Assembly: GCA_009829735.1 (NCBI GenBank) | Contig: CM020619.1 | Coordinates: 19,101,816-19,165,815, forward strand | Direction: 5' to 3' | DNA from: Pyropia yezoensis | Taxonomy: Eukaryota; Rhodophyta; Bangiophyceae; Bangiales; Bangiaceae | Length of the DNA: 64,000 nucleotides | In this document: positions 1 to 64,000 of the stretch, piece after piece | How positions within the stretch are numbered: the first letter of the stretch is position 1 | Layout of the letters: every line of letters begins with the position of its first letter | Translations under genes and position numbers: made by a program | The notes under the pieces: generated by a model | What the model was told of the DNA's origin: nothing | Databases searched by the model: none | What the model saw: only the letters and a program-made list of their open reading frames with translations

Positions 1-1103
1 TCTGGACGGAGCCACGGCTCCACCCGGAAGGCCAGCGGGTCCATCGGCGCATACAGGTTGTAAAAGACGGGCGTGTCGGGGGAGAGCAAAACCTCTGACG
101 CCACCTCCCCGTCTTCAAACTGCAGCGACAGGTAGCTGCCCAGCGGGGAGCCCGCACAAAAGACGTGGTCAATGACTAGGCCGGGCGCGAGCCGGTGGCG
201 GTGCTTCCAAAAGAGGCAAAACATGATGGCAGAGCCGAGGGAGTGCGCAAAGATGGAGAAGCGCACAGGGGGGGGCGTCGGCCCGCCGCTGCCAATTCCC
301 GCTGCGCCGCCGTCGCCAGCAGTTGCTGCGCCCGCCGGCGTGCCTGCTGCCGCGGCGGCGGCGGGGCTGGTTGGGGACTTCCCCCCCCCTCCCCCGCCAC
401 CCTTCCCCCCACACGCATACGCAGCGTAGACGGCGTTGATCTGCCGCAGCACCTCCTCAATGATAAACTCGTGCCAGCGGGGGCTCATAAACATCATCAC
501 GTCGCCGGCCGACGAGAGGATGGCGCCGCGCAATTGCCTGACAGCGTCGGGCGTAATCGACTCGACCGCCCGCCGCCAGCCCGCGTCGCCAGAGTGGAGC
601 TTGGAGTGCCACTCAACAGGGTGGAACGCCACGTGACCCGGCGCGTGGACGTCGCGGGTGGCGCCGAGGACCTCCGCCACGAGGGTGGACATGTGGCGCG
701 ACGCGCGCGCCAGGGACATGACAAACGGCGGGTTGTCCACCGACTGGTCCCCAATGCCGTGCACGATGAGCACCACGTGGTCGGCCGCCGCGTCAACGGT
801 GATGCCCGCCGGCGTCGGGACCGGCTCCTCTGGGATGGCCGCCGACAGGGTGGGCGGCAGGGGCGCGGGGTGGGGGCGCTCACCCGCCGCGGCCGCCCCG
901 CCGCTGCCACCGCCGGCGGGCTTGGCGGCAAAAGCCGACGCGGGGCGGCCGTCTGTCGACGTCGCAGTGGCCGCCACGGCTGTTGCGGCCGCGGCGGCCA
1001 CCATGGGGCGCGGGGGGGAGCCGCCGCCGTCACTGCCAGAGGAGTCAGCGGCGGGGGTGGCGGTGGCCATTCCCACCGCCGCGGCGGTAGTGCTCCTCAG
1101 CAT
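1..1103 (-). CDS. DDHD-domain phospholipase (PA-PLA1 / iPLA1-like), C-terminus cut by window edge
   Basis: Translating the minus strand from the ATG at 1103 gives 367 open codons that run off the left edge. After a low-complexity Ala/Gly/Pro N-terminus, residues 115-118 read HGIG. A conserved middle region follows, containing FHPVEWHSK and MFMSPRW. The nucleophile elbow AHSLGS has its serine at residue 288, then come VFCAGSPLG and YNLYAPMDPLAF, whose Asp is at residue 355. That order (HGIG, SHSLGS, then NxYxPxDPxA..LEP) is the signature of DDHD lipases, the family of DDHD1/DDHD2 and yeast YOR022C, which hydrolyse phosphatidic acid and other phospholipids on ER/Golgi or cytosolic membranes. 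A Gly/Ala/Pro-rich loop at about residues 228-275 is an insertion typical of this GC-rich genome. No intron is needed in the visible part. The final DDHD His/Asp residues lie outside the window. The family call is strong; substrate and location are inferred. Confidence 0.85.
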   Translation of the reverse strand, partial: MLRSTTAAAVGMATATPAADSSGSDGGGSPPRPMVAAAAATAVAATATSTDGRPASAFAAKPAGGGSGGAAAAGERPHPAPLPPTLSAAIPEEPVPTPAGITVDAAADHVVLIVHGIGDQSVDNPPFVMSLARASRHMSTLVAEVLGATRDVHAPGHVAFHPVEWHSKLHSGDAGWRRAVESITPDAVRQLRGAILSSAGDVMMFMSPRWHEFIIEEVLRQINAVYAAYACGGKGGGGGGGKSPTSPAAAAAAGTPAGAATAGDGGAAGIGSGGPTPPPVRFSIFAHSLGSAIMFCLFWKHRHRLAPGLVIDHVFCAGSPLGSYLSLQFEDGEVASEVLLSPDTPVFYNLYAPMDPLAFRVEPWLRP

Positions 1104-3248
1104 GGTCTCCTGCGAGTGGGGGGAGGTGGCGGGACGGAAGGGGGGCAGGAGGGGCCGAAGTGGGGAAGGGGCAAAGGGGGGTGGGGGAGGTGATGAAAAG
1201 CAGGAGAGGCCAGGTCGGGCGCGTGAGCCAAAAACACAGGCGCAGTCAGTGGGGACGACTGTGGGCCCCCCCCGCGGGGGGCGCCGCCGCGGCAACCACG
1301 ACGCGGCGGTGGCGGCGGCGGGTGCGTCCCGCGGCGGCCGCCCCCCCTCCGCAGCGACGCCTGGGCCGCGTCGCGCGGGGCGCCCCCGCCGGAGGGCCGG
1401 CCGACGCGGGACGGCCAGGCGGCAGGCACGCACCCGGAAGGGTGACGCGACAGGGGGGGAGAGGTGGCGCGGCGGGGACGGGGAGCGGTTCCACCCGAGG
1501 CGCCGCTGGCGGCGGGTCAGGCGGGCGGGGCGGCGGGGGAGGAGCCGGCGGCGTCGGGCAGGCAGGGGGGGGGGGGGGTCGTCGACGGCAGACGCGGGAG
1601 AGGAGGGGGCGGAGCGGGCGCTGCGAGGGACGCGGCCGAGCGGGTGGCTCTCGGCCGGCGCTTGCAAAAGGCTTTGCACAAACACGAACAAATCGCTGTG
1701 TAATTGTATTAGTAATGTATGCATCGTGAGCAGTTGTATGAAATACAAACTACAGCGTTAAGTTGCACCTCGGCGCCCACTCGTCTGCCTAGGCCGACTT
1801 CGTGATGGTCGGGTCCGCGCGTCGGCAACGCTATATACCTACAGGCCTGGTCGTGTCGCCGCCACTGCCGCGCCCGCCACGACCGCCTGCTCATGAGGGC
1901 GCCGCGCCCCTCCCATCCCCCCCCTCCCCTGGCAGTGCCGTCCCCACCAGGAAGATGGGTGTTGATCACGAGGCCTCTTTGGTGCCTGCCTCGCCCGTCC
2001 CCATGACGCTGCCCTTCCTCACGGGCGCCGTTGGCGTCCACGTCGCGATGTCGCGGTCATGACGGTCCGCCTTGCGTGGAATAATTTGACCGGCGGGCCG
2101 GCCCGGTGGGTGCGCCCCTCGTCCATCGCCTTACTCACCTCGCCCCGCCGGAAAAGGGAAGGGAGGGAGGGGCGGAGCAGGGCGGGGTGGAGGGAAGAGG
2201 GGTCTCTCGTTCCCCACCTGCCGCCCCCCCTCCCCCCCTCATTTATTCCCTCCCTGGGAAGAGAAGCAGATCAGGGGACCGCCTCCAATTCCGTGGCCCC
2301 CGCTCGTCGTCATCGCTGCCTTGGGGGGGGGGCTCGCCCCCGAGCCTGCCCGCACGAGCCGCCACGTGAGCGCGGGATGCCTGTTTGATGGCCGCGGGCG
2401 GCTTTCTTCTTGCCGCTGCCTCAACGCCCTCCCCGGCCGCTCTTGACAACGGCCTATGGGATGACCTCGGAAGCGAGGGGGGGTACCACGTGGGGGGTGC
2501 TTCCTCGTAACGAGGTGGGAGGTAGGTGCGCACGTGGCCCACTGCGCCGTCTGCGCTGTTTCTGGTGGCCGCCACTGGGGGCCTTTCTACCGGCAGGCTG
2601 CTCCCTCCTCGCCGTAGGCAGCTGCCGTGGCCACTCTCTCGGACATTTACTGCTGGGCGGTTCCCCCGCTGTGGGGTTGCGCCGCTGCCCCGTTGGCGAG
2701 CTGTTAGCCCCCCTCCTTTCATCCCGCGTTCCTGCTTGGCGTTTTTCTGGAGCAGCGGAGAGGAGTGGGGGGGGGGGATTGGGGTGGCGAGTTTGAGCGG
2801 TAGAGGTGGACGGCTTAACGCCGCCCGCGCGCGCGCCCGCCACCCCGCTCGTCACGTGGGGTACCACAGCGAGGGTGGCGGGGGTAGAAGCGGCTCGGGC
2901 GGTGGCGGCGTCGTTGACGCCCTACCGCCCGTCCCGTTGGAGCGCCAACCCCCCGTGCGCGGTGGCTTGTGCCCTCAAGGCTTGGCCATCACGGTGGGGG
3001 GGGACGGCGACCCTGCGCTGTGGCCTTGTCGCCGTTCGTGCGGGCCGCGAGCGCCATCTGCTCCCCCTTCTGCAGGCGTGGGTGGTGGTGGCGGCCACCA
3101 ACACGTTCCTGCCGCTATCGGGGTTGTGGGTCATCCCTTCCCCTTCCCACCCCCTCCGCCCCCCACGGGTTGTCTGGAGTTGTAGACGGGGACGTCTGGC
3201 GAGGACGGAAGGAGACGGGGCAGCAACGGGTGGGGGGGTGGTCCGACC
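1104..3248. other. intergenic region, divergent upstream sequence of the lipase and the protease
   Basis: About 2.1 kb of mostly G- or C-rich sequence without a recognisable protein. It holds one AT-richer pocket (about 1660-1765) and a CTATATAC string at 1831-1838 that could be a core promoter. The two flanking genes point away from each other, so both promoters should lie here. Long open frames on both strands are compositional artefacts. Confidence 0.4.
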
Positions 3249-5387
3249 ATGGCTGCTGGGCCGACCACGGGTGCTCCCCCGTTGGGTTGCTGCCGCGGCT
3301 GTCATGGCGCTGCCAGTAGCGGTGGCAGTGGCGGTGGCGACGCGGCGCTTGCCGTGTTGGTTGTCGCGGCTGGTGGGAGCGGCGGCGACGGCGAGCCCGG
3401 CTGCCCCCGGCTTCGGACGCGGATACCATTCGCGGTGGTTGGCGGCGGCAGCGGCTGCGGCGGATGCAGCGGCGACTGTGGCGGCGGCGGCGGCCGCCTT
3501 CGTCGGCTACGCCGCCATTCTCGCGGATGGGGGGCGGGGCTCCCGGTGCGTGCCCTCGCGGTGGGCGCCCTTTCCTTGGTAGCGCTCGCTCGGCCTGGCG
3601 GGGGTGGGCTCACCCCCGTGGCCGCGGCACCCACTCTAACTCTATCCCCATCCTTGTCCCTGCAATCGGGTAGCGGCGTCTCGTCCCCATCACCTACCGG
3701 GACACTCCTCCCTGTGCCGCTCGGTGCCGCGGCCACGTCCGCGCCGACGGCACGCACTTTAGGCGCGGCGTCACCCAGCAACGCGACCGCCCTGGTGGCG
3801 GCGGCCTTCCCCCACGACACGTTTGCGCTCGTGGACGCCGACCATTCCCGCTTCCACCGCCGCGCCCGCTCATGGGAGCCCGTCTCCCACCTCCTGACGC
3901 TGTGCGCGTCGGCGGGCCAGACGGTCCTCTCCTTGGCTGCCGCGTCGTGCCCTTGCTACCTCTCCTCTGTGGTGGTGGACACGGCGCCCGCGCCGGTTGG
4001 GCGGTCCACCACCCCCGTTGCGGGCTACTCCCCCGGCTGGCACGTGCTGCTTGTCTCGGACGCGGACTACCAGGCGTGGCGGGCGTCGGAGCCTGTGGCG
4101 GGGGTGCTGCCCCGGTCGGTGGGTACCTACTCCCGGGCGGTGCCGCTCAACGGGCAGGTGCCCCGGGCGGACGTGTTGGTGGACACGGTAGGGGACTTTT
4201 GGCTGCTCTTTGCGCGCGCGGGCTCCGAGGCAGAGGTGACCAACCGGGCGTGCCTCGACGAGGCGTCGTACGTGTTTGAGTCGGTCCCGACGCCCTGCCC
4301 GATGCGGTCGCAGCCGCAAGTTGCGGCTCGGGCGGCGGCCGAGGTGGGGGGTGAGAACCCCGAACCTGACAGTGGGGTGGTCCGCCGCAGCGGTGCACCC
4401 AGCGGGGGCTTTGCCCCCCGCATTGTCGGCGGTCTGGAAGCGTCCACCGCCGAGGCGACGTTTATGGTGGCCCTGTTTGACGCGAATGACGTCTTTTTCT
4501 GCGGCGGCTCCCTGGTGGCTGCCCGCGGCACGCTTATGGTCCTCACCGCCGCCCACTGTGCCGAGGTGCGCCCCTCGGTGGTGCGGCTGGCGGCGCTCGC
4601 ACCGCTGCCCGGGGGCAGCAAGGCCGCCGAGGGCGGCGGCATTGTCAGCGGCGCCACCCCCTACTCGGGCGGCCGCTACGCGGTGGCGCACGTCTTTATC
4701 CACCCCCTCTGGGACTCGATACGGCTCAAGCACGACATTGCACTGCTGCAGCTGCACGACGTGGGCATCCCCGAGACGGCATCCACACTCAGCCGGGCGG
4801 TCATCCCCCTGGCCACCCACGCCGGCGTCGTGGACGTTGGCGACACCCTCCGCACCGCCGGCTGGGGCGCCCGGCGGGAGGAGTTTGCGTGGCTCCCTGC
4901 CGCCGGCAACACCCTCCAGTCGGTGGAGCTGGACGTGATTGGCGCCACCGCCTGCGCGCGCGCCTATCCCAACAGCGTCGACGGCGGGCGGCAGCTGTGC
5001 GCGGGCGTGCCCGGCGGCGGCTGCGACAGCTGCCAGGGCGACAGCGGCGGGCCCGCGTATGTGTGGTCGACCGCCGCGGTGGCGGCCAACGGGAGTGACG
5101 CGGCCAAGGCGGCCGACGCGGCGGTCGGGCGGTGGGTGCAGGTGGGCCTCGTGTCGTTTGGGACGGGCTGCGCCCGCCCCGGCATGCCGGGCGTCTACAC
5201 GTCGGTCGCGGCGTACCGGGATTGGATCCACGAGGGGAGGGTGGTGGAGGAGCCGCCGCCCGCCACCCTCTCCATGACCATCCTGGTTGTAGGGGGGGTG
5301 GGCGCCGCCGTTGCGTGCGTGCTCATTGCCATTGTCGCCACGGTGGCGCTGCGGGGGAAGCGGGCGGCGGCCGCAGAGGGGGGCTAA
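3249..5387 (+). CDS. membrane-anchored trypsin-like serine protease (S1A family)
   Basis: This 712-residue ORF has a clear chymotrypsin-fold domain. The activation-type sequence RIVGG is at 391-395, AAHC with the catalytic His at 436, HDIALL with Asp at 496, and GDSGGP with Ser at 599. Asp593, six residues before the Ser, matches the primary-specificity Asp of trypsin, so cleavage after Arg/Lys is predicted, and the Gly residues lining the S1 pocket are kept. A hydrophobic segment at 676-700 followed by a short basic tail (RGKR) looks like a C-terminal membrane anchor. Upstream, a hydrophobic stretch near residues 100-117 could be a signal peptide or signal anchor, followed by an unrecognised Cys-containing ectodomain (about 150-370). 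Only the ATG at 3249 precedes the domain in frame, but its first 90 residues are low complexity, so an upstream exon or a later start is possible. Stop TAA at 5385. Confidence 0.85.
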   Translation: MAAGPTTGAPPLGCCRGCHGAASSGGSGGGDAALAVLVVAAGGSGGDGEPGCPRLRTRIPFAVVGGGSGCGGCSGDCGGGGGRLRRLRRHSRGWGAGLPVRALAVGALSLVALARPGGGGLTPVAAAPTLTLSPSLSLQSGSGVSSPSPTGTLLPVPLGAAATSAPTARTLGAASPSNATALVAAAFPHDTFALVDADHSRFHRRARSWEPVSHLLTLCASAGQTVLSLAAASCPCYLSSVVVDTAPAPVGRSTTPVAGYSPGWHVLLVSDADYQAWRASEPVAGVLPRSVGTYSRAVPLNGQVPRADVLVDTVGDFWLLFARAGSEAEVTNRACLDEASYVFESVPTPCPMRSQPQVAARAAAEVGGENPEPDSGVVRRSGAPSGGFAPRIVGGLEASTAEATFMVALFDANDVFFCGGSLVAARGTLMVLTAAHCAEVRPSVVRLAALAPLPGGSKAAEGGGIVSGATPYSGGRYAVAHVFIHPLWDSIRLKHDIALLQLHDVGIPETASTLSRAVIPLATHAGVVDVGDTLRTAGWGARREEFAWLPAAGNTLQSVELDVIGATACARAYPNSVDGGRQLCAGVPGGGCDSCQGDSGGPAYVWSTAAVAANGSDAAKAADAAVGRWVQVGLVSFGTGCARPGMPGVYTSVAAYRDWIHEGRVVEEPPPATLSMTILVVGGVGAAVACVLIAIVATVALRGKRAAAAEGG

Positions 5388-6307
5388 AAAGTACAATTCC
5401 AGGGGAAGGGGGGGCGGACACCCTCGTTTTTCTTAAGGTCACTCCGCCCCCATGCCCTGCCCCCCGCCCCCCGACCACCTCATTTGGCTGCCTTGGGAGT
5501 GGGCGCCCCCTCCCCTCTCCTTCTCTCGCGCGACGGCGGCGACGGGCAGTGGGCGGCCGTGTGAAGACGGTAGCGTGGCGACGGCGGCGGCAGTGACGAC
5601 CGCCGATGGAAGGAGCATCCCCGGAAGAAGGGAAAGGGGAGCGCCCGAGGCCAAGGGCGGAGAGAGGGGGAGATGCATGTGCGGAAGGAGGCGGGGCAGC
5701 GCGGCAGCGGGGTGGCGCCGTCCCCGTCGTGGCGCCGCCGCCACCTGGCGTGGTGTCTGCCGGCGGGGCGACGTCGTGGCGGCCCGCCGGCACACTGTCC
5801 GCGGCGGCAAGGCGGTGGCGGCGGGCGGGTGAGGGGGGAGGGCATGGCGCGGCCGCCGATGTGACCAAGGAGGGGTTGGGGGGTGACGAGAGCGGGGGTG
5901 GGGGACGAAAAAAAGAAAAAGGGAAAAGTGGCACAAAGTCGCAGTACGGGGGCGCCTCCCGCACGTGTGACTCTGTCTGCCCCCATCCCAGCGCAGCTGG
6001 TCGCCCCCGCGCTCTCACGCGAGCGGGGGGGCGCGGCGGGGGAAGAGACGGCAGAGGGGAGAAACGGCAGCGGGGGCGTCTGCCCCTGCTTCCCCCCCCC
6101 CCCGGCCGCTGTAGCTACATAGCCCGCCAGGCCGCCAGGCCGCCCGAGCACGCCTGGCGACCCGGCACAGCCGCCTCCACTTCAGACGGCGCGTTGAGCC
6201 ACCGTCGGTGGAGCACCCGCCTGCGGCCTTCCCGCCCCTCCCCCCCCCCTCCCCCCTCCCCCACCCCCCTCCCCCACCCCCTCCCCCACCCCCCCCTCTC
6301 CTTCCCC
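5388..6307. other. convergent intergenic region, no gene recognised
   Basis: This lies between the stop of the protease gene and the last plausible codon of the minus-strand winged-helix gene. Both strands show long open frames of compositional origin. The only marked structure is the C-rich tract near 6230-6303. Confidence 0.4.
6230..6303. repeat. C-rich CCCCCACC/CCTCC tract
   Basis: A run of cytosine blocks separated by single T or A bases lies just downstream (in gene sense) of the minus-strand ORF end at 6308. The complementary strand has many closely spaced G-runs and could fold as a G-quadruplex. It is likely part of the 3' UTR or terminator region. Confidence 0.6.
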
Positions 6308-15085
<8,778 letters not shown>

Positions 15086-15992
15086 CCAAATCACCGAAGG
15101 GAGCAGAGGAGAAAAGCGAGGGAGGGCGAGGTGGGGGGGGGGGCGGGGGGGGTTGCCAGCGGGGCGCCGCCGCCCGACCCACCCCCGGGTGTGTCCCGAG
15201 CGGCGCGCCCCCGCGGCGCCCCCCCCCCCAACCAGCTCGGCAGCCAAAAAAGTCCACCACCTCCCGCTTCCCCCCCCCCACCCCCACCCCCACCCCCAAA
15301 CCCCCCGTCTGGCCAAATCTGGTAAATCGCCGGGGGGGCGGGGGGGGGGGGGGGGGGGAGGCCCGGGCTATAGAGGCCGGCAGGGGGGAGGGGCGGCCAG
15401 CTGGGAGCGCGGCGGACGGCGGGGGGGAGGAGCGGGCGGGCGCCCGCGCCCGGGCGGGTGGAGGCGGGGCCGCGCCGCGGAGGGCACCGGCCGGCCGGCC
15501 GCGCAGTGCGGCTTAAAGCGGTGTCACGGAAACGGCCCGATTTCTTGCTCAGATCTGTTGGCCATTTCTTGCAACCCCTCCGTATGGTATGCTGGAGGCC
15601 TACAAATCAGCTTTTTTTTTTTTGTATGACTTGTTCGGGACGGTTCCGCACGGCGGCCACGTGCTCACGATACACGACGTGAAGCGTCATCATCAGACCT
15701 CTCTGGTGATGTGCTTTGAGCACATGGCCGTCGTGCAACTATACCGCTCGGCAAATTTAAGCAAGTAGACAAAAAGAGAGCTTGCACGAACGCGTAAAAA
15801 AAGTGCAAAACGATGCAGCTTCGCGCAACAGTTTTGACAATATCCCATGGTTAAGGTGGTGCTTGTTGAAGGCTTAGCAGTGATTGCTGACTCGCTGGCG
15901 ATGAAGAATGCCGCTTTCTCATGTCTGCAGCGGCCGCGGCCGGTCAAGCGGAACCTGATTCCGTGGTCTCATTGTCTCCAACTGTGACCTAG

Positions 15993-16000
15993 CATATATA
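15993..16000 (+). promoter_or_regulatory. TATA box candidate (TATATAAA)
   Basis: A consensus TATA element lies 103 bp before an ATG at 16103 that begins a possible spliced ORF. It sits in the AT-richer segment between the inverted repeats. Confidence 0.4.
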
Positions 16001-16102
16001 AATCTTTTTCCATTTCCGGAGTCTTACTTTGAATGAGATGCGTACTTGCGCGTCAGCACCTGCCACCTGCAGCTAGCTGCAGCCGCCTACTTGAGCTGCC
16101 AA

Positions 16103-16266
16103 ATGGCTGTTGCTTCCGCTTGGTCTGTGAGTGACCAAGGTTCAGCTGCACTTCTGTGTGGGCCTCAGCGATGGCTGCTCAACCATTCTGCTTCTCCCTA
16201 CAGGTAGTGCCGCCGTCCCTGCCAGTCACGGGGCGGCCTCCTGGGAACTGGAGGGCGAGGCCATGA
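16103..16266 (+). CDS. possible small two-exon ORF (28 aa) or non-coding transcript
   Basis: The ATG at 16103 opens eight codons. A consensus donor GTGAGT follows at 16127, then a pyrimidine-rich acceptor ending CCCTACAG at 16203. That gives a 77-bp intron, and the second exon stays in phase for 20 codons to TGA at 16264. With the upstream TATA box this looks like a transcribed unit, but the peptide is unrecognised and too short to judge. The true product could be longer by alternative splicing, or non-coding. Confidence 0.2.
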
Positions 16267-18107
16267 CGCCAAGCCCGCCCGGCGTGGACCATGGTGACAG
16301 TACCACGACTGCCGCCACACCAGGAAGTACATGTTCAACGGGGCGACATGAAAAGCGGCAGGAGAGCTGGGCCGTCGGGACTAGTGCACAGACGACGAAC
16401 GGATAGGAGGACAAGAATGTCCAGACGGGCAGCATGATTATTTTTGTAGACGAGGGTGAGGGACGACCGGGATGAGGTCCGGTAGCAACAAGACCAACCT
16501 TTCTCACACCTCGTACAACTCAAGCTGGGGACAGTGGGCGCAAGTGAATCGAACTCGGGGGGGGGTGCAGCCGACTACTCTTGTGGGCGGGTCGCTAATT
16601 CGGGAGATGGGTGGAGTGCGGTAGGAAAGGGGGGGGGCTGTGCAAAGGGACCTGTGGATGGTTGTCACTTAGGACAGGGGGGTGTCTTTTTGCCCTTGAG
16701 GCGACGCGTCGGCATGGTTGTTCTTCGTGGAGAGTGCACAGCGTGAAGCACAAGTTGGTCACATGGGTCGTGTTCCTCCAGCAATCTATTTTCTCGGGAC
16801 TCACCGAAGCCGAGGGAGTCCCAGGAAGCAGCCCAACTATGCCGATATTTTTGTAACTCGTCCAAAGACGATTGGCACTTTCTCAGTTAAATCTGTTGTC
16901 TGGGAATTTGCGTGACGTCCATGGCGGTACGTAGTCGTTATGTGCAAGGGCCTCTCATGACTTCATTGGGTGATGAGCCGTCGGAGATTTGTACTCTCGT
17001 GCGGGGACAACTGCTTTTCTTGCGTGTTTGAGCAAGAATTCTGTTGGTTTGTACAGATTGACTTTCTCGTTCTTACAACTGTGCCGAGGCGACTGAGCAA
17101 GTCTGAGCAAAGAAAAACAGGCCCGAGCAACGATTCCGTGACACCGGTTTAAGCCACATTGCGCCGAGAGCGGCGGTGGCGGGCGGTCGGCGGCGGGGCG
17201 CGCGGGGAGGGTGGCCGGAAGGTGTGGCGGCGGGGGGGGGGGGGGGGGGCGGGGGGCGGGGGGGCGCACTGTCCTCTGGTGGGGCGCCGTGCCCTCTCCC
17301 AGAGGATGTGCAAGGGGGGTGCGGGCGCGGGGCGCACAGATGGCGGGAATGGGGGGAGGCGCGGGGGGGGTGATGGGGGAGGTGGGGAGTTGGGGGAGGT
17401 GGGGGGGTGGGGGGGTTATGCAGGTGCTTGAGGGGCAGGGGGCGGCTCGCCGTTCCGCCGGGACGGATGGGACAGAGGTGGGTAGCTGGTAGCTGTGGGT
17501 GCAAGGGCGCCCCTACAGGACGACACTGCCACGAGCAGCTACAGATGCTGGGCGCAAAACTTTAGCGCTGCTCCACGTGTGCGGGGCCCACCACGAGCAG
17601 TCACGCACCATACTTGTACCGTACATACATGTAGAAGGATGGATAGGGGACGGTGGCGGGGGGGGATGGGGGGTGATCGTGAATATGGGACGCCCTCCCC
17701 TCGGAGCGGCGGCTTGGTTTCTCATGGGCAGACAGGGCCGCCCGCTAAGAAGAAAGAGGTAGGGGCGGGGCAGAGGGGGTTGGGGAGCATGATTGCCGCT
17801 CACCCTCACGACCCACGGTCGGGTGGTCCGCCCTCCACGCAGGGTGCGAGGTGGCTGTGCTAGCAAGCACCAGTGACAGTGGCGCGGGGTGGGGCGCGGG
17901 CGTGCTGGTGGCGCTCGGGCGAGGCGGGCGGCAGGTGGACAACCCACGAGCTCGACGGCCCCCTTCCCCCGGACGGCCGCTCCACAGCCCCGCGCAGAGG
18001 TGCCCCGCTGCGTCTTTTCCCGCGTTGCGAAGGTTCGTGAGCGACGGGGGGTGCACGGCCGCCATCGTGCCCCCATCTTCATCCGCCGGTCACTACGGTG
18101 GCGGACT

Positions 18108-18265
18108 GTGGTGGTTGTGGTGGTGGTAGTGGTGATGGTGGTAGTGGTGGTGGTGGTAGTGGTGGTGTGGTGGTGTGGTGGTGTGGTGGTAGTGGTGATG
18201 GTGGTGGTGGTGGTGGTAGTGGTGATGGTGATGGTGGCAGGCGGGTGGCAACAGGGGATCTGGTG
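18108..18265. repeat. (GTGGTG/GTGATG)n microsatellite
   Basis: Imperfect TGG/TAG/TGA trinucleotide run. Confidence 0.85.
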
Positions 18266-19235
18266 GTGGTTATGGTGGTGGAGGTAGCCATAGGCGATGG
18301 CCGGCAGCGGACGGCGGCGACGGGCGGCGTCAAGCTCCCCGCGGCACATGGGGGGCATTGACGATAGCCGCAGCGGAAGGAGGGACTGAGCGCCGCCGCC
18401 GCCGCGAGCCCCCAAGGTGCTGGCCGGCGGCGGTGTGGGGGTGGTGCCGCGTCAGCGCGGTCGGGCGCTGCCGTGCGCTCCCTCTCCCGACCGGCCCCGC
18501 CCACCTCTCGCGCCCCCCCCCCCCCCACCCGCGCGCACGACGTCGGGTACTGTATGTATGTATACACCGATCAAGTACGCCTCAATTGGTATGCCACCAT
18601 GTGCTCTGCAAGGGGGGGGTGGGAGGGTTGGGGGTGCAGTGCAGGTGCCGGTGCATCGCGATCGGTACGCACCTTTTCGAGCTATACATACGTGGGTGTG
18701 TGGACGAAGGGACCTGGTCGCCGGTGGGGCGGGCGATTGCCCGCCTGGGGCAGTCTCCCCCCTCGGCAAGCGCTGGGCGCTCCGCCGCGCCCAACTCACT
18801 CCCGTCGCCCCCTCCTGCCATACAACAGCAGCAGCATGCCCCGCCCCATCGTGGCTGATGCCGTCTGACAAGGGTCTTTTTTCTTGAGGAAGGGCCATCG
18901 GCATACATGTACAGTACATGCTTCCTGCCTCTTCCCCTGCGCGGGGGGCATGGGAACCCGCCGCGCCTCACCACCCTCCCGCCAGTTTGGCGGGTAGACA
19001 GGAACAGAGTGACGTGCGCTTCGGCTGCCCTGACCCTGTGAACCCTCCTCCGCTCGCCCCATGGAGAGTATGGAGAGTATGGCGCCGTCGGTAGGGTTGG
19101 TGAGAAAAGGTAGGCGGGATGGCCCCCGCCCCAAGATGGCGGTGCATCTGTGAAAGGGGTGCGGCTGGACTTGGCCGCTCTCGCCGGCGGGGGGTGGGAC
19201 CCGCAAAGGGACGCGAGGTGTGTCACGGCGGCGGC

Positions 19236-19347
19236 CATTGGCTGGCCCAGGCACCCCCCCCCCCTCCCCCTCCCCCTCCTACCAACCCCGCCATTGGCTG
19301 GCCCCGGCACCCCCCCCTCCCCCTCCCCCTCCCACCAACCCCGCCAC
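19236..19347. repeat. tandem duplication of about 54 bp with CCATTGGCTGGCCC
   Basis: Two adjacent copies start CCATTGGCTGGCCC and continue through a C/T-rich run to ACCAACCCCG. Each carries an ATTGG (inverted CCAAT) motif. Confidence 0.75.
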
Positions 19348-20340
19348 TACCACCACCACCGCCCCGCCCGCCACCAAACTCCAACCGCCGAGGCGCGGTG
19401 GCGGCGGCAGCACCAGCAGCAGCGGGTGGTGCGCCGCCACCCCCCCCCGCCGCTGCCGCCGCCCACCCCCCCCACGCGGCGGCCCGTCAGGCCACGCGGG
19501 GACTCGGGGGGGGTACCCGCCACCGACGCCGCGCGGCGGCGTGCGGGCGGCGGCGCCGATCCGCCGTGGCCGCGGCGGCCTCTAGCGCTCCGCCGTGCCC
19601 GGTGGCCCCGACCCCGGCGGCGGCGGCAGCGGCGGCAGGGGCCAGCGACGTGTCGGTGTACCCGCCTGGCGCCCACAACAGGCGGCCGCCAGTTTCGACG
19701 CCGCCGGCGGTGCCGACGGGCTGCGGCGGGCTGTCTGTCGTAAGGGGCCCACGGCGGGGATGATGAGCAGCTGCCTGTCGAGAGAAAGTAGGCAGGTTGG
19801 GATGGGCACGCAGCTCTGGTAGAGGTGGTGAAGGGGAAATGAGGGGGTGAGAGGGGGGGGAGGAGGTGGGAGAAGCAACCAAAGTGACGTGTCAAAGAGG
19901 GGGGGGCAGCAATGAGGGCATGTGTTAGGAGGAGGTTGGTCGTGAGCCAACAGCGTACGAGGCGGGTGGTCCTGAGCGCTTTTGGTGTGTAGAGGCTCGT
20001 TCTGTAGCGAGGGGTGGATAAGAGAAGCTCTGCTACGCATAGCATACGCGCCGCCCAGACCCACGCCGACAGAGTGTCTCCAAGCAGGGCTGCTGCGACG
20101 CGCGAGGGCCGCTGCTCTGGACGTCACCCTGCGCCCCCCCCCCACTGGTGGCTCGCATCTTTATCCGTGTCGTGGGTCAAAGCGATGCGACGCGTGGCGC
20201 CCATCCGCCCCACCGTACTTGCACCTTGGTGTGACAGGCCTTTTTTGAAGGGTGGCGGGGTTGACCACCCCCTCTGAGATACGGCCGGGTCACTATTATT
20301 TACACTCCCTCTTGCGAATGCCTTTTCTCGTCCATCCACA

Positions 20341-20395
20341 GGCCAAGTGTCGACCAAGCGTCGGCCAAGCGTCGGCCAAGCGTGGGCCAAGCGTG
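20341..20395. repeat. 11-bp tandem repeat, 5 copies (GGCCAAGCGTC)
   Basis: Five consecutive units differ at one to three positions each. Confidence 0.85.
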
Positions 20396-21233
20396 AGGGT
20401 GCCTCGAGTTCCTGATGCGGGCGGCAACTGCAGCCGACAAACTCGACGGCCGCGCGGCAATCTGCCCAGGCACATCCATCAGGGCTATGCAAAGGTCAAG
20501 GTTGCTACAGCCGGCTGCCCTCCTGTTCCGGCAAACAGCGACACAACAAATTCACGACTGTATAAGGAAAGACTTCGTCACAGCGCCTTCAAATGGAGAT
20601 CACTTCCTACCCAACTGATAGAGTAGGGTGAACGGGAAGGGGCGGGAGAAGATGTCATGTCGGTCAAGGGCGGGGTTTGTGCTGGCCATGACGGCCGCGG
20701 CCGCGATGGTGGGACGGCGAGGGGGGGGTTGGGACGATGTCGGCGGCGGCGCAGTCGCGCGCGTTGTCGAAAAGAGACTATAGGTCATCCTTTGGGCACC
20801 CCTTTGATAGTGCTTCGAAGATGATCTTCTTCGAGCTTGTGCCTCACGGCCCTTTTGTGGAAGCTGCCGGACTTCAAGGCGTACCACAACAGGAGTGATA
20901 GCCTCGTCGGAGCTTCCAGGCGCCGCGACTGGTGGTAGCCTCTGTGGGGGTGGGGAGGATGCCGCCGGCGGGGACGCCGGCCACACGGCGCGCGACGGTG
21001 GCGGGTGGCGGCGGAGAGGGTGGCGGCAGCGTCGGTAGCGGCGGTGGTTGCGATAGTGGTGGTGGCCGTGGCGGCAGCGGTGGTGGCAATGGCCGCGGGT
21101 GCGGTGGCGGCGGTTGCGGTGGCGGCGGCGGCGGCGTCGGCAGTGGCGGCGGCGGTGGCGGGTAGGCTGTGTGCTCGGCGGTCGAGTTGACGGGGGGGGA
21201 GACGAGTGCGCGATCGCGGGCCACCTCACTCGG

Positions 21234-22301
21234 CTAGCGGCCCAACAGCGCAAGATACTCTTGCCGGAGCCCCGCGTCGACAGCGTAGGCCCCCCGCCAG
21301 CAGGTGGTGACCGTCTCGGCGGCCACCTGCTCTACCCCCCGCATGGCCATGCACAGGTGGCTGGCCTCGACGAGCACCGCCACCCCCCGCCCGCCCGTCA
21401 CCGCCACCACCGCGTCGGCAATCGCCGCGGTGAGGCGCTCCTGCACCTGCAGCCGCCGCGCGGCGGCAACGGCCAGGCGCGCAATCTTCGACAGCCCCAC
21501 CAGCCGGCCCCGTGACGGCAGGTAGGCCACGTGCGCGCGCCCGATAAACGGCAGCAGGTGGTGCTCGCACAGGGACGACACGTCAATGCCCCGCACGAGC
21601 ACCACCCCGCCCGCATCCCCACCCTCAGCCCCTCCCCCACCCCCGACGCCGCCGCCGTCGTCGTCGAAGTCGTCGTCGTCGTCGTCGTCGGGAGCGCCGC
21701 CGCCGCCGCCGCCACGGCCGCCCCCCTCACCACCACCCCCATGGTAGGCGTCTGCGTACGCGCCAGCGTCGACGGCGGTGGCGGCGGCGGGGGCGGCGCG
21801 GGCCAAGGCCGGCTCGACCCACATCGCGTCGCCCGCGGCGGCCGCCACCCCCCGCCCGTCCGCGCGGGCGGCAGAGGTGAGGAAGCACAGCGACGCGGCG
21901 ACCCGTTCGGGGGTCTTTGCGAGCCCCGGCCGGGACGGGTCCTCCCCAATGCACCCCAGGATGGTCCGCACCGCGTCAGCAATGATTGTCTGCCGCTCCT
22001 CGTCGGTGCGCTGCCAATGGAGGGGGGGTGGGGGAGGTGGAGGGGTGGGGGGGGGACCGCAGACGGTGCCCCCACCAGCCCCCGTGCCATCCACCGCCAC
22101 AGGGGGGGCGACACCACCGCCACCGCCGCCGCCACCGCCGCCGCCGTCGCCGCCGCCACCGCTGCCACCACCATCCACTGCCGGCCAACCCGGCCCACCC
22201 CCTCCCCCCACGTCACCGTCGGGTGTGCCGGCACGCGCACCCGCCGCCGGCGGGGCCTCCCCCGGCGCCGCCGTACCCCCCCCCGCCGCCGCTGAGGCCA
22301 T
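21234..22301 (-). CDS. folE/GCH1: GTP cyclohydrolase I
   Basis: GTP cyclohydrolase I converts GTP to 7,8-dihydroneopterin triphosphate, the first step of tetrahydrofolate (and, where present, tetrahydrobiopterin) synthesis. From the ATG at 22301 the product is 355 residues. A low-complexity N-terminus precedes the usual first helices ([20 protein letters not shown], then TPERVAASL). The catalytic core follows with [11 protein letters not shown], where Cys245 and His248 match zinc ligands C110 and H113 of the E. coli enzyme, and with [11 protein letters not shown], where Cys317 matches C181. The spacing of 72 is close to the usual 71. A Gly/Asp-rich insert of about 70 residues, with a run of Asp, sits before the core. 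The frame stays open upstream to 22937, but that part is compositionally odd and starts at GTG, so 22301 is preferred. No intron is needed. Confidence 0.9.
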
Positions 22302-23028
22302 CCCGCCGCCAAGCGCCGCGACCGCGTCGGTAAGAGGGACGGGGAGGGGGGGGGGAAGGAGCGCGTGCGGCAGGCGGCGGGGGGGCGGGGGGGAGGCGAC
22401 GCGGTCGGCGGCGGCGGCGGGCAGACAGCCGTGGGGCTGATCAGCTGAAGGGCGACGGCAGCGGCGGCAGCGGCGGCAGCGGCGGCGACCGTGGGGCGGT
22501 AGCAGGGGCGGCAGCAGGGGCGGCCCGGGGTAGCGACGCAGGCGGGGGGGGCGGGGGGGGGCGGGGGGGGCCGTGGAGGTAAGCGTAAGGGAAGGTGCCC
22601 CCTGGGGCGGGTGGCGGTGCAGCGAGGAGGGGGGAGCCGGATGGACGCGCGTGTGTGCGAGGGGTGCGCCCGCACGAATACATACGTACCAGCGTACCAG
22701 CGCGTCTGTACAGTACGACAGACCGTCAACGGCTGCAGTCGCGAGCGAGAGACCGTCGCGCAGGAGGCCTCCTCGAGGCGGTTTGCTGGCAGGGCTGGGC
22801 CTCAGATCCCTCAAGAAATTGCCAATCGGATATTGGAATGTAGACAAGTGCACAAGGAGCAGAACTGAGACCGATGAAGCTGTTGCCCAAGAGCCAGACA
22901 TTTGATCCACCATTACGCCCTGCACCAAGGCTGACACGGAAAGCGCAATCGAAAAAATGCCCTGTCCTTTGAGTTTTCAATCTTGACTACAGGGCTCTGG
23001 AGAGGGGGGGGGCGTCGGGGGGTGTCAT

Positions 23029-23155
23029 GGTGCTAGCGTGGGTTTAACTAGGATTGAACGCCATGCTCTCCCACTTAACTAGAATTGAACGCCATGCTCT
23101 CCCACTTCAGTGACAGAGCATGGCGTTCCATCCTAGTTAAACCCACGCTAGCACC
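23029..23155. repeat. palindrome with 41-bp arms, internal direct repeat
   Basis: The arms at 23029-23069 and 23115-23155 are reverse complements with a single mismatch. The 45-bp centre carries a second copy of the left arm's inner part (TTAACTAGAATTGAACGCC) in direct orientation. Transcribed either way it would form a long hairpin. On one strand the motifs AGTGGGAGAGCATGG and CGTTCAATCC recall tRNA D-arm/A-box and B-box elements, but no complete cloverleaf was found. Confidence 0.8.
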
Positions 23156-23472
23156 AAATGGGAAGTACTTCCCGTAGCTGCTCTCCGCACCGGGCACCGA
23201 GGCCGACCAGCCGTCAGCCCTGCGCAGCACTGCTTATCGCCTATCAAAATGTTCTTGCTTTTTTGGGAAATTCTCGAGCAAAAACGTGCATGAAACCTGC
23301 ATCGACCCCCCTCAAGGCATCATATGGCCGGTTTCTCAAGAATGATGAGACATGGAAAAAATCCACAGCAGGTCACAGCACATCGCTTACAGAATATGCG
23401 TTTTTTTTTACCAGCCAATCGCAGCCACGCGTGGCATCCCTCGCTCCTCGGCGCTCGTCGACCAACCCGGAC

Positions 23473-23832
23473 TCAGCCTGGACTCCGTACCTTGCAGAAC
23501 TGCGCTGCCGTGTTACGTACGAGCGGAAACGATGTTCCAGGGGATGCCGCAGGGATCGCCTTCCCTCCGCTACCGCCGCGCCGCGTATGCACAGCCGACG
23601 TTAATATCCACCTCCCCCCCCGCTTAAGCAGCACCGCCGCCCCCGTGAGCTCGATCGCCAGCAACAGTGACAGCCTTTTTCTCTCGGCGGCCGCCGTCGC
23701 CGCCTCCGCAGCAAGCTCCCAACGCCGGTGCTCCGCTTTGGTCCCTGTCACCCCCGGTCTCCTCACTTCATCTCCTGCTACCTCATGGAGCCCCCCGCTC
23801 TCTCCTCGGTCCCCTTTAGTCCGCGGCGCCAT
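23473..23832 (-). CDS. hypothetical protein, 119 aa
   Basis: This ATG-started ORF has a less biased composition than its surroundings. It has a charged N-terminus, an Ala/Glu/Arg-rich probable helix (AEHRRWELAAEAATAAAERK), a short hydrophobic stretch (LSLLLAIELTGAAVLL) and a basic tail. No family is recognised. It could equally be the unspliced first exon of something longer, or a chance frame. Confidence 0.2.
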   Translation of the reverse strand: MAPRTKGDRGESGGLHEVAGDEVRRPGVTGTKAEHRRWELAAEAATAAAERKRLSLLLAIELTGAAVLLKRGGRWILTSAVHTRRGGSGGKAIPAASPGTSFPLVRNTAAQFCKVRSPG

Positions 23833-23890
23833 CCCGCCGCGATCCTTTTGCTTTTCAGTCCCGCCTCTTGACCCTTTCGGCTAGCCACTA

Positions 23891-24126
23891 TTTGCTTTAT
23901 GCGCGCGCGTGTGGCCGCGCCGCTGGTGGTCCGACGCTATTGATCGAGATTGAAGGAAAAGACTTCGGGGTCCTGCATATCCCTCGCCTCAGGGCCGTCC
24001 CGCACGACTTTTTGGTTTATGCGCGCGCGTGTGGCCGCGCCGCTGGTGGTCCGACGCTATTGATCGAGATTGAAGGAAAAGACTTCGGGGTCCTGCATAT
24101 CCCTCGCCTCAGGGCCGTCCCGCACG
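23891..24126. repeat. tandem duplication, period 120 bp, two copies
   Basis: The stretch beginning TTTATGCGCGCGCGTGTGG at 23897 recurs exactly 120 bp later and stays identical to CGTCCCGCACG. The copies are therefore recent. They lie just outside the left arm of the DNA transposon. Confidence 0.9.
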
Positions 24127-24339
24127 TGTGCTCAATGATGCGGCAGGCCCCGCCGGACAAGACGCCCCCGCGCACCGCCATGGCTCTGAGCGCCAATAGC
24201 GGCCGGGGCACCGCATGCTCTTCTCTCTAGTCCTTTGCTGCTGCGCCCTTAAAGACGAATGTCAGGCACGTGAGCCTGGCAGCAGCTTGCCCATCAGTTC
24301 GCTCTTCCCTCCTGTCTTTTGACGGTGCCACCACTCGCG

Positions 24340-26249
24340 CCCTCCCCACAGCGAGCGGGCAGCCCCGTTCCGCCTCTAGAACTTCTGGTGTCCTCCGTGA
24401 CGGCCGGCGGGATGGGGGAGCAAGGGAGGGCGTCGCAGCTACGCGCTTCGCCGCTGCCACTGACGCAGCACCGTCGGTCAGGGGCTCTCGGCCTCCGCCC
24501 CTGCGCCTGCCCAAACTTTGTCTCTTTTTGATCGCCTGTGTGATCTTTTGCGGTGGACCAGTTGAAAAGCTCAGCGAAGGCCTCAATGATTTCAAAACGC
24601 GATGCTGGTCTGCCCGCATGGCCATGGAAACGATCAGCGTCCCCAAAGCTTTTCCCAACGCGGGTCTTGGGGGCTCCTGGTGCCGGAATTGCAGGCTGCC
24701 CTGACTGGGACAACATTGCTGGCCGCCAACATGTACAGACCGTGAAATGTGGAGTACAACTTTGATGCTTAAGGGCAAAATCTGCTACGTACCGGCTGGG
24801 CTCGCCCGATAGCGTCTGGGCCTCAAATTCGCGACGAGAAAAGGGTGCACGCCCCACGCAGTGAGGTCTTGGCTGCGCTACGTCGCAGCTGGTTCCCCCT
24901 TGGGCTTTTGGTCCCACCGATACCTCCTCGATGTCCAGCTACCAGCTGCGGGCCACCTCTCGAACCCCGCCACCGCCATTGGTATGCCGTCCCCTCCCAC
25001 CACTGCTGCCCCATTGTCGTCCACCACTGCTGCCCCACCGTCGTCCACGCCACCGTTCCCGCACCCGTCCGCTTCCCGTCCCCATTCTCAGCTCCCCCAC
25101 CCGCCCCCGTCCCTGTACCTCTGGCATCCGTGCTCGACACCCTCTTTGGCATCCGCACCTTCTCCCGCTGCCTGATTACGCGACCGGCACCCATGCAGGT
25201 ATGCTTTTATGGCCGCACGGCTGGCGTTGGCGAGCGTGGGCCTGCTGGCTGTCCTCATGACGGCCCCTGCACGCCGGAAAACCCGCTGTTGCCGGGCGAC
25301 GGCGAGCACCCTATTGGCTGGTAAGCGGGTGCGCGGTAGGGCAGCGCCGATCGGGACGGCCTGCGCATGTGCGCCCCCCCCCCCAAGCTGCTCACCGGCC
25401 ACCCTCCACAAGTGGCCCACTGACGTCCGCCACTGCCTGCCCGGGCCGCTGCTCCCATCCACGGGCGCTCCCGTCTACCGGCGCTCCCTGCCTGGCGTCC
25501 GGCGCTTGGGGGCAGCAGCACTGTTATGTCCCCACAGTGCACCCGACGGGACACGTCCTCGGCCTCACGCTTCTTTCTAACTTTGCTGTGGACCTTGTTC
25601 GCTTTGCTGCGCGTGCCCTGCTTCTTTTTCTGTGTGCTGCGCGCTTCTTTGCAGCAATAGGTCTCTCTTTCTTCTACTGAACCCCCGGCTTCTCTGCTGG
25701 CTTCTGCGCTGGACCGATTCTATTCATTGCATGTCATGCGCTGGTTCTTTTCGGTGTGTCGTGTGGTTCTTTGCAGCAACAGGTCTCTCATTTTTCTCCT
25801 CAGCCTTCTGCTTCGCTGCTGGTTCCTTCTCTGGACCGTTTTTATTTCTTGTGTGTTCCGTGTTGCTTTTTTTGTGCGTCATGTGTGCCTTTGTATCAAT
25901 CGGTCTCCTTTTTCACCCCCTGAGGTTTTCCAATTCAATGTCGCTGTACTCTTGTTTCTCCTTTCATCTTTTGCTGCTGCCGATTGTTGGTGATTGATGA
26001 AAAGAGGAGAATTTCCACTGGCGGCGTCCACCCCGCCATCCCCGCCCACCTCTCGACGCCACGGACCCGCCGCCGCTTTGCGGCGGGGCGACCCCCACCC
26101 ACCCGCGCAACCCTGCTCGCGGTTTCTGCCACCGTCGGCGGCGCGGCGGTTGCCGCGGAGGCGAGTGCCTGCGGCTCGGCTGCGCCAGTAGCCGGCCCCG
26201 CCGCCAGCCTAGCCGCGCTGGGCGGCTTGGCAGTGGTGGGGGCAGAGGG
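24340..26249 (+). repeat. left inverted arm, outer part
   Basis: Matches 41820-43735 in reverse complement. The arm holds weak open frames, with an outward-facing Pro/Ala-rich frame including an NLS-like AAKRRRVRG near 26060. An alternative frame at 24294-24917 is shortened by a stop in the right-arm copy, so coding by the arms is unproven. Confidence 0.75.
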
Positions 26250-26718
26250 TGTGGCAGTATTGACCCCCAGGTAAGGGGGCAGCACGTGCCATGCAAGGGG
26301 CGGCAGGCCATTAGCCTGACCCGTTCCTCCCCCTGCATTTGGGTCCATATTTCCTAAGTTTGGGATAGTTAGCTTAGTAGTAAATCCAACTTGGATTTGA
26401 GGGTCTTCTGCATTTATCGTCTTGAATTTTCGTGTGGCCCGGTGGGCAGGTGCTGGGGTAAGAGATTCTGAGTGGCGAGATTCTGAGGGGACCCTGGGGG
26501 GATAAGGGGAGGGACAGCGGGGCTTGGCCCTGCTTCCCCGTCCCGACCAAGAAACTGTTGGACCACACACCATCTTCTTGTTTGTTAATGGGGGGATTGC
26601 CCCACAACAGGGATAGAGTGTGTGCGACTTGCACTTCTTCCGGTTCCCCCGACACGGGAGGCAGCCCTCGTACACCGCCCCAACTTGGGTGTCGCGTGTG
26701 CGAGAGGTTTTGGCCACA
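26250..26718 (+). repeat. 5' LTR, family A
   Basis: 469 bp, TGTGGCAG to GGCCACA; matches 35213-35681 in the same orientation. It also matches 54641-55109 and 63093-63561 in inverse orientation. Confidence 0.9.
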
Positions 26719-26720
26719 TT

Positions 26721-26738
26721 TGGTGGAGCAGCAGGGGA
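26721..26738 (+). other. primer-binding site, family A
   Basis: TGGTGGAGCAGCAGGGGA begins two bases after the LTR. TGG complements the CCA end of a tRNA. The same 18-mer occurs in family C (62648-62665, inverted), and with one change in family B (44363-44380). It is not the initiator-Met site commonly used by plant and algal LTR elements. Confidence 0.75.
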
Positions 26739-27824
26739 CAGAGGTAAACTTTACCTCCGGGTGCACCCGGGTGTAGGGGGCCCTCTGTCTCAGAGGAACG
26801 GTGGACTTGGACCGTGTCATACGGATCGTTAGCCAACATGGCTAGTTCGGACCCCCCGTCGTCTGGGGAGTACATGGGTGACGCACGTACTTCAGTGCCT
26901 TCGAATACTGGTGAGACACAGGTAGGTTTACCTGGGGTCGCAGAGGGACTAGAGGTCCCTCAAGCCAGCAGGACTGGAATTATGGGCGGGCAACAGGCCA
27001 CCCCGACTCAGTCGGGAGTTCACTCGGGTGACACTTCTGATGTGGGTGGGCCGAAGTCTGGCCACCGTGTGGCACACTCAAAGGGAACGTCCCAAGGTGA
27101 GAGGGCTGTCCCCGCGGGATCCACCCGGGTTGGAGCCAAATTTGGCATGGAGCCGTCGCCAACTAGGCTCTCGGAGGACGGCGGACCTCCGTTGGTCGGC
27201 GATGGGCTCGCGCCCATGCCCCCGGTTGAGACCCCTGAGGATCGTGGTTACCCCTCAGGTGGACTCCCGGAGGCGGACCGAGACTCAACTGCAGTCGACA
27301 ATCCACTCCTCGCGGAAACTGTCCGTCGGGAGGCGACCAATGTGTTACGGCAGACTTTGCCGGACCTGGTGGTCACGATGACGAATACTATTCTGAATCA
27401 GATTGTGGCGAGTTTGCCAGATGGCCTTAATGTCCAGACCGGATTGGGGCTTTCGAGCCCGCAGGCGCAGGGGGAATCCCCCCTCACGCCTATCTCGGGT
27501 CGCCCCGAACAGGGGGCGACCCCTGTGACTCCCAACGAGGGAGCCACACCACTCTCGGTGGGGCGTACGCCCCTCACGGGGGAGTTCCCCTCGGAAACGC
27601 CGGCGGCTACACCAAGCTCGCCGTGGCAGACGACAGGCACTGCGGGTCAACTTACCCCAGTGCCCCAGCGGCTATTCCCTCAACGTGAGGTGCCGCCCAA
27701 GATCCAGGTAGCCAACCCGGTCTACCAGAGGATCTTTGACTGCGAGACCTACGCCCTCCACAACACGTCGGTGGTGTATGGTCCTGTCCAGGCCCGAGCC
27801 ATGGGCCGTGCCAAGAAGAATACA

Positions 27825-27930
27825 CTTCACTCTTTTGGGCACAAAGCGGAGTGGGATGGAACTCCCCCCCTCCGTGTCTTCACTCTTTTGGGCACAAAGC
27901 GGAGTGGGATGGAACTCCCCCCCTCCGTGT
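27825..27930 (+). repeat. 53-bp tandem duplication inside gag
   Basis: CTTCACTCTTTTGGGC at 27825 and again at 27878, with both copies identical through CTCCGTGT. Confidence 0.95.
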
Positions 27931-28824
27931 CTTTGAGTTTCTACGTCGTTTTACAAAAGCCTGTGACGACAATGCCACAAGTGAGGGCATGGCTCTCTAT
28001 ATGCTACAGGAGTTTACCAAGGGCGACCTCCGGACAGAACTTATGTCCGTCACGCCCAGCTCCTCAAGTGGAGGCGCTGGTGAGGTGACGTCCTATTTGG
28101 AGCTCGTCAACTGGTTGTTGAGAGCCATGGTGGATGAAGCAGCATTGGCTTCTCAAGTTGAGGAGTTTACCCAAGCTCACCAGGAAGAGGCTGAGGACGA
28201 GTTGTCCTTTGCGGAGCGAGTTCGTAAGCTCAACAATCTTTGTGGGCTTCTTCATCCACAAGCTGTGGTGAAGAGTCGGTTCGTGGAGGGACTCCATTGT
28301 TCAGTCCGTATGGAGACCCGGGAGCATAACACTGCCCGGGCGACACTGGCCGAGTTGGCTAGGTTCGCCTACCGCAGAGGTGAGGCCTACCGCAAGCTGC
28401 GGGAGGAACAACGCCAGGAGCGTCAGGCCGAGTTGGCCAAGGAACGCGAGGAGGCGCGCCAGGCCAGAGAGTTGAGAGAGGCACGCCGAATCCGCAAGGA
28501 AAGGGTTGTAGCTGCCGTGGGAACTTCCCAGGGTACCTCTTCGTCTTCCCCAGTCGGGAAGGCCCCTCCGGGAACTGAGAATCGGTGTTGGAACTGCAAC
28601 TCCGATGGACACTGGGCATATGATTGCCCGAAGTTGAGTAAACGCATTCAACAACTTGTTAAGAATGCGAGTAAGAAGTCGGCTACGAACGAAGTACGTT
28701 CACGCCGCGAGGGTGGACTTCGACCGGTGGTGGCGGTCGCCACACCCTCGGCGGAGGGGGCGGACACGTCGTCCTCGGACTCGTCGTCTTCCCCTTCGCC
28801 CTCAGATTCAGACGCCAAGTCGGC

Positions 28825-28831
28825 GGGAAAC
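28825..28831 (+). promoter_or_regulatory. -1 ribosomal frameshift site GGGAAAC, family A
   Basis: In the gag frame it is read G GGA AAC, the X-XXY-YYZ phase needed for -1 slippage. The gag stop TGA follows at 28835. After slipping, reading continues CGA ATG ACC into the pol frame. ATG and TGA overlap (ATGA), so reinitiation is an alternative. Confidence 0.65.
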
Positions 28832-28833
28832 GA

Positions 28834-31800
28834 ATGACCGTTGGAGCTGGCCGTCCTAAGCTCACAACGGCAGCCTCGGCCAAGTGGGTCAAGAGGACGA
28901 ACCAACCCTGCCGGATACTGCGGCGACCTAAGGGAGTCCGCCCACCTCGGGTAGGACTCCCCAAGAACGTAAACCCACGTCGGGTCATCGCGGTGCTGAC
29001 GGGTGAGAACTTCCAGGTGGCTGGACGGGTGCAAATAGCCCCCGGCCGTGCCTGTTGTGCCCGTATCGTACTTGATACCGGGTCAGGAGCCTCCTTGACA
29101 CGCAAGTCGCTATTACCAAAGGAGATGAAGCTCCAACGCTGGAAGTCTAAAGCTGACCATCTGATTGACATCAATGGTGGGGTACTTCCTATCGTTGGTG
29201 CCGTGACCCTACCAACTAGGTTGGGAACCCATGCGGTCGACGTGACCTATGGAGTAGTCAAGAATACATCGGTACCCCTGCTTCTGGGTACCCCTTATGT
29301 TGTAACACAAGTGCCTTTGATTTGTGGCCCTGAGTACTGGGTCAAGTTGATGAATGGGGAGACCATCCCCATGCTTGGTAAGGGAAAGTCTGTGGCTCCT
29401 GTGACAGTCTCACAGTCGAAGCCTGTTTGCTCTGTGAGAGAAGGGTTTACTTCTACCCTGGGTTTAGCCCGTGAAGTCACGTTGCCCCCCAACTCGGTGG
29501 CGCACGTTGACGTTGTAACTGATTATAAAAGGAACGGGTTGGTGCACCCTCACCCCCGTCTTGCTCGCAAGCACCAAGTGCATGTTGCCCTTGGCACGAT
29601 GGACTCCAAAGCCGGGGTCCCGTGGAGGATCCAGGATATGAACCTGAGCTCGTCGCCCAAGTACTTCAAGTCGGGAGCCAAGTTCGGCTATATCGACCAA
29701 CATGAGGGACCGGTAGTAGCGGTCACCCTCAATGCGGGCGCGAGTAGCGACCCGAATTCCGGAAAGGAGAAGCACCAAGCCAAGTCGGCCGCCTCTCCTC
29801 GGCCCCATGTGAACATGGAGGGTGTTCCACCCAGGTTGAGGGTTCAAGTTGAACGCCTCTTGGACCAATATCACAAGTTGTGGGATGGTCAATTGGGACT
29901 CATGAGAGCCACCCAACACCGGATCGAGTTGAAGCCCGGTGCACCCCCTATACGCCAACAACCGTATAGGGGAGGACCTCGTTCAAGGGCCCTCGTTAAG
30001 GAGCAAGTTGCTCGCATGGAGGCCCTCAATGTGATCGAGGCCAGCAACGCCGAGTGGGCGAGTCCGGTGGTTATTGTCCCCACTGTTGATGGGACCCCAC
30101 GGTTCTGTATCGACTACCGTAAGCTCAACGAGAGCACGGTGAAGGACAGTTATCCCCTACCTAGGATGGACGACTGTCTGGACTCTCTGGGGGAGGCAAA
30201 CGTGTTCTCTACCCTAGACTGTAACGCGGGGTACTGGCAAATTCCCATTGCCCCGGAAGACAGGCATAAAACTACCTTTACCTGTCACTGAGGTACCTAC
30301 CAGTGCAAGCGACTACCGTTTGGACTGTGCAACGCGCCGGCAACTTTCCAGCGCGCTATGGACATGATTCTGGCCGGAGTACGGTGGCAGATCTGTCTCG
30401 TGTACCTAGACGATATCATTGTGTTCTCCCGAAGTCTGGAAGAGCACATTGGCCATCTTGGCCAGGTGTTCAAGCTACTTGCTGACGCCGGTGTGTCACT
30501 GAAGGCGAGTAAGTGCCACCTCTTCACTCAAGAGGTGGAATACTTGGGACATGTTGTCCGTCCGGGGCGTCTCAGTGTCAACGAGAAGAACTTGAGGGCC
30601 ATTCGTAAGGCTCAGTACCCCCGGACCCAGACCCAGATGAGGAGCTTCCTCGGGATGTGTAACGTGTACCGACGTTTCACCAAGGGCTTCGCCAAGGTGG
30701 CGAAGCCGCTGAATGAGCTAGTTAGCTCAACGCTAGCGAAGCACCTGCCTCCCCCAAGTCGGGTGGAGCAGGAATCCTTTGAGACTCTTCGGGACCTTCT
30801 GCTGAAGCCCCCTATCTTGGCTATTCCCAGGTTGGGAGGCCACTACATCCTGGATGTGGACGCTAGCTACGACCACCTTGGTTGCGTGTTGCTTCAGTAG
30901 CAGCCGGACAAGGAGTACTTGCCGGTGGGATACTTCAGCAAGGGGCTGAACTCGGCTGAGAAGAACTACGGAGTCACCGAGTTGGAAGGACTCGCAGTGG
31001 TGTGGGCGGTGACGTCACTTCGTCACTACCTAGAGGGTGAGAAGTTCCTCATCCGCTGTGACCACCGCGCGTTGCAGTTCATCTTTAAGACGGATTGCAC
31101 GAACCCTCATCTCAACCGGTGGAGGGTGCGACTGGCACCCTTCAACTTTGATATTGAGTACCGACCTGGCAGGCAACATGCCCTTGCCGACGGCCTTTCT
31201 CGGGTACCTACCGAGGGGCTGGACACTAACTCAGTCGATGAGGACATCCCCATCGTGGGGGTAGTCACGCGCTCGCGTCAGGCGTTGGACCCCGAGGCGC
31301 CAGGGAACAAGAAGTACTTGCCCCTGTCCCTGGACGAAGTGGTGAAGGCCCAGGCCGAGGATCCCTTCTGCAAGTCGCAGAGGGATACGCTGGATACAGT
31401 GGCGGAGACGCGGTTCTTTATCGGAGACGATGGCCTCCTCTTGAGGAGGGGGGTATTCCAGGGGACCGAACAACTTGTCGTCCCCGCATCCCTCAAGGAC
31501 AGTATTCTTGAGAGGGAGCATAATGCTCCCACAGGTGGACACCTGGGGTCTAGTAAACTGTACCAGACCCTGAGGACCAGGTACTACTGGCCGTCTATGG
31601 TGGTGGACATCTACAGTTGGGTGGCTGCCTGCACAAGTTGTGCGCTGAACCGTCTGATGGAACGGCGGCCTACTACGGCTATGCTACTGTTCCCGGCCAA
31701 GGACCCCTTTGCCGCGTTGGCAATGGACATCCTTGGGCCACTGCCAGTGACCGAGGAGGGCAAACAGTACCTCCTGGTCATCTGTGATCGCTGCACGAAA

Positions 31801-32818
31801 CTTACGCGAGCGATCCCTCTGGCAGAGATCACGGCCATGTCGGTCGTGTCAGCCTTCCTAGATCACTGGGTTGCCGCGTATGGCATCCCGGACAGTACAC
31901 TATCGGACAATAGACCGCAATTTGCGTCCGTACTGTTTCAGGGAGTGCTGGATATGTTGGGGGTTAGGGCAAACTATGCCACCCCCTACCCCCCACAAAC
32001 TAATGGGCAGGTGGAGCGCTCCAACAAAACTATTGTTCGGCAGCTGCGCCACTATGTGAGTGAGCACGTGAAAACGTGGGACCAATACATTTCTATTCTT
32101 ACGACTGCCTACAATGCGCAGGTTCACTCATCTACCGGGGAAGTACCCCTCACTTTTGTGACCCCCTCGTCTCGTGCGGTCTATCGCCGTGCGGCGGCCG
32201 CTCCCAACTAAGGAGGATGGTGGCAGTACGCCTACTCCTACTGAGAGTAAGGCGGAGCTCGCTGCTGGGCTTGAAAAACTCATCCCTTAAGTCAGGGCTG
32301 AAATGGACAAAGCGCAAAAGCGCTACAAGCGTACTTTTGAGAAAAAGGTGCGCGATGCTAAGCATGTCCCCGAGCAGGGTGACTGGGTACTGGTTCACTC
32401 ACACACCCCAACTGGCGGTAAGCTGGTATTCCAGACGAAGGGGCCGTACCAGGTCCTTCGTACTGATGGGCGGCGCTTCACCATCGAAAGTGACGATGGG
32501 GTCCGCACAGTGAACGGACAGGACGTGGTCAAAGTTGCACCACCGTCTGCAGGCGACCCAGCTTGGGCGCGGGAGCTGGAAGCGTGGCGCCTGCCCTCGC
32601 TGCCTGCGGCCAAACATGGCCCGCAGGAGTACGTGTTCGATAAGTTCATCGACCACGGCTGGGATGAGGACACTAACCGCCTCATGTTGAGGGTGCGTTG
32701 GTTCGGCTACAAGGCCAAGGATGATACGTGGGAATATGTGGAGGACCTTTTCGCTCAGATGGTCCGGGCATACTGTGCCCGGAATGATATAGACCCTAAC
32801 AGCCCCCCCTCAACGTGA
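28834..32818 (+). pseudogene. pol: pol of family A: protease, RT, RNase H, integrase, chromodomain (disrupted)
   Basis: The polyprotein shows retropepsin (IVLDTGSGASL), then RT with FCIDYRKLN, SYPLPRMDD, FGLCNAPATF and the catalytic LVYLDDIIVF. RNase H (ILDVDASYD, ELEGLAVVWAV) is followed by integrase with an HHCC finger (GGHLGSSKLY...CTSC), the DDE core (AMDILGPLP, LSDNRPQF, GQVERSNK) and a C-terminal chromodomain (LRVRWFGYKAKDDTWEYVED). The chromodomain marks it as a chromovirus. The copy carries an in-frame TGA at 30289, a TAG at 30898 (the sister copy has CAG), a one-base insertion near 32166 and a TAA at 32288. The TGA is shared with the sister copy at 60030-60032. Protein starts by frameshift from gag. 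Confidence 0.9.
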
Positions 32819-32911
32819 GGGAAGGCCGAGTAACAGTGCCAAGAGAGTGCTTCAAGTCAAAGTGGTACGCAGAGTGGCTTTTAACTACAGCCCTAACCCT
32901 CACACTCTCAC

Positions 32912-32917
32912 AATAAA
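32912..32917 (+). terminator. AATAAA between pol and the antisense gene, family A
   Basis: In pol sense, 94 bp after the pol stop and just before the end of the antisense ORF. The counterpart in the chimera is TTTATT at 57405-57410. It could end sense transcripts before the 3' LTR. Confidence 0.35.
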
Positions 32918-32929
32918 GGCAGCTGCCAA

Positions 32930-34873
32930 CTAGGCATGCATGCTAGACTCTCCAACCCCACGGCCCTCGCCCTCACGTGGAGGCGAGCGGCGAGACCCAC
33001 GTCGATAACGCTCCCCACCAGTCGGCGGGGCCGGCTGCTCCAAATCGGAACCGTCGCGCCCCTCACGGTCGCGCCAGTGGCGACGACCGCGGCTACCCTT
33101 GTGCTTGGTCTTGCGCGCAAGTTGGCGACGCAGACGCCGGACCAACTCCGACTCTGACGGAGTAGAGGACTCCAAGATGGAATAAGAAAACTCGTCTTTC
33201 GATACGGAGGGAGAGCGCCGCGAGCGTCGGCGACGACGGCGGGGAGGCGAGTATGCCCGGCTCGCCCGACGTTTGCCACGCCCAAGTGGGGCTGGCTGGG
33301 GCACAATAGCCCCAATGCGAGCCAACTCGGCCGTCATAAACTTCGCCACGGACTCGCAACTCGCGGTCGCCTCCGCAGTACGAACGCGCTCCTCAAGCTG
33401 AGGAGTCTCGGAAACTTGAAGGGTTGCGGTCGACGCGGCCAACCAGGAAATGGTGCGCACCAACGTGGTGATCATCATCTCTGAGCTCAGAGGCGTGGCC
33501 GGTAACACCAACTTGGGGTAAACCGTCAGAAGAGTGGCCCCCAAGCTGGGGGACCCCGGGGTGGACGACTCAACGGCCGCGCTTATGGGGATGTCCCCGT
33601 GCGGCTGGTAGGGGACAGGAGGAAGTGGAGGGGCACGCTGAGGTGGCGGTGCCCGAGTGTAACTGCGACACCTTCTCGGGGCCCCCGCAGTGGGTTGAGT
33701 CATATGGTCATCGTGAGAGGGCACGGCCATCACTATGGCCTTGTCCGGGGGCGGCGCAGTGTGGCGATCCACCCCCAGGGCATACGGGTAGTCCCCGATG
33801 CCCAGCCCCTCTCGTAGTACCACACGGCCGTCGAGAAGTTCACGAGCGACCCATACGAACGGGCGAAGTGCGCCATCGTCCTTGGGCCCGCGGGTCGGGC
33901 GGCGCAATTTATGCTCAATGCTCTCCCACTCGATGAACTTGTGGAGGCGGAGCATCTCCTCAAGTAGAGTGAGTTGTCCTGATGAGCACCCCTCAGCAAC
34001 TAGCTGAGGGGTGAGCTGTTCCAAACCTTGGATAAGCCGAAGGGGAAGATGCCAGAGCATCCCCCGCCGCTGGACACAAGACACCCAGGTCGACATGACC
34101 TCGAGGAGCCACTGGGTTGCCAACGTGGCCCACACAAGGTGATCCGGGCTAGCCGTCAACATGACGGAGCCGAAGTGGTCGAGCAACCGTGGTAGCAACG
34201 CAGGGAACCCGTAGGGGACCTCAACTTGAGGCCACCACTCGGGCTTCCTCGGGTAGTACTGCTCCTTACTAGCAGCGGACTGCTGCGGAAACTCAAGTTG
34301 AGCCAAGGTCACCAAGTAGGGACCTCGCCGGAAGTCCTTCTCCATCCGCACATCAAAGTGGTGAGTGTGCGGATCGGCCTCGTGAAGGTACGAGAGGCGA
34401 GTTGCCACCGCGTCCCAAGTAAAGGTCGGCAAGTCGCCGGGACCCGGGATAGTTCCCCCGCGGTCCACCATGGCCTTGGCCCGCTGTACGTCTTCGATTT
34501 CATCATCGTCCAGGAAGGCAAACTGGTCCGTCTTGAAGCCGGCAGGGAACCCGACCCTACGGGGATACTTCTCCCGTCGGCGGTCCCATACCCGACTCAT
34601 CGCTGTGCCAAGTCGGCCACAGCGAAGAACAGTCAACCCCTCCTCATATAGAGGCCAAGCGGGGTAAAACCACCGCCCCAAGGCCTCACGTGGGACGACG
34701 CGGCCCGCCTCCGGGAGAGAGCCCGCCGTCAACCCAAAGCCGGGTGACGCGGGAGTCCCATCCCCCGGAGCAACCACGGAGCCCCCGCCGGAAGTCCCGG
34801 CGGGCGCTGCACCGTAGGAGGTGTCCTCCATACGTTCATCAAGAGAGTCAGTCTCTACCCCCGGGGTCACCAT
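32930..34873 (-). CDS. antisense retrotransposon gene (aORF), family A, 647 aa
   Basis: An uninterrupted ORF lies on the strand opposite to gag-pol, between pol and the 3' LTR, tail to tail with pol. ATG at 34873 (MVTPGVETDSLDERMEDT). The N-terminal 60 residues are Gly/Ser/Pro-rich. The middle (about 65-380) has ordinary globular composition with many Trp, His and Tyr, including QRRGMLWHLP (His at 275) and LHKFIEWESI. A Pro-rich linker and a predicted helix (SEMMITTLVRTISWL) follow. The C-terminus is basic and Arg/Ser-rich (GRGKRRASRAYSPPRRRRRR), like SR proteins or nucleic-acid binders. The chimera at 55449-57392 has the same gene at exactly the same length, with only substitutions, and a third copy begins at 63901. 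No known family is recognised; it is not an envelope by any visible signal peptide or membrane segment. Function unknown. Confidence 0.8.
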   Translation of the reverse strand: MVTPGVETDSLDERMEDTSYGAAPAGTSGGGSVVAPGDGTPASPGFGLTAGSLPEAGRVVPREALGRWFYPAWPLYEEGLTVLRCGRLGTAMSRVWDRRREKYPRRVGFPAGFKTDQFAFLDDDEIEDVQRAKAMVDRGGTIPGPGDLPTFTWDAVATRLSYLHEADPHTHHFDVRMEKDFRRGPYLVTLAQLEFPQQSAASKEQYYPRKPEWWPQVEVPYGFPALLPRLLDHFGSVMLTASPDHLVWATLATQWLLEVMSTWVSCVQRRGMLWHLPLRLIQGLEQLTPQLVAEGCSSGQLTLLEEMLRLHKFIEWESIEHKLRRPTRGPKDDGALRPFVWVARELLDGRVVLREGLGIGDYPYALGVDRHTAPPPDKAIVMAVPSHDDHMTQPTAGAPRRCRSYTRAPPPQRAPPLPPVPYQPHGDIPISAAVESSTPGSPSLGATLLTVYPKLVLPATPLSSEMMITTLVRTISWLAASTATLQVSETPQLEERVRTAEATASCESVAKFMTAELARIGAIVPQPAPLGRGKRRASRAYSPPRRRRRRSRRSPSVSKDEFSYSILESSTPSESELVRRLRRQLARKTKHKGSRGRRHWRDREGRDGSDLEQPAPPTGGERYRRGSRRSPPREGEGRGVGESSMHA

Positions 34874-35198
34874 GGCTCTCCCCAAGATAGGGAGAGACGT
34901 CCTGGCTACGGCGGCACGAGACCCGCCTCGAGTTGAGGGGTGCTCGGATCGTGGGTAGATGGGTGGCCTCTCCAGCGTGGGGCGGCCCAGGGGAAAGTGA
35001 AGGGGAGGTGTTAGTGGTGGTGAAGTGAGAGCCGGGGAGAGCAAGCTGCCGAGTGGGCAAGCTTGAGGAGAGGGGCGGTCAACGTGACCGCCTCCACGTC
35101 CACGTTACGTGCTCGAGGGGGGACAGCAAGTCGCGCCCCCCAACGCCGAGATGTGCATTTACGCGCCCCCTCACAGGGCCGACCGGGTCGGTCGGAAC

Positions 35199-35212
35199 TG
35201 AGGAGAGGGGAG
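35199..35212 (+). other. polypurine tract, family A
   Basis: TGAGGAGAGGGGAG directly before the 3' LTR, except for its first base all purine. The same tract precedes the LTRs at 55110 and 63562 on the other strand. Confidence 0.75.
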
Positions 35213-35681
35213 TGTAGCAGTATTGACCCCCAGGTAGGAGGGCAACACGTGCCATGCAAGGGGCGGCAGGCCACTAGCCTGACCCGTTCCTCCCCCTGCA
35301 TTTGGGTCCATATTCCCTAAGTTTGGGATAGTTAGCTTAGTAGTAAGTCCAACAAGGATTTGAGGGTTTTCTGCATTTATCGTCTTGAATTTTCGTGTGG
35401 CCCGGTGGGCAGGTGCTGGGGTAAGAGATTCTGAGTGGCGAGAATCTGAGGGGACCCTGGGGGGATAAGGGGAGGGACAGCGGGGCTTGGCCCTGCTTCC
35501 CCGTCCCGACCAAGAAACTGTTGGACCAAACACCATCTTCTTGTTTGTCAGTGGGGGGATTGCCCCACAATAGGGATAGAGTGTGTGCGACTTGTACTTC
35601 TTCCGGTTCCCCCGACACGGGAGGCAGCCCTTGTACACCGCCGCAACTTGGGTGTCGCGTGTGCGAGAGGTTTTTGCCACA
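35213..35681 (+). repeat. 3' LTR, family A
   Basis: 469 bp, TGTAGCAG to TTGCCACA; pairs with 26250-26718. Confidence 0.9.
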
Positions 35682-36260
35682 TAGGGATCTCGTGGTAGCG
35701 GCGGTGGTGGGGGTGTTTGCTTGGTTAGGGGGGGAGTATGTTTCGGTGGGGAGGGAGGTCGTTTGGCGGGGGGGATGGATCCCCCTTCGCTGGCCCGAGG
35801 GGAGGCGTTGAGCGTCGGCGCCCTGGAGGACAGTGATGCAGCGGGGACGGCGGCCGCGCTTGGGCGCGGCGCGGCCGCGGCGGTGGCGACGGCCGGCGGC
35901 GGCGGGGCGGCAGCGGCGGCTGGCGACGCGCCAGCCGCCAGTGCGAAGGCGGCGGTTGAGGGGGCTCGTGGTGGTGGCGGTGGCGGCGGCGCGGAGGGGG
36001 TGCTGCTGCCGGGCGGGGAGGGGCGATCTCGCCCTGCCAGCCCCCCCGACAACGCCTGGACCGCCGCCGCCAGCGACCACGGCCAGGATGAGGTGACCTG
36101 AGGCGTCGACACTCCTGTCGCTGCGGCCATGCTGAGTGGGGGCGGAAGGGCTGTGGCGGCCGCGGGCGCGCCAGCGGCTCCCTGTCGGCCAGTCGCGGCG
36201 GACAGGTCCGGGGCGGCAGGCCAAGGCGGGGTAGGCGGTGGAGGCTGCGGTGGTGGGGGG
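35682..36260 (+). repeat. left inverted arm, inner part
   Basis: Continues the left arm after the retrotransposon, starting at the duplicated target bases. It matches 41250-41830 in reverse complement, with more differences toward the inner end. Confidence 0.7.
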
Positions 36261-36922
36261 GGATATCGCTTTTCTAAGGGGCGCGACCCCTCTCCGCTGG
36301 TCCACAGACAACGATGTCGGCCGCGTTTGCGTCCTGCCGTGCCGCATTCGCCATGATGGCGGCAAGCGGTGGCGCCAGGACGACGGGGGCGACCACGTCG
36401 GAAGGCAGCGGGGTGGCGGTGGCAACGGCGGCCGGCGGCGCGCTCGGCGAGCCTGTTGCGCAGGCTGGAAGAGCACGTAGCGGCGCGGGCGGGGGCGGGG
36501 GAGACGAGGGAGTGCGGCTGGTCCGACGCGGGGGGTCTACACATCACGGCCCTCCCGTCGCTCCCAGCGCGCTGCCACCCCCCCCCCCCCCGACGCCCGA
36601 AGCGAGGTGACGCGCGCCGGCGGCTTGCAGGCAGTTGCCAATACGGCTGACGTCGACGCGTCTGGGAAGACGACCAGAGGTGGGCCGGTTGGGGCGGGCG
36701 GGCTGCCGGCTGCGGGTGTTGGGGGTGGCGTGGCGCAGTTGGTGTCGAGGGCAGTGGAGGGGGGATGATTTGGCGCGGGTGCTGGTGTGACGGCGTTGGA
36801 GTCGCGGGCCAACGACGGGGGGTGCTTAGCGGAGGGGGGTGACCTCTTCAATTTTGTTTGCTGCCGTAGGAAGCCGGGACTCAGGACGCGCCCACATTTC
36901 GTCAGTCTTCAACATTTGGTTT
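36261..36922. other. spacer between left arm and transposase gene
   Basis: GC-rich sequence downstream of the transposase stop. No protein recognised. Confidence 0.35.
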
Positions 36923-38032
36923 CTATTCTTCAACGATGTCGTGATCCCCTCCCGCGTGACCTTCAATGTACGATTCTTGCCGCAGCCACTCGCGGTAAAC
37001 TTTACCAAACAGGCCGGCGCATTGCTCCGTAGAGATGCTGGCGAGTCCCACCTCCACCATCAGCCGGACGTTTTTCCCCATCAAGGAGCCGTCCGGCATG
37101 GCCACCACACCAAGCCCGTCCTGCGCCGACTCCTTCGAGAGCCACGCCTTCAAATTGGAGAAAGCCCCCTCCACCGGCGCAAAGTCAGGCGAGTAGGGGG
37201 GCAGGCGCAGAACGAGGATACGGTACAGACGGGCAAGGTCGTCGGCTTCGTCCGAGTGGATGGCGGCATTGTCCATTAGCAGCACTGACCGCGGCAGCCA
37301 TTCTGTCCACCGGTCCGCCGGCAGGTCTGGGTTCCAGATTCCCATTCTGGGCGCCAGCCGGTGGATGAAAAATGCCCAGTCCAATGAGCAGTAGGCGGGA
37401 GGAACTGCACGCGTGAGGGTCTTGACAACCCCATCAACGCACACAGCGGCCATAGTAGAAAATCGGGGGCTCTGGCGAGGGTCCGCGATCAGCACCTCAT
37501 CGCGTCTGCCGCGCAGCGCCCATTCGTACCGCCGGTAGTCAGTTGATCCGTCCTTGTGGACCTCGTCCGCGCTCACGAGGCACATGATAGGCACACGCCG
37601 TATCGCGCGGCTAAAAGCTCGGCGGCGGAAGAGGTCGCGCTCGCGGAACTGCGTGATGATTTTTTTGTGCGTGTACGTCACCGCTGAGAGTACGCGTAGC
37701 ACCGTGGATGGCGAATGAGAAAGCCCTTTCCACCCAGGGAGCACAGATAGGTGCGTCAGCGTCACGCCGATCTCCCCTAGGGAAGCCTCGGGGGAGTCGA
37801 CGATCAGCGCCGCTACGGCGTGCAAAAAGTTTGGGTTGAGAACGGCGCAATTGTAGTGCCGTTGACCGAGGGCGTCATCTGGCCAAAAAGCCCCGGTCTT
37901 TTTGTAGACGTCAAACCATCTCCAGGCCGTAGCCGGGCCAATGCCGCCCAGACGTGCTGCTTCATGCTGCGACATTTCACCAGCAATCATCCAGGACAGG
38001 ACCAGGATCCGACGGTCCTCCGGAAAAGTCAT
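36923..38032 (-). CDS. DDE transposase, IS630/Tc1/mariner-like
   Basis: From the ATG at 38032 (MTFPEDRRILVLSWMIAGEM) the product is 369 residues. The N-terminus is a helix-turn-helix of the kind used for inverted-repeat binding (SQHEAARLGGIGPATAWRWF). The catalytic triad is visible as SADE (Asp156), LMDNAAIH (Asp254) and LPPYSPDFAPVE (Glu288), with 33 residues between the last two. The motif wording matches the DDE_3 superfamily endonuclease found in IS630 and Tc1/mariner relatives; those usually have 34 residues there. No internal stop or frameshift is present, so it may be active. It lies centrally between the inverted arms, divergent from the Cys-rich gene at 38877. The frame extends upstream of 38032 only through a TTG. 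Confidence 0.85.
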   Translation of the reverse strand: MTFPEDRRILVLSWMIAGEMSQHEAARLGGIGPATAWRWFDVYKKTGAFWPDDALGQRHYNCAVLNPNFLHAVAALIVDSPEASLGEIGVTLTHLSVLPGWKGLSHSPSTVLRVLSAVTYTHKKIITQFRERDLFRRRAFSRAIRRVPIMCLVSADEVHKDGSTDYRRYEWALRGRRDEVLIADPRQSPRFSTMAAVCVDGVVKTLTRAVPPAYCSLDWAFFIHRLAPRMGIWNPDLPADRWTEWLPRSVLLMDNAAIHSDEADDLARLYRILVLRLPPYSPDFAPVEGAFSNLKAWLSKESAQDGLGVVAMPDGSLMGKNVRLMVEVGLASISTEQCAGLFGKVYREWLRQESYIEGHAGGDHDIVEE

Positions 38033-38876
38033 AGAGTCGCAGACAACGTGCCAGAAGGGACAGAGTAAAGGATTGCAAGTGGTGCGCCGCGGTAGGGACT
38101 CTGAAGTCAATCACTCACGGAGCAAGGGGAAGAAGGGCACGCGGCCACAGAACGCCGGCAGGCCAGCAAGGGCAGCAGCGCGCCGCTGGAGAGGCAAGGA
38201 CCGATCACTGCAGGCCCCCGCAGTCTGATGCTCATCCCAAAAGTGAGCAGTATAATTGAAAATGTGAACATTACAAAAGGAAAAGAAACGGCCTGACCTC
38301 ATGCGACCTTTCGCTGATTTTGGCGGTGGGGCTCTGCCCAGACAAAAAGCGCCTGGAACTGCGACAAGCAGACGCTGGTCGTCCATTGATCAGAAAGAGT
38401 CGATCCTGGAGGGGTCCTGCCCTTGCGTTCTTTTGACAGTCCTCCTTTCTGCGCTATTTATTGCGTGGGATGAAAGACTCCTCTTCGCCTCTCCGTCGGG
38501 GCTGTCACTCGACCGCCAGTTGGCAAGCAGCACAAAATGCGTCTACGTGCATGGTACCATGTTTTCTCGGATGATAATTCTCCGCAGTCTCAACCAGGCA
38601 GCATTACACCACGCCTCGCCCTAAACCGTTGCCCAAACCGCCTTGACCACCCCCCCCCGTTGACCAAAGCAGTCCATCGTGCATCCAGCGCCCGCGGTGC
38701 GCCCCACTTGCAGGCACCCGCACCACCCTCGTGGGGCAGCGCCTGCAGTCTGTAGCCGTCGTCGCGCTTCTGCGGCTCTTCAAGCCCTGTACGGCGTCCC
38801 CCGTGCTTCCCTTTCCATTGTGCTCCCGCTCCGCATGCTCTCCTCTTTACTACGGCTCTTTCAACCAGCACTCCCC
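38033..38876. other. divergent promoter region of the two transposon genes
   Basis: 845 bp between the two start codons. It includes AT-richer sequence with TATAATTG near 38251. The transposase and the Cys-rich gene are transcribed away from each other from here. Confidence 0.4.
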
Positions 38877-40590
38877 ATGGCTCCACGCCAGCGAGGGCAC
38901 GCGACTTGCGGGTTCTGTGGCTTTCAGGCGGCTGACGGGCTCCCCAAGCATGACGCACGAAATTGCGACATGGCCACTGTCGAGTGTCGCTGTCACCTAC
39001 AGCCTGGAGATGTGCTCCTGTTGGGGCCTGTGGAGTGCGACACGAAGTGCTGTCCCCGCACGGACCCCTCCAAGAGGCCGCCGCAATGCGCGCTCTGCCT
39101 TCAAGATGGCCACGAGCCTATGACGATCCGCTATGGGGCCATTGATGAGAAGGTACGGTTCCTACCTGTGTGGGCTATCGCATCTCTGGGACGGAATCTC
39201 TGCGGCGCGGCGCGGGGGGGGGACCCTCGATGGGGTGTCGGGAAGCTCCGAGTGACGGCTAGGACGGTGCCAGCCCAGGACTGGGGTGGTGCCGGGCGCG
39301 GGTCCCGCTACAAAAGAAGGGTTGATGGTGTGATTACGACGCGGGGAAGACATGCAGGTCGTCTTGGAATGCTGTACACCAGGGCCTTCGGCGCAGGAGA
39401 GCCAGTGTACACGTATGAGGCTCTCCACATGCACTTGGACGAATGGGGAGTGACTTGTTCTGTGCACCCCTTCTTTGGCGAGTATTCTGACTTTTCGCTA
39501 CGAGTACTTGTGAGCTCTGGTTGCCTCGTCCTTTTTTGCTTTTCTGCGCAATCGTTTTTTTTCTTCCTAGGCTGTGGTGAAAAACAGAACCCTCATTCGA
39601 CGGAAGCGCGCGTTCCGTTTGACGCCCGCAGCTATGGTGTGCAAGGCTTCCGGTTTGACGGAGGAGTACATCCAGCAGGCGCGTCGGGCCAGCCAGAGCC
39701 GCTACGCCGCTCAAGCTACAGCAGCCCGCAAGCTCAAAGCTTTGAAAGCGCGGCTGCACACGGCTCACGAGATTGCCTAGGCGGACTGCAGTGGTCCTGA
39801 CGTCGAGGAGGTCGACCCCGCGCAAGCAGTACCATCCCGCCGTAAGGCCCTTTCAGAGGCGTCGTGCGTAGCGGTCGACCTTGACAACTTGTCCGAGATC
39901 GCCAGCCGGAGCGGCAAGAACTCGTCTACGACGCAAAAGGCCAACATGGAGGTACTGCGCGCGGGCTATCAGCGGCGCATGGCCGGGAAGTCTCCCGTGG
40001 CAGCTCAGCTGCTGGCGGCCGCTGGCGAGGTGGGAAGTTTGCCTGCCCCACCTCCTGACGCGGATCCCGAGGGTGGACGGGGTGCTCTTGGCGCCGAGGG
40101 TGACCCTCTGCGGCAGATTCAGCGTTGCCTCTCCGCCCAGGCTGGGACTCGATCAGCCTCACGCGCACAAGTGTTGGCGTCATCACACATGCAGCTGCGC
40201 GGGCCGAGCATCATTGACGGCCGACGGCTGGGGGCCAACGGTATTGTTGACACTCTGGGGGCGATTGCGGATGGTGCTGGTGCCGCTGGGATGGCGTCCG
40301 TCCCGTCGGGGTCAAGGTATCGGGGGGTGGTGGACCTTGATGGGTCTGGTGTGTTCGGTCTGTTTCAAGATGACTACCAGCCGAAGACGGACGTCGTGTA
40401 CTTGGACTTGGCCAAGACGGTGATGGTCACTGAGCGGCTGTCCGGGATGGTCATAGTGGGAGAGGGCACTTCCTTCGACGAGCTCGTTAACCTCTTTCAA
40501 CCTGTGATGACTGGCGCCGACCAGTGGTCCTTCGGCCAGAGGAAGGCCCTCGAGATGTTCTTCCGCCGCTGTCGCGCTGCGTGCTCCTGA
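38877..40590 (+). pseudogene. Cys-rich transposon-encoded protein, one intron, in-frame TAG
   Basis: Exon 1 (38877-39509) starts MAPRQRGHATCGFCGFQAAD and carries about a dozen Cys and His in the first 90 residues (CGFCGF, CRC, CDTKCC, CALCLQDGH), a likely zinc-binding region. A 61-bp intron has donor GTGAGC at 39510, a long pyrimidine tract and acceptor CTTCCTAG at 39570, in phase 0 on both sides. Exon 2 continues AVVKNRTLIRRKRAFRLTPA, a basic region with probable helices. An in-frame TAG at 39778-39780 interrupts it, yet the same frame then runs on as convincing protein for 269 more codons (SEASCVAVDLDNLSEIASRS onward) to TGA at 40588. Either this copy has one nonsense mutation or the stop is bypassed. 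No family recognised; an accessory DNA-binding or regulatory protein of the transposon is a guess from position. An upstream in-frame ATG at 38835 is possible. Confidence 0.55.
39510..39570 (+). other. spliceosomal intron, 61 bp
   Basis: GTGAGC donor, T/C-rich stretch, CTTCCTAG acceptor; removal keeps the frame. GTACTT at 39504 is an alternative in-phase donor. Confidence 0.65.
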
Positions 40591-41249
40591 ACTTGCCGAG
40601 CAGTTTCTCTCGCGCTGTGCTGTTCTCGTTTGATGCTTGTCCGCTGCAGTGCGCCGTGCTTTCCCTTTGTAGCTTGTGGCAATTCTTGTGTCTTGTCAAC
40701 ATTTTTCAGGTTTTAATGTCATGCAGCCGCTTTCGCCAAAATCATATTTCCTCTCGCAGCATCTCGTCGTCTTGGCCTCTGCACGTGCTTGGCCGCCCTC
40801 ACTGCCGCTCTTTTGCGGCCCGCCGGCAGCCTCCTCGGACCCGCACCGCACAGCGGGGACAATCCTGGCAACGGCGGCGACGGCAGGGTAGACATGGGCG
40901 GCGGCGGTGGCCATCGAAAGGGTAGCCCCGCCGGCGGGCCGGGCATGCGTACGGGGGCGTATGCTAGTGGCGGTGGCACAAATGACGTTCGGGGCGTGCA
41001 CCCGGTCTTGTGATTTGGGCCTTCCGCGCGGTTTGGGGGGCGGAGGTTGTGGGGGAGACCTTGGTGGCGGCGGTAGCACGTCCCCACCGTGGGGCGTGTG
41101 CGTGGCAGACTTGGGAATTGCGGGGGGTCCAGCAAGGGAGGCTCCGCCCCCCCCGCCAAGCAACCCCCCCCCTCTAACCCCCCCCCCCCCCGCCCCGCCG
41201 CCGCCGCTCCGCCCCCCCCGCCAAGCGACCCCCCCTCTGAACCCCCCCC
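40591..41249. other. spacer between Cys-rich gene and right arm
   Basis: No recognisable gene. The first part is probably the 3' UTR of the Cys-rich gene and the rest is GC-rich. Confidence 0.35.
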
Positions 41250-43735
41250 CCCCTCCCCGCCGCCGCCGCCGCCTCCGCCCACCCTACCACTGCCTGCCGC
41301 CCGGGACCTGTCCGCCAAGGCCGGCCGACAAGCAGCCGCTCGCGCGCCCGCGGCCGCCACAGCCGTTCCTCCCCGGCCGAGAATTCCCGCAGCTTTGGGC
41401 GCGTCCCCGCCGCAGGACACCTCACCCTGGCCGTGGTCGCTGGCGGCGGCGGTCCAGGCGTTGTCGGGGGGGCTGGCAGGGCGAGATCGCCCCTCCCCGC
41501 CCGGCAGCAGCACCCCCTCCGCGCCGCCGCCACCGCCACCACCACGAGCCCCCTCAACCGCCGCCTTCGCACTGGCGGCTGGCGCGTCGCCGGCCGCCGC
41601 GGCCGCCCCGCCGCCGCCGGCCGTCGCCACCGCCGCGGCCGCGCCGCGCCCAAGCGCGGCCGCCGTCCCCGCTGCATCACTGTCCTCCAGGGCGCCGACG
41701 CTCAACGCCTCCCCTCGGGCCAGCGAAGGGGGATCCATCCCCCCCGCCAAACGACCTCCCTCCCCACCGAAGCATACTCCCCCCCTAACCAAGCAAACAC
41801 CCCCACCACCGCCGCAATCACGAGATCCCTCTGCCCCCACCACTGCCAAGCCGCCCAGCGCGGCTAGGCTGGCGGCGGGGCCGGCTACTGGCGCAGCCGA
41901 GCCGCAGTCACTCGCCTCCGCGGCAACCGCCGCGCCGCCGACGGTGGCAGAAACCGCGAGCAGGGTTGCGCGGGTGGGTGGGGGTCGCCCCGCCGCAAAG
42001 CGGCGGCGGGTCCGTGGCGTCGAGAGGTGGGCGGGGATGGCGGGGTGGACGCCGCCAGTGGAAATTCTCCTCTTTTCATCAATCACCAACAATCGGCAGC
42101 AGCAAAAGATGAAAGGAGAAACAAGAGTACAGCGACATTGAATTGGAAAACCTCAGGGGGTGAAAAAGGAGACCGATTGATACAAAGGCACACATGACGC
42201 ACAAAAAAAGCAACACGGAACACACAAGAAATAAAAACGGTCCAGAGAAGGAACCAGCAGCGAAGCAGAAGGCTGAGGAGAAAAATGAGAGACCTGTTGC
42301 GGCAAAGAACCACACGACACACCGAAAAGAACCAGCGCATAACATGCAAGAAATAGAATCGGTCCAGCGCAGAAGCCAGCAGAGAAGCCGGGGGTTCAGT
42401 AGAAGAAAGAGAGACCTATTGCTGCAAAGAAGCGCGCAGCACACAGAAAAAGAAGCAGGGCACGCGCAGCAAAGCGAACAAGGTCCACAGCAAAGTTAGA
42501 AAGAAGCGTGAGGCCGAGAACGTGTCCCGTCGGGTGCACTGTGGGGACATAGCAGTGCTGCTGCCCCCAAGCGCCGGACGCCAGGCAGGGAGCGCCGGTA
42601 GACGGGAGCGCCCGTGGATGGGAGCAGCGGCCCGGGCAGGCAGTGGCGGACATCAGTGGGCCACTTGTGGAGGGTGGCCGGTGAGCAGCTTGGGGGGGGG
42701 GGCGCACATGCGCAGGCCGTCCCGATCGGCGCTGCCCTACCGCGCACCCGCTTACCAGCCAGTAGGGTGCTCGCCGTCGCCCGGCAACAGCCGGTTTTTC
42801 CGGCGTGCAGGGGCCGTCATGAGGACAGCCAGCAGGCCCACACTCGCCAGCGCCAGCCGTGCGGCCATAAAAGCATACCTGCATGGGTGTCGGGCGCGGA
42901 ATCAGGCAGCGGGAGAAGGTGCGGATGCCAAAGAGGGTGTCGAGCACGGATGCCAGAGGTACAGGGACGGGGGCGGGTGGGGGAGCTGAGAATGGGGACG
43001 GGAAGCGGACGGGTGCGGGAACGGTGGCGTGGACGACGGTGGGGCAGCAGTGGTGGACGACAATGGGGCAGCAGTGGTGGGAGGGGACGGCATACCAATG
43101 GCGGTGGCGGGGTTCGAGAGGTGGCCCGCAGCTGGTAGCTGGACATCGAGGAGGTATCGGTGGGACCAAAAGCCCAAGGGGGAACCAGCTGCGACGTAGC
43201 GCAGCCAAGACCTCACTGCGTGGGGCGTGCACCCTTTTCTCGTCTCAAATTTGAGGCCCGGACGCTATCGGGCGAGCCCAGCCGGTACGTAGCAGATTTT
43301 GCCCCTAGGCATCAAAGTTGTACTCCACCTTTCACGGCCTGTACATGTTGGCGGCCAGCGGTGTTGTCCCAGTCAGGGCAGCCTGCAATTCCGGCACCAG
43401 GAGCCCCCAAGACCCGCGTTGGGAAAAGCTTTGGGGACGCTGATCGTTTCCATGGCCATGCGGGCAGACCAGCATCGCGTTTTGAAATCATTGGGGCCTT
43501 CGCTGAGCTTTTCAACCTGTCCACCGCAAAAGATCACACAGGCGATTAAAAAGAGACAAAGTTTGGGCAGGCGCAGGGGCGGAGGCCGAGAGCCCCTGAC
43601 CGACGGTGCTGCGTCTGTGGCAGCGGCGAAGCGTGTAGCTGCGACGCCCTCCCTTGCTCCCACATCATGCCGGCCATCACGGAGGACACCAGTAGTTTTT
43701 GAGGCAGAACGGGGCTGCCCCCGCGCTGTGGGGCG
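41250..43735 (-). repeat. right inverted arm
   Basis: Reverse complement of the left arm without the retrotransposon. At about 41815-41850 it preserves the unoccupied target (in reverse: GGCAGAGGGATCTCGTG). An open Pro/Ala-rich plus-strand frame (about 41089-42141, NLS-like AAKRRRVRG) has no ATG and is shared with the left arm. Confidence 0.75.
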
Positions 43736-43829
43736 GATCGGGTGTTGCGCATCCTGCCATCACGGAGGACACCAGTAGTTCTAGAGGCGGGACGGGGCTG
43801 CCCCCGCGCTGTGGGGCGGATCGGGTGTG
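43670..43829. repeat. tandem repeat, period 83 bp, two copies
   Basis: CCATCACGGAGGACACCAGT occurs at 43671 and again 83 bp later, each copy followed by GGGGCTGCCCCCGCGCTG. It lies at the outer end of the right arm, and only one copy is present at the left end. Confidence 0.85.
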
Positions 43830-44586
43830 GTGCGCCCTGCTCATTTTGCGCCGTCCTGATGGGCGTTTGGGACGGGGGGTACGGGTAGGGACGAGGCGAT
43901 CCGGTTCTACAGCCGCCGCCGCTGCGGCGGCGCACGCAGCGTTCATATCTCCGCGGGCTGGGCCAAAAAGACTGCTGGCCCGTGTGCAGCAATATGGTCG
44001 GCCGTATTGTGACCCTAATATTGGGGGGGGGGGGGGGGGGGGCTACTTCTAATCCTTGGCTTTCAATTTGAGAGTCCGTACTGGTCACGGTATCTAGAAG
44101 TTACGTATGACCAGAGGGACTTGCATCTTGGGGTGGAGGGTAGTTAGCAGTGTCTCCGAGGGTTTATAACGAGGGGGCCGGCGGCGAATCCACCGCCGGC
44201 CAAGGCAGAACAACAAACCCCTCCCATTTGGGCTCTCATCTTGGTCCCGTGGCTTGCGCTCCAAGGAAAGCAACCTTGGCCTCCCGGTGACGTTGGTTTC
44301 CGATCCCCTCTGGCGAGTGTTCCCTGGGAGTGGACGTGCAGCAGATACCTATTGTGCTACATTGGTGGAGCAGCAAGGGACGGGTTTCTGTCACCCTTGT
44401 GGTGACGCCGTCTTCGGCCCTGGCACACGCATAGGGATCCAGTCCTTTTCTTGTACTCGTGGTGCTGCGATCTGTTCGATTGTTTTGAGTGGTTGCGTTT
44501 GACTGCGATCTACGGTCACTCTCCCCCAGCTACCCCCGCGCTCTCTTATTCGTGGTGACTGATACGTCGGTTGACTGATTGTGACT
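43830..44586 (+). other. junction region and 5' LTR candidate of family B
   Basis: The probable LTR ends GTGCTACA at 44361, one base before the primer-binding site. Its start is not fixed: TGTGACCCTAAT at about 44007 is a candidate, followed by a G19 run. 44381-44586 is the gag leader. No second copy of this LTR is found in the window, so the assignment rests on the primer site and gag alone. Confidence 0.4.
44363..44380 (+). other. primer-binding site, family B
   Basis: TGGTGGAGCAGCAAGGGA, one mismatch to the sites of families A and C. Confidence 0.7.
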
Positions 44587-46764
44587 ATGTCTACCCAAGA
44601 GACGGGGAACGTTCAAGGTGACGGATCGGCGTCGACGCCGACCCCGGAGCTGAACCCGGGAACCGGGATCGGTAACCCGATCGACAACACTGAGACGCCG
44701 ATGCTCTCCGGTGCCGGATCGACGTTTGGTACGGCACGGACGGCCGGGGGCGGCGGACCGCCGCAACTGTCCTCTGCCGACCTCACGCCGCCGCCACCTT
44801 CACCAGGGGACTCTCTGATGGCATCACTGGCTCGCATTGAGGCCCGGTTCGCCGGGCTCGACGCCCGTCAAGAGCGTACGGAGGACGCAATGGCCGTGCT
44901 GATGTCAGCTCGCCATACGACGGTACCCCGTCGGGTCCCTCCCACACCGGTACGGTTCGAACCGGCCGGACTACTTTCGGAGTCCGCCAGGGTCAACCCC
45001 GGTGTTGCTACTCCTGGACAACTTCCGGACACGGCGGGTTATGGATCCGACTCGCCGGCTGAGTTGGAACGTAGCCATACGGAGCGCTACGCTCGGAGCA
45101 CCCAGAGCGGGCTCCGCGGACATGACCCGGCGGATATTTACGCCGGAACAGAGTCGGCAAGGGGGGGAGGCGGTACCGTCTCGCATTACCCCATCGACGA
45201 AGGGAGCCATGCAACTCGGGTACCCGACGCGCCGACGCCGGAAGTTCCAGCGTCACTGGTTCAAGCGATGACAGCGCAGGTTACTGCGAGCTTACTGAAG
45301 CGGATGGAGTACGATGAGTCTACTCATCAACTGGCCAAGCGACTGGATATCCAGGACGCGGACACAGAGATGGTCAACGAAGTCTTCACGTCGGTACTGA
45401 CTCCGGAACGTTATCGTTTGGAGGACCGATCCACTACCGTATCGGAATCGATGCGTACGACCTCGCACCGAGCGATGCGCTCTATGCAGACCGTTATGAA
45501 GGGAGTCACTGTGTTCGGGGGCCCTATCGGACGCCCGTTGGCAGTCATTGGCTTCTTGACTAGCTTCAAGGCAGCCGCGGGCAAGGCGCTCGTCAACGAG
45601 GGGCTGGCGCTGGAGATCCTCCCGTTCTTTGTTGACGAACGGGTCCGAGGCATCCTCCGCCAGGCATCCCCGATGCCGGAAATGAGGGTCGCAGCCACCC
45701 CCATGGATTACCGTGGGATATTGAAGGAGCTGTTTAGCAGCTACCTCAGTGAGGACAAGTGCGAAGACCACTATCGGGCCCTTTGCACTGCCACCGCCCA
45801 GTCCTGGGAGGATGAAGAGATGTTTGGACGCCGGATCCAAGAGCTCGACTACGAGCTGGGGAAGCTCCTCGGTGAAGGGAAACTACGGGCCATCCTGTTC
45901 GCAGGAGTACCCAACTATGTGCGGATATCCGCACGGGGAGCCAATACGGCTCGGACGAACTTCAGTCGACTGATGCATATGTGCAAGTCCCTAGGGGACG
46001 CCTACCGGGTGCTACACCCGGAATGTGCCTTGGCCCCGAAGCCCAAGGGTGAGGGAGGCAATCCCAGTCTTACCCCGGTACCGAGGCAAGAGAAGGTGGA
46101 ACGTAAGGCCGCACCAGTACTGGTGGCGACCGACCAGACCCCTACCGGAGGGGATGAACCTCTAGTCGACCAACAGGGCCACCTGTTGCTACCGGCGACG
46201 CCGGTGATTGATGAGCATGGTACGGTGGCGTACATCGCCCCGGCTGGGACTCAGTTCCAGGTCAACGAGGGAGCGGGTCGGCGCGTCCCGTATGTACGCA
46301 CTACGGGTTATGCCCCGGTTACGGGTAACCCCCACCAACCCCTGCCGACCTGGGCAGTACGTACGGAGGCACCTCCGCACATCGCGGGTAGACCCAACCG
46401 GTTGGGAGAGTCCATGTTCCGGTTGGCACCGGGACCCAAGGCCTACCAAGGGGCGGGTTTTCGGGCGCCCGAGGCAGGCAACCGGACCTATGGAGCCAAC
46501 CCGACGCGGACGCCCGGGACGGCCGGCACGTCTGGATGTATGTTGTGCGGAGACCCCCAACACTGGGTGTCCGCATGCCCACTCATCCCGGAGGAGTCTC
46601 GACGGGCAGCGGCGCAACGCAAGGCATCCATGGGTGGGTATCCCGCCCGAGGCCCGGCACCGGGTAGGCAGCAAGCTCCAGGAGGAGCACTGGCAGACGA
46701 GGAGGCACCCCCTCCCTCGGATGCCCCGGAGGACAGTACCCGGCCGAGCACGGGAAACGAGTGA
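44587..46764 (+). CDS. gag: gag of family B, 725 aa, intact
   Basis: ATG at 44587 (MSTQETGNVQGDGSAS). The N-terminus is Pro/Thr/Gly-rich with a heptad-like helix (LARIEARFAGLDARQERTED). A mostly helical capsid-like domain covers about residues 215-500. The zinc knuckle CMLCGDPQHWVSAC (CX2CX4HX4C) is near residue 652 and a Pro-rich tail ends GNE and TGA at 46762-46764. The open frame is unbroken, so virus-like particle protein could still be made. It ends in the same Asn-Glu-stop context as families A and C, immediately after a frameshift heptamer. Confidence 0.85.
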   Translation: MSTQETGNVQGDGSASTPTPELNPGTGIGNPIDNTETPMLSGAGSTFGTARTAGGGGPPQLSSADLTPPPPSPGDSLMASLARIEARFAGLDARQERTEDAMAVLMSARHTTVPRRVPPTPVRFEPAGLLSESARVNPGVATPGQLPDTAGYGSDSPAELERSHTERYARSTQSGLRGHDPADIYAGTESARGGGGTVSHYPIDEGSHATRVPDAPTPEVPASLVQAMTAQVTASLLKRMEYDESTHQLAKRLDIQDADTEMVNEVFTSVLTPERYRLEDRSTTVSESMRTTSHRAMRSMQTVMKGVTVFGGPIGRPLAVIGFLTSFKAAAGKALVNEGLALEILPFFVDERVRGILRQASPMPEMRVAATPMDYRGILKELFSSYLSEDKCEDHYRALCTATAQSWEDEEMFGRRIQELDYELGKLLGEGKLRAILFAGVPNYVRISARGANTARTNFSRLMHMCKSLGDAYRVLHPECALAPKPKGEGGNPSLTPVPRQEKVERKAAPVLVATDQTPTGGDEPLVDQQGHLLLPATPVIDEHGTVAYIAPAGTQFQVNEGAGRRVPYVRTTGYAPVTGNPHQPLPTWAVRTEAPPHIAGRPNRLGESMFRLAPGPKAYQGAGFRAPEAGNRTYGANPTRTPGTAGTSGCMLCGDPQHWVSACPLIPEESRRAAAQRKASMGGYPARGPAPGRQQAPGGALADEEAPPPSDAPEDSTRPSTGNE
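46752..46758 (+). promoter_or_regulatory. -1 ribosomal frameshift site GGGAAAC, family B
   Basis: Read G GGA AAC in the gag frame, followed by GAG TGA. The -1 frame continues CGA GTG AGA into pol. No ATG is available at the pol start, which favours frameshifting over reinitiation. Confidence 0.7.
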
Positions 46765-49700
46765 GAGGAAGGACGACACGGGGTCGCTGGGGTAACCCTA
46801 GCAAGCCACCCCGGACTGCCGCGGGGAAAGCCCAACGGAGAGCGCGGTTGAGCCGACGCCGCATCAACCCCCGGGTACACCTTCCGGCCCCGACGACATG
46901 GCGTCAGGGGATTGATGACCAACCTCCAAGGTTGGGAGGAGAGGACGGGAAGCCCCGTCACATGGAACCAGACAAGGGCCCTGTTCAGGATGCCCGAGCT
47001 ACACCGGATATCGTTGTAGGCCACGTACTGTTCACCTTGGAGAACTTCAAGGTATCAGCCACACTGGGGGTTGACCCCCAGTCGACCCGGTCGTATTACC
47101 CCGTACTGGATACAGGGGCTGGACCTAACTTGATCCGGAAGGATACCCTCCCGGACAAGTGGCTCCCGCGAGTCAGAGTGGCTCGGAGACCCACGATCAA
47201 GGATGCGAATGGTCTTCTCATTCGTACGACCGCAGCGATGTCGCTGCAGGTCACCATCGGGGAGCTCACTACGGAAGTTGACTTCCTGGTGTGTGAGACT
47301 CTATCTGTGCCCTGCATACTGGGGTGCACCTTCATCAACGTTCACGTGGATGCAATCCGGCCCGGCCGGAGGACCGTCGAGCTGCAAGAGACCGACGGGA
47401 CGAAGAGAGGACAGACAGCTATCGTCAGGGACCTCACGTTACAAGGGAGCCACGTTAGCGTGGCTGAGGTATACGCCAACGTAGAACCAAAGACACTCCG
47501 GCTGGCCAAGCGGACTCGCTTTGAGCCGCTATCGGAGACCGCCCTCCCGGTTAACTGTGACCTCGCAGGCATCTGCAGAGTCCAGTCCAACCTAAGAGCC
47601 TACAAGCGCCATGGGTTGACCATGGCCAATGATAGCGTAGACCTCCCAGCAGGGGGGTCATCACTGCTGGTGATGGCGAACAATCGCCGTAAGGCAGTCA
47701 CCCTCCCGAAGGGAACTATCCTCGGGATTGCCGAGCTCTACGAAGGAGATATCCTTACCCCTGACAAGGAAGGTCAAGTGGAACCACTTGAAGTGCTGGC
47801 GGTCGCCGAGACCACCGAGCGACAGCAACCCGATGACGGGAAGCCTAACCCATCGGCGGCTCCGGCGGACATGCCGCCAAAGGACCAAGAAGCCTTGAAG
47901 GCACTGGCCGAGGCTGACCTCGACCACCCTCCCCCTTCGGTAGCTGAAGGGGTACGACGGATGCTAAGAAGGCATGACGTCATGTGGACCGGCGGGGCGC
48001 TGGGTACCATTGGGGCAACCCAACACCGTATAGACCTGGTACCAGGTGCTCGACCAGCGCGGTCGCCACCGCATCGCGCGGGACCTATGCAACGAGAGAT
48101 CGTTGATGGAGAAGTGAAGAGGATGAGCGAAGCTAAGGTGATCCGACCTTCGATGTCGGAGTGGGGCGCCCCAGTCGTTATCGTACCGAAGAAGGATCAG
48201 ACCCCTCGATTTTGCATCGAAAATCGACGCCTCAACTTGGTTACCAAGAAAGACTCATACCCTTTACCAAGGATGGACGAGTGCATCGACTCGCTGGGGG
48301 AGGCCACAGTGTTTACCACTATCGACTGCAATGCCGGGTACTGGCAGATCCCAGTTGCGGAAGAGGATATCCACAAGACGGCGTTCGTCTGTCACAGTGG
48401 CGTGTTCGAGTTCCTAAGGATGCCCTTCGGATTGTCCAACGCCCCCGCCACATTCCCATGGGCCATCGACATTATACTGTCGGGAGTCAAATGGCGTAAC
48501 TGCCTGGTGTACTTGGACGACGTCATCGTCTTCTCGCGTAACATGAATGACCATGTGCAACATGTCGACGAGGTACTCACCCTCTTGCGGAACGCCGGGG
48601 TAACCCTGCGCCTCAAGAAGTGCGCCTTCTTCCAGCAGACAGTCGAGTATCTGGGTCACCAGATCACACCAGGTAAACTGGGAGTGCTCGAAGCTAATAC
48701 CCGGGCACTCCGCGATGCGCGATATCCAACCACCCAGTCACAGCTGAAAAGCTTCCTGGGGATGTGCAACGTATACCGACGGTTCGTCAAGGACTTCGCT
48801 CGTATAGCCAAACCGTTAACGGTTCTGACGAGCAGTGCCTTGCCAAAGGTACTCCAACCTCCCTCGCCAAGCGAGGAAGAGGCATTCGAGCTGCTCAAGC
48901 AAGCTCTGCTAGCCCCACCCGTGCTTGCGTTGCCGCATAGACGCGGGACCTTCGTCATCGACGTCGATGCCTGCGACATCCAAGTGGGATGCACCCTGCT
49001 ACAGGGAGAGACCATCATCGGTACCGATAATGCTATCCCGGACCTACATCCGGTAGGGCACTTCAGCCGGACACTCAACCCGGCTGAGCGTAACTATAGT
49101 GCCACCGAGCGCGAGTGCCTCGGAGTCATATGGGCAGTGCAACTGCTCCGGCCATACCTGGAAGGTTCCAGGTTCATCGTAAGGTCCGACCACGAACCTT
49201 TACGATGGCTTCTCAACCTTGGTGACAAGGATTCTGACAGCCACGGTCGGCTAGCCCGGTGGAGGCTGAAGATGGCCGAGCACGACTACCGGACCATATA
49301 CAAGGCCGGCTCCACCCATCATCTGGGGGACGCGCTGTCGCGACTCGATACCCCAAGCGGGGATACCCGACAGGTGCACGAAGACATCCCGGTGGTACCG
49401 GTGTGCATGGTGGGTAATGCTACCCAAGGTATGGTTGACCATACCATGGCACACCTTGCGTGCCCATTGACCCTCGCGGACTTCCGCGAGGCACAGGCCA
49501 ATGACGATGACTGTAAACGCCATCGTGCTAACCTCCTGGCCGGCACGGCCGGCATCTTCTCCGAGAACGAGGACGGACTCATATATCGGCGGGCACCCGC
49601 CGATGGACGGCATCAGGTCGTGGTTCCCGTGTCCTTACGGCAGGCCGTCATGGAACGAGAACACGAGAACCCCACAGCCGGACACCCGGGGGGTTTGCGC

Positions 49701-50938
49701 ATGTTCGCAGCAATGCGAAAGTTCTTCTACTGGCCAGCAATGGCCGTCGACGTAATCGACCACGTGCGGGGATGCCACCCGTGCGCACGGAATCGCATGA
49801 GTCTTCATAGGCGGGCATCCGCTATGAAGCTGTTCCCCCCGGATGGACCCAATGAGCAAGTCGCCATCGACATACTCGGACCGCTTCCGGTAACGGAAGA
49901 AGGGAACAGGTACATCCTGGTCATGTCTGACCGCTTCACTAAGCTGTCACGAGCGGCAGCCATCCCGAAAGATACGGCATACACCATCATGAACGCAGTG
50001 GTTGACCACTAGATCAGGCTTACGGAGTAATGAAGCAACTCCTCTCCGATAACGGAGCAAACCTTACGTCAGCATCCTGCACGGAGGTCATGGGCATGTT
50101 CGGTATCGAACCACGTCGGGCATCCGACTACCACCCGCAATCCAACGGGCAGGTGGAGCGGTTCAACCGCACCATCGTCAAGATGCTCGAATGCTATGTG
50201 GCGGAGCACACGAAGACGTGGGACAGGCTTCTGTCCGTCTTGACCCTGGCATACAATGCCAGGCCCCACCGAAGTACCAGTATTGCACCACTGGAATGGG
50301 TCATGCCAATGGGCGTCGGGAACCTGACGCTGCCACCGGGCAGGTGCACTCGATATGACATACCGAAGGGCCGACCGGCCGAACGGATCCACTTAGCTTG
50401 GTTGGCCAAGCTATCGTGGATGATACCCAAGCTCAAGGGTGCCCTTGACCGTACACAACTTCGATACAAGAAGAGCTTTGACGCCCGGTTACGGGTACGC
50501 AACGCAACCCTGGTAACAGGTGACTGGGTCTACATAAGACACCAGAAGTTCCGAGGGAACAAGCTTATGCAACCGGTCAAGGGACCGTACCAGATCTTAC
50601 ACAGAGATGATCACTCTGTCATCCTGCACTCCGATACGGAGATACAACGCATCAACCTCAATGATGTGACACCTGCTCCGAAGCCGGAACAGCCTCAGCC
50701 GGTACCGGCTGGGTTGCTACACGAAGCTCTTACAACCCACCGGTCAGATGACCCGGTGGGACCGGATGGGATTCCATACCAAGTAGAGAGCGTGGTCGGA
50801 CACACCGACCCGGACCTACCAGAACCCTCGTACGTCAAGGTTTTGTGGGTCGGATACGACTCACCCACCTGGGAACAGGCGGCAAATATACCCCGCCAAC
50901 TCCTCATGCCTTACATGAGGCGACGACGCCTACTGTAA
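46761..50938 (+). pseudogene. pol: pol of family B: protease, RT, RNase H, integrase, chromodomain
   Basis: Open from the gag overlap for 1083 codons. It shows protease (VLDTGAGPNLI), RT (FCIENRRLN, SYPLPRMDE, FGLSNAPATF, catalytic LVYLDDVIVF), RNase H (VIDVDACDI, ATERECLGVIW), the integrase HHCC finger (GHPGGLRMFAAM...CHPCARNR) and the first Asp (AIDILGPLP). A TAG at 50010-50012 stands where relatives have Trp (DHW), and the frame shifts by one base about ten bases later. The remainder (50030-50938) carries the second Asp (LSDNGANL), the Glu (GQVERFNR) and a C-terminal chromodomain (VKVLWVGYDSPTWEQA). The integrase is thus split in this copy; the other enzymes look intact. It has Ser (TCA) where family A has the shared TGA. 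Confidence 0.9.
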
Positions 50939-51388
50939 CAACCCAACCGACACCGACTTCGGCTGTGGGGGGGTGAGGCTTATACCTACTAAGGAGGGTG
51001 TCACATGGATTCGGCAAGACTTAGGTTCACTAAGTTGGAGCGGACTTAGGCAAACTAAGTAAGCTACTGACTTTTACAAGTCTACTTGAAGGAGATGACT
51101 AACTCGGATAATTTCAAAGTAACCTAAGGCTTACACCAAGGTAAACCTTCATCTATGGGGCAAGTGACGGACCAAGAAGGTTGACCTTCATGAGTATTAA
51201 CCAACCAGGATGGGTTGGGGGATGCGGGAAAGAACCGAGGCAAGCCACGACTAAGTCAGACGGGGTACTACCCAATGGCAGGCATTGGTATCATGCAAAC
51301 GCCCCAGCGGGGGATGAGTTTATACTCACTACTACCCGGCCACCATAAGGGTCACCGGGGCCCTCTCCCTCACAAACAATAACACTCC
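50939..51388. other. spacer between pol and the antisense gene, family B
   Basis: 450 bp, no ORF of note. It contains repeated ACTAAGT/CTTAGG motifs near 51020-51065 and an AT-rich stretch (ACAAACAATAACAC) near 51375 close to the end of the antisense gene. Confidence 0.4.
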
Positions 51389-53758
51389 TCAGTGGGTAGA
51401 CCCACTGCCCGAGGTAGGCCACTCACGCGTAAACGCGTTCACCTCCATGCTCCACCGGTCGGCAATCTCACGATGGTCAATCACCCGAGTTACCTCGGTG
51501 CATAGCTGAACGAGGGTGCCGCGGCCAGCCTCCACTTCCTCCAGAGCTGTCTGGAGGCGGTCAAGCACGCCACCGAAGCAACGCGCTGACCCAACCAGCG
51601 CAGCACCTGGGGGGATATCCCCCCAGCTAACAGAGAGACTCTCCCGCATTGCGCGGGCAACAAGGGCGTCAACGCCCTCATACCAGAGACGGGGACCCCC
51701 GTCATGCATGACAGGGGCGGGAGGTGACACTGGCGCAGCTAGAGGAGCCACAGGAGCCGACACGGCTACTACCTGAGCCGGTGCCACCTGATACGAGGCC
51801 CGGTAGGACCCCACTGAAGGGGCCCCACCGTAAACCCGGCGGGGCTCGGCCCGACGACGGGACACCTCACGCTCCCCACCCGCAGAGCCCCACTCTCGGG
51901 GACGACGGCCAACCGCCGCCGGTATCGGGTTACCGAAGCACGGGGCAAGGACCTGAAGACGGTCATGGATAACCATGGGAATACCTAAGTCAGCAACAGC
52001 CTCGGTGGACGCCCACCCATGGCAATTGGGCTCACCCGGCTGAGTACGCCGGATACGCAACGAGTGACGAGGCAAGGGGGATGCCCCAGCCTGCGGGTCC
52101 CGGTACGGGGGAAGGGCCAACACCCCAGCCCAGTTCACGGCATCGTGAACAGCCAGCAGAGCCTCGAACTTCCGGGCCAACCCGGTCTTGGCGGCTATCA
52201 TGTCAACGCCCAACTGCGCGATGTGCCGACGGACACCCGTCGGAAGATGAAACAGGCGCCCCTGCCGGCGGACGGACAGCAAGAAGGAGGAAGCCTGCCC
52301 GAGGGTAACCTCAAGGGTGAAGGTACCCTGCAACGGGTGGACCGGCCGGGAGGCCAACACACTCCCGAAGTATCGGAGGCAGGAGCCGGTGTCAAACCGG
52401 AAAGCAGGGGCGGGCTCGCACCCCTCCTGCCACAGAGGCGGGAGCACGGCAGTGTACACCGGCGCGCGACCGTTACCGGTCTGCAACGCACACGTTTTAT
52501 CGGTGCGGAACGCATCCGCCATGACACCATGGTTGCGTCTCCAGCTCGACGCTGACTTCAACCCCGCCATAGGCGGTTACGGAAACGTCAACGTCAGGTA
52601 CGGGGATACCCCCGGGAAGTACTCGAGCCCGGGATACCGGCCGGTATCACCCACCGTCTCCCCGCACGCAACCGGCTCCGCCGCAGCCGCAATCCCCCGA
52701 GCACTAGCCGGGTAGTCAACCTCCTGCAGCGACGCGGGGGCAATCAAGTCGCATATCCCGAAGGCGGAGTCGAGGTAGGCCTCACCCCGCCCAATCCGGG
52801 TGCGGCAGAGCTGCGCATGCCGGTCGTCCGGCTGGCTCAGGATCCAATGATGCTCCTCTCGGACCGCGTTCGGCTGGTTGACCAGCCGCACCAACTCCCG
52901 CTCCCAACTCGGGTCCACCTTGACGCGCCGGGAGGTCTCTCCAGGGAGACGCGGCTGGTGGAAGTCCACCCGCATCCGCCCAGCGGACTCCATCGACTCT
53001 TGCACAGTCATGCCTCGAGCCCGAGCCACCAAATCGGACATCGACATGGCGTGTTGACCCGCCGCCAAGGCGACGCCGCCACCCAACGGGGCAACCCGGG
53101 CAGGACCAGGAAGAATCGGGGGCGCCGGGGGATGCCCCACCGGCAGATGGGCCTGTGCCGGAGGTGCACGGGGCCGAGGAGGAATAGGAAGGGCGGGCGC
53201 CCGCCCGGAGTAGCTCCCGGAGTCCACTGCCATCGGGGTAGACACTTCTTGACCACCAACCGTCCGCGGCACCGCGGGCGGAGCATCGCCGCCACCCGGG
53301 CCCGACGTGGGCACCACGGGGGCAGCAGGGGTAGACCCGTTACCCGCCGCCGCGGACACACCAACCGGGCGGGCACCCGCGCCGTCTTGACCCGCCGTCC
53401 CGGCCGGGGTGCCGCCATGACCATCCGACACGCCGGCGACGCCGTCTTGAGGTAGAGCCGCGCCGGCACCGGCGACAGGAGCCATCCGGGCCGCCGGAGG
53501 GGTAGGGGTAGAGGCAGCCGCTACACGCGGTTGCCCGCCACCCGACGGAGCCGTCGTGCCGCTGCACACGGACGAGAAACCGCCCGGCGCACCTTCCGGG
53601 GCCACGCGGACGGTTACCTGGTCGCCCTCGTCTTCGGACGAGCTCGCCAAGAAGCACTCGGCAGCGGTGGCAGAGACGGGGACGTCGTCCACCATCACCT
53701 CTTCCTCCTCCTCAAGCAGGAGGTCGTCCTCGCCCCCGGGTACCTGGGGGTCCGACAT
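51389..53758 (-). pseudogene. antisense retrotransposon gene (aORF), family B, 789 codons with one internal TAA
   Basis: Opposite to gag-pol, downstream of pol. From ATG at 53758 (MSDPQVPGGEDDLLLEEEEE) an acidic N-terminus is followed by a long Pro/Gly/Ala-rich region. A folded-looking part starts near residue 230 (MSMSDLVARARGMTVQESME). A TAA at 52577-52579 (codon 394) interrupts it, then the same frame continues PPMAGLKSASSWRR and runs to 51389. The second half includes RRQGRLFHLP (His at codon 504) and LLAVHDAVNW, which line up with QRRGMLWHLP and MLRLHKFIEW of the family A antisense protein at nearly the same spacing. If the TAA is genuine, an ATG seven bases beyond it could start a 393-residue second protein. 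Function unknown. Confidence 0.65.
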
Positions 53759-54296
53759 GGTGAACCCGGGGTAGCCGGGGCGCCCCGTCAGAAAAGCCGA
53801 GGCCGGCTCGACCCGGTACAAGGAACGCTCGCGCGGACGAGCCAGGGAAGCGCGGGCACCCGCGCTTATAACCACGCAGCTCAGCACGAGCGATACGGCA
53901 GCGCGGGACGACCCACGCCAGCCGAGCTACGAGGGCGCTCCACCCAGGCACCTGGACCGGAGCCACGCCCCCCCCACACGGGGTAATCAAGAGGGGTCAC
54001 CCCCAACCGCCCCCCACTCAATCGTCCACACGAGAGGGGCCCCCCTACCACCAGACACCTGGTGGCGGATCCGCTTGCACCACCCCTCGGAAAGGGGGGT
54101 CGTGAACAGAAACCCGCATCGGGAATTTAACAGTTCGGAAAACGGATCGTGTGTGTCCCACACAAAGGGGGGCACCCCCCTCAGACAACCTCGAAAAGGG
54201 GTGTCTGTCGCGACAGGGCGCAAAGCCCCACCCGACTGGTAAACGGTCACGCGACCCTCTTACAATCGGTAACCCGAATGCAACTCGACCCGAGGA
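53759..54296. other. upstream region of the family B antisense gene, truncated end of element B
   Basis: No gene. It should contain the antisense promoter and the start of the 3' LTR, but no similarity to the 5' LTR region was seen. The sequence switches at 54296/54297 to the segment shared with 62748. Confidence 0.4.
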
Positions 54297-54640
54297 CAAG
54301 AAGACAGACCTTTAGCTCCAGGACGTTCGATGGGGAGCAAGCCGGCCAAACGGCAGCGGCGAGACCCCACGTCGCCTATACCGGGCGAAACAATTATGCC
54401 GGTCGAGCGACCGAGCGAAGGCCGGACGGCCGATCGCTACGAGCATAGCAAACAATATAAAAGATCCCTTCAAAGCAAGGACAGATAAACAATGCAAAAC
54501 AAAAGTAGCCCCCCAAAGGGCGAGCCACAAGCGGACCCAGACCAACAAGGCTGGGACCACCAGTCAAGGGGGCTACTTGCCCGTAAATACCGGAAATCGG
54601 TACGGTGGGCGGATATGCTTCATCGATGATGGCTGTTTCC
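54297..54640. repeat. 344-bp segment adjoining the family A LTR, left copy
   Basis: Nearly identical to 62748-63092. It carries a plus-strand TATAAAAG at 54456-54463. It may be part of a longer composite LTR (family A LTR plus this segment plus 62667-62747), because in the right copy it leads directly to the family C primer site. Confidence 0.6.
54456..54463 (+). promoter_or_regulatory. TATA box candidate on the antisense-gene strand
   Basis: TATAAAAG about 990 bp upstream of the antisense-gene ATG at 55449; repeated at 62908-62915. It points opposite to gag-pol. Confidence 0.3.
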
Positions 54641-55109
54641 TGTGGCAAAAACCACAAGCACACACGGCACCCAAGTTGGGGCGGTGTGCTAGGGCTGCCT
54701 CCCGTGTCGGGGGAACCGGAAGAAGTGCAAGTCGCACACACTCTGTCCCTGTTGTGGGGCAAACCCCCCACGGACAAACAAGAGGATGGTGTGTGGTCCA
54801 ACAGTTTCTTGGTCGGGACGGGGACGCAGGGCCAAGCCCCGCTGTCCCTCCCCTTATCCCCCCAGGGTCCACTCAGAATCTCGCCACTCAGAATCTCCCA
54901 CCCCAGCACCTGCCCACCGGGCCACACGAAAATTCAAGACGATAAATGCAGAAAACCCTCAAATCCAAGTTGGACTTACTACTAAGCTAACTATCCCAAA
55001 CTTAGGGAATATGGACCCAAATGCAGGGGGAGGAACGGATCAGGCTAGTGGCCTGCCGCCCCTTGCATGGCACGTGTTGCCCCCCTACCTGGGGGTCAAT
55101 ACTGCCACA
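54641..55109 (-). repeat. LTR, family A type, left copy
   Basis: 469 bp, inverse orientation relative to 26250-26718. The polypurine tract adjoins it at 55110-55123. Confidence 0.9.
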
Positions 55110-55448
55110 CTCCCCTCTCCTCAGTTCCGACCGACCCGGTCGGCCCTGTGAGGGGGTGCGTAAACGCACGTCTCGGCGTTGGGGGCGCGACTTGCTGTCC
55201 GCCCCTTGAGTACGTAACGCGGATGTGGAGGCGGTCACGTTGACCGCCCCTCTCCTCAAGCTTGCCCACTCGGCAGCTTGCTCTCCTCAGTTCACACTTC
55301 ACCATCACCACCACCTCCCCTTCACCTTCCACTGGGCCGCCCCACGCTGGGGAGGCCACCCGTATACCCACGATCCGAGTCCCCCTCAACTCGAGGCGGG
55401 TCTCGTGCTGCGATAGCCAGAACGTCTCTCCCCAACTTGGGGAGAGCC

Positions 55449-57392
55449 ATGGCGACTCCGGGAGTGGAGACGGACTCTCTTGACGAGCGCATGGAGGACA
55501 CCTCCTACGGGGCAGCACCCGCCGGGACTTCCGGCGGGGGCTCCGCGATCGCTCCGGGGGACGGGACTCCCGCGTCACCCGGCTTTGGGTTGACGGCGGG
55601 GTCTCCCCCGGAGGCGGGACAAGTTGTCCCGCGTGAGGCCTTGGGGCGGTGGTTTTACCCCGCTTGGCCTCTCTATGAGGAGGGGCTGACTGTTCTTCGC
55701 TGTGGCCGACTTGGCGCAGCGATGGGCCGGGTATGGGACCGCCTACGGGAGAAGTATCCCCGTAGGGTCGGGTTCCCTGCCGGCTTCAGGACGGACCAGT
55801 TTGCCTTCCTGGACGATGAGGAGGTTGAGGACGTTCAGCGGGCCAAGGCCATGGTGGACCGCGGGGGAACTATCCCGGGTACCGGCGACTTGCCGACCTT
55901 CACGTGGGACGCTGTGGCAACTCGCCCGCCGTACCTCCACGAGGCCGATCCGCACACTCATCACTTTGATGTGCGGATGGAGAAAGACTTTCGGCGAGGT
56001 CCCTACTTGGTGACCTCGGCTCAACTTGAGTTTCCTCAACAGTCTGCTGCCAGTAAGGAGCAGTACTATCCGAAGAAGCCCGAGTGGTGGCCTCAAGTTG
56101 AGGTCCCCTACGGGTTCCCGGCGTTGTTGCCACGGTTGCTTGACCACTTCGTCTCCGTCATGTTGACGGCTGCCCCTGATCACCTGGTGTGGGCCATGTT
56201 GGCCACCCAGTGGCTCCCCGAGGTCATGTCGACCTGGGTGTCCTGTGTTCAGCGGCGGGGGATGCTCTGGCATCTCCCCCTCCGGCTCATCCAAGGTTTG
56301 GAACAGCTCACCCCTCAGCTAGTTGCTGAGGGGTGCTCATCAGGACAACTCACTCTACTTGAGGAGATGCTCCGGCTCCATAAGTTTATCGAGTGGGAGA
56401 GCATTGAGCACAAGTTGCGCCGCCCCACTCGTGGGCCCAAGGACGATGGCGCACTTCGCCAGTTCGTGTGGGTCGCTCGTGAACTTCACGACGGCCGTGT
56501 GGTCCTACGAGAGGGGTTGGGCATCGGGGACTACCCGTATGCCCCGGGGGTGGATCGCCACACTGCGCCACCCCCGGACAAGCCCATAGTTATGGCCGTG
56601 CCGTCCTATGATGACCATATGACTCAACCCACTGCGGGGGCCCCAAGTCGGGGTCGCAGTTACACCCGGGTACCGCCACCTCGGCGGGCCCCTCCGCTTC
56701 CTCCTGTTCCTTTCCAACCTCAAGGGAACATCCCGATCAGCGTGGCCGTGGAGTCTTCCACCCCGGTGTCCCCCAACTTGGGGGCCACCCTCCTGACGGT
56801 ATACCCCAAGTTGGTGTTGCCGCCCACGCCTCTAACCTCAGAGATGATGATCACCACGTTGGTGCGCACCATTTCCTGGTTGGCCGCGTCGACCGCAACC
56901 CTACAGAGTTCCGAGACTCCTCAACTTGAGGAGCGCGTTCGTACTGCAGTGGCGACCGCGAGTTGCGAGTCGGTGGCGGAGTTTATGACAGCCGAGTTGG
57001 CTCGCATTGGGGCTATTATGCCCCAGCCAGCCCCACTTGGGCGTGGCAAACGTCGGGCGAGCCGGGCATACTCGCCTCCTCGCCGTCGTCGCCGACACTC
57101 GCGGCGCTTTCCTTCCGTATCGGGAGACGAGTTGTCTTACTCCGTTTCGGAGTCCTCTACCCCGTCGGAGACGGAGTCTGTCCAGCGTCTGCGTCGCAAA
57201 CTTGCGCGCAAGACCAGGCAGAAGAGTGGCCACGGTCGGCGCCACTTGCGCGACCGTGAGGGGCGCGACGGTTCCGACTTGGAGCCGCCGCCCCCTCCAA
57301 CGAGTGGAGACCGTTATCGGCGTGGGTCTCGCCGCTCGCCTCCACGTGAGGGCGAGGGCCGTGGAGTGGGAGAGTCTAGCATGCGTGCCTAG
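55449..57392 (+). CDS. antisense retrotransposon gene (aORF), family A, second copy, 647 aa
   Basis: Same gene as 32930-34873: identical length from ATG (MATPGVETDSLDERMEDT) to TAG, no stop, no indel, and perhaps 5-8% amino acid substitutions by eye. Opposite to the minus-strand pol, with the 3' ends facing each other 111 bp apart. The conserved central block (QRRGMLWHLP, His275; LHKFIEWESI), the Trp-rich middle and the Arg/Ser-rich C-terminus are kept. Maintenance of an open frame in two diverged copies whose gag-pol regions have stops suggests selection on the protein. Several palindromes with a CAACTTG core lie inside the gene. Confidence 0.8.
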   Translation: MATPGVETDSLDERMEDTSYGAAPAGTSGGGSAIAPGDGTPASPGFGLTAGSPPEAGQVVPREALGRWFYPAWPLYEEGLTVLRCGRLGAAMGRVWDRLREKYPRRVGFPAGFRTDQFAFLDDEEVEDVQRAKAMVDRGGTIPGTGDLPTFTWDAVATRPPYLHEADPHTHHFDVRMEKDFRRGPYLVTSAQLEFPQQSAASKEQYYPKKPEWWPQVEVPYGFPALLPRLLDHFVSVMLTAAPDHLVWAMLATQWLPEVMSTWVSCVQRRGMLWHLPLRLIQGLEQLTPQLVAEGCSSGQLTLLEEMLRLHKFIEWESIEHKLRRPTRGPKDDGALRQFVWVARELHDGRVVLREGLGIGDYPYAPGVDRHTAPPPDKPIVMAVPSYDDHMTQPTAGAPSRGRSYTRVPPPRRAPPLPPVPFQPQGNIPISVAVESSTPVSPNLGATLLTVYPKLVLPPTPLTSEMMITTLVRTISWLAASTATLQSSETPQLEERVRTAVATASCESVAEFMTAELARIGAIMPQPAPLGRGKRRASRAYSPPRRRRRHSRRFPSVSGDELSYSVSESSTPSETESVQRLRRKLARKTRQKSGHGRRHLRDREGRDGSDLEPPPPPTSGDRYRRGSRRSPPREGEGRGVGESSMRA

Positions 57393-57503
57393 TTGGCAGC
57401 TGCCTTTATTGTGAGAGTGTGAGGGTTAGGGCTGTAGTTAAAAGCCACTCTGCGTACCACTTTGACTTGAAGCACTCTCTTGGCACTGTTGCTCAGCCTT
57501 CCC

Positions 57504-60169
57504 TCACGTTGAGGGAGGGCTGTTAGGGTCTATCTCATTCCAGGCACAGTACGCCCGGACCGTCTCAGCGGGAAGGTCCTCCACATACTCCCACGTATCA
57601 TCCTTGGCTTTGTAGCCAAACCAACGCACCCTCAACATGAGGCGGTCAGTGTCTTCATCCCATCCGTGGTCGATGAACTTATCGAACACGTACTCCTGCG
57701 GGCCCTGTTTGGCCGCAGGCAGTGCGGGGAGGCGCCACGATTCCAACGCACGCGCCCAAGCTGGGTCGCCTGCAGGCGGTGGTGCAACTTTGACCACGTC
57801 CTGTCCGTTCACTGTGCGGACCCCATCGTCACTTTCGATGGTGAAGCGCCGCCCATCAGTACGAAGGACCTGGTACGGTCCCTTCGTCTGGAATACCAGC
57901 TTACTCCCAGTTGGGGTGTGCGAGTGTACCAGCACCCAGTCACCCTGCTCGGGGACATGTTTAGCATTGCGCACCTTTTTGTCAAAGGTACGCTTGTAGC
58001 GCTTTTGTGCTTTGTCCATCTCAGCCCTGACTTTAGGGATGAGGTTTTCAAGCCTAGCAGCGAACTCCGCCTTACTCTCAGTAGGAGTAGGCGTACTGCC
58101 ACCATCCTCCCTAGTTGGGAGCGACCGCCGCAAGGCAATAGACCGCACGCGACGGGGGGTCACAAAAGCGAGGGGTACTTCCCCTGTAGATGAGTGAACC
58201 TGCGAATTGTAGGCAGTAGTAAGGATAGAAATGTATTGGTCCCACGTCTTCACGTGCTCACTCACATAGTGGCGCAGCTGCCTAACAATAGTTTTGTTGA
58301 AGCGCTCCACCTGCCCATTAGTTTGTGGGTGGTAGGGGGTGGCATAGTTTGCCTTAACCCCCAACATATCCAGCACTCCCTGAAACAGTACAGACGCAAA
58401 TTGCGGTTCATTGTCCGATAGTGTACTATCTGGGATGCCATACGCGGCAACCCAGTGATCTAGGAAGGCTGACACGACCGACATGGCCGTGATCTCTGCC
58501 AGTGGGATCGCTCGCGTAAGTTTCGTGAAGCGGTCACAGATGACCAGGAGGTACTGGTTGCCCTCCTCGGTCACGGGCAGTGGCCCAAGGATGTCCATCG
58601 CCAACGCGGCGAAGGGCTCCTTGGCCGGGAACAATAACATAGCCGTACTAGGCCGCCGTTCCATCAGACGGTTCTGTGCACAACTTGTGCAGGCAGCCAC
58701 CCAACTGTAGATGTCCACCACCATGGACGGCCAGTAGTACCTGGTCCTCAGGGTCTGGTACAGTTTACTAGACCCCAGGTGTCCACCCGTGGGAGCGTTG
58801 TGCTCCCTCTCAAGGATACTGTCCTTGAGGGATGCGGGGACGACAAGTTGTTCGGTCCCCTGGAATACCCCCCTCCTCATGAGGAGGCCATCGTCTCCCA
58901 GAAAGAAACGCGTCTCTACCACTGTATCCAGTATATCCCTCTGCGACTTGCAGAAGGGATCCTCGGCCTGGGCCTTCACCACCTCGTCCAGGGACAGGGG
59001 CAAGTACTTCTTGTTCCCTGGCGCCTCGGGGTTCAACGCCTGACCCGAGCGCGTGACTACCCCCACGATGGGGATGTCCTCATCGACTGGGTTAGTGTCC
59101 AGCCCCTCGGTAGGTACCCGAGAGAGGCCGTCGGCAAGGGCATGTTGCCTGCCAGGTCGGTACTCAATGTCAAAGTTGAAGGGTGCCAGTCGCACCCTCC
59201 ACCGGTTGAGACGAGTGTTCGTACAGTCCGTCTTAAAGATGAACTGCAACGCGCGGTGGTCACAGCGGATGAGGAACTTCTCACCCTCCAGGTAGGGACG
59301 AAGTGACGTCACCGCCAACACCACTGCGAGTCCTTCCAACTTGGTGACTCCGTAGTTCTTCTCGGCCGAGTTCAGCCCCTTACTAAAGTATCCCACCGGC
59401 AAGTACTCCTTGTCCGGCTGCTGCTGAAGCAACACACAACCAAGTTGGTCGTAGCTAGCGTCCACATCCAGGATGTAGTGGCCTCCCAACCTGGGAATAG
59501 CCAAGATGGGGGGCTTCAGCAGAAGGTCCCGAAGAGTCTCAAAGGATTCCTGCTCCACCCGACTTGGGGGAGGCAGGTTCTTCGGTAGCGTTGAGCTCAC
59601 TACCTCATTCAACGGCTTCGCCACCTTGGCGAAGCCCTTGGTGAAACGTCGGTACACGTTACACATCCCGAGGAAGCTCCTCATCTGGGTCTGGGTCCGG
59701 GGGTACTGAGCCTTACGAATGGCCCTCAAGTTCTTCTCGTTAACACTGAGTCGCCCCGGACGGACAACATGTCCCAAGTACTCCACCTCTTGAGTAAAGA
59801 GGTGGCACTTACTCGCCTTCAGTGACACACCGGCGTCAGCAAGTAGCTTGAACACCTGGCCAAGATGGCCAATGTGTTCCTCCGGACTTCGGGAGAACAC
59901 AATGATATCGTCTAGGTACACAAGACAGATCTGCCACCGTACTCCGGCCAGAATCATGTCCATAGCGCGCTGGAAAGTTGCCGGCGCGTTGCACAGTCCA
60001 AACGGTAGTCGCTTGCACTGGTAGGTACCTCAGTGACAGGTAAAGGTAGTTTTATGCCTGTCCTCCGGGGCAATGGGAATTTGCCAGTACCCCGCGTTAC
60101 AGTCCAGGGTAGAGAACACGTTTGCCTCCCCCAGAGAGTCCAGACAGTCGTCCATCCTAGGTAGGGGAC
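57504..60169 (-). pseudogene. pol: 3' part of family A pol (RT palm to chromodomain) in the chimera
   Basis: Begins abruptly at the RT motif PLPRMDD at 60169. After a TGA at 60030-60032 it is open without interruption for 841 codons to 57504. It contains FGLCNAPATF, LVYLDDIIVF, RNase H, the integrase HHCC finger and DDE triad (AMDILGPLP, LSDNEPQF, GQVERFNK), and a chromodomain (LRVRWFGYKAKDDTWEYVED). The TGA is at the same codon as in the copy at 30289, where family B has Ser. The RT fingers region is absent because of the junction with family C. Confidence 0.85.
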
Positions 60170-60170
60170 C

Positions 60171-60709
60171 TTAGTCGACCCCCCGGTCCATTGAGGTTCC
60201 ATAACACTGTTGTACTGGATGCCTAAGATGAGAGAGTGAGCCGTCGAACGATCGTTCGAGGATTGCCAAACGATACGTTTGAGTCGGGGCCAGATTGACT
60301 CCACGTGCTTGTCCGTAAACTCGGTCCCGAGTATGCACTTGACCGACAGGTTGGGGGTAACGTAAAAAACGTTCAAAGGCCTGAACCCCCCCGGTATCGA
60401 TGAACAAGTGGATGGCTTGTAGAGCCTCGATCGTTTGCCCGTTGGCATCAACAATGTGCGGTGCTCTGGTTAACGTGTCGGCGTAATCGCGCCAATGTGG
60501 TGGTAGGACGTCCGGCCGGATAAGGTTGACGCCAGCTCCGGTGTCAATGATGGGTCTCATACCGCGCGTATTCGCGAGCTCCATGCCTATACAGGCAGCG
60601 ATCTCATAGTGTAGGTGAGCCTTGCTCAGTATCTTGGTGACCTTAGGTCTAGCTTGTCGGGCAGGCAAGGATGCGTCGGGGAGACTGCCCGTCGGTCCTC
60701 GACTTACTC
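60171..60709 (-). pseudogene. pol: protease region of family C pol, frameshifted and truncated
   Basis: Reads from the frameshift site into a retropepsin: PIIDTGAGVNLIRPDVLP near the start and, in a neighbouring frame, VKCILGTEFTDKHVESIWP, the expected second half with ILG. The frame change near 60375 breaks the protease in the middle. At 60169 the sequence jumps to the family A RT. No ATG begins this frame, in line with translation by -1 frameshifting from gag. Confidence 0.7.
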
Positions 60710-62448
60710 GTTTTTTGAGTCGGCCTTGCCGTCGCCGGTGTCGACGCGTCCGACGTCATCGTCCTCCGAGTCCGGCAGGACTTCGTTCTCGACGATCGCG
60801 TTGATCTGCTTGCGGACCGAGTCGTCGATGAGTGCCATCACTCGTGCCTGACGTCGTTCACGACGGGGCTTAGGGCATTGAGAGGCAAAGTGCCCGCGCT
60901 CGTTACAGTTGTAACAGATGTCGTTAGCTCGCGGGTTTGGCGTGTCCGTGCGGACAGCCTTAACGGGGTCGAATGGTCGATCGACCGTGCGCGCTTGGGG
61001 CCCCGGGGTAGAGTTAACTTGACTAACCTTGATCATGGCAGGCCGGCTGGCCTTGATGGACTGCCGCAGGCGAGTGGCGCCCTCCCAAAATCCTTGGGTA
61101 GCTGCCACTGTGTCCGCCATTGGGCGATCGGGGAATTGACTGTCCAGGACGCGGACGTTTGGCTTGATGAGGTCCGAAAGACCGTTGATGAAGACGTCCT
61201 TTACGTCTTGAGCGGAGAACAGGCCGCAGAGGCGATCGCACGCCGCCTCCACGCGGGAGGCAAACACGCGCGGGACCTCCGCGTCCACTTGAGTCATCGT
61301 AATGATGTCGTGATAGGCTGTTGCCAGGCCGGCGTGAGTTGCGTACTTCTTGAGAAGCCAGTTGACTCCTTCACCATAGGTGGTGAGCTCCTAGTGCTTG
61401 CCACTAACAATCGTGTTGGCCGCGCTGGCGAATGCGCGCTTGGCGGCTCCCGCCAGCCGGAAGGCGATCAAGGGGAACGCCCGGCCGTGGGTCAGCCCTG
61501 CCGCGTCACAAGCTCTGCGAAAGGTAGTGAGGAAGGTGAAGACACCGAGGGGGTCGCCACCGTTAAAGGTCTCTTGACCTTGGAACGCGCCGTCAAGGCA
61601 CTTGTTCATCTTGCTCGCGTCCTTCACCATGGATGGTGTGTACTTGGTGCTCCGTCGGAGCAGGAAGTAGGTCCGGTAATCCAGGAGTGACTTGAAGCGG
61701 CTGTTGCCGGGTCTAATGACCAACTTTCGGTCACTCAACTCCGTGAGTCCAGCGGCGGGCGCCAGTCGGCGCCGGTGACGACGCACACGTCGACGGTGTG
61801 CGTCCGAGCTGTTCGAAACGGACTCACCGCTCGATGAGCTTGGGCTTGACGGCGGGGAAGGGTCCCAACGACCGTCATCAGTTTCGTCCGAAGACGAGGA
61901 AGACGAGGACGACGAGTTGTCGGATGACATCCCGTCATCAGCGGATGATGCTCCTCCCTCCCGTGCGTTCGAACGCTTACTCGAGGCCTTGACCTTCAGG
62001 TCCTCGACTTGGCGCTCCAACACGCGGATCCGACGGTTCTTCATCTGAAGATTGCCAATAGGCAGGCTGGCGTGGGACGCCCCTGGAGCAGGTCCCCGGG
62101 CCATCTTGCCCACCGACTGTCGGTTCGACGTCGTCCGTTGACGAAATGCCTCATTTGAGGTTGGCTTTCTCAGCTCCTCAAGAGTGGTCACCAGCTTGGT
62201 GTTGGACTTCTCCAACTCCTTGTTGGCGGCCTCTTGGGCCTCAAGACGGGCATGAAGTGCCTCCACCACCGCCTTCAAGCTCTCCAACTTGGAGGTAGTG
62301 ACATCCTCCGAGTCAGGGTTGGGGGGGTAGCATCGGGTGCCGGACGGCGGCTTGTTCCGCTCCCTCCCCCTGGTGGCGTGTAACCCGGAGGCAGGGCAAT
62401 CCCCTTACCCTTCGAGCGCCGAGCGCCATCAGGGGCTCCCGAAGCCAT
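60704..62448 (-). pseudogene. gag: gag of family C with one frameshift and one nonsense codon
   Basis: ATG at 62448 (MASGAPDGARRSKGKG). After a frame change at a G7 run near 62320 the frame shows a coiled coil (ALHARLEAQEAANKELEKSN), a Ser/Asp-rich acidic stretch and a basic patch (RRRVRRHRRR). A helical capsid-like region follows (DPLGVFTFLTTFRRACDAAG). A TAG at 61391-61393 interrupts, after which the same frame continues to the zinc knuckle CYNCNERGHFASQC (CX2CX4HX4C) and ends SKNE and TAA at 60704. The position of FTFLTTFRRACD parallels FEFLRRFTKACD in family A gag. Confidence 0.8.
60710..60716 (-). promoter_or_regulatory. -1 ribosomal frameshift site AAAAAAC, family C
   Basis: Read A AAA AAC in the gag frame, then GAG TAA. 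The -1 frame goes CGA GTA AGT into the protease ORF. Confidence 0.7.
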
Positions 62449-62647
62449 ATCGCAACCCGGCGTACTCGCGTCGGCGCGCCCTGCGTCGCCGACCAAAAGG
62501 TCCTCGTGGCGCGACGCCCGGCGTCGTCCAGCCTTCACCGATCGGTGATGTCGCCCGGCAACACCCAATCAAGCGATCGTCAACACAACTGCCACAAGGC
62601 ACCAAGGAACACGTACGAGTGTACGGCAGCGCCGCACACGAGCAGTA

Positions 62648-62665
62648 TCCCCTGCTGCTCCACCA
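62648..62665 (-). other. primer-binding site, family C
   Basis: Identical 18-mer to family A, one base from the LTR-type end ATCCCACA at 62667. Confidence 0.75.
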
Positions 62666-62666
62666 A

Positions 62667-63561
62667 TGTGGGATATGTGTTACCCAATAAAAGGGTATGG
62701 GACCGACCGGCGCCCGGAAGGCAAAGAGGGAGCTATTGCCGTGAAGGCGAAGAAGACAGACCTTTAGCTCCAGGACGTTTGATGGGGAGCAAGCCGGCCA
62801 AACGGCAGCGGCGAGACCCCACGTCGCCTATACCGGGCGAAACAATTATGCCGGTCGAGCGACCGAGCGAAGGCCGGACGGCCGATCGCTACGAGCATAG
62901 CAAACAATATAAAAGATCCCTTCAAAGCAAGGACAGATAAACAATGCAAAACAAAAGTAGTCCCCCAAAGGGCGAGCCACAAGCGGACCCAGACCAACAA
63001 GGCTGGGACCACCAGTCAAGGGGGCTACTTGCCCGTAAATACCGGAAATCGGTACGGTGGGCGGATATGCTTCATCGATGATGGCTGTTTCCTGTGGCAA
63101 AAACCACAAGCACACACGGCACCCAAGTTGGGGCGGTGTGCTAGGGCTGCCTCCCGTGTCGGGGGAACCGGAAGAAGTGCAAGTCGCACACACTCTGTCC
63201 CTGTTGTGGGGCAAACCCCCCACGGACAAACAAGAGGATGGTGTGTGGTCCAACAGTTTCTTGGTCGGGACGGGGACGCAGGGCCAAGCCCCGCTGTCCC
63301 TCCCCTTATCCCCCCAGGGTCCACTCAGAATCTCGCCACTCAGAATCTCCCACCCCAGCACCTGCCCACCGGGCCACACGAAAATTCAAGACGATAAATG
63401 CAGAAAACCCTCAAATCCAAGTTGGACTTACTACTAAGCTAACTATCCCAAACTTAGGGAATATGGACCCAAATGCAGGGGGAGGAACGGATCAGGCTAG
63501 TGGCCTGCCGCCCCTTGCATGGCACGTGTTGCCCCCCTACCTGGGGGTCAATACTGCCACA
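62667..63561 (-). repeat. composite LTR of the tandem unit (81 + 345 + 469 bp)
   Basis: On the minus strand it starts as the family A LTR (63561-63093), passes through the segment shared with 54297-54640 and ends ATCCCACA before the family C primer site. It serves as the end of the next unit to the right and the start of the unit to the left. The left copy lacks the last 81 bp. Confidence 0.5.
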
Positions 63562-63900
63562 CTCCCCTCTCCTCAGTTCCGACCGACCCGGTCGGCCCTG
63601 TGAGGGGGTGCGTAAACGCACGTCTCGGCGTTGGGGGCGCGACTTGCTGTCCGCCCCTTGAGTACGTAACGCGGATGTGGAGGCGGTCACGTTGACCGCC
63701 CCTCTCCTCAAGCTTGCCCACTCGGCAGCTTGCTCTCCTCAGTTCACACTTCACCATCACCACCACCTCCCCTTCACCTTCCACTGGGCCGCCCCACGCT
63801 GGGGAGGCCACCCGTATACCCACGATCCGAGTCCCCCTCAACTCGAGGCGGGTCTCGTGCTGCGATAGCCAGAACGTCTCTCCCCAACTTGGGGAGAGCC

Positions 63901-64000
63901 ATGGCGACTCCGGGAGTGGAGACGGACTCTCTTGACGAGTGCATGGAGGACACCTCCTACGGGGCAGCACCCGCCGGGACTTCCGGCGGGGGCTCCGCGA
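63901..64000 (+). CDS. antisense gene (aORF), family A, third copy, cut by window edge
   Basis: First 33 codons of the same gene, MATPGVETDSLDECMEDT, with one visible substitution (Arg to Cys) relative to 55449. This marks the next unit of the tandem array. Confidence 0.75.
   Translation, partial: MATPGVETDSLDECMEDTSYGAAPAGTSGGGSA

Follow-up and report, generated by a model that had tools for sequence, protein, structure and literature searches.

Here, we identify a long antisense gene, aORF, in two Ty3/gypsy retrotransposon families of the red alga Pyropia yezoensis. The gene converges on pol and has a defined start codon; it is under purifying selection, and its product is related in sequence between the two families. 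Antisense accessory genes of retrotransposons have been described mainly from flowering plants. We suggest that aORF is a selected gene that likely encodes a nuclear regulatory protein, expressed from a predicted antisense promoter of its own upstream of the ATG, and we assign this reading a probability of about 0.55. The window, i.e., the whole stretch of DNA analysed, comprises 64,000 nucleotides (C2:19101816-19165815) of a 107.5-Mb genome in 11 contigs.

Table 1. Retrotransposon features in the window, in order of position.
Feature	Position	Strand	Remarks
5' LTR, element A	26250..26719	+	exact ends by reading
gag region, element A	26814..28837	+	CCHC knuckle in second frame (27851-28837)
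pol, element A	28834..32818	+	encodes RT, RNase H, integrase and a chromodomain-like end, broken up across several frames
aORF of family A, copy A	32930..34873	-	647 codons
Leader of family A aORF	34874..35199	-	palindrome-rich; candidate antisense promoter region
21-base palindrome, family A leader	34876..34896	no strand	adjoins ATG
19-base palindrome, family A leader	35074..35092	no strand	
Polypurine tract, element A	35200..35212	+	by reading
3' LTR, element A	35213..35682	+	exact ends by reading
First ORF of family B Ty3 element, probably gag	44581..46764	+	by position; without Pfam match
pol, family B	46761..50938	+	protease-like, RT, RNase H, integrase pieces
aORF of family B	51389..53758	-	ATG 53758, end 51389; 789 codons where open
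Leader block, family B	53848..53871	-	TATA-like box and 20-base palindrome; candidate antisense promoter
aORF of family A, copy 2	55449..57392	+	647 codons
pol of copy 2	57504..59963	-	open from mid-RT to chromodomain-like end
aORF of family A, third copy	63901..64000	+	start only, cut by window edge; repeat unit 8452 bases

Both families have the Ty3/gypsy domain order RT, RNase H, integrase (Table 1). In element A, aORF lies antisense between pol (end 32818) and the 3' LTR (from 35213), tail-to-tail with pol. The two LTRs of this element are 96.0% identical to each other and AGGG stands at both outer flanks. Chromoviruses are known from red algae, as stated in part of a published account (PMC3605345), and both window copies score below the 25.1-bit cut-off of the chromodomain model PF00385, copy A at 24.2 and copy 2 at 18.9 bits. 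For family B pol no chromodomain was reported, and the pol ends of two B-type relatives (L046 and L049) resemble one by eye only; the integrase core of family B gives only a weak rve_3 match (E 6.5e-4), together with an H2C2 domain. Copy 2 seems, from its flanking repeats, to lie within a tandem LTR-internal-LTR-internal array. The window holds two further structures. Inverted copies of ~2.5 kb that are 92-98% identical (24344-26249 plus 35683-36262 versus 41250-43733) flank an ORF at 36923-38110 (-) whose product matches the DDE_3 transposase domain (E 7.5e-15); this arrangement looks like a large DNA transposon with element A inserted into its left arm. The segment 6001-14000 has a GC content of 78-85%; periodic repeats of 9-30 bases form long arrays in it, and each strand has very long open frames.

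The family A aORF encodes a protein; purifying selection preserves it in its source lineages, and it decays after insertion. First, the 647-codon antisense frame that the preliminary description had reported is real: the remaining five frames of the stretch are closed by stops (copy A, 11-26; copy 2, 10-25), and the longest open frame between pol and LTR has 724 codons, compared with a maximum of 461 in 1000 dinucleotide shuffles. Second, copy 2 has, as also described, the same length with substitutions only (169 of 1944 bases differ over 647 codons with zero indels); these differences fall 27/36/106 on the three codon positions and correspond to dN 0.047, dS 0.243 and dN/dS 0.19. The third copy, said to begin at 63901, follows from the 99.76% identity of 54298-55548 and 62750-64000, which lie 8452 bases apart. 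Third, no stop was found in 53 of the 68 family A aORF copies among the matches listed, ranked by aORF score; this choice of copies by best aORF match biases open-frame counts upward. Thirty loci were cut out of the 68 scored copies, and L001, which is the window's copy A, was excluded from the counts.

A dN/dS near 1 across many copies had been set beforehand as an outcome that would refute a selected protein, and the opposite was observed. Among 31 copies (A, copy 2 and L002-L030; 465 non-independent pairs, stop codons skipped pairwise), dN/dS was 0.64 (7 pairs, mean dS 0.014), 0.38 (66, 0.037) and 0.23 (140, 0.077) in the low-dS bins, and it lay at 0.14-0.19 in the bins with dS > 0.1, i.e., 0.19 (173, 0.121), 0.16 (67, 0.168), 0.15 (10, 0.217) and 0.14 (2, 0.263). 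Variant sites shared among the 31 copies were distributed 49/37/172 over the codon positions and singletons 94/98/132, and the third-position excess is present along the entire aORF. Moreover, diversity by codon position was.062/.065/.062 over the 171 bases before the ATG versus.0125/.019/.177 over the 60 after it. Thus, codon-position constraint starts at the ATG. Coding upstream of this ATG was considered and rejected.

According to the preliminary description, decay affects gag-pol and leaves aORF open. Both window copies do have a broken pol; however, the contrast is not general. Among 29 other family A copies, a stop or frame change was present in the pol end in 11 and a stop in aORF in 9, where these 29 are the best aORF matches, hence biased toward good aORFs, the fetched pol end covers 442-505 matched residues and its count joins two BLAST pieces overlapping by ~10 codons. 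Between the two window copies, dN/dS was 0.27 (0.033/0.125) for pol against the 0.19 of aORF. Their gag halves (60168-63093 versus 26719-30153) gave no match in the self-comparison, while pol and aORF match at 92-96%. These unmatched halves and the different dS values of pol (0.125) and aORF (0.243) suggest that element A and copy 2 may be mosaics.

Besides family A, the window's other Ty3 family has an antisense gene as well, which had been overlooked. In family B, aORF is again antisense and on the same side of pol as in A, in a layout read without located LTRs, as one search did not locate the LTRs of the window's family B element. The window copy is broken between frames 51389-52570 and 52577-53887. 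Fifteen of 105 scored copies were cut out, with L031, the window's own B copy, included in the counts. In 10 of these 15 loci one frame of at least 749 codons runs across the window break, and in six (L035, L036, L038, L040, L042 and L043) it has 789 codons from the same ATG; L037, L041 and L044 have a different first ATG, L039 has a shifted end, and the gene is broken in L031-L034 and L045. Over a 393-residue part, 97 of the 105 family B copies among the matches listed, ranked by aORF score, have no stop. In the 15 loci (105 pairs), dN/dS declines from 0.53 to 0.37, 0.20 and 0.17 with rising dS.

The DNA upstream of aORF is rich in palindromes in both families. Four separate palindromes, each arm 6-10 bases long, lie within 341 bases upstream of the ATG in a reference copy of family A (L004), and 0 of 500 mononucleotide shuffles reached the counts; for the B leader (L031), 0.8-1.4% of shuffles did so. 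Of 31 A copies, 27 share an identical 19-base palindrome, the maximum of all 19-base leader windows (median 17), and 25 share an identical 21-base palindrome adjoining the ATG. For the remaining two palindromes the number is 15 and 19 of 31, no better than the median and partly because of register shifts, and older A relatives keep an imperfect palindrome adjoining the ATG, in some barely. In family B, the best-kept leader stretch is a TATA-like box with a palindrome ~110 bases upstream of the ATG: over four representatives, windows of this block have 27 and 28 of 34 positions identical, other windows 12-25, and no run longer than 8 is identical across all 15 rows of the leader. Ten of 12 family B copies have TATAAG at the box, and two have CATAA. 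CATAA is also the sequence in the sister loci L074-L076, where the block sits 106-111 bases before the ATG; a further locus, L073 of L049's family, matches the block only weakly. Upstream of 53871, the B leader has a second palindrome; some copies and sister families have it in perfect form over 18 bases, others in imperfect form. Inspection of the A and B leaders revealed no shared element. We infer from position and conservation that the B block and the A leader are candidate antisense promoters. Because palindromes act in either strand, they may instead serve in the sense RNA.

Antisense genes at this position are already known, and the algal aORF resembles those of Grande and Retand by layout. 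According to the available text of PMC7264820, gene23 of maize Grande likewise lies antisense in the interval from pol to the 3' LTR, is kept in most copies, has its own upstream promoter and gives a nuclear product; Grande is an angiosperm element and is likened here by layout, not sequence. The antisense proteins of Retand have been proposed as regulators in portions of two reviews (PMC7264820, PMC11963269). Retand belongs to a non-chromovirus lineage of flowering plants, and its antisense ORFs carry a TRP28 domain (PF04195), which the algal aORF lacks. Per the same partial source (PMC7264820), the LTR element Boty of Botrytis cinerea, which is not from a plant, has its antisense ORF in this same interval; it is fungal and again likened here by layout. 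HBZ of HTLV, a nuclear antisense accessory protein of a retroelement in the text available from PMC11963269, comes from a retrovirus and is alike in layout and proposed role only. By analogy with Grande and Retand, we suggest that antisense transcription would begin within the leader that separates the 3' LTR from the ATG, for family B close to the block of TATA-like box and palindrome; that the protein would enter the nucleus; and that it would there tune transcription or RNA output of the element, with the palindromes of its leader as possible binding sites. A bolder version, which we hold only tentatively and consider doubtful as a whole, is a two-directional programme in which an ancient aORF, older than the split of A and B, would be a transcription factor acting on palindromic operators in its own leader, next to the 3' LTR, and switching the element between expression and quiet. 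If true, the aORF proteins would form a new family, and antisense regulation in these elements would have arisen separately from that in flowering plants.

The protein itself has no relative beyond chance in Pfam, NCBIfam or PDB sequences, in agreement with the preliminary statement that it matches nothing recognised, and no known enzyme or DNA-binding domain was found in the aORF proteins in these libraries. Matches to DUF6214 (E 0.02; 0.022) and to formate dehydrogenase (E 0.54) were taken as chance. A TRP28-like reading made by eye was dropped: PF04195 had 0 candidates in the whole genome and no match in A7 and A6 members at E up to 10. AlphaFold2 models had a mean pLDDT of 33.2 (alignment A3, 17 rows) and 34.8 (A5, 27 rows); both of these low-confidence models have a central helical region and C-terminal helices, weak evidence that concerns rough helix order only. 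The protein also lacks the features of an env-like third ORF, as it is antisense and its top 19-residue hydropathy is 1.43 (A) and 1.37 (B), with no transmembrane segment. The start of the protein is acidic in family A (net -7 in residues 1-60) and in family B (net -14 in 50). The family A protein ends in a basic, R/S-rich tail (the last 122 residues include 29 Arg and 19 Ser, net +19). This tail could bind RNA, and, together with the lack of a known enzyme domain, it would suit a second structural or assembly factor, RNA-binding and gag-like, that acts in particles and not on transcription. However, family B has no strong basic tail, only a short basic stretch (net +6 at residues 611-660), and element A already has a separate sense-strand gag ORF with a CCHC knuckle, and we regard a particle factor as unlikely. 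In the regulatory reading that we prefer, the acidic start and, in A, the basic tail would belong to the protein that enters the nucleus.

Genes of this type are abundant. DNA patterns built on two short motifs found 893 A-type and 807 B-type places in the 107-Mb genome, with 0 for reversed-pattern controls; these are pattern counts, and eight of the 807 B places were fetched. A looser pattern gave 34 places versus 3 in its control, and another pattern 16 versus 0. Fifteen of the 34 were fetched. The first eight included three relatives (L046, L049 and L052) and five places without similarity (L047, L048, L050, L051 and L053); the next seven were all A-type, including family A itself (L060, 95%). 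Four of the 16 places and the eight of the 807 had an aORF-type frame with the motif in 12 of 12 cases. Nine loci are older, broken A relatives, ~53-83% identical in pieces (L052, L054-L059, L069 and L072), and L049 has one further near-identical copy among 69 listed matches. An other-strand integrase ORF ends 477 (L046) and 403 (L049) bases from the aORF end. A profile search (~5.8 billion proteins, 7995 candidates scored) returned 16 proteins, among them six 'hypothetical proteins' of Pyropia vietnamensis (MMPV_009242, 008948, 008454, 009449, 006872 and 008444), known here as proteins alone, with 31-51% identity to the B core; no A-type relative from a named second species was found in this search. 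Single-protein searches (7998 and 1641 candidates scored) returned only P0005, which is 91-97% identical. aORF is retained in most listed copies and in sister families, and it has relatives in a second species. The proposal that it is a new accessory retrotransposon protein holds in that it is selected, antisense between pol and the 3' LTR, and without match in the searched libraries. The very high copy number and the purifying selection in source lineages would also fit an anti-silencing factor that counteracts repression by the host; the searched libraries, which may contain no silencing suppressors, gave no match to a known one, and we judge this role rather improbable.

Two local arrangements were noted among the copies. 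Near-identical aORF copies occur as inverted pairs ~10-12 kb apart (L009/L014, L008/L011, L017/L026, C1:32296161/32307582 and C2:9531701/9542975), the first three pairs being 98.9-99.9% identical over 4.2-4.3 kb of fetched DNA; they may reflect palindromic duplication or an assembly artefact. At C1:602524-611114 (G000), five family B motif matches lie on one strand, four of them spaced ~1.7 kb, possibly a local tandem array of an aORF-containing piece.

By sequence comparison, the A and B aORF proteins are weakly but significantly similar. BLASTP gave 38.9 bits (E 7e-7, 23% identity over 189 residues) between A and B, and the A protein scored 38.1 bits with L049 and 37.7 bits with L046; the maximum in 2000 local shuffles (1000 of B, 1000 of L049) was 28.5 bits, and reversed sequences stayed below 20. 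Profile comparison of A and B was weak, with E 1.5e-4 (probability 51%) and 3.3e-4 (38%). The pol proteins of the two families are ~50% identical in RT-RNase H and 38% in integrase with its C-terminus. The antisense gene would thus be older than the A/B split or was transferred between families long ago. Among B, L046 and L049, dN/dS is ~0.3 at dS 0.65-1.4. The relatives found are further copies in this genome, sequences from other assemblies and P. vietnamensis proteins, which leaves room for a captured host gene or a passenger hitch-hiking in the element; yet the gene recurs in A, in B and in sister families, and the B-type aORF diverges alongside integrase (aORF 71% and integrase 90% identical to B in L046, 55% and 81% in L049). 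Any capture would therefore be old, with the gene kept since, and we consider mere hitch-hiking very improbable. Antisense non-coding transcripts of retroelements are known, as described in a part of PMC7264820, but a role of the antisense RNA alone, through double-stranded RNA and self-silencing with an incidental open frame, leaves the selection on codons unexplained, is contradicted by dN/dS and can practically be discounted.

Against the regulator model that we favor, we count the lack of a found domain, the low-pLDDT structure models, the variable B box and the two poorly kept A palindromes, as well as the missing strong basic tail and unlocated LTRs of family B and the weak A-B profile match. 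Among the papers listed by a literature search that covered few subscription journals, none was noted to describe an antisense retrotransposon gene in red algae, and the word 'alga' is absent from the available text of two reviews (PMC7264820 and PMC11963269). We read the occurrence of an apparently unrelated aORF, shared by distant families and matched at ~1,700 motif places in a compact algal genome of 107 Mb, as a sign that retroelements repeatedly acquire antisense accessory genes. With selection, start codon and leader elements mapped, the function of such a gene becomes directly testable.
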